64,000 nt of DNA. Source: Chondrosia reniformis. Its lineage: Eukaryota > Porifera > Demospongiae > Chondrillida > Chondrillidae. A program made the position numbers and the translations under genes. Where the stretch lies: contig OX359191.1 of NCBI GenBank assembly GCA_947172415.1, positions 1,674,001-1,738,000 on the forward strand, written 5' to 3'. Numbering within the stretch: the first letter of the stretch is position 1; every line of letters starts with the position of its first letter. The notes under the pieces are model-generated. The model was not told the origin of the DNA. It searched no databases and saw only the letters and a list, made by a program, of their open reading frames with translations. Shown here one piece after another: positions 1 to 64,000 of the stretch.

Positions 1-1424
1 AAATGTTTGCCTACATGAAGTATTAACCAGCTGGAAATTGCATACTAAATGTGGCAGATGGCATTAAAATAGACTGTAAGTGTCTACCGAATTTAATTTG
101 CATCTGACAATGTGACATAATAGTTTCAAGTTGATGCACCATTGAGAACTACAGCTGTTGCACATATGTTGAATACAAAAACACGTGCAGTCAACTGGGA
201 AAAATGGAAATTTCAAGAAAATTGATTAACAAATTGATTTCCTATATCAACCGTGTTTCAACTAAAATGTTTTCCAAACTGACATGTATTTACTCTTTAC
301 TTGTCAGAATACAAAGATTTCATGAAAAGGTTAATTGCCGTCTAATTTCCCTATAACAATCCCTTAGGGGATCAATTAAAAATGATGGTAAGTCATGTAA
401 TGTATACGTATATATCAATAATAATACATGTAACAAGAATGCACTTTGAATTGCACTCATAAATTCTTCGCTTCAATTCCTCATCAAAATTCATAACTTG
501 CAAGAAACTATTAGAATAAGGTACATATTATTATACATACGTACATTAAAAGATAGGATACATGTATAACTCCACCAAGAATGACAATAAAACATGCATA
601 TGGTCAACTATATCCTAAGATGGCACCTTTGAAATCCTTTAACAAGTGCATTTTCTTACTCATTTTATACCTAGGTTATACATATATATGCTTTCATTTC
701 CATTTAATGCACTTCATCCTAAATTACAGTTGATTGTTTATATGCTGAAGAGCAAATACATTTGTAGATACTTAAAAATAGACTACAATGGTGAACTACT
801 TCAAGCCAATCACTGTACGTATATGTCCAAAAAATAGATAATCAGAATGTATGAGTAAAAGTATATTTGATTGCCTATTAAGACTTAAAAAGATTGGATA
901 ACATAAAAGTTGTTTACATGTAAGAAAAAAGGTGTGTTAGATTATTCATGTGTTATTGCTTTCCTCCAGTAATTGCGATATACGTAGATATTGACCCGGA
1001 AAAGATGGCATGTGCAAAGAGAAAATGCTGAGATTTATGATGTGGAGGAGAGGATAGTTCATATTAGGGGACTTCTTCCATATAGTTATTAGATGACTGA
1101 AAACACTCTCATGATGTATTGCTTCTTGAGTATATCCTTAGTTGCCCAACACTCATGCAGGTAGGTTAATTATACATACACGTATGTATATTTTAACCAA
1201 TAATTATTAAGTAAATAAGCCAATTGTACGTATGTTTACAAATAAAATTGAACAGTACAAGCCAATTACTGTATATGGTTACTGAGTACGAAATGCTATG
1301 GATAAAAGTCTCACATTAACTTAGAGATAATTTATCACTTAACACAACTGCTATGAATACATACACTAGAGAAGTTCCTTATGCTGTTGGCCGTATGTAA
1401 ACTATACGACACAAGAGACATTGA
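1..1424. other. 3' flank of PTDSS2, no gene seen
   Basis: AT-rich non-coding sequence downstream of the PTDSS2 stop codon. The only open frame (646-837, plus) is short, has no family resemblance and lacks plausible splice context. It should contain the PTDSS2 3' UTR. I saw no clear poly(A) signal on the minus strand. Confidence 0.5.
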
Positions 1425-4400
1425 TCACTTCTCTTTCTTGATATACCTCCTATAGTAAGGTCCAATGAACGGCATGTCTTTAAAAGGTACAGTGAATTTC
1501 CAGGCTGCCCAGATAAAGATTGCAGTAAAGAAGATAACCCAACCCCATTTAAAATGAACAGGAACTGGGATGGTTATAATCTCCCAGCCAAACTTGATAA
1601 CAATCAGCGTTTCTACACAGAGCATTGCAAACACCACCCAACACTGTCGACCAATAATAGCATTTGGATCACTAATAGAAAAGAGACATTATGTATGTGT
1701 GAATATGAGTGGAAAGGTTAGAGTGCATATGTATACACTGAACTCTGATAATAACATATTACAAGGGAACACAAATGTACGTACTTACTATTCAAGGTAG
1801 TACCTAACCAACAAGTATACAGTACTTCTTGGGTCGGTTGTTCAGACTGGACGTTGCAATCGGTAATCGATAAAAAGGTTATCGCTGCATGGTGACATCA
1901 TTTTAGTGGGAAAGTTTTTTCAATTGGTAGTTGTGAGTTACTGATTGCAATGTCCAGTCTGGACAAATGACCCAAAAGGTACTGTAATTTGAGTTAAAAA
2001 CTTGTGGGGCCACGCTCGCACTCAAATAACTTGGCTGCTTTGGCTGTGACGTTTCGACACCGAGGGTCTTCTTCAGTGATGCTCTAAAAGTCGAAAGATA
2101 ATCCTTCCAAAAGATAAGTTTGCCACAGTTAGAAGAAATCCAATATACTGTCGTAATCTCATATATAATGAGAAAAGCGTAACAATTGGGAGTAAGAAAC
2201 AATGTAGGGAACCTCTACAGCAGCCCGAGCCTAACAATGGAATCTGTTTGTAGGCAGGAAACAATTCCATCATTGAAATAGCTTCCACCAAATAAAATCA
2301 GATTTATTACACTTTCTAAGTAGCCTTCTTCTCAGGCATATCATTCATATCTTCAAATTGTACAACCAACGTACAAAATGTGTATGAATGTATTTTGTAG
2401 GTACATATATATCATCCCAGGTACGTATAGACAAATTGAGCTTCACTTTGCATACAAATGGCATGTGGATGATGTTGTATATACGTAGATAATTTGGAGA
2501 CTAGAAATTGAAACACCATTTAAAAGTTTAGAAAATATCAATAATACATTTTGTAGGATTAAGGAGTTTATGGATTTCTTACTTGGAATTCAAAAAGTGG
2601 TACATCTCCCTCATTCCAACAGCTCCAATAGGAGCATATATCATTAAACGATAGAGGTTCAAATAATGGTTGGGTGGGATCCACAGAATAGCCTTCAAGT
2701 AGAATGTATTCATCTCTTGATTAAGCCACTACAATCATGTCACGAAAAACATTTACATGCTTAAAACTTCAGCAGAAATACATAAATAATCTGACACGCC
2801 GTTTATCTTACATGCTACTTTAGAGTAAAGGCCTATAGGGAACTAAACCTAGGGAGAGCTTTGGATGAGGATACAAATCCGCTTCACTGCCACTATTTGC
2901 CACTACTAGAGTGGTAATTACATTCAACAGATTAGATTACATTACCAATCAGATTACGGAAAATGCATTAATTCAGCAAGAATAAACTCTCTGCAGAATA
3001 GTTTCTGCACTGTATGTTACATACGTAATCATAATCTATGCATGTATATAATAACTACATATGACTAATCAAAGTGATAATCAAACCACAAGTATTCTCA
3101 AACATCATAAATAGGAGAAACATGAAAGAAGCAACTACTGGGAATCAAACAGCTGGTTATGACCACCAGTGCTCTGCTACTGAGTTATAATTGCTACAGC
3201 AATGCTTTCCTCATGTTTTCCCTCGAATAATAACTACAAAGTACTGCTAATAGTGATTCTCTTCACCAGAACAAGCTGCTAATCAATTATTTGAAGCAAG
3301 TTTGCTAATCCACAGGTCAACATGACCTTGTGCAACCAGACCTTAGCATGCATGGGCAAGCTAGAGTATACCCCACAAAACAGGATATATGTAATTCCTG
3401 CATCATGGGTGAAGACCCAATTTATTGAAGGTATATTATTATTAATTACTATATACTACAAAATACATTTAATTTAAGTTGTAATACTACATCATCAGCA
3501 TATGGAAATATTATGTTATTTTAATTATCCATTTCCGTAATTCTTTTGATCCTCAAGTGAACGAGCACCTTGACACAAGTACATTTGGAATACAGAACAA
3601 GTACCCAGAACCAAGCATCTAGTACATAAGGTAACACTACTAGAGACACAATTTTATGACTAACACTGGTAATATGTACATACATACAGTACTTATGTGG
3701 GATGCATGGTGGAAATACAATATATATTTACTACTGATTAGATTTTTGTGGTTTCCCACTGATTTGTGTACATATTGTCTGTAATCTTTCATCAAATTAA
3801 TGAAAACTAGGGCTAGTATTACTTGAAAGTGCTAATACTGTCACGTAATATACATACATAGGCAGATTATTAATAAAATTCATTTAGTCCTCAAACAACA
3901 CATTTGACCTATTTGTCGAAAGATGTTTTCTTTAACATCATAATGATCACAAACAGGTACTCCTTATCATTTCACACACATTTATGTACATATATATTTA
4001 CACACATACACTCATGTGTACAAACATTTAGGGTATGTACACTTACCAACACGATGATGATAAACACAAACATGAACCGTTTAAAGCTCTGTGTGTATCC
4101 CCACTGAAAGTTGGTCCAGTTGTAGGGAGTGAACTGACCCACGGCCCTCTTAATCTTGCCCCTAAACGGCAAGCAGTAACAACATTAGAAGATATACATA
4201 GAGATGATACGTACACGTATATAATGATTCATTCGATTCCAACCAAGTGATTAGCATTCAATAATTTACTAACTTTTCAACCACGTGCTGTGGCCTTCTT
4301 CAGAGTACACTAAATGTATTTTATGTACGTATGTATGTATGTACTTGTAAGAGGAGTACTCATTTGGCCAGCTGTAGTCATTGTCTGCGAGTGACAGCAG

Positions 4401-7400
4401 TTATGTACATTGTTACATTTGTTACTTACGTACGTATGTACGTGTACCTAGGTATACCTCCCATTAAATAATACAACTAGAAAGTTTCACACAAATGGCC
4501 TATTTTGAACACCAGCATAAACCTAACTGTAGATGCATTAGTGAGGTAGTAAAATAGATTTTATCAATACAAATTACACAATAGAACATTCTTGCTAACC
4601 TTACAGATGGAATTTTCCACACATTGCGCCAATGATAGGTCTAAATACAAAACAATACAGTTAACCATTAGAGAGGTAGGTACGTACATCTGAAGGGTTT
4701 GGTTACAATACAAGCAGCTTATAGATTACCCCTCCAGTTAACTTACTTTCATTGAGAGATATTGACAAGTTTTCATACCAAGATAAATTCCAAGGCCATT
4801 GCAGATAAGAAAATCTAACAACCACTTGAGAAAAAAATAAAATGATAAAGTATAAATATGTGTAATATTGTGTGTACAAATGTATAAATATGTGTATTAA
4901 AGATGTACATTCCAAGTTGATGATTACTACAGTATATTTACATGTAACTAATAAGTTCAGCTTGGGCATGAAAAATCTAAGATACCACTTTCCTACATGC
5001 TATAGGCCTATTCTGTAAAGAGCCTATAGGGGAATTAAACCTGAAGAGAGCTTTGGATGAAGATACAGTACTAGTCTTTCTTCCTTCTTTTCCCTTCTTT
5101 CATCTTCTTCTCCACTGGGTCAGACAGCCGTTTCTGGGAATTCCACCCTTCATCAGTGATCCTGGGAGTCTTTGTTTTTTTTCTTTATCTTGATCTTCTG
5201 TGAATCCTTGGCATGCATGTCTCATTAATAGTCTATCTTTAGCTACAAACATAACTATAAGTGCAGTTGGGATAATCCTTTGCTGGCCTATATGACCTAG
5301 AAGGTAGTCCTTGGCAACATTCAAAGGTTGAACGATAATCAGATACCAAGACCCACAGACGTACATTTAAAAATACGGTATTACTACTTAATGCCAGTCC
5401 AATGAAATAAGCTTGATATCATGTGTAACTCACATGATCCCACCAACATTCCCCAAAGTTGGGCAGCTGACACTCAAATGTGTACTCCAGCAACTCAAAA
5501 CCCACACTTATTATGTTCAATAGCCAAGCATCTCGGATAATAAGTGCCTAAATAAAAAAACAAACAAACAAACAGGCTCACAATCAATAACTATAAACAA
5601 ATAACAGACAGAATGTATACATATGGCATATTGTATTTAATAGGGAGCACTTCTGTTCTTCATTAAAAGCAATGACTAACGATGACTAAACTTTTCCATA
5701 TCAATGTGCTAATGATATTGCCTGCACCTTTAGAACTTACTTTATTGGCTTCAGGTGAACAAGATTAATAAACCATGCTTGAAAGATGATATTTGTGCAG
5801 AATGCTTCACCATGACAGAAAATATCTTTTATCAGTCAATAAGGAGCAGGTATGGGAAACAATGTATGATTTCAAAAGGATGGCATTCCCTATGTACGTA
5901 CTTGCATATTTGAAAAGCTTTACATTTTTTGAATAACTATACAGTTGTTGCCGTTGACAACTTTAAGAAACAATTACATTGGAATCTCATCACAATGAAA
6001 TAATCACTTCTAGGGACAGTTTTAGTGAATGAACCATAACAAAAGTCTTAAGAAGGATTGTACCACACCGTAATTGAGGATGGCAAAGTCGTAATACAAG
6101 ATACATATGAATGATAGCTTTTTCAATATCAGAAGATACTACAGGTGATCTAATGACTGAGGATTTTGCATATAATCCATTTGTTCATGAGTTACAAAGA
6201 TTTTCAAAAATTTAACTTCAACAGGACATGCTGTTCACGAAATATTGCAATATCATGCTGATACCGTTATATAAATGATATACCACAAGAATATCTTACA
6301 TATGTACACTACATAATCAATGCATAAAGATATGTATAACCACAACCAAGTGATATAAATGGATTTCAAAGTAGTAGCTTACACAAACTGACTGAGAGAA
6401 ATGCACATGTAAACAGGCAATCAATGTTAAGGCTACAAACAGTAAGAAGCTTAGTTAAATTTAGTCCAAAGGTGGTGTATAGCTCAGTTACTAAATATTC
6501 AGGATATACATAGATGTAGCTGGTGACTGCTGGCATTACGACTAACTACGTACGTACGTAGTTGTCATAATTACCTTTTGTTGTAAGGCAACAGAGGAAG
6601 CAGTCATGAAACTGCTGACAGACCGTGAATCATTGATCTAAAATGCGATTGCATACTTTATCATTACGTGTAGAAGGCAACACAGTGAAGCAACTTACAA
6701 CTAAGTGTGGCCAATTTCAGGACCAGTATATAGAGGGGGCTAAAGGAGGCTGTATAGATTTACATGTAGGTAGTAAAGTATGTACATGCCCATATCTAGC
6801 TTCAGTTATCTATAGGTATGTAGGTAAATTCATCCATACCCGGTGTGCATTGAGAATGCTTCCTTTTGTCAGGCAAAAAGGGAAGAAAGATAGTACCTCT
6901 TTTTGAGAGCTTTGCACAAACAAATTGAACAAAGGATTGAGAATATGAATGCAAATCTCACATCAGTCTTGTCATACTGTATTATACGTATTAAGCAACC
7001 ACGTTCGAGTTTCACATATTCCGGCATTTCATTTACCTATCTCTTCTACCTCTGGTCCCTTGTGGTTGGATCAGTAAAGGGATCGCCAGATCTGTACAGT
7101 ATGTATGTCGGGTCACGATAATGTATTAATTATTTAATTACTAATTAATTACTGGATTAATTAGATGGATTAGATTGGATTTCTTCTGCTGTCCTAACTT
7201 ATCTTTGAGATGGTGAATTACATAGTAAAGTATTCTAAAGAAAATCTAAAAATGAAACAATAGGAGGTATTTGTTGCGTTCATAATGAAAAGGTATTAAG
7301 TATACATACTTATGTGTATATTTGAGCATCAGCCACACTTATATTCGAGAAACAGAGATTTGAACGTTTCAACCCGTAGGTCTTCTTCTTATCTATTCAT

Positions 7401-10400
7401 ACCCTAGTACGTAAGTGTGCAATTCAGACAAGTGTACCATGTCATTACAATAGACTCACCTTCACATACCAACCAAAGAAGTGACTAGGAACAAAGACAT
7501 CCATCTTTTCCATAAAATTAGCAAATGACCCGTGAGGATTATTGGGTGTATAAATGGAACAGTTTTCAGCGTAGGTCTGTTCTTCCAAAGGCTTGCCTAA
7601 GGCCGGGTCATAAATGGTCATCAATTGACGAGCTGTGTCAACATCCTACAAGTCAACAATCAACACAAACAGAGGCAACTGTAAAATCATGTACGTATAT
7701 TTAGCAAGAAAATTGTAGCAATGGTACAAATGTTCCCGTCATTCAATAAGAGGTCTATTAAAATCTATTTATCATATTTAAAGTTTCCAGTAGTACTAAG
7801 TAAAGCTTTAGACTGAAAACATTAAAAAAATGACATAATTCCAGATGGTCATTTTATTAACCTGCAGTACATCCTTGAGAGGTCTTACGACCGTGAAGGA
7901 CAGGAATGTACGTTTGTATGTTATTTGACCAACGAAAAACAAAATGTAATTTACTGACTAGCAACCTAAAAGACTGGTCAACCCTTTCAGCAAAATCACT
8001 CACATTTTCAGAGTACAGATTAATTTCCAGAATCCGGGTACAATACACTAGTGATATACTAGTACACTTACGTATGTCAGAGGTTGGCACAATTACTAGA
8101 CATGAAGGATGCAATACTTTATCAGATAAGCTTCATTAAAGTGGTTTCTTGTAGTCAAGTTAATATTCCTGCATACTCAGGACAATTTTACATATCAAAT
8201 TTTCCTACACCATTTTACTCATATACATACGTATAGCAATCAATAAATAACATAGCTATATCTTCAGGATTCTCACTCGTCCTTAACTTTATACATTTCA
8301 GGTTACTATCCATAAAGTGCTTAATAAAATGGCAAAACAAAACAGCACAGATAAATGGTTGATACTTAAATCTTTATTTTTTATGAATTTTAATGGTAAT
8401 GGCTTCTCATAAAAGTAAAAATAATCTCATTAAGTAATTCAGTTAAAAGGATTGTTCAAACAATCTCATAATTAAAACCTTAAATGTGTTTCAGAATATC
8501 CACCTCACATAATTATTTGTCTACAAGTGATGGCTCACCTGAAAGAGCAAATATATTAGTCCTAGAAGATATATTATTGATATACAGAAGAACAACCTCC
8601 AAATATCTACAGAATACAGAAAGTACATCAAATATTTATGTTGAGTAGAAAGCTGGATGGTTCAATGGATGGTTGGATGGCTGGGTGGGTGGACAGATAG
8701 ACAGATGGTTGGAGGTATGGAACAAGGAATGAAAGGATCAGTGGGTGAGTGGACGGACTGATGAACAGACTACTGATGAACAGACTGATGAACAGATGGA
8801 TATAATTGTGCTACTCACATGGATGGGGTCGTTTAAAAGGTCCATCTGGCATGTTAATGGTACCAACAGCTAGAAAGACTCCAATGACAGCGTATATTCC
8901 TCTAATAATGTTGAGAAAAGGTCAATGTAACCAAAAAAGCTATCTCCCTTCCAGAAATACATTAAAACAGACCAATTAATCATACTAGATGATTCATTAA
9001 ATCACATGCAAAATGTGGAGCACTAAAAGACTAGTCTGAGGAATATTTTATATCTTCTTTCCCGAAACCATATTGTAATTTAAATCATTTGACGACTACA
9101 GTTTTCTTGTAGCTAAATTAATTAACTTTATAATATGATAAGCATGTATAGCATATTGAGAAACAATGTGCTTAATTATTCATATAAAGTACTCTAATGA
9201 TACTTGACCAAACTGAATGGCTTATGTAGCAACCTTCCTAGAAATTAGCTACTACTGACAGGTCCCCTCTACAGTGTGACAGGTCCCCTCTCCAGTGTGA
9301 CAGGTCCCCTCTACAGTGTGACAGGTCCCATCTACAGTGTGACAGGTCCCCTTTACAGTGTGACAGGTCCCCTCTACAGTGTGACAGGTCCCCTCTACAG
9401 TGTGACAGGTCCCCTCTACAGTGTGACAGGTCCCCTCTACAGTGTGACAGGTCCCCTCTACAGTGTGACAGGTCCCCTCTACAGTGTGACAGGTCCCCTC
9501 TACAGTGTGACAGGTCCCCTCTACAGTGTGACAGGTCCCCTATACAGTGTGACAGGTCCCCTCTACAGTGTGACAATGAATGCATACCTAATCCATAATC
9601 TGATGTCACAAGAAACCAGACTATGAAACACTGAACTTGAAAAGATGTAGAAATGCCACAAATAATGACTAAAATAACTTCAACATTCCTTTCTCAAGAG
9701 TTGTTGAGTTACCAATTCAATGTGTACCCAGTCAAATCAGTTAAAACACACTGAGTAGATCTCCAAGTAACCAACTGAAACAAGTTAACCTTCATATATA
9801 CATTTAGTAAAATTTGAACATAAAGAAGTAAGCAATTACACACATTTGATAATAGTCCCCTAGAATCTTCAACTTCCCCTTAAAATAACAATAACATCAG
9901 ATAGGGTGCATAACCTTTGCTTCTTCAAAGACAATCACATACATTATGTATTACAGTATATCATTCCATCCTTGGAGCCAGTCTGTTATGGGTTGCCCTG
10001 ACATTGCATCATCTCAGGTAGTACAAAGGAGAAGTGCATATAAATTCCCAGGCACATTTTTGAAGTAATGTTATTAGAGTGATAATTAGTATAGAGAAAC
10101 TGGCCAAGTCGGCTTTGTTAGTCACAAAATTGGTAGATGATTACAATAGATAAAAGAGGAAATAAAAGCAATTATACACTAGTTAATACATTCTGAAAAT
10201 AAAACTGATGACTTTGTTACCAGTCTGTTACTGGTGCTGGGGATATATGTATGTACACATGTACATTATAACCCACGAAATATCGCTGATAACTGTTTCA
10301 GTACAATAAAGTCCTGCTGTCATTAATGGTCATACATAATACTCAAATGGTAAAAATGTAGGTATATATACGTACATACTTGTTTATATGTACGTACGTT

Positions 10401-11944
10401 GATTCTAAACTAGGCCGCCCATGACAACCATTAGAATGCAAATAATACAAGTCAACCGTTCAAATATGTTACATGTGCAAATATATCAAATATCAAACGA
10501 CCACAATCCTTTGCTTATATTAAAGTATATAGTTGGAACTGAATTGTAGGCATTGTCAACATTCACTAATAATAACTTCCTATAGTGGCCAGCAGATGTC
10601 TCCGAACTGAAGAGGTCAAGGTTCAAAAGGTTCAATACACTTGTTATAAAATATCAATAAACAAACAAGAGCTGCTCCCTTGGGAGATACAAGTTGAGTT
10701 GGAGCATACAGCTTAGTTCAGCTCTTATTGTAGGTACATATGTAAGTGTACTCACTGTCGGTGGTTGGACTCCGCATCCCCCTCTCCACTGGGTGCCTTG
10801 ATGAGGGCCTCGTAACACACAACACATACAAATATAACAAGTGCAGTCACAGTGTGGGCATTCCTACAGAAAAGGATCACATGTAAAGTAGGAGTGGTGG
10901 AATGAACTACGTATGTGTAGCAGCAATCTGCTAAGGGAGTACTTGCCTATAAATAACTACAGAAAGGTTTGGTTGACCTCTTAATGAATAAATAACAGTT
11001 TGTACGAAACTACCTATTACTAAGACAGACCTGAAAGCTTCTTGTTATTGGTCGGGCAGCATAGCCCCCTTTTGTGACAGGGAAGATGATCTCATATGAT
11101 GAAATACTAAAGGTCATTCAACCAACCTTAGATAGCAGATAGGTATGTAGACAATATACCCTGACATTCAAATTGCTAATTTCAATTAAAAAGATACACG
11201 TATTTTAAGATTTGCTGTACTAAGATTAAAAACATCAAATGATTTGATCTCTGTCAAACATAATTTTCCATTTTTTCATTCCCTCTAGGAATCTGCAGCT
11301 GGTCCAGCTGGTACCTACAGAGTCATTCGGCTTAGGAAAGCTCTAAATGGCCAGGCTACTTATAAGAAGGAGTTTGAATTCAAACAGCGCAGTTAGAGTA
11401 TTGTCCCATCATGATTCGCGCGTGTACAAGATACAGCGAATCAACGTTGCCCCAACAATATGTGGGTCGGATCTACGTAGTATACAGTACGTACATATTC
11501 GTACAGGTTCACATACTCGTACAGGTTCACATGTTTATAGGTCGCGGGGTATTCAGGAAATGACTTCTAGAGATGTCTCATCTATACTTCCTTAATATGG
11601 ACGTGTCTGTAGGCTTCGACAGAGGAATGAAGGGGGCATCGCTATTCGGAGCACGTAAACGCAGATAATCTCGCGTTCACAGGTCATGATAACTTGCCAT
11701 TTAAAGCATGTCATACTAACGTGAGAAAGGTATCGCCTTCGTCCCAAAATCTTTCATTTGAAGAAAGTCGTTCGGGCTGATTTTGTGTAACTTTGCCAGA
11801 TGTGCGTTCCTCAGGTAAATATCCGTCTACAGCATTGTGATCCGCAGTGGCAGGCGTCCTGACACCATTGCCAGTCATCGTCACCTTGCGCAAAGGAGAG
11901 CGTTCCAGTTCATCTGAAGACATTCCAGCTGAGCTTGTCCACAT
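1425..11944 (-). CDS. PTDSS2: Phosphatidylserine synthase 2 (11 exons)
   Basis: Multi-pass ER enzyme that exchanges the head group of phosphatidylethanolamine for serine to make phosphatidylserine. Exons, 5' to 3': 11944-11721, 10863-10756, 8901-8819, 8606-8539, 7645-7460, 5547-5434, 4824-4747, 4640-4600, 4161-4047, 2728-2583, 1671-1425. All have GT-AG borders and matching phases; the total is 469 residues, close to human PTDSS2 (487). Seen in order: [12 protein letters not shown] first membrane helix, [76 protein letters not shown] and [11 protein letters not shown]. The ENC/IYTPNNP and [10 protein letters not shown] stretches match PTDSS2 better than PTDSS1. The start is the first ATG of the open first exon; a second Met seven residues on is also possible. 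The C-terminus is lysine-rich (RRYIKKEK). The gene begins 214 bp after the stop of the neighbouring kinase-like gene on the same strand. Introns hold a MITE, a SINE and a 15-copy minisatellite. Confidence 0.93.
1819..1985. mobile_element. MITE with about 50 bp terminal inverted repeats
   Basis: The left end (ACAGTACTTCTTGGGTC...) and right end are long inverted copies of each other, sharing the core CAGACTGGACRTTGCAATC and continuing outward to ACAGTAC. The element is about 167 bp, has no coding capacity and lies in the last PTDSS2 intron. A target-site duplication is not obvious in the AT-rich flanks. Confidence 0.7.
2041..2180. repeat. Dispersed repeat with GTCGAAACGTC-type motif
   Basis: Contains, on the minus strand, GAAGAAGACCC...GTCGAAACGT, a motif echoed at about 7363-7392, 22955-22978 and 62447-62470. 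The neighbouring stretch 2087-2150 (AAAAGATAAGTTTG, then TTAGAAGAAATCC) recurs at about 51063-51125. It is an interspersed repeat whose class I cannot assign. Confidence 0.5.
2798..2877 (+). repeat. Dispersed repeat R1, copy 1
   Basis: Shares CATGCTA...GGCCTATAGGG, then AACTAAACCT and GAGAGCTTTGGATGA, with copies at 4992-5063, 48806-48870 (inverted) and 56390-56462. It is non-coding and sits in a PTDSS2 intron. Confidence 0.6.
3078..3200 (-). repeat. tRNA-derived SINE, copy 1
   Basis: On the minus strand the repeat begins with a tRNA-like A box (ACTCAGTAGCAGAGCACTGG), followed by a B box-like GTTTGATTCCC and an unrelated tail. Related copies lie at 44769-44944 and 53567-53688. It is not a functional tRNA gene because no cloverleaf can be completed. 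Confidence 0.55.
4992..5063 (+). repeat. Dispersed repeat R1, copy 2
   Basis: Same family as 2798-2877 (CCTATAGGGGAATTAAACCT, then GAGAGCTTTGGATGAAGAT). It lies in a PTDSS2 intron. Confidence 0.6.
8640..8800. repeat. GGAT/GATGAACAGACT simple repeats
   Basis: Imperfect GGATGGTTGGATGG-type tandem run, followed by three copies of a TGATGAACAGAC unit. It lies immediately downstream (plus direction) of PTDSS2 exon 4 and is non-coding. Confidence 0.6.
9256..9570. repeat. 21-bp minisatellite, 15 copies
   Basis: Fifteen head-to-tail copies of TGACAGGTCCCCTCTACAGTG with few substitutions, exactly 315 bp, in the second PTDSS2 intron. Because 21 is a multiple of three, long open frames appear on both strands by chance. 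They are pure repeat and are not called as genes. On the minus (gene) strand each unit contains CACTGTAGAG, a weak donor-like string. Confidence 0.9.
11288..11395 (+). pseudogene. Orphan exon-like coding fragment in PTDSS2 intron 1
   Basis: After a pyrimidine-rich acceptor-like tract ending CTCTAG, one frame reads a 35-residue protein-like stretch (including [20 protein letters not shown]) and ends in TAG. Its composition looks coding, unlike the surrounding intron, and it is antisense to PTDSS2. I found no partner exons upstream and do not recognise the family. It may be a displaced terminal exon, a retrocopy fragment or chance. Confidence 0.3.
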
Positions 11945-12157
11945 GGAATTAACACTGTACGGGTTTTACTTACTAAAAGGGCGTGACCAAAGACGTTATA
12001 ATTACGTAATGCTGTATTTTGATAATCTTTTACAACAAATTAAACATTAATGTCCAACTATTTAGAGACGTGTTTATCTCCAACTAAAACATGCACTAAA
12101 TAGCTAATTTATGCAGAAATATGGACATCATGTAAATAATTGTTAGAACTAAACATT

Positions 12158-14941
12158 TCACTTTAAGGGGAGTTTCTTGTCAAGTTCTTCATACAACTCC
12201 ATACCAACATCTGTGAGGAAGTTAACCCATTCAATGGGATATTTCACAATGCTGTCAAACTTGGACAACTGGTGATTTTTAAACCCATCTTTAATGGCTG
12301 CCTACATACCAATTGACAATACACGATTATCAGACATCCAATATATTGTGATAAGTATAAAAATACATTCTAATGATTTTAAAGAAGCCTTTCTGTACAC
12401 TATACACCATGGATAGGTACTTGAGGCAGGCGACCTACCTTTAGTATGGATAGGTACTTGAGGCAGGCAACCTATCTTCAGTATGGATAGGTACTTGAGG
12501 CAGGCAACCTACCTTCAGTATGGATAGGTACTTGAGGCAGGCAACCTATCTTCAGTATGGATAGGTACTTGAGGCAGGCGACCTACCTTCAGTATGGATA
12601 GGTACTTGAGGCAGGCAACCTATCTTCAGTATGGATAGGTACTTGAGGCAGGCAACCTACCTTCAGTATGGATAGGTACTTGAGGCAGGCGACCTACCTT
12701 CAGTATGGATAGGTACTTGAGGCAGATGACCTACCTTTAGTATGGATAGGTACTTGAGGCAGGCAACCTACCTTCAGTATGGATAGGTACTTGAGGCAGG
12801 CAACCTACCTTCAGTATGGATAGGTACTTGAGGCAGGCGACCTACCTTCAGTATGGATAGGTACTTGAGGCAGATGACCTACCTTTAGTATGGATAGGTA
12901 CTTGAGGCAAGTGACTAGTCTACAGAAAGTGAAATTGGTTTCATCCAAAAACTTTGGCAAATCTTTTGGTTCACTTTTACAGAATTCCTTTTTGTAGTCA
13001 TTCCATAAAGTATCAGCATCACCTGAGGCTGTATATACATAATATACATAAAATATATCAAAAAGGTAGAATATCTGATTATATACCAATACACTTATAT
13101 ACACATGCAGATACACCTTATGTATAAGAAATGTTGAATTAGATTATATATTCATATAGCTAATAGTGCAACTCACTAGCCAGACTTTCACATTCCACTA
13201 AAGAGTAGTATCCAAACTTCTTGGGATCTTGGAACATTACGATGAATTCAGCCAAATCAAGCAGTGGTGGACCATTTTTATAATACTTCCAATTCAAGAC
13301 TGCCTTTATCTTAAACTATTATGTAATGAAAATAATGAACAACAAGCCATATGTACCACAATGATCAATGCTTATAAACATATACCTACTTCTGCTCCAG
13401 GGCCCTCTTCAAATATAAAGTTTGAAAGGATGGCATTTCCATGGACAATTGCTGAATAGCATAGTACAAACAGACCATATATAGCTATAGATACATCTAT
13501 ATTCTATAATAATAATAAAGTAAGTTTACTTTCAATGAAACACTCCTCGGGCAGTCTGGCAATGAGTCTCTCAGTTCTTTCAAAAAGTTGCTTTGTCTTA
13601 TCATGAACCAACTTTTTATCATGAACTTCATTAAAGTGCTTGAACCAAGTATTAAACTTCAGAAATTGGCATCAAATATGTAATTTTCATCTGAACACTA
13701 ATTAGCTGCTATGTATACTAGGAAGTATAACAAGCTAAAATACTTAATATAAGTAGCTGCAGTTTTAATCTTGACATGATAGAACATATTAGCATGCTCT
13801 GGATTAAAACAAGCCAGGCAATTTAAACTGTCTGGTTGTTCAGCTCTTGGAATAAAAAATAACAACGGAAGGTATGCATGCACACTCAACTGAAATACTT
13901 TGTTTTAGGGTAATACACCAATTAAGACGTTTCTATGCCTACAAAAAGTAACAGTACCATGTCTTCTAGAGTTGATAGGTTTTCTTGTGAACACATTTTC
14001 CCTTTAGACTCTTCAGTTGGTAAGCACAACTGATGGAGCTTTGCTAGAAACTGTAGACATACTCTATGAATAGTAGACTCAGATCCTTTAGGTATCAAAG
14101 ATGGATTATCAAAGCGACGTCCCTGAGAAACACATATTAGAGCATGCATAGTGTATTGAACATTTCACATATCTTGCGTACAACATCGACACCTACTTTG
14201 ACATATTCCATGACAAAGAAATTAACAACTTCCATATCATCACTGCTCTGGTACAATGGCTTTGGAACTTTGATACCATTTTCAGATAAAGTATGCAACA
14301 TTGTAAAGTACTTATCATCAGCCTAAAATTAGTAATGGCATAATACTGTATTCATGAGTATGTGGGAATGATGCAACCAAAAATCCATTCGTATATTGAA
14401 TGGGCCTAGGGTGGCCATGTTTTTGCCTACTTAACTACAGTATTCTGTGACATAGGTCTATGCATCTGTCACTGTGCATATATATAGATCTAAAAATTAA
14501 TAACTGTTGCTATGGCTATTAACAGCGATGTGAAAATTCTAATAGTTAAGTTTTTGAAGGTATATTTACTAGAGAGGCAATACAGGTTCAATGAAACTCA
14601 CATTGTACCACTTATCTTCCTGTTCTTTGGAATTAAACTTAACCACCACTAGATAAGTTGTGCGTGACTCCTCATCCTTCAAAGTCAACTTGTAAGTGCG
14701 AGGTGAGGATTTGCCTTGACTACGTATGTATGGGTCGAGAATTACATCATCTGGAAATCCGTAGCCTACATGTACATACTCAACATAATACTTACGAACT
14801 TAGGACTTCATAAGACACTGACAACTTAAGTCCAGGCTTATAATTTAGAAATATTTTCTTTTTCATAGAGTCAAATTTTCGATCGGTAGATTCGACCATT
14901 CTAGCTAGTGCTTCTACGGCGGGTGGGTCCTCCGAGGCCAT
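12158..14941 (-). CDS. APH/choline-kinase-fold protein, probable pseudokinase (9 exons)
   Basis: Exons: 14941-14800, 14765-14602, 14322-14197, 14122-13958, 13656-13530, 13451-13390, 13303-13177, 13028-12883, 12301-12158; 400 residues in one frame. The fold is the aminoglycoside/choline phosphotransferase type, like the kinase domain of ACAD10/11. Seen: the N-lobe lysine strand (YLVVVKFNS), the hinge strand FFVMEYVKGRRFDNPSL, the helix FLAKLHQLCL and the catalytic loop. That loop reads VHGNAILSNFIF where active members have HGD...N, and the metal-binding D(F/W) reads LNW (AVLNWKYYKNGPPLLDLAEF). Both catalytic aspartates are therefore asparagine, which argues for a pseudokinase or altered chemistry. 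The exon 1 donor (GTTCGT) is weak but keeps phase. The exon 8 donor is the first unit of the 37-bp minisatellite. The gene is head-to-head with the VWA-EGF gene. Confidence 0.85.
12409..12910 (-). repeat. 37-bp minisatellite built from an exon end and its splice donor, about 14 copies
   Basis: About 14 copies of a 37-bp unit (plus strand ATGGATAGGTACTTGAGGCA + GGCAACCTACCTTCAGT). Read on the gene strand, the last about 30 coding bases of the kinase-like exon 8 and its donor (CTAAAG|GTAGGT at 12883/12882) are the first unit. Every later unit repeats CTGAAG|GTAGGT or the close variant GATAGGT. Unit variants recur in a partly ordered way (GCGACC, GCAACC, GATGACC), suggesting amplification in blocks. 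Confidence 0.9.
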
Positions 14942-16080
14942 GAATGACAACTTCAGCCGGGACACCACCAGTGACTAGAAACACTTATCTCGGAATCACT
15001 AAGAGAACCTTCTTCAGGATCTAAAGACTCGGAATGATACCCGGACATGCCCAGCAACCCAAAAGTCATTTTGCGCGCATTATATATTATATAACGATGC
15101 CCAGGCAATGCCGCATGCCCAGACAACCCAAAAGTCATTTCGCATTTCGCGTAGTCTGATGAAATCAGACCCTTTCATTGCGCAATCACTGCTTCACCGC
15201 AGTCGATAAGGTCTGATTTTTGCGCGCATAAACTAAATAATGCTATCCCTACTTTACTCCAGTCGTGAACACAGTTCAAATATTTTCTTCATTTTGATAA
15301 AACTCATAATGGACGTTTAAATATGGTTGCTTGTTGTCAGTGTCCCACGAAGTGAATATAACAGTTACTAGTCTAGTATATGATACAGAAGGCATGGAAT
15401 AATTAGGTTACTGCAATTCGTGTCAAGTGTAAATGTAATGTGATGGCAATACAAATGCGTTGATAATTCACTTATACGTACATAGGCTCACTTAATTATG
15501 GATATACACGTGAGCTGAATTTCAAATATAGAATAATATCCTAATTCATTGAAAGATGCAGATTTACACAAAGAATTGCGTCATTTCTAATATGCTTTAT
15601 CGTATGATTATAGCTGGCTATAACATAATATTGAAATATGATTTAGCTACCTTGTATAGCCTGTAGTGCTATATTATCAATCTATTTTAATTAAGACTAT
15701 ATATTATATATATATACATGTATAATCTTCAATCTATATCTACCAACATGTTGCTAGGATATACTGTGGCTATACAGTGGTATTGCATAATGTTAAATAT
15801 GCTTATCAGGGTAGACAAGACATATGGATCAAAAAGGTGCAAATATGCGACCAATTGATATTTGCTTCAAGCTTAAGATGCCATTACCTAAAATTGGTGT
15901 GTATGTGTACTATTCACTTAAAAGCAGCACATACACATATACTATAACAGATAAATGCAGACAGTTCACACTTAGGAGTGTAAGTCAGGTGGGAGGCGCG
16001 GTTGCCACAACCAGCTCTCCATATATATATAAGTACACATATAGGTGCTTAGGAGTAGTATAGCTGGTTTGCACGTAAAA
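14942..16080. promoter_or_regulatory. Bidirectional intergenic region
   Basis: About 1.1 kb between two divergent start codons, so it should hold both promoters. Near the minus-strand gene a block is duplicated (ACCCAAAAGTCATTTYGC at about 15056 and 15127). A perfect short hairpin, GTCTGAT-GAA-ATCAGAC, lies at about 15153-15170, and TTTTGCGCGCAT-type strings recur at about 15067 and 15218. The open frames here (e.g. 15824-16063) lack splice or family support. Confidence 0.45.
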
Positions 16081-19000
16081 ATGAAGTTAGATTTTAGCAA
16101 AAGTATCAAAAACCTAATTCTGCTGTTGCTACTACTACTGATAATAAAGAAATCTTATTCTAATCGTGAGTTGCTTGTCTTTATCTATAATTGAGATCAA
16201 TAGAGTTACAAATATTATTATAGAAAAGAAATATAAAGAATATATATTTAGAACAATATATAAGGCTTATCACTGTAATATATAAATAACATGATAATAG
16301 TATAAGTAGGTTTTTCAAGTTTTTAAATATATACCAATCTAAAGCCTGCAGGAGAAACCAAAGACAGTTTTATATCAAAAGGATTGCTAACGAAGAGAAA
16401 AGATTAATACCGATTCTCTATGAAGTGATTGCCAATGAGAAGGCAGATAGCAAACCTAGAACTAGACAAGACTTTTACAATGCTTTGAAAGAATTAGATA
16501 TCATATCTGATGGCGATGGAGGCTACAGTCACTTTGTCCAGAGCTTACTCACTACAACCATCAGTTTGCTACAAAACTGTGTGACCTTTTCACCAAATTA
16601 CCCAAGGAACTCCTTACTTAAAGATACCTTAACTAGTATTATGCTTCACGTTGAGCAGAAAGAAATTACTGAATCTCTAAGACAGCAGTTTAGACTGGCA
16701 AGTTGTTGGGCATATAATGAAGGAGTGCTCCCGCTAAGTAAATTTAAAAAATCTGAACCATCTGGAAGGCAGAGTAGATTACAAACATTTTTTCAAGAAC
16801 TTTCTAAGGATCCAGTTACCTTGGCAGACCTCTTGGGATTCTATTTACCTCACAGGAGCATTGCATTTGTATTTGATACAGCACTGGCCAGTGATGTCAG
16901 TTTGTTCAATGTTTTGGCTAAAAGTGGATCCATTGCCAGATATTACATCATACAGCTTCTACAAGAAAAGAGTAAGTATCCAACATTTATTGTACATGTA
17001 TATATGTACATATATACAGTAATGCAGCATTAACAAACTTATTTGGAAAGAAGGATACAGATCTAGAAACATACATATTTAATTCAATCAAAGTTTTAAG
17101 CATTTTAATTATCATCCCTACTTCAGCTCATGATGCACTCAAACATATATATATAGAAGTGATATGTATGGTTAAAAGTCACTTGAATTTCAATATAATA
17201 TATATGCCACCAGGCCCTATATATATAGGGAAAATTAAGAGATTGAAATATCTTTGCTCGGAAATATGATATAGTCTATATATACATATATATGGATATA
17301 TATGCAGTCATGCAACGGTAAACATGTTAATCAAGTGCACATATTTCTTTATGAAGTCTCATCAAGAGAATACTGATACATTTATGGTTTCAAAGAATTA
17401 TGAGAATGTACATACGTACATTCTTGAAAGGTAAAAGGCAAATTAGCAAAAGTCTATAGAGCAAATTTCAAATTGTTTTTAAATGATTTTTTGACTCCTG
17501 CTAAGCCGTAGTGAACACAACAATTACCTCAACAATCAGCAAGCAAGTCTATATATTGATCTAATTTCACATTGTTTTAAAACGTTTTGACTCTTGTTAA
17601 GCCGTAGTGAATTCGAACACAACAATTACTCCATCAGTCTTGTTGTTATAGTAACTGCAGTGTATATATGTGTGTATAATTATATGTATATGTTCTTGTG
17701 CATGTGTACGGTGTATATATCTTTCTTCTGTATAATTCCTCATGTTCATATATAATACACTCCTTTCATCATTCTATTTATCTTCATATATATTCTATAC
17801 ATGTCTGTATATCTACTCTCTTTTAGACTTACGTAAGTATATATATATATATATAATAAAACATGTTTGCTTCTACATATAATTCTCAATACATAATATA
17901 TCAGTTATCTGCACAGTGCATAAAGTACATAAATTCTCATGCAAGATTGTATCACTTGTTTACTTTCATTCAGTCCAAGAAGCTGAGATATTTGATGCTG
18001 GAGTAGATAGAACACATCTATTCACAAGAACAACCACTATTGAGGGTAACAGCACAAGTTCCTGCTACAAACCAGTAATTGAAGCAATATTAAACACAAT
18101 AGAGGCTTGTACTCCTTATTCTAATATTTATGTAATAAGCCGATCAGTTTCCAGTGATATCAAGGATATCTCAAAAGTGTTTGAAGCAGCTAAATCCAAA
18201 CACATAACTATCAATGTACTATATTTTGATAAAGGATGTGATAACAATGAATTTGAGGATTTATTACCAATTGTAAGCAATACAGGAGGGGTCATATTAC
18301 AGAGTTTTGAAGTATTTGAGGATTTTCTTCAACTTATCAGTGACACAAACTTTCAGGTTAGTCAACCTCTATACTATATAATATGCATATTTTGCATATG
18401 ACTTATGCTATATACATATACATTATTTATGAACATATTTTGCAGTTAATTTCCTTAAATTGTACATCATATATACAGTGAACTCTCCATCCAAGGGACG
18501 GGCTGGGACACCAGTATTTGTCCTTTGAGTGGAGGTGTCCTTAACTCGGAAACTTTTACAACAATGTCACCACAATCATGAATTTCACATTAATTGCCAT
18601 CAACAACATCATAATAATTAAAGTTATATACCATGTTATAGTCAATTACAAACAGGTAAATTATACTGCAACACATCACACAGACCTAAAATACGATCGA
18701 CTATCACTGTACTTTGCTTTCCAAGTAAGGTTATCAATGCGGCTATTCCATGACTGAATGATGGACATTGTAAAGCGATGGATTGCTCCTCGGACAGTCC
18801 GTTAATGGAAAGTACACTGTACAAAATTCATAAAATGTCTTAAATGCCAGCACCTAAAAATATTTATATAGTACAATAATGTCTACATCATTCATATATC
18901 CAAAATACAGCATAACATGTACAGGATGTTGTAACTATGAAAAAAATGTGCAGCTCTATTATACATTATTCTGTAGGGACAGTTTCTAATGTCAGAATCT

Positions 19001-22000
19001 GAAACAACTGAACTAATAGACGTGACACAAGTAGAAGAAAGTGCTACTAAATTAACCAATTTGGACCAAGAAGAACTGCTTAAGGAATTGAACAAGTATT
19101 CATCCTGCCACAGGGTGATTAAAACTACCCTTGATGAAATCATCTACCTCTTATTTAACACAAAATATGCTGACGTGGATGTAGTACTGATCCGAGATCC
19201 CGAGGGAAGACTATCAGCCATTGAAGTAGACAAACACCTTATTTACTCTATTAATACTGATAAAGTTGGTGAATGGCAGATGTGTAGCATAAAGGATACA
19301 GTTCTTCAAGTTGGGTCCTCTCAGCTTGTAGACTTTGCTTTAGATTTTACAGAGATCAGCGATTATACTCAAACAAAGTTTAGAACAGCCAATGGACCAA
19401 AAGGTGGTCTTACCTTCTGTTCTGTTATCTGTATATGTATACATTTAGTGGCCTTATCCATAGCCTTTGAATAGACATTTGCAATATGTGCACATGCACA
19501 TGTATCCATTTTCAGGAACTTATGTATGCATTCATTAATTATACAGAGTTGTATACATATTATGTGTACTTTATTTGATTTCACATTGTATGTTATACAT
19601 GGACTATTATTATCTTTATAGAGTGCTTTGGTGCTTGGCTCGCGATTCGATCCCAAAACCTGTTTGATATTGGAGATTCCTGCCCTCTATACTTGAACCT
19701 GTTACATCCTGATGGATCACTGTCGTCATCTCACCCACTTTTGAATTGTGATGTATTTCTGCAGACCAAAGCCACATTTCTACCACAGCACTCCTTGTAC
19801 TACCAAATAGAGGGTTGTGATGATAAAGGAAATAGATTTAGAAAGAATCTCATTGCTCCCATTTATCATTCTACTTCAAACAAATTTGTAAAAGTGTATC
19901 AACAAGAAAAAGCAAAAAAGATCTATTTTACTTTAAGGGAGGGTGAAATTTTAAAGCTACAGCACTTTGTCCAAAACTTTCTTGAAGAACCGATTATGAC
20001 AGATTTTAGAATTTCCAAGAAAAATTCAATTAACGATGAAAAGTACGTAGTTAAACTAATTATAATTGAATCCTTTAGTCAACTTAAGTTATTCACATAC
20101 TACATATATACGTATGTACTTAGGTTTGTGCTGGATCCTCAAGTCATGGGACTGGAACCTAAAGAGATGAAAACAATGACCGTAGAGTACTCTATCTCAG
20201 ACATTAGTGTTGAAATTACAGATCAACTAATTTTAACTGGCTCTGTTATTAGCCAATCAGGGAGAGAAGGTAGTGTCTGTCGACTGCATCATTTTATCTC
20301 TTTAGAAAAGGTAACATATCTACAGATTAGAATATAACATTGCATATACGTATGTATAGTTAGTCTAATGAGTCTCATAATCACCAATTGAATGTTTTGA
20401 ACCCAGGGTGGGGTCTTCATCTGCAATATATATAGATTCTCATGTATTAATACATTTATATACATATATATATATATTTATAGCTAACATGCATGCATAC
20501 TTTATATATTGTATACATGTACTAATATAATATTGCTATACATAGATGCAGTATTTGATTTATGTAATCATGTAATATAAATTATTGTATATACATATGC
20601 ACAGGTTGAAAATGTTTGTGGTTGTATCAATGGAAACTGCATACGTGAAATTGATGTTAACGATACTGAAGTAAGCTATTGTGTCTGTTCTGAAGGCTTT
20701 GTTGGGGATACCTGTAGCTCAGTCATTGGACAAAGTACGTATATATATATATATCTACATGTACGTATACATATAATTCAAAGATATATTATATATAATT
20801 CAAAGATATAATTATACATATATATGTATAGTATTGCATGTTAGCATTATGAAATTTATACCAAACACATATTCTAATAATTATACCTTCGAATGTTTGA
20901 CAATTATACTGAAGTCAAAACAATCTTTTATATACTTATAAACTATTGCATGTTTATATACATTATATAGGTGAACCTAATTGCACCGTTGAATGTCAAA
21001 ATGGTGGCACTTGCATCCCTCCTGACTCATGTCAGTGCAACTCTGGCTATACGGGGGAACTATGCAACTCAGGTTTGTCAGACGCATTATGAGAAAAGAG
21101 AAAATGAACACATCATTATTTTAAAATTTACAGAAGATCAAGTGATGTGTTGTAAAAAAGTATCAGCAAGATCACACTGTCTCAAATATCAGATTGAATG
21201 AGTCCTGGCATGCTACCATAGAAATGTAGACTAATTAGACTATACTATGTATACACACTTTATTATAGCAGTGATTAAATGTCCCCATTTATTATGTACA
21301 ATCATGAGGAATCTCTGTGTCCATGTATTTATACACACAAAATGTGTGTATGTGTTCATATTGTACATACATACAATCATGCATGATTACCTATTTGTGA
21401 TAAATTACCAAAAATTATGAAATCAGTGCCTTCTATAGAATGTGTATGATCTTTGTATTTATTTACTTCTATATATGCATGATATGATATAATAATATTG
21501 ATATAATAATTAATCCCATACCCTGTATATGCACAGCTATTTGTGACCCAGAATGTAAAAATGGCCACTGCACATCACCAAATATGTGCAGCTGTATGCC
21601 AGGTTATGGTGGAGCTACATGTGAGACACCTATCTGTGATCCTCCCTGCCAAAACAATGGCAAATGTACATCACCCAATGCGTGTGACTGTCCAGAAGGG
21701 TTTGGTGGCAATCAGTGTGAATTTCCACCAAGTCAATGCTCATCTCCGTGTTTCAATGGTGGTACCTGCATTGGTCAAGACACGTGTAAATGTGAGGATG
21801 GCTATACAGGAAAATTCTGTGATTCTGCCATATGTTCTCAAGGATGTATGAATGAAGGTATCTGTATAGCACCAGAGACCTGCATGTGCTCAGAAAAATT
21901 TTCAGGATCAAAGTGTGACATTCCTATTTGCAATCCAAACTGTGTGAATGGAAACTGCACCTCACCAAACCAGTGCACATGTGAAGAAGGCTACACAGGG

Positions 22001-24666
22001 GAAGATTGTATCGAACCCACTTGCTTCCAACAATGCCAGAATAATGGAACATGTTCAGGTCCAAATGTGTGCACTTGCACAGCTGAGTACACTGGCCTAT
22101 TCTGTGATGAACCAGTTTGTTCAGATGAATGTGTTCAGGGCAGCTGTGTAGCTCCAGACACATGTGATTGCAATTCTGGATACATTGGACCAACCTGCAG
22201 CGAATTGAATACCAGTAGATGTGATTGCCAGAATGGTGCCACCTGTATAGCACCTGGTGTCTGTAGCTGTGTTGATGGTTTTACGGGACATTTTTGTGAG
22301 ACTCCATTTTGTAATCCTCCCTGTCAAAATGGTGGACTTTGTGATGCATCTTCTATGTGTACCTGCACCTCCAATTACACTGGAATTGACTGCACAGTGC
22401 CAATCTGTTCACCTGAGTGCTTAAATGGTGGTAACTGTACAGGTGTTAATAAATGCACATGTACTGAAGACTTTAATGGAGCTCTCTGTGAAATTCGTAA
22501 GTACTATAATGACAATGTACATAATTGCCTGGAAGTATGGTACACAGTCATGTGTGATTATAGTGATTGGATTTAATATATAAAGAATGCTTAATATATA
22601 TACAGTTAACTGATACTCTTTCCTACATATACGTACGTATGTAGCTATTTGTGAGCAACCTTGTTTAAATGGCGGACAGTGTTCTCTCTCTCTCACATGT
22701 ATTTGCCCTCCTTATCACTTTGGAACACAATGTGAAGGTGCAGTGTTGTTACAAATCAAGCACATATATATGCATCCAGTCTATATATTTTATTTGTATG
22801 TGTGTGTATATACGTATATATCTGTTACGTACATGTGTACATATACTGTGAAGAAGTAGGGAGTATTTGTTGCAATCCTTATGGTATAGTCTGTGATTTT
22901 TTAAGCAACAGAAACAGATTGTTATAACAGATTCAACCTGTGGATTTTCATCACCTAAGACGAGGGTCTAAACGTTCAATTCTGTTATAATAGCTTGTTG
23001 CTGAGATGCTCAACAAATCACAAAATTTTAATTTCTTTTTTCCAAATACTATGAATGCTTATCAGAATATAAGTGTAAAAACATTTACTATGCCAAACAG
23101 CCAAATGACAGGCACATTTTCTTCTATACTTCTTTATATAATATACGAATGTTTATTTAGATCGCCGTTGCTCTGACTTTGCTTACTTTGTGGGATTCCT
23201 GTCAAATTTTGATTCTTCACTAGACCACATATTTCATCTCTATACTGAAGGAGAGACACCAGTTGATGTTGCAATTGTCTGGCCTCAAAACAATCTACCT
23301 GTGAATGTTAAGGTCTATCCTGATCGTGCATATGAGGTTCATGTGGCACCATCGCAATTTGGATACACCCTAAAGCCAAGTATAAATAGAATCGGTTATT
23401 TTGCTATTGAAACATATAACCAAGAACAAATTTCAGTGTTGATAGTCAACGAAGGGGGTGGTAGCATGGGTGTTTATCCAGCCCTACCCCTCTCTTTTGG
23501 TAGAGATGGAAATTACGAATTTTATACCTTAGGATTTGATCCCTATGAGGATCCTAAAGGCAGCTTTCAAATCCAAAATGTTGAAAATGTAATTGCAATT
23601 ATAGCTCCATATGATAACACTACCATTCAATTCAAGCCAACTATAAGAATTGTAGATTTTATTGAGGGAGTAATATATGGAAAGGGAAAGATAACAACAT
23701 TTACACTGGACAGAGGTCAAAGCTTTCTGGTGAAGCACACTCAGGATCTCAGTGGGAGCTACATTCACAGCAATAAATGGATTACAGTTCTATCTGGGCA
23801 TGAATGTGGGACTGTCCCTAATGACAGACTTCGGTGTGACCACCTGCCAGCTCAAATTCCACCAACTACTAAGTGGGGAACTAGGTTTGTGGTACCTGCA
23901 ATGGAGACACAGATATTGGGATTTGCCTTAAAAATTGTTAGTAGCCAGGCAGGAAACAATGTCACTCTAATGTGTACAACTCTTAAGGAAATTAGGACAA
24001 CAATACAATACTACACTTTAGATGAAGGCGGCTTTGTGTTTGTTGATGTTCCAGAACCATCAGATTGTACCATAGAATCAACTTTTAACACACTAATAGG
24101 ACAACTGTCCAAGGGAGCTGGTGAAAATGAATTTGATGGTGATCCACTATTGGCCATAGTTCCTAATATTGAGCTGTATATTGCAAATATTAAGTTTTCA
24201 ACTGTGGATTCAAAAGAAAAAAGTAGAAAAGGTAAAATAGAAAATTACTTCTCCCTTGTGATAGAGAAAAGCTGGTTTGATCAAGATGACATAAAATTTG
24301 ATGGTGATACGCTGGCCTCAGTTTCTGGTGGAGATAGCAGAGAGATCACGTTTTCTGACAAGACAGCATATGTGATTGTTGTTCCTAAATCTCCAGTAGA
24401 ACATGGTATTCATACTGTGCAACACACTGATTCAAAAGCAGAAATGGCATTGTTGTCCTATGGCTTTGAAGGCTTCTGGTCATATGGATACTGGGCTAGT
24501 GTTGAAAGAGGTTAGTACATGTATATACATATATTAAGTATGACATAATTTTATTGGTATAATAATAATATATTGTTATTATTATGATATTCGTATGTTA
24601 TATTGTGTACTGCATACTCTATATATTTTTGCAGCATTGTCCTGTGATTCAACCCTAGGCCTCTAA
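16081..24666 (+). CDS. Secreted VWA-like / 13x EGF / IgGFc-binding protein (12 exons)
   Basis: Exons: 16081-16165, 16345-16971, 17974-18356, 18977-19403, 19622-20042, 20124-20310, 20605-20734, 20971-21072, 21537-22496, 22645-22737, 23161-24510, 24635-24666; 1598 residues in frame. Exon 1 is a signal peptide (NLILLLLLLLIIKKSYS). Exons 2-6 resemble the hemicentin N-terminus: a VWA domain followed by its associated beta domain. The VWA metal site (DxSxS...T...D) is lost: the first motif reads FVFDTALASD. Exons 7-10 carry 13 EGF-like repeats with six-cysteine spacing and YTG/FxG turns, ten of them in exon 9. Exon 11 is an IgGFc-binding domain (HECGTVPNDRLRCDHLPAQI, then PPTTKWGTRFVVP). The last exon adds ALSCDSTLGL and a stop, giving a secreted form. 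An alternative end through the transmembrane exon at 25936 would need an internal acceptor. Confidence 0.88.
22898..23030. repeat. Inverted-repeat element in intron
   Basis: Imperfect palindrome with GTTATAACAG on the left and CTGTTATAATAG on the right, flanked by further complementary bases around GCAACA/TGTTGC. The middle carries GAGGGTCTAAACGTT, related to the motif at 2041-2080. It is a non-coding MITE-like repeat. Confidence 0.4.
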
Positions 24667-24887
24667 TGATGGCAGAAAATTAATACTTTTCAACTGTTTA
24701 TTACATAAGTATAACTAGATATGCCTGCATCACAAGTATTATGTGGTACTAATGTAGTTTATTCATTATTTTCATGAGAGAGAATGTTTTCATCACAACA
24801 TTGTAAGTGTACATGTATATATGGTAGCTATAGGTAGTAAATGTTTGCATGAACTATATAGTGAATCTAGTATCTATACGTATATAT

Positions 24888-24894
24888 CTGTCTG

Positions 24895-24937
<43 letters not shown>

Positions 24938-24967
24938 GTCTGTCTGCCTGTCTGTCTGTCTGTCTGT
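24888..24967. repeat. (TCTA)n/(TCTG)n microsatellite
   Basis: About 80 bp of perfect to near-perfect tetranucleotide repeat, TCTG then TCTA then TCTG, just downstream of the VWA-EGF gene. It is likely polymorphic in length. Confidence 0.95.
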
Positions 24968-25073
24968 ATATACATTAAAGGATAGAAAAGTGAGATGGAG
25001 AGAAATTCAAGCCTGAATGTACACATGTACGTGTAGATACATTTCATATTTTCCGCTAAATATATTATAACAA

Positions 25074-25200
25074 ACTTACAGAATGTCCGTTCAAGCTTCT
25101 AGTTCAGAGCAGCGGATCGGACAAAGCCATACATACACACGGTGGATTGTCTGTTCATCAACAGTTGCTCATGTCAACAAGCAATCGACTATCCAAACTT
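25074..25200 (-). pseudogene. Fragment of an ankyrin-channel exon
   Basis: Aligns along about 125 bp with the 3' part of exon 22 of the ankyrin-channel gene and its splice donor (52955-53085). Shared strings include ACTTACARAATGTCYGTTCAAGCTT, and near-matches continue through GAGCAG, CCATACA and GTGGATTG. Orientation relative to the homologous exon is the same (minus). Several substitutions and small indels disrupt the frame and no other exon of that gene is nearby, so it is a truncated gene fragment. It implies that related ankyrin exons once lay here or were copied in. Confidence 0.7.
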
Positions 25201-25935
25201 CATGGTCTTACTTAGCTCTCCCTCAATTGCAAGACAGGTACTGTACATCAAACCTGCTATACATACGTACGTATATATATACTATAACAGAGACCCCCTA
25301 AAGAGACTGATAATATAAATTTTTATTGCTCATGGATCAGGTATAAGGCTTCTTGTGTAGCCTGGTTCAATTTTTAATGACAAAGTATAGCTTGGGGTAC
25401 CATGGGCGTCTCTATATTGTTTTCAGAAACTACGTATATATACGTACGACATATAGGTAACTTAATATATATATAATTTAAAGAAATAAAATATAATTCA
25501 AGCTATACATGTGTTGGTGGATGTGTCATATGTAAAATATAAATAGTGATAGGAAACCTACAGTGTTTGATAATAAATATCAAAGCTGCTACAAGTTCAC
25601 ACCGAATGATCTGCATGCTCTAATATTTTTAATTCATTATTTACAGTGTATATATATGTATTCTTTAAGGGTAGTGAGTTATGGTCTTTACATATGCAAG
25701 GTTTAGAATAACAGTTTGATATATATACATATAATATATATACACACCCGAGGTAGTCAGTCATATAGATCATAGAGGTGATGTCATGTAACACAGAAAT
25801 AAATCAGAGTTTGTGCTTCATTTTGAAAAAAAAAAACATATTGATCATTGTTGATACTCATGTATATATACGAATAATGTATGGTACACTTAATATGGTT
25901 CCTTTGATACAAACGCTACTCCAATCTATGTATAG

Positions 25936-26309
25936 GTAAGGTGCAATAGCTCGGCAGGTCTAACAGAATTTTCAGAGACAGTTTCAGCTGTTATATCTTC
26001 CCCAACTGAGGATACATGCAATGGCTTCTTTGAGTGCAACCCTGAGCTGGGTCTGGCTGTAGTGGTTCCCATTGTGGTTGTTGTAACCATACTCCTAGTA
26101 CTACTCTTCTTTTGGCTCTTTTGGAAAGTGTGCAAGTCTACTCCAACTGGAAGGTTAGTATAAATCGTACAGAGAGGAAAAGTTAATTGACTTCATCTGC
26201 TCTGCATAAATATCATTCATATATAATCATACATTTTTTACATTCTGATTTCCTTTATAGAGCTGTAACTGTTCCTGAATATGTTCTGAAGCCTATTAGT
26301 TCAAACTGA
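25936..26309 (+). pseudogene. Orphan transmembrane and tail exons (third copy)
   Basis: Two exons, 25936-26153 and 26261-26309, nearly identical to the last two exons of the sushi genes. They encode VRCNSSAGLTEFSET, a membrane helix (GLAVVVPIVVVVTILLVLLF) and the short tail ending YVLKPISSN and a stop. Both stay open. No FN3 or sushi exon precedes them. The VWA-EGF exon 11 ends in phase 1 whereas this exon starts in phase 0, so normal splicing does not join them; an internal acceptor at TCTAACAG|AA would. Most likely this is the 3' remnant of a lost sushi gene copy, or else an alternative membrane-bound end of the VWA-EGF gene. Confidence 0.6.
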
Positions 26310-27455
26310 AAGAAGATCCAGAAGAAGAATTCAATCAAAGTTGCCTTTAGCTTCATTATGAGCAATTAGACCTCAAAGTAGTATTAATCTGTTCACGTAT
26401 AATTACTTGCCCTGTATATATTATAGGGAATCCAGAGATATATATATCTCATTTAATTAAATGTATCTTCCATGCAAGCTTTAAGATATATAGTGTATAT
26501 ATACATTTTTATATAATTATATAAGTGGCCATTTAAAACATACATATAAACAATAAGTGGTCTGTACTGGAATTATTAAATATGAATTCTGCATCTATGC
26601 CTCTACCCTATCCGATAGTTCATAAAATAGCTCACCTAGTTGTCATCTCTTAAAGCTATATAAACAAGGGACCAAGGAAGGGAGACCAACCACGTATATA
26701 AACAAGGGACCAAGGAAGGGAGACCAACCACGTATATAAACAAGGGACCAAGGAAGGGAGACCAACTACGTATATAAACAAGGGACCAAGGAAGGGAGAC
26801 CAACCACGTATATAACATGGTTAGTAGGAGTACACCCGGGGTTAAAGGTTAAGAACTTCAAAGTACTAACATGAAATTTAAACTGTGAGGTCAGAATGTA
26901 CTGCTGAATGTGTCATATGAAAATTATAAATTGTGATAGAAAACCTAGCAGTGGTTCTCAATGAATACCAAAAACTGTGAGTATACTCCTACTAATAGTT
27001 TCTGAAGAAATCCATATGTCAGCTTTTTTAGAACGCATGAAGTATAGACTATATTATCAATAATTGTTATGGACATAGGGTATATATATGTACGAATAAT
27101 ATGGAATGGTGATGACTTATATGCTTAATTGACAAACATGCATGCAGACATCTGCTTAATAAGTAGGTATAGTGTTATATAAGTGTTAGTATTGCATGTA
27201 TGACAATTACTATATTCATGCTGAATACCACTATGTGATTTTAGGAAATTGGAGGATATCCCTTTATAAAATGCATGAGGCACAAGTTTTGGGATAGGAA
27301 TGTGTTGATATCTAAATTGGCTTCATTTGATGATCAAATAATAATGTGCCAAATTCCTATAATGTATACGTAAATAGATAGAATTACGAATGTTCTATAA
27401 ACTGTTCAGCTAATTCAGTCACACTGTAAGAATTTTCTGGAGTAGTTTAAATTTA
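26310..27455. other. Spacer upstream of sushi gene A
   Basis: AT-rich spacer between the orphan tail exons and the gene A start codon; it should hold the gene A promoter. It contains the 36-bp minisatellite listed separately and is otherwise collinear with 36550-37560 upstream of gene B. No gene is seen. Confidence 0.5.
26660..26818. repeat. 36-bp minisatellite, 4 copies (1 in the duplicate)
   Basis: Four copies of TATAAACAAGGGACCAAGGA + AGGGAGACCAACCACG. The collinear site in the second duplication unit (about 36880-36925) has a single copy, so the array expanded or contracted after duplication. The minus-strand open frame 26636-26818 is only repeat. Confidence 0.9.
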
Positions 27456-30400
27456 ATGATGGCTTTCCATTGGATGTTAGCATTATTGATCTTTATGAAA
27501 TCTGAGATATGGACAGCTGAAGGAGGTATTAAAATATACTTTGTCATAATACTACAGCTGTAATTAATTAATGCTGATTCTTATATACTTCAAAGTCTGC
27601 AGACAGTATCTTATATAGCCAGCTATCCTATATAGGGACTTGTAGATGACCATAGCTAAATGGCAAACCTTTATATATATTAACAATATCTCGGACTCGA
27701 AATAATGTCACTGTCAAAGAGAAAAAGCGGAGATGACCAAGAACTACTACAAGTATCCAGTTTTTGTCCCTAACTTGCCTCCTGTCGAGCGCATTCAAAT
27801 CTAAGGCTTCATATTCCACCTATCTACTTTTAGGCGATATATGCACCTTAGATCTATATGGTTCGTGCACTAGACTATATAAAAGGTAGAAGAAAAACGA
27901 AGAAAACTGGATTCCTGTAGCTGTTTTAATTACTTACAGGCGTTATTCGCTGCTTCAAACGACTTTCTATTAGTTAAAATCTGTTCTGGTAACTTAATTA
28001 AATTTAATTTTGTCTTTTTGTGTCGTCCTCTGCTTATTAGAACTTACGTAGATTATCTATCCTATATGGATACTTTGTGTAAGATTATATACACTCTCTG
28101 AGATATCCCATATATCACAGCTAAAATGAGCTACAATATTATATGAATGGATGTATATGTAGAGTGTGCATTCTATATATATTCACAGATTGCACTGCTA
28201 CTCCACTATTGGGAGGTGCTGGTTCAAATGGTGTCTTCTCAATTACTGGTACATCAGTGGGCTCCATAGTATTTTGGGAGTGTGATCCTGGTTACCTATT
28301 ATCTGGATCAAGAGTTGGAAGCTGTAATGGAACAGACTGGGTGTATCAATCTCCTGTGCAGCCAAATTGTGATACCAGTAGGCAACTCTATCAAATTGTT
28401 GAGTATGGATCTTTAATTTGATTTTTGATTTAAAGGTTTAAATCATGCATGATCAACATATATACAAGCACGCATATTTCTATATAGGGTCTTATATTGA
28501 AAATAGTAGTTACTCTAGATATATATACTCAAATTGATTTCTTTATCTGCATATTTTTATACCATTTCCTTCAATAGGGGTTGACTGTGGTACTTTGGAA
28601 GATATTGAAAATGGTCAGGTAACAACAGCCTTTGGGACATTACTAGATGCAGTAGCTACTTATACCTGCAATGAGGGCTATGTACTGGAAGGAGACACTG
28701 AGAGGACATGTCAGAGCAGTGGTAGTTGGAGTGGAAATGAACCAATTTGTAATTGTGAGTCTTCCATATCACAAGATGTGGATATCAGTGATGAATATTA
28801 ATGATTCACCTGCAGCAATCGACTGTGGTAGTCCACCTCCCGTACAAAATGGAAAGGTCGACCAAAGTGATGGAACAACTTTAGATTCGGTCTTAACCTA
28901 TTCATGTGACAGTGGCTATGAGTTGGACAATACTAACAGGGCAACAAGAACATGTACCAGGGATGGAACCTGGTCATTCACTGCTCCACAGTGTGTTGGT
29001 ATGTTCCTGGTTACATGTTTGACAGAAATGTCATTGAATATATTTTTAATTTTATTTAGGTGTCGAATGTGGAAACCTTGCATCCCTGCCAAATGGTGAT
29101 ACTACACTGACTGCTGGTACCTCTTACCCATCAGTGGCTGTGTTCTCCTGTGAATCTGGCTACAACTTGAAGGGCACTCCATTAGCTATTTGTGGAGTTG
29201 ATGGACAATGGAGCAGTGAAGTACCAGTCTGTGAAGGTAAATAAAGTTCAATGATGATAATGATGTGTGTATATTACTTTGTTCTCACTATGTACAGTAT
29301 ATACATGTCAACGTACGTATATACAACTATATAGCACAAAGATAAGTGTTTTAAGATGTCAGATTGGTTGATCTCCATTACTATAGAGGTGGATTGTGGA
29401 GAGCCAGCTACAGTAGAGGGAGCCATCATAGATCACTTCCTTGGAACTACACTTGGCAAGTTTGCACACTACAGCTGTGTAGAAGGGCATAGGCTGATTG
29501 GATTACAAACAAGGACATGTCTGGCTGATGGAACTTGGAGTGGAGATGAGCCATACTGTGAAGGTGAATATACCTTGTAGCTATAGAGGAAATTTAGAAA
29601 GGCTGTGTCATGAGTATAGCACTTATTTAGTTGTAAGATGTGAAGAAGAGGCACCAGTAAGGAATGGAGATGTGCACTACTCTAATGGACTTTTCTATGA
29701 CTCCACTGCAAGCTACATCTGTGATGAAGGCTTTGAATTGATTGGAGCCAGTAGCAGAGTGTGCAGGGATACGGGTGCATGGAGTGAAACTGCACCTCGA
29801 TGTCAGAGTGAGTATATTTATTAGTCTTTTTTTCCCATCATTATATACTAAAGAGAATACATTTTTACTTTGTGTATAGTCATTGACTGTAACAGTCCTC
29901 CATCAGTGGTGAATGGCATATTTGATGTGAGTAGAGGGACAACCTATCAATCTGTTGCTCGCTACATATGCAATGAGGGCTACCAGTTGGTGGGTATTCC
30001 ATTGGTAACTTGTCAGGAAGATGAGCAGTGGAGTGGACCATCACCAACCTGCATGAGTAAGAAGTATTATGCGTATGTAGTTGTATATACGTACGTACGT
30101 ACGTATGTATGTCATATTTTATAAATCATTGAGCTATATATATATAAATGCTTATTCCATGAAGTGAAGTCGTCCTTATCAAATGATCAATGTCTTATAT
30201 ATTTTGACACAATTTCCGGATCTCTTCTCCCTTTCATTTTTAAAGTTACTGTGTTTTTTAACTTCATAATCGTGTTATTGTAGTTATTGATTGTGGTGAA
30301 CCTTGGACCATTACGAATGGAACCTATGAGATGGTTTCAGGAAGTACTGAGTTCAGCTCTGAAATTAGGTATTCTTGTGAAGAAGGGTACTATCTGGTTG

Positions 30401-33400
30401 GCACAACTAACCACGTTTGTAAGGCAGATGGTACTTGGAGTGGGAAGGAACCAGCATGTAAAGGTACATTATTTGAAAGGTATTACAATCACTATATTAT
30501 AGAATAAGGTTTCTATACATCTTATATTGCAGCCATTGAATGTCAAGGCCTTACTTCTATTGAAAATGGAAATATTTATTACGATACTGGCAAGACCACT
30601 TTTATGACGCTTGCAACATATTCATGTGACACTGGATTCTTTCTGAACAGTAATGAAACAAGAGAGTGTCTCAGTGATGGTTCTTGGAACAATGTGGATC
30701 CTCAATGTTCAGGTGAGCCTTTTGTAACTCATTTAAATGGATACCTGGTCTTCATATGATTGCATCATTCTTTTGGAGACAGCTATAGACTGTGGAAGTC
30801 CTCCTCAACTGGTAAATGGAACAGTTGATGCTAGTGAGGGCACATATTATAGGAATGTAGCCAAGTACACGTGCAACGAAGGCTTTGAATTGATTGGATA
30901 TGACAGCATTTCCTGTCAAGCAAGTGGAAACTGGAGTACACTAACAGCTGAATGCAGAAGTGAGAATTTTATAAACTAAATAAAACTATGCACTGTTGTT
31001 GTTTTAATGAGTTTTTTAATGTTAACAGGAGTGAAATGTGGTAGTCTTGATAGGCTGGTCAATGGAAGGATTGACTATAGTGGACAAGAATACCTGGATA
31101 TTGCTTACTTTACTTGTAATGAAGGCTATTGGCTATTAAATGGATCTAACACATCTGTCTGTGATGAGTGTGGATTTTGGGATTCAGCTACACCAATATG
31201 TCAAGGTATGTCAATTCTAAGGAAATGATTACATACAATATTTGAGAACTTTCTGTTTATATACCAACCATACAGTTGTGGAGTGTCCAGCCTTGGAGCC
31301 TATAGCTGATGGAGATGTGATCAATACAGGAAATGATTATCAGTCTATAGCCAAATACTTGTGTAACAGTGGATATACCCTAAATGGTCCATCTGAGAGA
31401 GTGTGCCAAATTTCAGGAGAATGGAGTCTCGAAGAACCAAGTTGTGAAGGTACAGTATATTGATTTAGATATGAGAATATTTATGCATGAATGATAAAAT
31501 ATATAGCATGTTTGTATATACATATGTACTGTATATATGTGGTAAGGTGAACATGACATGATTGATCTACATATGTATATTGTAATCTGTAGTGATTGAT
31601 TGTGGCAGTCCTCCTGTGATTGCAAATGGATATGCTGACATTAGTAGAAACACAACGTACCTTTCAGTGGCCAAATACGAATGTCTAGATGGCTACTTTT
31701 TGAGCAAGAACCATCCTCTAGTGACTTGTCAGGAAGATGGGGAGTGGATTGGAGACACTCCACAGTGTCAAGGTATGTATCTGAGATGCGCAATTTCCAG
31801 TAATACCTTTTTATGCATTTTATTTTTATTATTTCCATTTATGTATGTATTCTTAATAGTTGCGGATTGTGGAGAGATAGAGGAAATTGCAAATGGTTCC
31901 ACTGACCTTGTTTTTAATAGCACTACATATCAGTCAATTGTGATATACAACTGCAGTGTTGGTTACAACTTGATTGGCCCCTCTGAAAGAAGCTGTCTTT
32001 CGTCTGGCTACTGGAATGGAACAGATCCCTTCTGTATAGGTAAGTATAGCAAATGTTAAACATATATATATCATATAACATTTATAGCTTTACCTAAATG
32101 GATATACTTATATATCATATCATTGAATTATAACTTCCATTATACGTTGTAGTTGTTGATTGTTATTCTCTTCCTGACATTGAGAATGGCAATCTGATGT
32201 ACAGCTATGGTACAGTGTTTGAGTCTACCGCCATCTATTTCTGTGATCCCGGATATGCACTGAATGGATCTGATGCGAGGTTCTGTCAGGCCAATGGAGA
32301 ATGGAATGGAACTGAACCAGCATGTAGAAGTGAGATATACACGTATATATATATAATATCTAACAATTGGTATTTTATATTAAACATATATTTAATACAA
32401 TATGTTGATCAAAATATTCATTTGTGTAACAGTTGTGGACTGTGGTATTCCTGACACTCCTGACAATGGAACAGTTCTACACAGTGCAGATACAACCTTC
32501 AAGTCACTAGCACTGTATGATTGTGATTTTGGCTATTCTCTAGTAGGACCACAATTGAGATCTTGCTTAGAAGATGGAGAATGGAGTGAAGAAGAGCCAT
32601 ATTGCCAACGTAAGGCTAAAATACATATTATAGAGAGTTAAATAATTTATATGTAACCATTGTCTCTCTGTCTCAATAATTAGCTATTGAATGTGGGCCC
32701 TCCCCGGAAATTGATAATGGATACAGATCTGGAAATAGTACAGACACCTTCTATCCTTCCAGAGCTTATTATGTATGTAATGAAGGATATGAACTAAGGG
32801 AACCAAGTTTCATAACTTGTCTGGCACATGGAAATTGGAGCGAGCCATCACCATATTGTGATAGTAGGTTTTATTGTTTGCAGCACTGTGCATATATACA
32901 TTCCACTGCATACAATAAACATAGTTATGGACTGTGGATACCCTCAACAAGTGGACCATTCAGTTGTTGCATTCACTAACAGAACGCTCTTCAATTCCAC
33001 TGCTGAATACCAGTGTGATAGTGGTTACGAGTTAATCAATGGTTCGTCAGAAAGAGTGTGCCAGTCCAATGGCACATGGAGTGGAGTAGCACCAGTCTGT
33101 GCAGGTATAAGGCAATATGGCCCTCATTCACAGTTTTTCCCTATAAGTAACAGTTAAGGGAAATTTGTAGACTATATAAATGTATAATACATTTCCATAT
33201 TTCAACTACGTATATCTATCTTGTTATATATAGTGCAAGTTACAAATTTATACACGGATGCAAGTGACTCCCAAGATAATCACACTGAGGTATATAATAT
33301 AATACGGATGCAAATGACTCCCAAAATAATCACAATCAGGTATATTAAACGCTACAAGACTTTAGCCACACTGAAATTCTCAACTGCTGCATACAGAGTA

Positions 33401-36400
33401 GTAGTCTCTACAGATCATATAAGGTTAAATACATGGCCTTCCAATTACCTTTTCACACCTAAGTATAGACTGAAGATGATGCATCTGGATGCCATTATCA
33501 GCAAAAATTCCAGTCTCATGCAGGGGATCTCAGCCAATAATCACCGCAGATTTGACTTGCCTTGAGTGTCAGCTAGGAGTACCATTGGTTGCTTGCATGC
33601 ATTCACATAAACAACAGGGTTAGAGACGATTTGGTAACTTGCACACAGGGACATAAAGGCTGGGGCCTTTAATTTATTTCATGAACAATGTCCCTTGTGT
33701 GCAAGTTACCAAATCGTCTCTAACCCTGTTGTTTATGTGAATGCATGCAAGCAACCAATGGTACTCCTAGCTGACACTCAAGGCAAGTCAAATCTGCGGT
33801 GATTATTGGCTGAGATCCCCTGCATGAGACTGGAATTTTTGCTGATAATGGCATCCAGATGCATCATCTTCAGTCTATACTTAGGTGTGAAAAGGTAATT
33901 GGAAGGCCATGTATTTAACCTTATATGATCTGTAGAGACTACTACTCTGTATGCAGCAGTTGCGAATTTCAGTGTGGCTAAAGTCTTGTAGCGTTTAATA
34001 TACCTGATTGTGATTATTTTGGGAGTCATTTGCATCCGTATTATATTATATACCTCAGTGTGATTATCTTGGGAGTCACTTGCATCCGTGTATAAATTTG
34101 TAACTTGCACTGTGTAGTACTTGATTGTATTTAAACAAGCATAATATATAACACTCCTTATTCCTACACATGGACAATTGCAAGTAAAAAATGAATAAAA
34201 ACATAAGAAGAGAAGACAGAGCTTTAATTACCAAAGTTTTAATACGGTCGACTAAACGAATTTCTTTTGCATCAGTATAGGGACAATTCTGCCTCAAAAT
34301 TAACGGGAACGTATACAAATACGCTTTATCTCACCTTCGCTACAACTCGCTTATTCGTAGCTCCTTCTCGTAGGAGAGCGTCGACTAAGACAGAGCTTAA
34401 ATTACCAAAGTACGAATTTCTTTTACATCAATATATAGCAACAATTCTGGCTTAAAATTAACATGAACGTATACAAATACGCTTTATCTAACCTTCGCTA
34501 CAACTCGCTTATTCGGTAGCTCCTTCTCGTAGGAGAGCGTCGACTAAGACAGAGCTTAAATTACCAAAGTACGAATTTCTTTTACATCAATATATAGCAA
34601 CAATTCTGGCTTAAAATTAACATGAACGTATACAAAATTTAATACGCTTTATCTAACCTTCGCTACAACTCGCTTATTCGGTAGCTCCTTCTCGTAGGAG
34701 AGCGTCGACTTGTCATAGCCGTTCTCGAAAGGATGATCTTCTTTAGCAACGAGGCGGTGACGTTTTCGCAACGTCACAAGATTCACAAAATGTGTGTACG
34801 GAGCGACATACGAAGGTGTTGGTGACGCATTCGAAGAACATCACAATACATCACCAGCTTGCGCAATCGTAACTTTGAATTCTTCATTATATCTTGATTA
34901 TTTTGCTCATTTAATTAAGCAAAACTTCGCCAGACGTTTCTTATACACATGTACCATGATATATGTTGATTTCACAGTTATCGGACAAACTGAAAATTTT
35001 TATCAATATAACACATGGTTTGCATATAAATTTCCCATAGGTTTTCTATAGTCCTATGGCCTTTTATATGCAAACTTTGTCCTCCGTTTTCTAACAAACG
35101 GAGGCCTAAATCAAAAATCCCTTAATTTAAAATGAGTTTTATACCCTAAACTTTATGATGATATGCCCATTTTGTTTCTAGGTTCTTTCTTGGAGCCATA
35201 TGAATTAATTATATTATTTATTTATTTATATTAGATTACCTTAGTATATTGTAACTTGCACTGTATATATATATATAGGAAACCTATGTATATAACTTTA
35301 TAATTACTTGCAGTTCCATTGCCACCAGTTAATGTTCAAGTAAGAGTGGTGAATAATAGCCACTTTGAAGTGTCTTGGGAGTATACTCGGGGAATATCTC
35401 GTGAATGTGAGCTTGTCTATTTCCGTCAAGAAACACAGTTTGATTTAAATGTATGTGGGATTTGCTGTATTTTTGATCTTTGTTATTAGAGGAAATTATG
35501 TAAAAGTCTGTACTATATATAAGGTTTTTATCTATACTAACCTGTAGGGAATAGTACCTCTTCCAATGAGTGAATTGGAAGCTCGTGCTCCAGAAGCAGA
35601 GAGAAGAGTATGTATATATATAAATAAAATATATATGCTCCCCCATAGGTGATCAAGTAACTGTATATATAATATTTTATATTGTGTTTCAACAGAGTGT
35701 GCTGTTGCCAAAAGACCAAAATACATACTTCACAGAAGTTGAAGAGGATGGATTGTATGTCTTCCAAGTTAGTTACGTAGCTATTCATGGAATGAACTGT
35801 GAAACATGTATGGATACATGGTGTATGCATCATACTATATGCACAGATCCCCTGTTTGTGTGTTTGTTTATGCATAACAGAAATCAACATCCACAAATTA
35901 TGGACTCAAACATATATTTAGTCTCTGGGCTATTACTATAATTATGTTCATGGTTATATCCTTTTTTCTGTGGTGTTACCAGACACACCCGAGGTAGTCA
36001 GTCATATAGATCATAGAGGTGATGTCATGTAACACAGAAATAAATCAGAGTTTGTGCTTCATTTTGAAAAAAAAAACATATTGGTCATTGTTGATACTCA
36101 TGTATATATACGAATAATGTATGGTCCACTTAATATGGTTCCTTTGATACAAACACTACTCCAATCTATGTATAGGTAAGGTGCAATAGCTCAGCAGGTC
36201 TAACAGAATTTTCAGAGACAGTTTCAGCTGCTATATCATCCCCAACTGAGGATACATGCAACGGCTTCTTTGAGTGCAACCCTGAGCTGGGTCTGGCAGT
36301 AGTGGTTCCCATTGTGGTTGTTGCAACCATACTCCTAGTACTACTCTTCTTTTGGCTCTTTTGGAAATTGTGCAAGTCCACTCCTACTGGAAGGTTAGTA

Positions 36401-36549
36401 TAAATCGTACCGAGAGAAAAAGTTAATTGACTTAATCTGCTCTGCATAAATATCATTCATATATAATCATACATTTTTTACATTCTGATTTCCTTTATAG
36501 AGCTGTAACTGTTCCTGAATATGTTCTGAAGCCTATTAGTTCAAACTGA
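27456..36549 (+). CDS. Sushi receptor A: signal, 18 CCP, FN3, transmembrane, short tail (24 exons)
   Basis: Exons: 27456-27525, then one CCP each at 28189-28377, 28578-28754, 28816-28998, 29060-29236, 29387-29563, 29631-29807, 29880-30056, 30284-30463, 30533-30712, 30783-30959, 31029-31205, 31276-31449, 31593-31772, 31860-32039, 32153-32329, 32433-32609, 32684-32863, 32925-33104. FN3 and tail exons: 35314-35450, 35548-35607, 35696-35767, 36176-36393, 36501-36549. The product is 1274 residues. The signal peptide includes WMLALLIFMKSEIWT. Each CCP exon is 174-189 bp, phase 1-1, with four cysteines, the NG and EGY/SGY turns and the late W (e.g. GTWSGKEPAC). The FN3 spans four exons, ending GLYVFQVRCNSSAGLTEF. 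One membrane helix (about 23 residues) precedes a roughly 26-residue tail. This is a cell-surface adhesion or recognition receptor; the ligand is unknown. Confidence 0.93.
33232..34111. repeat. Near-perfect inverted repeat, 423-bp arms
   Basis: The left arm 33232-33654 and right arm 33688-34111 are reverse complements with very few mismatches around a 33-bp loop. Each arm also holds two direct copies of an about 45-bp unit (ACGGATGCAARTGACTCCCA). Opposite-strand open frames in the arms (33221-33565 plus, 33778-34110 minus) are mirror images of one another and are not genes. Confidence 0.95.
34214..34710. repeat. Three tandem units of about 165 bp inside the foldback element
   Basis: Units 34214-34387, 34388-34546 and 34547-34710 each run from AGACAGAGCTTWAATTACC to GTAGGAGAGCGTCGACT. 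The first is more diverged than the other two. Subterminal tandem repeats of this kind are common in foldback elements. Confidence 0.9.
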
Positions 36550-39500
36550 AAGAAGATCCAGAAGAAGAATTCAATCACAGTTGCCTTTAGCTTCATTATG
36601 AGCAATTAGACCTCAAAGTAGTATTAATCTGTTCACGTATAATTACTTGCCCTGTATATATTATAGGGAATCCAGAGATATAATATATCTCATTTAATTA
36701 AATGTATATTCCATGCAAGCTTTAAGATATATAGTGTATATATACATTTTTATATAATTATATAAGTGGCCATTTAAAACATACATATAAACAATAAGTG
36801 GTATGAATACTGCATCTATGCCTCTACCCAATCCGATAGTTCATAAAATAGCTCACTAGTTGTCATCTCTTAAAGCTACGTATATAAACAAGGGACCAAG
36901 GAAGGGAGACCAACCACGTGTATAACATGGTTAGTAGGAGTACACTCGGAGGTTAAAGGTTAAGAACTTCAAAGTACTAACATGAAAGAGGTCAGAATGT
37001 ACTGCTGAATGTGTCATATGAAAATTATAAATAGTGATAGAAAACCTAGCAGTGGTTCTCAATGAATACCAAAAACTGTGAGTATACTCCTACTAATAGT
37101 TTCTGAAGAAATCCATATGTCAGCTTTTTTAGAATGCATGAAGTATAGACTATATTATCAATAATTGTTATGGACATAGGGTATATATATGTACGTATAA
37201 TATGGAATGGTGATGACTTATATGCTTAATTGACAAACATGCATGCAGACATCTGCTTAATAAGTAGGTATAGTGTTATATAAGTGTTAGTATTGCATGT
37301 ATGACAATTACTATATTCATGCTGAATACCACTATGTGATTTTAGGAAATTGGAGGATATCCCTTTATAAAATGCATGAGGCACAAGTTTTGGGATAGGA
37401 ATGTGTTGATATCTAAATTGGCTTCATTTGATGATCAAATAATAATGTGCCAAATTCCTATAATATATATACGTATAGATAGATAGAATTACGAATGTTC
37501 TATAAACTGTTCAGCTAATTCAGTCACACTGTAAGAATTTTCTGGAGTAGTTTAAATTTAATGATGGCTTTCCATTGGATGTTAGCATTATTGATCTTTA
37601 TGAAATCTGAGATATGGACAGCTGAAGGAGGTATTAAAATATACTTTGTCATAATACTACAGCTGTAATTAATTAATGCTGATTCTTATATACTTCAAAG
37701 TCTGCAGACAGTATCTTATATAGCCAGCTATCCTATATAGGGACTTGTAGATGACCATAGCTAAATGGCAAACCTTTATATATATTAACAATATCTCGGA
37801 CTCGAAATAATGTCACTGTCAAAGAGAAAAAGCGGAGATGACCAAGAACTACTACAAGTATCCAGTTTTTGTCCCTAACTTGCCTCCTGTCGAGCGCATT
37901 CAAATCTAAGGCTTCATATTCCACCTATCTACTTTTAGGCGATATATATATGCACCTTAGATCTATATGGTTCGTGCACTAGACTATATAAAAGGTAGAA
38001 GAAAAACGAAGAAAACTGGATTCCTGTAGCTGTTTTAATTACTTACAGGCGTTATTCGCTGCTTCAAACGACTTTCTATTAGTTAAAATCTGTTCTGGTA
38101 ACTTAATTAAATTTAATTTTGTCTTTTTGTGTCGTCCTCTGCTTATTAGAACTTACGTAGATTATCTATCCTATATAGATACTTTGTGTAAGATTATATA
38201 CACTCTCTGAGATATTCCATATATCACAGCTAAAATGAGCTACAATATATGAATGGATGTATATGTACATATCTCAGAGTGTGCATTCTATATATATTCA
38301 CAGATTGCACTGCTACTCCACTATTGGGAGGTGCTGGTTCAAATGGTGTCTTCTCAATTACTGGAACATCAGCGGGCTCCATAGTATTTTGGGAGTGTGA
38401 TCCTGGTTACCTATTATCTGGATCAAGAGTTGGAAGCTGTAACGGAACAGACTGGGTGTATCAATCTCCTGTGCAGCCAAATTGTGATACCAGTAGGCAA
38501 CTCTAACAAATTGTTGAGTATGGATCTTTAATTTGATTTTTGATTTAAAGGTTTAAATCATGCATGATCAACATATATACAAGCACGCATATTTCTATAT
38601 AGGGTCTTATATTGAAAATAGTAGTTACTCTAGATATATATACTCAAATTGATTTCTTTATCTGCATATTTTTATACCATTTCCTTCAATAGGGGTTGAC
38701 TGTGGTACTTTGGAAGATATTGAAAATGGTCAGGTAACAACAGCCTTTGGGACATTACTAGATGCAGTAGCTACTTATACCTGCAATGAGGGCTATGTAC
38801 TGGAAGGAGACACTGAGAGGACATGTCAGAGCAGTGGTAGTTGGAGTGGAAATGAACCAATTTGTAATTGTGAGTCTTCCATATCACAAGATGTGGATAT
38901 CAGTGATGAATATTAATGATTCACCTGCAGCAATCGACTGTGGTAGTCCACCTCCCGTACAAAATGGAAAGGTCGACCAAAGTGATGGAACAACTTTAGA
39001 TTCGGTCTTAACCTATTCATGTGACAGTGGCTATGAGTTGGACAATACTAACAGGGCAACAAGAACATGTACCAGGGATGGAACCTGGTCATTCACTGCT
39101 CCACAGTGTGTTGGTATGTTCCTGGTTACATGTTTGACAGAAATGTCATTGAATATATGTTTACTTTTATTTAGGTGTCGAATGTGGAAACCTTGCATCC
39201 CTGCCAAATGGTGATACTACACTGACTGCTGGTACCTCTTACCCATCAGTGGCTGTGTTCTCCTGTGAATCTGGCTACAACTTGAAGGGCACTCCGTTAG
39301 CTATTTGTGGAGTTGATGGACAATGGAGCAGTGAAGTACCAGTCTGTGAAGGTAAACAAAGTTCAATGATGATAATGATGTGTGTATATTACTTTGTTCT
39401 CACTATGTACAGTATATACATTTACAACTATGTAGCACAAATATAAGTGTTTTAAGATGTCAGATTGGTTGATCTCCATTACTATAGAGGTGGATTGTGG

Positions 39501-42500
39501 AGAGCCAGCTACAGTAGAGGGAGCCATCATAGATCACTTCCTTGGAACTACACTTGGCAAGTTTGCACACTACAGCTGTGTAGAAGGGCATAGGCTGATT
39601 GGATTACAAACAAGGACATGTCTGGCTGATGGAACTTGGAGCGGAGATGAGCCATACTGTGAAGGTGAATATACCTTGTAGCTATAGAGGAAATTTAGAA
39701 AGGTTGTGTCATGAGTATAGCACTTATTTAGTTGTAAGATGTGAAGAAGAGGCACCAGTAAGGAATGGAGATGTGCACTACTCTAATGGACTTTTCTATG
39801 ACTCCACTGCAAGCTACATCTGTGATGAAGGCTTTGAATTGATTGGAACCAGTAGCAGAGTATGCATGGATACGGGTGCATGGAGTGAAACTGCACCTCA
39901 ATGTCAGAGTGAGTATATTTATTAGTCTTTTCTTTCCCATCATTATATACTAAAGAGAATACATTTTTACTTTGTGTATAGTCATTGACTGTAACAGTCC
40001 TCCATCAGTGGTGAATGGCATATTTGATGTGAGTAGAGGGACAACCTATCAATCTGTTGCTCGCTACATATGCAATGAGGGCTACCAGTTGGTGGGTATT
40101 CCATTGGTAACTTGTCAGGAAGATGAGCAGTGGAGCGGACCATCACCAACCTGCATGAGTAAGAAGTATTATGCGTATGTAGTTGTATATACGTACGTAC
40201 GTACGTATGTCATATTTTATAAATCATTGAGCTATATATATATAAATGCTTATTCCATGAAGTGAAGTCGTCCTTTTTTATCAAATGATCAATGTCTTAT
40301 ATATTTTGACACAATTTCCGGATCTCTTCTCCCTTTCATTTTTAAAGTTACTGTGTTTTTTAACTTCATAATCGTGTTATTGTAGTTATTGATTGTGGTG
40401 AACCTTGGACTATTACGAATGGCACCTATGAGGTGGTTTCAGGAAGTACTGAGTTCAGCTCTGAAATTAGGTATTCTTGTGAAGAAGGGTACTATCTTGT
40501 GGGCACAGCTAACCATGTGTGTAAGGCAGATGGTACTTGGAGCGGGAAGGAACCAGCATGTAAAGGTACAATATTTGAAAGGTATTACAATCACTATATT
40601 ATCGAATAAGGTTTCTATACATCTTATATTGCAGCCATTGAATGTCAAGGCCTTACTTCTATTGAAAATGGAAATATTTATTACGATACTGGCAAGACCA
40701 CTTTTATGACGCTTGCAACATATTCATGTGATACTGGATTCTTTCTGAACAGTAATGAAACAAGAGAGTGTCTCAGTGATGGTTCTTGGAACAATGTGGA
40801 TCCTCAATGTTCAGGTGAGCCTTTTGTAACTCATTTAAATGGATACCTGGTCTTCATATGATTGCATCATTCTTTTGGAGACAGCTATAGACTGTGGAAG
40901 TCCTCCTCAATTGGTAAATGGAACAGTTGATGCTAGTGAGGGCACATATTATAGGAATGTAGCCAAGTACACATGCAACGAAGGTTTTGAATTGATTGGA
41001 TATGACAGCATTTCCTGTCAAGCAAGTGGAAACTGGAGTACACTAACAGCTGAATGCAGAAGTGAGAATTTTATAAACTAAATAAAACTATGCACTGTTG
41101 TTGTTTTAATGAGTTTTTTAATGTTAACAGGAGTGAAATGTGGTAGTCTTGATAGGCTGGTCAATGGAAGGATTGACTATAGTGGACAAGAATACCTGGA
41201 TATTGCTTACTTTACTTGTAATGAAGGTTATTGGCTATTAAATGGATCTAACACATCTGTCTGTGATGAGTGTGGATTTTGGGATTCAGCTACACCAATA
41301 TGTCAAGGTATGTCAATTCTAAGGAAATGATTACATACAATATTTGAGAACTTTCTGTTTATATACCAACCATACAGTTGTGGAGTGTCCAGCCTTGGAG
41401 CCTATAGCTGATGGAGATGTGATCAATACAGGAAATGATTATCAGTCTATAGCCAAATACTTGTGTAACAGTGGATATACCCTAAATGGTCCATCTGAGA
41501 GAGTGTGCCAAATTTCAGGAGAATGGAGTCTCGAAGAACCAAGTTGTGAAGGTACAGTATATTGATTTAGATATGAGAATATTTATGCATGAATGATAAA
41601 ATATATAGCATGTTTGTATATACATATGTACTGTATATATGTGGTATGGTGAACATGACATGATTGATCTACATATGTATATTGTAATCTGTAGTGATTG
41701 ATTGTGGCAGTCCTCCTGTGATTGCAAATGGATATGCTGACATTAGTAGAAACACAACGTACCTTTCAGTGGCCAAATACGAATGTCTAGATGGCTACTT
41801 TTTGAGCAAGAACCATCCTCTAGTGACTTGTCAGGAAGATGGGAAGTGGATTGGAGACACTCCACAGTGTCAAGGTATGCATCTGAGATGCGCAATTTCC
41901 AGTAATACCTTTTTTATGCATTTTATTTTTATTATTTCCATTTATGTATGTATTCTTAATAGTTGCGGATTGTGGAGAGATAGAGGAAATTGCAAATGGT
42001 TCCACTGACCTTGTTTTTAATAGCACTACATATCAGTCAATTGTGATATACAACTGTAGTGTTGGTTACAACTTGATTGGCCCCTCTGAAAGAAGCTGTC
42101 TTTCGTCTGGCTACTGGAATGGAACAGATCCCTTCTGTATAGGTAAGTATAGCAAATGTTAAACATATATATATCATATAACATTTATAGCTTTACCTAA
42201 ATGGATATACTTATATATCATATCATTGAATTATAACTTCCATTATACGTTGTAGTTGTTGATTGTTATTCTCTTCCTGACATTGAGAATGGCAATCTGA
42301 TGTACAGCTATGGTACAGTGTTTGAATCTACCGCCATCTATTTCTGTGACCCCGGATATGCACTGAATGGATCTGATGCGAGGTACTGTCAGGCCAATGG
42401 AGAATGGAATGGAACTGAACCAGCATGTAGAAGTGAGATATGCACGTATATATATATAATATCTAACAATTGGTATTTTATATTATACATATATTTAATA

Positions 42501-43870
42501 CAATATGTTGATCAAAATATTCATTTGTGTAACAGTTGTGGACTGTGGTATTCCTGACACTCCTGACAATGGAACAGTTCTACACAGTGCAGATACAACC
42601 TTCAAGTCACTAGCACTGTATGATTGTGATTTTGGCTATTCTCTAGTAGGATCACAATTGAGATCTTGCTTAGAAGATGGAGAATGGAGTGAAGAAGAGC
42701 CATATTGCCAACGTAAGGCTAAAATACCTATTATAGATAGATAGTAAATATATATATACGTATATATAGTATATATTGTCTTTATATCTCATGAATTAAT
42801 TAGCTATTGACTGTGGGCCCTCGCCAGAAATTGATAATGGATACAGATCTGGAAATAGTACAGACACCTTCTATCCTTCCAGAGCTTATTATGAATGTAA
42901 TGATGGATACGAACTAAGGGTACCAAGTTTTATAACTTGTCTGGCACATGGAAACTGGAGCGAGCCATCACCATATTGTGATAGTAGGTTTTACTGTTTT
43001 ACGTATTTTGATACATTCCACTGTATACAATATACATATATAGTTATGGACTGTGGATACCCTCAACAAGTGGACCATTCAGTAGTTGAATTCACTAACG
43101 GAACGCTCTTCAATTCCACTGCTGAATACCAGTGTGATAGTGGCTACGAGTTAATCAATGGTTCGTCAGAAAGAGTGTGCCAATCCAATGGCACATGGAG
43201 TGGAGTAGCACCAGTCTGTGCAGGTATAAGGCAATATGGCCTTCATTCACAGTTTTTCCCTATAAGTAACAGTTAAGGGAAATTTGTAGACTATATAAAT
43301 GTATAATACATTTCCATATTTCAACTACGTATATCTATCTTGTTATATATATAGGAAACCTACGTATATCACTTCATAATTATTTGCTGCAGTTCCATTG
43401 CCACCAGTTAATGTTCAAGTAAGAGTGGTGAATAATAGCCACTTTGAAGTGACTTGGGAGTATTCTCGGGGAATATCTCGTGAATGTGAACTTGTCTATT
43501 TCCGACAAGAAACACAGTTTGATTTAAATGTGAGATTTGCTGTATTTTTTATCTTTGTTATTAGAAGAAAGTCTGTACTATAAGGTTTTTCATCTTGTAG
43601 GGAATAGTACCTCTTCCGATGAGTGAATTGGAAGCTCGTGCTCCAGAAGCAGAGAGAAGAGTATGTATATGAATAAAATATATATGCTCCCCCACAGGTG
43701 ATCGAGTAACTGTATATATAATATTTTATTTGGTGTTTCAACAGAGTGTGCTGTTGCCAAAAGACCAAAATACATACTTCACAGAAGTTGAAGAGGATGG
43801 ATTGTATGTCTTCCAAGTTAGTTACGTAGCTATTCTTGGAATGAACTTTGAAATATATATGGATGTATGA
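35993..43870 (+). repeat. Tandem segmental duplication, unit 2
   Basis: Second copy of the unit starting at 25742: tail exons of gene A (36176-36549), spacer, then gene B through its third FN3 exon, after which similarity fades at about 43870. Exons and introns differ from unit 1 only at scattered bases and microsatellite lengths. Confidence 0.9.
36550..37560. promoter_or_regulatory. Spacer and presumed promoter of sushi gene B
   Basis: Collinear with 26310-27455. It holds one copy of the 36-bp minisatellite unit and no gene. Because the spacer is duplicated with the gene, A and B probably share regulation. Confidence 0.45.
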
Positions 43871-45085
43871 CGTATGTATGAATTTTGGAGTACACAGGAT
43901 CAAGGGTGCTCAAGTGTGTGCTAATAGATAATTTTAACAGCCCCCTTTTGGTTTTATACATGTTTTCATACCTTTTGAAACCTGGCTGTTCAAAGAGTTT
44001 CAAATAGGTTTAATGCCTTCTGAAACCTGACATTTGATCCTGTGCATGATATATTATTATTATATAGAATTGTATGTATGTATGTATGTGTGATATCTTT
44101 TGCAAGTATATAAAAACTTTGTTCACATAATAGTCAAATTATCACTTATTCTTTATATACTGTATATGTAATAGCCCAAAGGTGGGGGCCATAGCTTATA
44201 ATACGAGGCTGTAACAGAGCCAAGACAAAGTATTTAGAGGTTCAAAGTGACGGGCATTAACCCCTTTACAAGCAAATTCCTCAGTTATATATGAAGCAAT
44301 CATATAACCCATTGGCTTGGAATATGTATATATGCACATCCTCAACTCCACTTTGGCCTTGCAATTGCTATAAATAGTCCTCACCTCTGGGTAAAAAACA
44401 TATTCATGTGATACGTATATACGTATACACTTAATCCTAATTATAATTGTGTCCACAGTTATCTATCTAAATATATATAGTTTATATAGACCTATATAGG
44501 CCTGTACTATATAATAACACACACTCTATATAGGTAAGGTGCAATAGCTCAGCAGGTCTAACAGAATTTTCAGAGACAGTTTCAGCTGCTATATCTTCCC
44601 CAACTGAGGATACATGCAATGGCTTCTTTGAGTGCAACCCTGAGCTGGGTCTGGCAGTAGTGGTTCCCATTGTGGTTGTTGCAACCATACTCCTAGTACT
44701 ACTCTTCTTTTGGCTCTTTTGGAAAGTGTGCAAGTCCACTCCTACTGGAAGGTTAGTACATGACTATGATAATCAAACCACAAGCAACTTATATTAGTCC
44801 TTAATCATCCTCAAATATCATAAAGAGGAAAAAAACAAAAGAAGCAATTGTCGGGAATTGAAACCTGGACAGCTGCTGGTTATGACGATCAGTACTCTAG
44901 CCACTACCCTAAAATTGCCTGTGTACAGCAATGGTCCATTCATATTATGTAACTGTCTGCATATATGTGTTATATGTTTACAAGGCGAGAAAAGTTATTT
45001 GACTTCATCTGCTTTGCATTCCTGTTTCCTTTATAGAGTTGCAAAAGTTCCTGAATATGTTCTGCAGCCTATTACTTCAAGCTAA
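37561..45085 (+). CDS. Sushi receptor B: signal, 18 CCP, FN3, transmembrane, short tail (24 exons)
   Basis: Exons: 37561-37630; CCP exons 38304-38492, 38693-38869, 38931-39113, 39175-39351, 39488-39664, 39732-39908, 39982-40158, 40386-40565, 40635-40814, 40885-41061, 41131-41307, 41378-41551, 41695-41874, 41963-42142, 42256-42432, 42536-42712, 42804-42983, 43044-43223; FN3 exons 43393-43529, 43601-43660, 43745-43816; transmembrane exon 44534-44751; last exon 45037-45085. Every exon has the same length as in gene A, giving 1274 residues, fully open. Substitutions are scattered through CCPs 1, 6, 8 and 15-18 (e.g. VGPQLRSC to VGSQLRSC). The tail differs more (VAKVPEYVLQPITSS), so the last exon is an older branch than the rest. 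An AATAAA at 45302 is a possible poly(A) signal. Likely role: membrane recognition or adhesion receptor, inferred from architecture only. Confidence 0.93.
43893..44044. mobile_element. MITE, CACAGGATCA family, copy 1
   Basis: 152 bp with terminal inverted repeats CACAGGATCAA...TTTGATCCTGTG and internal GGTTTCA/TGAAACC symmetry. It lies in the last-but-one intron of gene B and is absent from gene A. A related, more palindromic copy lies at 61208-61415. Confidence 0.7.
44769..44944 (-). repeat. tRNA-derived SINE, copy 2
   Basis: The minus strand reads A box-like GTGGCTAGAGTACTGATCG (about 44886-44908) and B box-like GGTTTCAATTCCCGA (about 44852-44866), then a tail with TTGCTTCTTTTG shared with the copy at 3078-3200. 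It is inserted in the last intron of gene B and is absent from gene A. Confidence 0.6.
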
Positions 45086-45684
45086 AAGAAGGACAGATGC
45101 TTCATTTCAGTCAAAATTTATCCCTAGATAGCAAACTATTAGCTTAATTAAACTTATACAAAGTAGTACTATACCACCCACTTTCAGAACTTGGGTATGT
45201 AGTTATGTATATATAGATAGGCCAGTCACATAAGATTCACATTCACGTATGTATATATTTGATTATTTTTGTACATATATATTAATCAGAAAGTATGCTG
45301 TAATAAAAAGTCATTCACTACAAATTATAATATACGTATATATATACACCATACATGTGTTAGAGTGATGCTGATTGTATACAGTTAGCTAAAAACTAAA
45401 TAGTTTAATTAAGTTGATTGCTGTTAACTTCATATATATAAAGGTCACACTCTTAAAATTACATTTATGAATATACGTATATATATTTTATACGTACATA
45501 CGCACATACATATAGTTGAGCCAAAGTATACAGAGTCTGATAGAAAGTTAATATAAGGTAGTATGGAGTGGAGATAAGTAATGGGTAAAATTGTATAGAA
45601 ACATTTACCTTGACAGCAGTTAATAAATGTCATATACGTATATACACACACACTCAAATTTCAAGTTAGCTTGCAAGATAATGT
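45086..45684. other. Convergent 3' intergenic region
   Basis: About 600 bp between the stop of sushi gene B (plus) and the stop of the ankyrin-channel gene (minus). It is AT-rich and full of TATACGTATA strings. No exon is seen. Confidence 0.5.
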
Positions 45685-48600
45685 CTACTTTCTAGTCTTT
45701 CCCTCTGAATTCCTCGATTCTAAAGGAGATCACAGTGACCAAAGAGAGGAATTAGTTCAAATAGTATCTCAGGCATTTATAAGCCTTCATTACTAAAAAA
45801 TAACTAATGGATGCAAACACTCACTCAACAAAGGTAAAAATCTTCTAAATGGAAAGTGTCCATATGTGGTCCTGTATCCTTCCAAAGTGTAAGCTAATGC
45901 AACGTAATATTGTGTCTCCACTTCATTAGATATTCTTTCATATGTCTGTGTCATCTGTGCTATCAGGAGATTGGTCAAAACGATCACCAAAAAGAACAGG
46001 AACACGATGTACACCGAGTATCCAAAACTGAAATAAAATCAATGACACATAATGTATATATTTACATTCGTATGTAGCAGTCAACATGGGAGTCTCAGGG
46101 ATATATTAGTTTTTGAAGATGGTGACTAAAAGAGTAAGCGATATGACACATGCACGCTACTGTATTACAATACAGTGGTATAATACCAGTTAAAGTTTAT
46201 GCATTGCCTAAAGGTAATAAAGTACATTAGAAAGCAAGGTTTGGTGGTGAGGTAAGTAATATCATGGGAGCAATTAACTTTTCTGGGAGAAGGGGATAAA
46301 AGTGGCAATGAAAACTCCCATGGGGATTTTCCAGGTTTCTATAAGACCCTTTTGTTTTGGTGATAATGTTGTGATATTTAACTTACAAATTTAAGCCAAT
46401 GTAATTTCCCATTTCATCATTTGCAAAATATTGAATCTGGTTACCATCCACAAGTAATCGGATACCAAGGAATACTACATCCCAAGGATAGCTGAGATAA
46501 CAGAAATTATTGTCTCTAACATTTCATATCAACATAAATGTACTATTAACACAAGACTCACAGCGTGTCTAAAGGATTTCTAGACATATCCTTAAGGACT
46601 CTACCATCAGAAGTGACCACTACGCCAGCTCTCAAAGCCAAATAAAAGGATCCCATGAATATGAACAGCACAATAGCAAAGAAGAGCAGAAAACGGCTAA
46701 TATCTCTCTTGCATATTTTGATCACAGACCAAAAGTAAATTCCTACTGGCCTACAAAAGAAGAAAGCAAAACACTTACAAATGTAATGTAAACAAACATA
46801 AACAAGCTTATAAGTATGTAGTGAAAGATATGTAGTATTACAATGTACATTATATATTATAATACCTCTAATATTCACATACATGTACAGTATATGGATA
46901 TCTGTATAGTCTCCATGCCTCTGGCCTATAACTTGTATATTAAACATATGGTATTGCAACACTACCCAGTAAACTAGCTATATAGCATTTTTATGTAACC
47001 TGTACTTAAGATTATGTTGATATGTATAAACTCACTTGTATACAGTGATGTACCAAAAGATCTTCAATGCATTAAACAGAAAGGCAAATGAAGCCAGCCA
47101 CCACTGCACCGACGAAGCTACAATACAGGGTAGGTTGATGTCCACTGTAGTTAGGTTGACGTCCACTGTAGTTAGGTTAACGTCCACTGTAGTTAGGTTA
47201 ACTTGATCAGGAGATTCACAAAGACCAACACCAGTGGAACCACACCAGAAGGTTGCAAAACGAAATGATATTAACAAAAGTGGAAATACCAATGAAAAGA
47301 CTTGTATCCAGGAGAAAGGCTTCAGAAAGTAATCTTTTTTTAGTCTGCAGAGTAACAGAAACTTACATTGCACAAATGTGAATGGGATGTAAAAGATATA
47401 TATTGCCCTTTCAATCATGTGGGTCACCAGTGACTTCTAGTTTAATTACTAACTTATTACACATAATTTTAAAACTATTAACTTAATATTTATGCATACA
47501 TTACGTATATAGTTAAGATATACGTATATAGTTAAGATATACGTTCGTATATTTTTAAGTTAAATTCACCAAAGAAACATTTTTCTGCCATTAATCAATA
47601 ATTGCATTCTAATCTCAAGTATTAATGGATTAAGGAGGTGCTCTGGGTACTGAAGAATGCTCTCTTTGAACTTGAGTTGGATATATTATCCATATACGTA
47701 TTTCAATGTTTTGTAAAATACTAGCCGAACCACCTCATACCCTTTAAATTCCCTGTCATAATACTATATGCACTTAATATCACACTTACAGATATCTATA
47801 TACAAAGGCAGAACTAGAGTAGGTCCATAGAATATAATAAACCAAAAACCGATAATTTTATGTCCATATAAATAAAGAAAAACAAGTCTGCATAATGTTT
47901 CATAAACCAACATTTACAGTAAGTCAATGATACCTGATGAGAGTCTGAATTTGTTTCATTATTGATATAAACAAGGAGATCAGGAACAGAAATTCCAGAA
48001 AGGCTCTGAACCCGTCATAAGGTTCAGGGTAGCACCCTGGGTTGTCTAGTCCAGGTCGTGCAGCCACTAACAATGCAGTTGTAAGAATTATCATTTGCAA
48101 GAAGTAGAAAAAGAAATGCACCCTGAAAAGAAAGATAAGTTTACAAATAACTTCAAAACATTACAAAGCTAAAAATGTACATAAGTAACTTACCAGTGAT
48201 AGTATCGTATAAACTGCCACTTCCAATGCAACAAGGATTGTATTGCTTCATGACTTGCCATCACGTTTGACTACATACACAAATGGAAATTAAGTAAAAT
48301 TGCTTTAATTATGAATTAAAACTGCATAAAAATGAACAATTGCCTCAATAAAATTCAATCAATTGGATTGTACATGTGTTAGGAGACTAACCAAGAGTAC
48401 TGAAATTATCAACTTAATTAATCTCCCGTCATTATCTAGTCTAGCTGCTAGCCCCCACTTCATTATTATATGTATGTGATGATGACGAGAAATAGGGTTT
48501 GCCTTGATTAAGCAGACAAGACAGTTATGGACTGAAACATGAACTTTAAACTACATGGTTCACCTTTGTCACTGAACACTGTCAAGCAGTTGGACAAGAT

Positions 48601-51600
48601 ATTGGTACTGCTGTTATATGAAATGGGGTAGAGATATTTCATTGGTCAGATGGAGGTGTGAAACTGGCGACAGTTGCTAGACCACACAATTCTTATATAT
48701 GTTTCCATGTAATCAGCTATCAACCATACTAATATACCTATGGGTAGCTAGCTATAGCTATAATGAATAATTAGTTAGAACTGCAATCCACTGTTAACAT
48801 GCATCCAAAGCTCTCACCAGGTTTGTTCCCTACAGGCCTTCTACTCTAGAATAGGTGCAGCATGTTGTGCTTTAGATTATTCATAAGTCATGAGAATACC
48901 TTATCTTTGGCTACTTTTTCATAGATGCTGTTCTGAAACTTTTCTTCGTTATTCGGGATAGGAGAAAGGTTATGGAGCAATTGTTTGAGAAAACCTTTGC
49001 AGCAGTTTTTTGTTGTTGAGGTCTCCTTATGGATTGATTTGTCATGGAATCCATCACTATCAAGCTCATCACAGCACAAGACTTTACCTCTCACATAACT
49101 GTCGAGGGTTTCTTCTGTAATTTTTTCCTACGGATCAGATATACCAAATGTTTAATTTTTCAAAGCATACTGCTTATAAAGATTTTAATGATACAATATT
49201 TGACATTGCTCGATCGATGGCTCGTGGACTGAGGTTGTATATATAATTCAACCTCACTGTACATAAAGTCTAGATCTCACTCTTACATACTTCAAAAGGA
49301 CACAGCAAGCCTAAGGCAGTCAACCCTAGTTAGTCCACGAGGCAGAAACAGCTTGAGGAAAGTTGACTTATGTGGAAAAGGGTTCATTCAGCCTTGACCA
49401 CTAATCACCTGACTGCTGAGCTGAGAAGCTATCAAACAGGTATAAACAGTCTCAGGTCTTCCACTAATCCCCATTTATGACTGAGTACACACACTGCTTG
49501 TATATATAGAGAGCTATTCTTAATTGAGTAAATGATTTATTACGTACGTATAAATGTAACATCATGTAATTATTTTTATTTGACTCTGGATTTCCCAACC
49601 TACTCATGATCAAGTCACTTAGAGTAGAGGAGTAGAGTTAATGGTTAGGACCAAAGTCTACTTATGGGAACCAGACTCTCCTGTTTCCACTCTGCAAGAT
49701 GGCTGAGTTATAGACAGCTGTTTCCTCTAGCTACGGCCCATAAGCATGGTTTATGATGGAAGCATGAGTGACAAGAAAGGAGGAGATTCTGGTTCCAATT
49801 CAGTAGACTTTGGTTCCACCCAATAGCTCATTGTGCTCCTTGGAGACAAAAGGGATAAATCAAATGTCAAATGTTGCTGATACTCAAAGGTTTTAGACGT
49901 ACATGTGCCAATGGCCATTCGTTGCACCATCTACAATTAGTTTGGTTGGCACTAATACTGTCTCCTTGTCCTGCTGGACTTTGGGTATCTGATCCATTTC
50001 CGTCTTTTTCTTCAGCTTCATTATCTTCCTTCAAGAACAAATCATATAAAGGCCAAGTGTCTACATCAAATATGAAACAAAGACAAGTACATTTCAAGTT
50101 CAATGTTCTCAAGGTCCTAGGAATTCTACAATGCTATACATGTACAGATATACACTATAGTCGTTGCATTACTTTTGTCCCCATAATCAATTGTTCTCTT
50201 TACATCACCGTAGGGACGGAAAACAATTTCTGAAACAGTAAGCAAACGATCTCTTGCTTTAATACTCTGAAATGAGTCCTCTGAATGCATGGTATATAAT
50301 TCCAGCGCTGTGTTGTGACCCTTATCCTTAGCATTAATGTCAATCTTTGTCTTCTGTAGTAGGTACTGCATAATATCCAGGCTCTCTCTTTCAGCAGCAA
50401 TGTGTAAGACTGTTTTGTCATGACAATTTTTTCTATTGACCAAATCGGTAGTGTTCTTAGCTACAGTAAAAGTGCTGTAAATAATAAAATTTACAAGAAA
50501 ATGTACGTATGTTTTAGATCTACAGGTTTCTGTTAAATACGTACATCATCACTTTCAATTGAGTATTACAACTTCTTCATTTTATAGTCTAGATATGAAA
50601 CATTCTGGTTGTCATTTCATAAAATATGTGGATACATATACGAATGAATATCAATACATGGAATCATTTGCAGATAAGTATGGAGTAAAGACATTCATAA
50701 GTTCAACTCAAAATATAAAAATGAAGAATCGCTGGGTAAAGTAGCCAGTAAACATTATTAGCAAACAGTTAGATGGCATGTAAGTATACGTAGCGTGGAA
50801 TTAAGCATACACTTGTAGAAAAGAGGTTTTGTATAAAAATTCTATGAAATTTCCATATAAACAATTAAACAGGTACTCTGTAACTGTACTGTCTGCAGAA
50901 TTAAGTGGTAGTGTAGAGCGCATACCATAATCAAGTATCAGAATCAAGGCGTCTGGGTCTCCAGCTTCAGCTGCCAAATGAAGTGGTGTCTGATTAAGCT
51001 ACAAGAGAATAATGATTCAGTGACTGTCATATATACGTAGGACTAGGTACTTAAATTAAATACTTTAGAAGTCGAAAGATGATCCTTTCAAAAGATAAGT
51101 TTGACAAAGTTAGAAGAAATCCTTATTGTATTAAAATGGCACTGTTAGTAAACAATCCAAAAATACGCAATTTTTAATGGTTAAATTGCATGATTATATG
51201 TAGGTCAGCAAAGTTGTTACAAGTGAAGTAATTTATAAAACTGTACTTGTCAACCTACACTATTAAAGTGTGAAGTATGTAAGACAATCACACACAAACT
51301 CATACATAAGAAAAATGTGTGTTTTATAGGATGAAAAAGTAACTAATTCATAGTTTCCAAAGAACCTTATACGTATTTATATAAAAATTATAGTCACTAA
51401 AACAAAACACCTTTTGAATTAGGCCAATCCCTTATAGAACTTCATGCATGTACATTCCTGCATACACTTACTGTACCTTATCCACTTCTGAGGGATCTGC
51501 ACCTCGGTCTAAAAGCATCTTTAACACTTGCTTGCGGTGATCAGTGAGCTCTTCCATTAGGAAGATTTCATGAAGTGCAGTCCTTCCAGTGAGCTATGTA

Positions 51601-54600
51601 CGTATAAAGAAAGCACAAGTTATTCCATAGAAAAAAAGCATTTGGAAATAGTATTAAACTCTGACAGTTAGTACTGTGAAATAGGGATTGTATCCAAATC
51701 AAGAATAAAGTATAAATGTGGCAATCTATTTCAATTAATCATACTACACTTAGATCTAATAATGTAGATAATAGAAAAATAATGCACACTAATGAATGTA
51801 ATAAAAATGTAAAGATGAAAAGGATATTCTGCATTTTGATTGAAGCACATATGTACGTGCATCCAACTTGGAATACTACCTATTATAATACTCAACCTTC
51901 ATGTATAAAAGCGTCAGAAAGCACTTACCGGGTCCTTCTGTCTAAGAATGTCAACTCCATGCTCCAACAAACAATCCAAAACATCAGCAATTTTAGTGTG
52001 TAGTTTGTTGGAGTCAGAAAAGTTGTTGCTCAAGTCTGTCAATATCATCTTGATCATCTCCTATAAGATTAATGAAAAACCCTCTGAAATATTAGCATAT
52101 TAATAGACACAATAGCAGATTCAGAGAAAGAGCAATTAAATGTTCAGATTAGCAAATGTGCTGAATAGCCTAATACAGTACTTGTACATGTGTTATATGT
52201 ACGTATGTCAACCATATCTATAGGGAAATGGTGTATATATAGTAGATTACTAAAGTCATACAATGTTGAATATACGTACATAAAGGTTGTGCACGTATAA
52301 TATACCTTTGGAATTCTGTAAGCTTCAGGACAAAAATCCATCAGCAATGTAACTGCTTCAACATTGCCCCAGGAGCATGCATACAGCACAGTGTCATAAG
52401 ACTGTATAACACATTTAAAATAGACCAATATTTGTTTAATTTAGACAATCCTAACATGAAAAAATTGATAACAATTACACAATTTATTAATTACCATTTC
52501 TTGTTTAAATGAAAGTAAGGCATTTCCATGCTCAAGTAGAATACGCAGTGCCTCATTTTTGCCCTCCCTGATGGCATAGAGGAGAGGATGAATCCTTTCA
52601 GGCTTATCTGAATCATTCAAATCAACTGGCTGCTGACAGTGAACACTACCACCGGCCAAAAGCAACTTTCGTAGGACAACAAGTTGAATTTCAATCCTTT
52701 TAATGTCAATAGCCAAAAGGAATATTGACTTTCCTTGATTTTTGTTTGGATCTGCCCCTCTTTCAAGTAGTTCAGACACTGTACAGTTTACCTGTGGAAA
52801 CGATTGGCACTTCAATAAATTTTTACCAATCAAAACTAAAGCTATAAATAGACATTTCTTTACTCATTTTAAATGATATACAGATGGGACTAAATTACAA
52901 TACAAAATTTTCTCAATGACTAAATGTGACTAAATTCTCAATTTCTATGTAAAAACTTACAAAATGTCTGTTCAAGCTTGTAGTTTGGAGCAGTAAAACA
53001 AACCCATACAAAGCACTGTGGATTGCTTGTCCATTAGTGGATTTCAACAGTTGGTCAACTAAGCAATCAACCATCACTGATACGGTGGCATACTCTTCCT
53101 TGGATAATGGACAATCGTAGAACATTGACAGATCATCAGGAAAGTGGGTAAGCAACTGTAACTTTTTGTCAACCTAACATTTAAAATAAAGACTAAACAG
53201 AGCAATATAAAAGAGCAATAGCTACCTACCTTTTCTCTCAGTTTACATGGGTGCGTAGGGCACAGATAGGATCTCCAGGCTTCAAAAGATTCTTGTTCAC
53301 TAGGCTCAGTGGTTATTGATGAGAATTTTGATTCAGTTTCGCCTAATGAATTTTGAATCAGTTTCCAATCAACCTATGCACAAATGTACAGCATATCAGG
53401 GCTAAATTGTATGTTTGTATATATGCAGTCTGTATACATGTAGATACGTATATGCTAAAGGATAACTATATAAAGCCAACTGTATCAAGGAGTTCAATCT
53501 CTTTAAAAGTGATTGTTAAAGCAAATAACCCAATTGTAAATTTGCGAGAATTAAAACCATGAAAAATTAAACCAACAATCAAATCAATATTCTCAAACGT
53601 CACAGGGGTAAAATGCAAAAGTAACAATTGCTCGAAATTAAACTCAGGAATCTGGTTATATATAACAACCAGTGATTACCACAATTTTAAATAATCATAT
53701 TAAATAGCTATTGCTATATAAATAACTTGTTTAATTTTTTTTCTTGCCTTGTATGTACGTATGTCCTGTAGGTACATACAGGGATGATCTCCAGTACTGG
53801 AGATCAATACATTGATAAAGAATGAATGCATTGATGAGCAGTGGAGGAGGAAAACGTTTACCTCTGTATTTGGGTGTGGTGGCCTGAATGATTCCAAAGC
53901 TTTAGGTGAGTCTCCATTCTAATAGAGGACAAAGAGTACAAAGACTCATAATTAACAGAAATTCTTTAGTTTATATTCTTAATATATGTACGTAAGTGGT
54001 AATGACATTTTTAAAAGTAAGTAACACATGTACTGTATAGATACATACGTATATAACACATGTATGTACGTGTGTACATACGTACATAAGACAGTTGATA
54101 TAACTCTGTGAATGTTACTCACTTTATCTGGAATGTCAGACCAAAAATCCCATCCTAACTTAGTTTTGCAACTGCCCTCCATTTGTGATTTCTGATACAG
54201 TCTAGACTTAAGAGTGCAGAATTCATGTAATGGAGTACATTCATCCTGTATGAAGATAAACGCATAAGTAAACTATATGTTTTAACTGCTTGCATGAAAT
54301 CTTTCTTGCATGTATATATATAAATAACCAAGAAGCCTGAATATCAATGTAAATGAGTATGTATATAGACAATATGTACATCCTGTATTATTTGTTAATA
54401 TATACACATATGTACGTATATTCAGGATGTGGATATTTGAAAACTCAAAAGGCTACAACTTTACAAATCAGAATTACAAATATCTGACATGTACGTACAT
54501 AAATTAATTATGGCTTCTGAACTCAGAATATAAACTCAGTGGTCTATTTAAATAACCTTTTGGCCCTTGGAAGGTATATAGTTGACCACAACAATTATAT

Positions 54601-57600
54601 CTGTAATGCCTTATAAAATTATTAATACTTTTAAGATACATAATGATGGTGAGGATACAGCACTTAAACACAGTCATAAATTGTGCTTACACAATCCAGC
54701 CATTTCTCTCTATCATTTTGGCTAAGTGATTCGCAATCTGAAATAACCTCTTCCAATCCCCAATAAGCAGCTTCATGAAGTGGAGTTCTGCCAAACTAAC
54801 AAAGTAAATAGTAATTGTCAAAGTAACATCAAATGTCATGGCAAATCTCCCAAATAGACCAGTGGTACTATGCATGGAGAGGATAGTCAAATGGACTATG
54901 CACATCATTGACGTTGTATGTTAAAATAAGAAATAAGACTACCATAGGTACGTATAGATGTGTATGTCAAAGTGAGGTATTAACTGACTAACAAAAAGTA
55001 CAATTCAAAGAGTGTGCACAGTTTTATACCTTATCTAGTGTATATATATAGTATATAAAGGTTGACATATCTTGTCTATAAAATGGTGACATACCTTGTC
55101 CTTTGCTGTCATTTCTGCCCCTTTTGCCCTCAGGTCCAGTACTACTTTGCTTCGGTCCCCAACAACACAAGTTGGCAAGGAGCATAGTACATGCAGCGGA
55201 GTTCTTCCAAGCTAAAGATGATACGTACGTACGTACATAGAGCTTTCAACAGCATACATTTTACTAATGTCCAATGTATACGTACATGTAGTGCAATATA
55301 TTTCAGTTCTATAGCACATATATACTACCTTGTTCTTGGAATTGACATCTGACATGTCTACAAGATTATGGAAGGTACTCTTTTCATCTGCTGTCATTCT
55401 TTCTGTAGCTACTAGGGCTAATTTCATTAAGTAATGAAGTACTGTGTTTCCAAGTTTATCTCTGATTTGACAATGTTCTTTGGTTGTGTCTGCTTCTAAC
55501 AACTTCCCTACAATCTTCCAGTTACTGTTAATAACAGCCCAGTGCAATGGTGTCCTTCCATACTGTAAATATCAGTAAGACAGTGGTATGCTTTTAATAT
55601 ACTCTCTATATTACAATGTGACCCCTATATAGGCATATATGTAGCATTATATATTAGGACAGATAGGTGTAGTACGTAAGTATGGAGTTAGCTGATTGGG
55701 TCATGTTGCTTGCTCTACTGTTGATAACCCTTGCAGGAGTTGTCTTGTTGAACATGTGTGCGTTTGTTATCCAAATTACTGTAGAGGACTTACCATATCA
55801 GTTTGACAATGTGAAGTTTTCACTGCATTCATCATTTCCTTAAAGGAATGTACACTCCCTTTGATGGCAGCAATATGAAGTAGTGTTTGGCCATGCTATG
55901 TAGATACAAGTGCACATTTAAAATAAATGATGCATGCGGCATTGATTTACTGTTTCCATTATACAAATATATAGCCATATCATATATATATGCAGTAAAG
56001 ATGTATGATTACCTTGTTAGTTATTTTTAGATGGGCCAAAGGAAATAGATGTTTGCAAGAATCTCGAATGTCCATCATTCCTAAACTACAAAGGCATTCA
56101 GCTACAGTAAACAGCAGTGTGGCATCTTCTGCGACTTGACTGAGAATAGTTTCTTGTTGATCCAACAACCTTAGTAGCCCAATCACACAGCGTCTTATGT
56201 CCTCTGAGATATCTTGAGGAATCCTGGGTAGACACTTTAACCTTTCAGCCACATGGTGGACAACTCCACAACAATCAGCTTTTCGATTGATCAACTCTTC
56301 CATCAAGTACCTCATCTAATGTTGTCACATGCAGCAAGCAATAAAACTATAACTTGACTTATTATGAAAAATCTAATACACCATTTTCCTACATGCTATG
56401 CCTACGTACTCTGTAAAAAAGCCTATAGGGCACTAAACCTGGAGAGAGCTTTGGATGAAGACACAGTATGTACGTAAGTCTAGACTGTGAAGATATCTAC
56501 GAATGTATACAATATAAAACACACTACTTACAGCAAATCTGTTCATCAACCCTTGACCCTCGTGCACCAGAGGCGTCATTGTAGCATTAGCACAGTATAG
56601 CAATGCAGACTCCAAGTCCCATCCTGTTATGCCAAGCAAGTGATCCACTAGCTCTAATACATTTGGCTCACTACTTTGAGCTGCACTTTCAAATTTAAGA
56701 GCTATGTTAGAGTCAGACAGCGAGGACTCCTGTCTGATCAGGGGCTGACGACTATATTGCAATTCTTTGCGACTTTGCTGCTTTTGAAATTTGGGAAATT
56801 CATCATTACTTTCTACATTCACCTGCACGTGCACAGTAAAATGTAGAATTACCAAGTAATTTTTATAAACTTATAGGCATCATCCAGAGACGTACGTAGG
56901 TGCATTATCCCTTAATATATACTATATGATTTGGCTTAAATTGTACCTGTCACAAGTTCTGTGGGTATGAAGAGAGTTACGTAGGTGTATCAAAATGAGG
57001 AAGAAGTTAAAACCATTGTATGTATTTTCAATTTTCTACCATTTTGTACTTTTAATTTCTTCATTCTTCTAATCCATTCTTCCTCAGAATATAAGCCATT
57101 ACTCAAAACTACATCAAATCTTTCTCTAAATAGTCCTAATTTCTCGGTTACTCCTTTGACAGTAACTCCATGCAAACGCAGAGTGTACAAAACTTTTGAT
57201 TCATAATCCTTTTTACTGAAGCCATATCCATTGACATGGGCTCCCTTGAAGACCAATCGTTCTACAAGCCTTGTTCCAACCTCTTCTCCTCCAAACTTTG
57301 CTGCCCAGTGAAGAATGGATATTTTTCCGCTATGATGTCTTTGGACATGCTCCCTGTTGGGATCTGCTCCTTCACCAAGTAACAGGGCAATCACACATTC
57401 AACCTTTGAACACAATTTTAAATTTTAAATACGTGTACGTATGTATATACGTATATAATCATAAAATGTAATACGTACATATACTGTAACTGTAACTGTG
57501 TCATTTAAATACTTACTAAATGCAAGTCAACTGCCTTTTCTTTTTCTTCACAAAAGTTACAAAACATACTGAGGGCCTTATGAATATCATTTCCTGAATC

Positions 57601-60600
57601 AATCAAGATCTCATCCTTTAGCTTTCGTAACTTGGTCAAACAATGCTCAGGTAGCTCAGGTAGCTCAGGTACGCTAACAACTGAACATTCAGTTACAGCA
57701 TTCTTGATCTGGAAGGACAACAGTAAAGTACCTCAAAGTAGAGACTTACAGCTACATTACAAAGTTTTACTATAGCTAATTGAATAAATTCTTTTTGGTA
57801 GCTAAGATCATAAATTTAAACATCTCAAAACTGTTACTAATAGGCAACAGAATTAATAACTGTAAACAACACAAGCTAAAGTATTTATGTAGACATTCTG
57901 TTTACCAAAATACTCTGACAAATTTCTATGTCTACTAAACTTACAATTTGTAGGAATTGATTGGCTTCTTGCAGCTCTTTTACTGTATTCCACATCTTTT
58001 CACTGCTCTCAGCAAGACAATATTGCAAGTCAGGAAGTGTTGAATTTCGCTTCATTTTTTTCACTAAACCAGTCTGAAGTAAACACAGTTGAGACTTCTA
58101 ATAAATTCACATCCAAAAATCAGTGAATTCATGCAGATCATATATATACATACATGTATGTGTGTGAACATAATCTCACTGCAACTAACAGATTTTTTTG
58201 GTGGGAAACTGAAGCGCTTCTGGTTGGCTGGCAGATCTATACTATCTGGTACACTCTCTGTATGTTCTTCATTTTCAGGTCCACTTATTTCAGGTTTTAT
58301 AGCAACCTGCGTAGCTTCCTGTAATAGAAATAATGTCTATGTACATAAGTGGCAATACATAAATACATACATAATCAACTCTGCATTTGGCCATGCCAAA
58401 TACATACATATGATCACCACAAACCTGACTGTGTTGCATGGCCTGGAGGTATTTATCAAGCTCCCTGGCCAAGTCTGGATGCACATTCTCTTTTGCTCGT
58501 TTTCTCAGTTCAACACTTCTCTGCACAAGCAAATATAAGAGTTTATAAAACTCAGTTAATATTTAGAGGTAAACCTTTGAAACAACTGTACACAAGATGT
58601 AAGTATATATCTGTGTCCATACGTACATACGTACATAGGTTATAGGTTATAGGTTATATGTTCATCTTTTTCAACTTTCTATAAGTCATATGACAGACAT
58701 TAAAAAGCAAAATTAAAAAAAAAATTGGAATGTATCATGTGTAATAGTCAGTATCACCCCTTTTCAATAACACAAATTTACAAAAATTCAAACACTCTAG
58801 CAATATAATACACCAAGACTTAGACTGAGGGACCTACAGTGTCTTAGACTGAGGGACTTACAGTGTCTTAGACTGAGGGACTTACAGTGTCTTAGACTGA
58901 GGGACTTGCAGTGTCTTAGACTGAGGGACCTACAGTGTCTTAGACTGAGGGACTTACAGTGTCTTAGACTGAGGGACTTGCAGTGTCTTAGACTGAGGGA
59001 CTTACAGTGTCTTAGACTGAGGGACTTGCAGTGTCTTAGACTGAGGGACTTACAGTGTCTTAGACTGAGGGACCTACAGTGTCTTAGACTGAGGGACTTA
59101 CAGTGTCTTAGACTGAGGGACCTACAGTGTCTTAGACTGAGGGACTTACAGTGTCTTAGACTGAGGGACTTGCAGTGTCTTAGACTGAGGGACTTACAGT
59201 GTCTTAGACTGAGGGACTTACAGTGTCTTAGACTGAGGGACTTACAGTGTCTTATACTGAGGGACTTGCAGTGTCTTAGACTGAGGGACTTACAGTGTCT
59301 TATACTGAGGGACCTACAGTGTCTTAGACTGAGGGACTTACAGTGTCTTAGACTGAGGGACTTGCAGTGTCTTAGACTGAGGGACTTACAGTGTCTTAGA
59401 CTGAGGGACTTACAGTGTCTTAGACTGAGGGACTTACAGTGTCTTATACTGAGGGACTTGCAGTGTCTTAGACTGAGGGACTTACAGTGTCTTAGACTGA
59501 GGGACCTACAGTGTCTTAGACTGAGGGACTTACAGTGTCTTAGACTGAGGGACTTACAGTGTCTTAGACTGAGGGACTTGCAGTGTCTTAGACTGAGGGA
59601 CTTACAGTGTCTTAGACTGAGGGACCTACAGTGTCTTAGACTGAGGGACTTGCAGTGTCTTAGACTGAGGGACTTACAGTGTCTTATACTGAGGGACCTA
59701 CAGTGTCTTAGACTGAGGGACTTACAGTGTCTTAGACTGAGGGACTTGCAGTGTCTTAGACTGAGGGACTTACAGTGTCTTAGACTGAGGGACCTACAGT
59801 GTCTTAGACTGAGGGACTTACAGTGTCTTAGACTGAGGGACTTGCAGTGTCTTAGACTGAGGGACTTACAGTGTCTTATACTGAGGGACTTACAGTGTCT
59901 TAGACTGAGGGACTTGCAGTGTCTTATACTGAGGGACCTACAGTGTCTTAGACTGAGGGACCTACAGTGTCTTAGACTGAGGGACCTACAGTGTCTTAGA
60001 CTGAGGGACTTACAGTGTCTTAGACTGAGGGACTTACAGTGTCTTAGACTGAGGGACTTACAGTGTCTTAGATTGAGGGACTTACAGTGTCTTTTGCCGT
60101 CATTATACCTCTTCCACCTAGTTTCTCAATGCAAGCTTTCAGTACATCCCAACTGGTACATTTCTTTATGCCATTAGAGACAAAGTCACAAAGTGGTATG
60201 TAATCCTACAATATACACATAATGACAGAATCTTATAATACAGGGGTTATACTAATAATTACTGTATCTTAAAGTGTTACCCTGTATATCATTAGATGTA
60301 GAGATTGTAGTTGTAGTAGAGTTGCTAGGCTAGAGTTGCTCCGATAAGGCCTTCTAGTTCATTGGTATAGTTGTGAGTACGTATAGTCTACTGTTCTAAG
60401 ACATTTCTTTCAGAATTTTATAATATCACAGAAAAATGGGTTTTTCTAACTGAGCCAAATTATCTTTAGATTGTTCATCTTTCATCTTTGAGCATCTAGA
60501 GAAGCAGCTTTGGTATCTCTCTTGTGAAGCATCTGACAAAAGAATTACCAAAATGTCTCTCTAAAGATGATGCCCAAAAAGTTGAAAGATGAATTCTTTA

Positions 60601-63412
60601 AATGATATTATAGTAACAAGTGCATTTATAAGTTTCCCATTCTGACCCTCTTGTCCTTCCACTCTTCAACATTCTTAATTGTAATCAGTTCATCCTTACA
60701 ATTCTTTATCACTTCAAATCTTCCCCAGTAGGCTGCTTCATGAAGAGGAGTGCGACCAAACTAAGCAAAATTAAAATGTGCATGTCATCAAATAAACATA
60801 TATATATGTAGCTTACCTAATCCAATAATCCCCCAACACACAATGTATATATAGATAATATTATATATGTATGAAAGGTTTACATAAATACTAACATGTA
60901 CTACGTGTTAGTTGATATATGTACTATTTATGTAAACCATATTTTCAGTACACAATCACTGTTAAATTGGTTCAAGAGAGACATTTCAAGACCTGAATAA
61001 TATTAGAACAAATACGTACATTGAGTAGGCTGAAAAACAATAACAGCAAGTTGTCAAGTTGAGACTTCCGTAACTTAAACAATATGGAGGTCTCCAACAG
61101 GTTGTCTGCATGGTCTATATACCAGTAGTATAGGCAGGTGCTGGAAGAGAACCTGGCTAACTAATTAACCAACAATTTACATGCATATGGATATACCTAT
61201 TAAGCTACACAGGATCAAATCTCAGGTTTCAGATGTCATGAAACCTATGTAATACTCTTTGGAGTGCCAGGTTTCAAAAGGTATGATAGTACGTATGTGT
61301 GAAAAACTTGAAACCCATGAAATTAATCTATTAGTGCATACTTGAGCACACTGGCAGTTCAAGAAGTTTCGGATAGGTTTCATGCCATATATTAACACTG
61401 AGATTTAATCCAGTGACAAAAAATTTGGATTCATTAAACTACATATATGTATATTAAGTAGATAAGCATATATGTACGTACGTATATACTGACCATAATA
61501 TAGATGTATAGTGTACATATAATTCTTATATTTACAACTTGATCATATATATATAGAGAGTTTTGCGGTAAGCCTACAATTTCAATAGTAACCAGTATCT
61601 GACCATTATAAAATTCTTACATTATCTTTCATTTGGAGAAAGTGACAACCGGATCGCACATAGAGCTTAGTGATAACCCTACAGTTGTCATGGTAACCTG
61701 TACCACAAGCCCAATGGAGGGGAGTCTTGCCATCCTATTATATATAAAATGCATCTTAACAAGTAACTGCATAAGAAATGATGTGTTATTTAGTTTCATG
61801 TACTTGATTCTCATTTAATGTGATAGCATGGTTCTTCATTAGAAGATCAATAATCTCATAATTTCCATTGAGTACACTGTAGTGTAGTGCTGTATTTCCT
61901 CCTCTATCCTGGACGTTGGGATCTGCCTTTTGTTTGAGCAAGAATTCAGCAACTTTTGTCTTTCCCTGCAATGCTGCCCAATGTAATGCTGTCCTTCCAG
62001 TGTGCTGTATGCATTAAAAACAACAGTCAAAACAGTTATACATCTAAGCATATAAAGATAGATGTAAAATCAGTGTAAAAAAGACTACAGAATGGTACTG
62101 CATAACACAAATAGCAAGTTGGAATTGATCAAGCTTACAAGTTCAAAACTTTGATAAATGCATAATATACCTCATCAATCTTATCCTTTGAATCACTTTC
62201 ACAACTTTTGTCTAATAAAAAGCTGACCTATATGCATAGACATAGAGGTACATAGGTACTAGGTAAGAACATTGCTGATACAGTATATTGAATACACTGC
62301 AGTATACTGAATCTGTACATATGCAAAACATTGTAAATTCCTTAAATGTACATTGTATAATAACCATATGCAACCAAGTGCAGTTGTTGTAATGAACAAG
62401 ACACTTTTGAGCAAATTACACAGCTTGTACGTATTTAAAAGGTGCAGGACGTTTCAACCTGGGGGCCTTTGTCAACTGTAATACAGAATATTGCAGTGCA
62501 AGCAACCTCCTATTGATGAACATAAGACTTACAGCAAAGGAATTCATAACTATATCATTTTCTTCAGGATGCCCAGGATCAGGTTTCCATCTTGCAACAT
62601 ATATTATTGGTACCATCCCTGTACACTGCAGTTCCTGCCACAGACTATCTCTTCCAGCTATCTGCATATCAAATACAAAATAATACCCAAAATTGATGAG
62701 TGAGTCATTATTACTGGCAATAGAAATGGAATATATATACGCAAACCTTAACAAGTCATATACTGCACATTTGACAGAAGTTAAACTGAAGAGGTCTGTT
62801 GGACACTCTTAGTATACCTTGACAGAAACAAATTCCTCCCAAAATTGGATAATCATCATGCAGACCTATAATAACCCCATGCATGGCACAACACAAAAGT
62901 ATATATATAGAACCTATATAGAAACACTATATTTACATATTTTCCCCTTTTATCTTATGTAACGCAATGCATGGATTCAATTAATGTTGGGTTGAAATTG
63001 ATTAAAGGCAAAAGTCTTCATTATGTGTCTTCGCAAAGTATAGTAGGATCCCTTTTGTAACTGATCTATATATATTTATAGATCGAACTCAGCTCTAATA
63101 TTGATCATGAAAGACACCAGATTTTCATTTTCAATATTTATATTTCGTGTTTAGATAACCTCTACTTTGTTTACAAACCTTTAGTTTTTTCTTCCACTGT
63201 TCTTCTTGGTCATGGCCAAACAGGACGTCTTTGTATTTCTGCTCAAACGCCTTCAACTTATCTTCAACAGTCTGCAATGGAACAAGTACGTTTTTGAAAC
63301 CAAGGTTTTCAATGGGCGTTCCCGTAGCAGGTGATGGTGTTAGAAGGCTTCTTCCCGACTCAGGATCACGTCCAGTTGGATTACAGTTTCCTCTTCTGTT
63401 GCTATTTCCCAT
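45685..63412 (-). CDS. Ankyrin-rich TRP-like ion channel (37 exons, about 2017 residues)
   Basis: Exons: 63412-63179, 62661-62533, 62227-62171, 62004-61804, 61734-61621, 60760-60647, 60205-60086, 58520-58425, 58318-58190, 58073-57945, 57708-57517, 57403-57050, 56822-56532, 56315-56013, 55895-55794, 55562-55329, 55211-55095, 54795-54691, 54245-54123, 53918-53862, 53373-53230, 53173-52961, 52791-52495, 52401-52306, 52060-51929, 51593-51477, 50998-50926, 50460-50173, 50060-49903, 49127-48900, 48270-48194, 48122-47934, 47344-47036, 46750-46562, 46491-46387, 46027-45825, 45719-45685. Ankyrin repeats occur in blocks (HTGRTALHWAALQGKTKVAE, FGRTPLHEAAYWG twice, YGRTPLHWAV, LNQTPLHLAAEAGD). Six membrane helices follow: S1 FLQMIILTTALLVAA, S3 QVFSLVFPLLLISF, S5 FFAIVLFIFMGSF, pore LYPWDVVFLGIRLLVDGN, S6 FFLVIVLTNLLIAQM. 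It is most like animal ankyrin-TRP channels; the subfamily is not assigned. Several donors (exons 6 and 12) are weak. Confidence 0.87.
47126..47205 (-). repeat. In-frame 21-bp coding repeat giving three NLT sequons
   Basis: Three tandem 21-bp units in exon 33 of the channel encode VNLTTVD three times, followed by a degenerate fourth (INLP). They fall in the loop between S3 and S4, which is extracellular if the ankyrin half is cytosolic, so each unit offers an N-linked glycosylation site (N-L-T). Confidence 0.9.
48806..48870 (-). repeat. Dispersed repeat R1, copy 3 (inverted)
   Basis: Reverse complement of the repeat at 2798-2877 (CATCCAAAGCTCTCACCAGG, then CCTACAGGCCTT). It lies in an intron of the channel gene. 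Confidence 0.55.
51060..51125. repeat. Dispersed repeat shared with 2085-2150
   Basis: GAAGTCGAAAGATGATCCTT, then CAAAAGATAAGTTTG and TTAGAAGAAATCC, match 2087-2145 closely. It is intronic and non-coding. Confidence 0.6.
53567..53688 (-). repeat. tRNA-derived SINE, copy 3 (degenerate)
   Basis: Collinear with the copies at 3078-3200 and 44769-44944 (ATATTCTCAAACGTCA, AACAATTGCTCG, GGTTATATATAACAACCAGTG), but the A and B boxes are worn. It is intronic. Confidence 0.45.
56390..56462 (+). repeat. Dispersed repeat R1, copy 4
   Basis: CATGCTATGCCTACGTACTC, then CCTATAGGGCACTAAACCTG and GAGAGCTTTGGATGAAGA, match copies 1 and 2. It lies in an intron between channel exons 13 and 14. Confidence 0.6.
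58816..60096 (-). repeat. 24-bp minisatellite built from a splice donor, about 53 copies
   Basis: About 1.28 kb of a 24-bp unit. On the gene (minus) strand the unit is GACACTGTAAGTCCCTCAGT + CTAA. Channel exon 7 ends in GACACT|GTAAGT at 60086/60085, so its own donor is unit one. Later units repeat a donor that is GTAAGT, GTAGGT or GCAAGT depending on one or two variable bases. Each unit also holds CCCTCAG, an acceptor-like string. The plus-strand frame of 423 residues across it is pure repeat. Confidence 0.95.
60868..60945. repeat. Small palindromic element
   Basis: GGTTTACATAAATA near 60877 and its complement TATTTATGTAAACC near 60925-60938 form arms of a short foldback, with further pairing inside (CTAACATGTAC / ATATGTACTA). 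It is intronic in the channel gene. Confidence 0.55.
61208..61415. mobile_element. MITE, CACAGGATCA family, copy 2
   Basis: Begins CACAGGATCAAATCTCAGG and ends in a worn complement (GAGATTTAATCCAGTG), with AGGTTTCAT/ATGAAACCT arms inside. It shares about 120 bp with the inverted copy at 43893-44044 (CAGGTTTCAAAAGGTATGA, CACTTGAGCAC-like). It is intronic. Confidence 0.6.
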
Positions 63413-63489
63413 TTCAGGCTTTGCACAGAAAGTGCACTGATCGCTAAAAGATATTTCGAAACTAGCACTTCCTTTAAACTCAAAAAAAG

Positions 63490-63675
63490 GTAAAGTATAT
63501 TCTAAAGCAATTTAGTCTTAGAAGATTGAGGGCCTTTCGATTGTCACGTGATCGATGTTATATATACACATAGCTACATATATTTACACAATTTAATAGC
63601 ACACAGCAACATAGCATATTCTAAAGCGATTAAGTCTTAGACTGGGACTATTCGATGGTCACGTGATCGATTTAG
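63490..63675. promoter_or_regulatory. Duplicated E-box block upstream of the channel gene
   Basis: A block of about 60 bp (TATTCTAAAGC...TAGTCTTAG...TTCGATKGTCACGTGATCGAT) occurs twice, from about 63496 and 63616. Each carries a CACGTG palindrome, at 63545-63550 and 63660-63665, in the same GTCACGTGATCGAT context. They lie 130-250 bp upstream of the channel start codon. CACGTG is the E-box bound by bHLH factors of the Myc/MITF/USF/TFE types; use here is inferred. Confidence 0.5.
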
Positions 63676-63750
63676 AGAGTTGCAACTAGTGAAGGATCGT
63701 GATGAAAATCGATCAGATCGACTAATTCCATTTTAATTATAAATTGCATA

Positions 63751-63756
63751 TTTATT
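63751..63756 (-). terminator. Possible poly(A) signal AATAAA
   Basis: The minus strand reads AATAAA about 115 bases after the stop of the partial gene at 63871-64000, in the right place to end that transcript. Confidence 0.35.
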
Positions 63757-63870
63757 TTTACATGTATATAATCCACAACTGTACTGAAACACTTTTAGTA
63801 AGGTTCATGTACTAGGGTGACCTGACAAGCTATACTATTCTGGATGTTATCATACTGCAGATTCTGTGCC

Positions 63871-64000
63871 TCAAGGAGACTCAATATTAATGCGACCCTC
63901 ATCAATTGTAGTCCCTGGATCAGGGATGTGGCCTGGAGTAAAATTGTAGACAGCTATCCGAAAAATGCAATCTACTCCCCCACAGTTCAGTTTAATTTCA
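63871..64000 (-). CDS. C-terminal end of an unidentified gene (cut by window edge)
   Basis: One frame is open from the window edge to TGA at 63873-63871 and reads as protein-like sequence (VDCIFRIAVYNFTPGHIPDP, ending INIESP). The other two frames on this strand are closed. Family not recognised. The stop lies about 460 bp upstream of the channel gene start on the same strand, matching the tight spacing seen elsewhere in the window, and an AATAAA follows. It could be a chance open frame. Confidence 0.45.
   Translation of the reverse strand, partial: EIKLNCGGVDCIFRIAVYNFTPGHIPDPGTTIDEGRINIESP

Follow-up and report, generated by a model that had tools for sequence, protein, structure and literature searches.

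The closest precedent for the array described here is the donor minisatellite of the human gene IFI6, which the title of Turri et al. 1995 describes as carrying multiple splice donor sites (cited in PMC4526556, PMC2572611). Two of its downstream repeat units are reported to serve as splice donors, with three mRNAs described (PMC4526556). Like the index array, which we found in the sponge Chondrosia reniformis, the IFI6 minisatellite is described as a series of tandem units that span an exon-intron boundary, with a donor in each (53 of 53 units in the sponge). The IFI6 unit is reportedly 12 bp long, and use of a later donor is said to lengthen the protein in frame. The index array has a longer unit of 24 bp and 53 copies, and in-frame lengthening is absent from it, each unit carrying a TAA. 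It also differs in that downstream units of IFI6 are reported as used donors, whereas those of the sponge array are candidate donors.

Other relatives share part of this anatomy. Variable tandem repeats at exon-intron boundaries have been reported in human paralogues and linked to novel introns and alternative transcripts (PMC2812944). As described there, they resemble the index array in being minisatellite-sized, located at a boundary, and present in one member of a pair; they differ from it in that the sponge intron is ancestral. Tandem duplication across splice-site sequence is likewise involved in the intron gain described by Rogers 1989 (cited in PMC2812944), but no new intron arose in the sponge gene, since the intron of its paralogue matches in position and phase. 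In another sponge, minisatellite indels have been reported among intron alleles, some confined to certain populations (PMC2267160). Among the titles listed in the literature searched, none concerned donor-anchored arrays in sponges. The anatomy is already known in kind; what is added here is a stop in every unit, the copy number, and recurrence within one genome.

The index array lies in a window of 64,000 nucleotides (C3:1674001-1738000), the whole stretch of DNA that was analyzed; the genome searched comprised 117,379,552 bases in 15 contigs. Positions below are those of the window unless a contig precedes them.

60647 to 60760, minus strand: preceding exon, an ankyrin repeat (FGRTPLHEAAYWG...), 79% identical in the C9 paralogue
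60086 to 60205, minus strand: exon 6 of the model, DYIPLCDFVSNGIKKCTSWDVLKACIEKLGGRGIMTAKDT, ending GACACT in phase 0; the C9 paralogue matches it at 65% identity and has its donor at the same codon
60080 to 60085, minus strand: first, exon-adjacent donor GTAAGT, the sole donor giving the full protein
58819 to 60093, minus strand: minisatellite, 24 bp x 53.1; 8 exon bases first, then donor copies through the intron
58521 to 60085, minus strand: intron 6, 1565 nt, of which 1267 nt are array; the paralogue intron is 626 nt and has no array
58425 to 58520, minus strand: next exon, RSVELRKRAKENVHPDLARELDKYLQAMQHSQ, phase 0, after the acceptor TTGCTTGTGCAG; a homologous exon is present in the paralogue
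C7:8233300-8235255 (L095, L096), minus strand: PTP4A-like gene with a donor array

The host gene was modelled by hand on the minus strand, from an ATG exon (63412-63179) through 62661-62533, 62004-61804, 61734-61621, 60760-60647, 60205-60086, and 58520-58425 to further exons. An earlier note on this DNA had placed the array after exon 7 of a channel gene. With the ATG exon counted first, the array-bearing exon is the sixth in our model. Ankyrin repeats were the only Pfam matches in the gene pieces scanned, and none of the 27 genome matches listed for Ion_trans falls in the window, so the channel identity was rejected. On C14, one Ion_trans match and a distant ankyrin relative are on the same strand, roughly 10 kb apart. 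At a downstream ankyrin exon (55052-55100, minus strand), a 24-bp stretch of exon end and donor (GACAAG|GTATGT) is duplicated into two copies.

TRF delimited the array at 58819-60093, with 53.1 copies, 95% matches, 0% indels, and a score of 2333. The 58816-60096 given previously located it correctly, with each end three bases too wide. On the minus strand the array resolves into 53 head-to-tail units, and all 52 spacings are exactly 24 nt, bearing out the description of about 53 tandem copies of an exon/donor junction. The final 8 bases of the exon (60093-60086) form the start of the first unit. Seven unit types are present, in 27, 10, 9, 3, 2, 1, and 1 copies. A usable GT or GC donor is kept in all 53 units, as GTAAGT in 29 and as the variants GTAGGT and GCAAGT, both anticipated in the note, in 12 each. 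A TAA in the exon frame likewise occurs in 53 of 53 units, as had been claimed. The acceptor-like CCCTCAG attributed to each unit is found in 52 of 53, the exon-adjacent unit reading CCCTCAA. Unit types agreed more at even than at odd distances, with a maximum of 0.51 at lag 8 (p 0.0175, 2,000 shuffles), which suggests growth by blocks of several units.

Several other identities for the array were rejected. An assembly artefact is unlikely because HiFi reads were reportedly used for the assembly, whose primary consensus quality is given as 69.8 (PMC12181767). The unit is unique to the array, with 53 of its 54 genome matches (up to three mismatches) lying inside it, and an introner or dispersed repeat was rejected on this ground. 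The array reads open in another minus frame and in one plus frame, but a coding repeat was rejected, as the exon frame is fixed by the paralogue.

The C9 paralogue also establishes the age of the intron relative to the array. The exon end of the paralogue, LGGKDMLMSQNI|GTAGGT, aligns without gaps to LGGRGIMTAKDT|GTAAGT of the index gene, in phase 0 in both, and a homologous next exon follows in the index gene and the paralogue (EATSLIKLAKENV / RSVELRKRAKENV). Because the paralogue intron falls at the same codon and phase, the index donor is genuine, and the array is anchored on a real exon end (GACACT/GTAAGT), as the earlier note had held. No tandem repeats were found by TRF (minimum score 50) in the 9.9-kb paralogue locus, and the best ungapped match of the array unit to the paralogue donor region is 12 of 24. 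As the paralogue has an intron at this position but no array, the intron came before the array; by the same comparison, intron gain by tandem duplication was rejected. The intron thus predates the gene duplication, and the array grew afterwards, being seen in one of the paralogues. Over 203 aligned codons, dN/dS between the paralogues was 0.25 (NG86) or 0.31 (YN00), and third codon positions differed most. The coding exons of the pair are kept.

The first in-frame stop lies 15 nt past the first donor. With a TAA in the exon frame of every unit, only the first donor therefore gives the full protein, in agreement with the earlier proposal. The spliceosome probably takes this exon-adjacent donor. 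Exon definition is one possible route to such a choice. Commitment during transcription of the intron may be another: in human cells, the upstream 5' splice site is reported to be tethered to RNA polymerase II via U1 during intron synthesis (PMC8316553).

Donor-anchored arrays recur elsewhere in the genome. Within the window, a 37 bp x 13.5 array (12409-12909, minus strand) starts 27 nt inside an exon ending LVTCLKYLSILK|GTAGGT, and its donor +1 G is lost in 3 of 13 junction copies. A peptide search found no paralogue of this exon (2 of 2 matches were the gene itself), so its end was called from the frame, the acceptor, and the exon that follows. Among nine further 10-kb regions there was one array spanning an exon end, a 35 bp x 3.2 repeat at L043 8246-8357. 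Whole-genome searches were performed with triple motifs of AGGTAAGT and MAGGTAWGW. The former yielded 9 arrays; flanks were inspected for 8, all but the AGGT-type simple repeat C12:7224118, and 4 of these 8 followed an exon by eye (C3:88585, C10:497742, C12:6143873, and C13:193085). The array at C13:193085 begins 25 nt past another in-frame donor. With MAGGTAWGW, at least 16 arrays were found among the first 100 of 230 matches, and 4 of 16 among the matches listed followed an exon by eye (C1:1924773, C4:8598056, C5:7754948, and C7:8234602). These calls by eye are subjective and were made from an open frame, an acceptor, and a recognizable protein.

Pfam identified the C4:8598056 exon as DNAPKcs_CC5 (E 2.7e-15) and gave no match for the exon ends at C13:193085 and C12:6143873, the joined C10:497742 pair, or the short C3:88585 one. 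In 10 of 10 further arrays checked, a reading frame continued past the donor runs into a stop within 70 nt; all three phases were tried for C3:88585 and C10:497742, where phase is not fixed by homology. The alignment of the C7 exon to solved PTP4A1 extends to the arginine of HCVAGLGR (best E 7.7e-13), and Pfam phosphatase models match it only below their cut-offs. The intron of this PTP4A-like gene, 567 nt long and placed within HCVAGLG|R, consists largely of a 22-bp donor array whose first donor is near C7:8235129. It contains 21 exact GGGCAG|GTATGT copies, the last one 45 nt from the acceptor, after which the next exon continues RAPVLVAIALIE.

Whether donors and arrays overlap more often than by chance, a point on which the earlier note had made its proposal depend, was assessed by an approximate test. 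Motif counts gave no excess. AGGTAAGT formed 9 arrays from 4,833 sites, against 22 from 7,824 for the reversed control (Fisher P 0.36) or 11 once TGGA-type repeats were removed from that control (Fisher P 0.65). On C1-C5, MAGGTAWGW gave 15 arrays, as did its reversed control, 7 of whose 15 belonged to a 16-bp family or to 13-bp-type satellites; in 174 kb, the motif occurred at 25 sites and the reversed control at 22. Exon ends, called by eye, were present at 8 of 24 array sites versus 19 of 41 single sites (P 0.43), or at 8 of 20 array sites without four simple-repeat arrays (P 0.78). This count drops one site entered twice and three L043-array sites, and its single sites include two copies in a segmental duplication and one (55094) in the two-copy donor duplication. 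A codon-usage score for exon ends, which separates poorly, showed no difference between arrays and single sites (P 0.76). Its threshold was passed by 1 of 24 arrays and 2 of 41 single sites, and the index exon falls below it.

A small direct sample hinted at an excess. The sample was 9 arrays (period at least 15, at least 3 copies, mean period 34) in 173.8 kb, not counting 13-bp satellites and one AT-rich 17-bp array; this sequence includes two paralogue loci and the window, which had been selected because of its array. Combined with the reported annotation of 17,340 genes and 7.20 exons per transcript (PMC12181767), these values give an expectation of 0.031 donors per founding unit and of ~190 donor arrays in the whole genome, whereas extrapolation of the motif counts gives ~130. 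Three of the 9 sampled arrays were donor-anchored, versus 0.28 expected, and without the index array 2 of 8, versus ~0.25 (P about 0.027). With the larger counts flat and the small sample hinting at an excess, we lean toward a donor-array frequency set by chance.

The index array is probably a near-neutral minisatellite that was founded by chance on a donor, grew in an existing intron, and is spliced at its first copy. Its anchoring on a real donor, an intron older than the array, a stop in each unit, and recurrence at other donors are observed features of the DNA. Use of the first donor, neutrality of the array, and chance in its founding we infer. The founding 24-bp duplication would have happened to span the 5' splice site, taking in 8 nt of exon and 16 nt of intron. 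Growth would have followed within the pre-existing intron after the paralogues separated, partly in multi-unit blocks. The array would persist because it is nearly neutral, with the exon and first donor intact, and splicing at the exon-adjacent donor would remove the 52 further copies along with the intron. This account is favored by the array-free paralogue with its matching intron, the dN/dS of the coding exons, the uniqueness of the unit, the even-distance agreement of unit types, the stop in every unit, arrays on other donors in other genes, including the PTP4A-like gene, and by motif-level counts at chance. Selection could also explain why 53 of 53 units retain a donor, but 3 of 13 copies in the 12409-12909 array lack the donor +1 G. 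The index array needs no special function.

The donor-anchored share of the direct sample (3 of 9, or 2 of 8 non-index arrays) counts against the near-neutral reading and would favor donor-directed birth, in which 5' splice sites are hot spots of tandem duplication (e.g. through R-loops or replication slippage) and their arrays form a class of their own. The two-copy donor duplication at 55052-55100 points the same way. We nevertheless consider donor-directed birth unlikely: whole-genome donor-motif arrays showed no excess over reversed motifs, real exon ends were not in excess among motif arrays, and the sampled window was picked for its array.

A regulatory role for the array appears improbable. 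Later donors would be partly used, adding an in-frame stop, and the level of full-length mRNA would be tuned by truncation or nonsense-mediated decay, the competition buffer of the earlier note. The TAA in every unit, the 29 donors identical to the first with 24 variants, and the reported use of downstream IFI6 units as donors (PMC4526556) are consistent with this model. However, the C9 paralogue works without an array, unrelated genes carry similar arrays at about chance frequency by motif counts, and the PTP4A exon end is built in the same way, in a gene whose conserved enzyme would suffer from loss of full-length mRNA. A U1 binding platform, also raised in the earlier note, would be a further, conjectural role. 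Recursive splicing or 11-nt microexons, with units as stepping stones for piecewise removal of the intron, can draw on a donor in each unit, a CAG 11 nt before the next donor in 52 of 53, and a CTAAG in each that presumably resembles a branch site motif, but is hardly credible, since classical recursive sites are juxtaposed AG|GT and here CAG and donor stand 11 nt apart, the tract before CAG is merely CCCT, a single-unit intron would be 13 nt, and an 11-nt microexon shifts the frame.

How the spliceosome chooses when identical donors compete has long been asked, for the most part with artificial constructs. Natural sponge genes offer long series of near-identical donors, with the full protein available from the first alone, and the value of the index array lies in this natural experiment on donor choice. 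We tentatively raise, as a rather doubtful idea, that a "first donor wins" rule is strict in sponge pre-mRNAs: among dozens of near-identical donors the exon-adjacent one would be chosen, donor minisatellites would grow unseen, and their length may act as a dial where the rule leaks. Were it true, the index and PTP4A arrays would both be natural experiments on 5' splice site choice. RNA-seq of Chondrosia reniformis, reported as published (PMC12181767), could separate transcription order, exon definition, and acceptor nearness.

Other repeats were recorded in the window and beyond. A direct duplication of ~6.5 kb (26766-33232 and 36876-43351) has 97.5% identity, and a near-palindrome of ~880 bp (33232-34111) matches its own reverse complement at 96.8%. 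At 47131-47199, on the minus strand, a 21-bp x 3.3 repeat reads as an open coding repeat, VNLTTVD. The string CACTGTA is common to the units of three unrelated window arrays (58819-60093, 9256-9575, and 47131-47199). A 13-bp satellite of the TTGTATGTACTAG type covers 20,113 of the 90,000 bases of nine 10-kb regions and is present in three of them (L042, L054, and L056). The 16-bp repeat family (AGAATGGAC-type) occurs at four places within 42 kb (C3:3666812-3708691) and also at C5:6141151-6141431.
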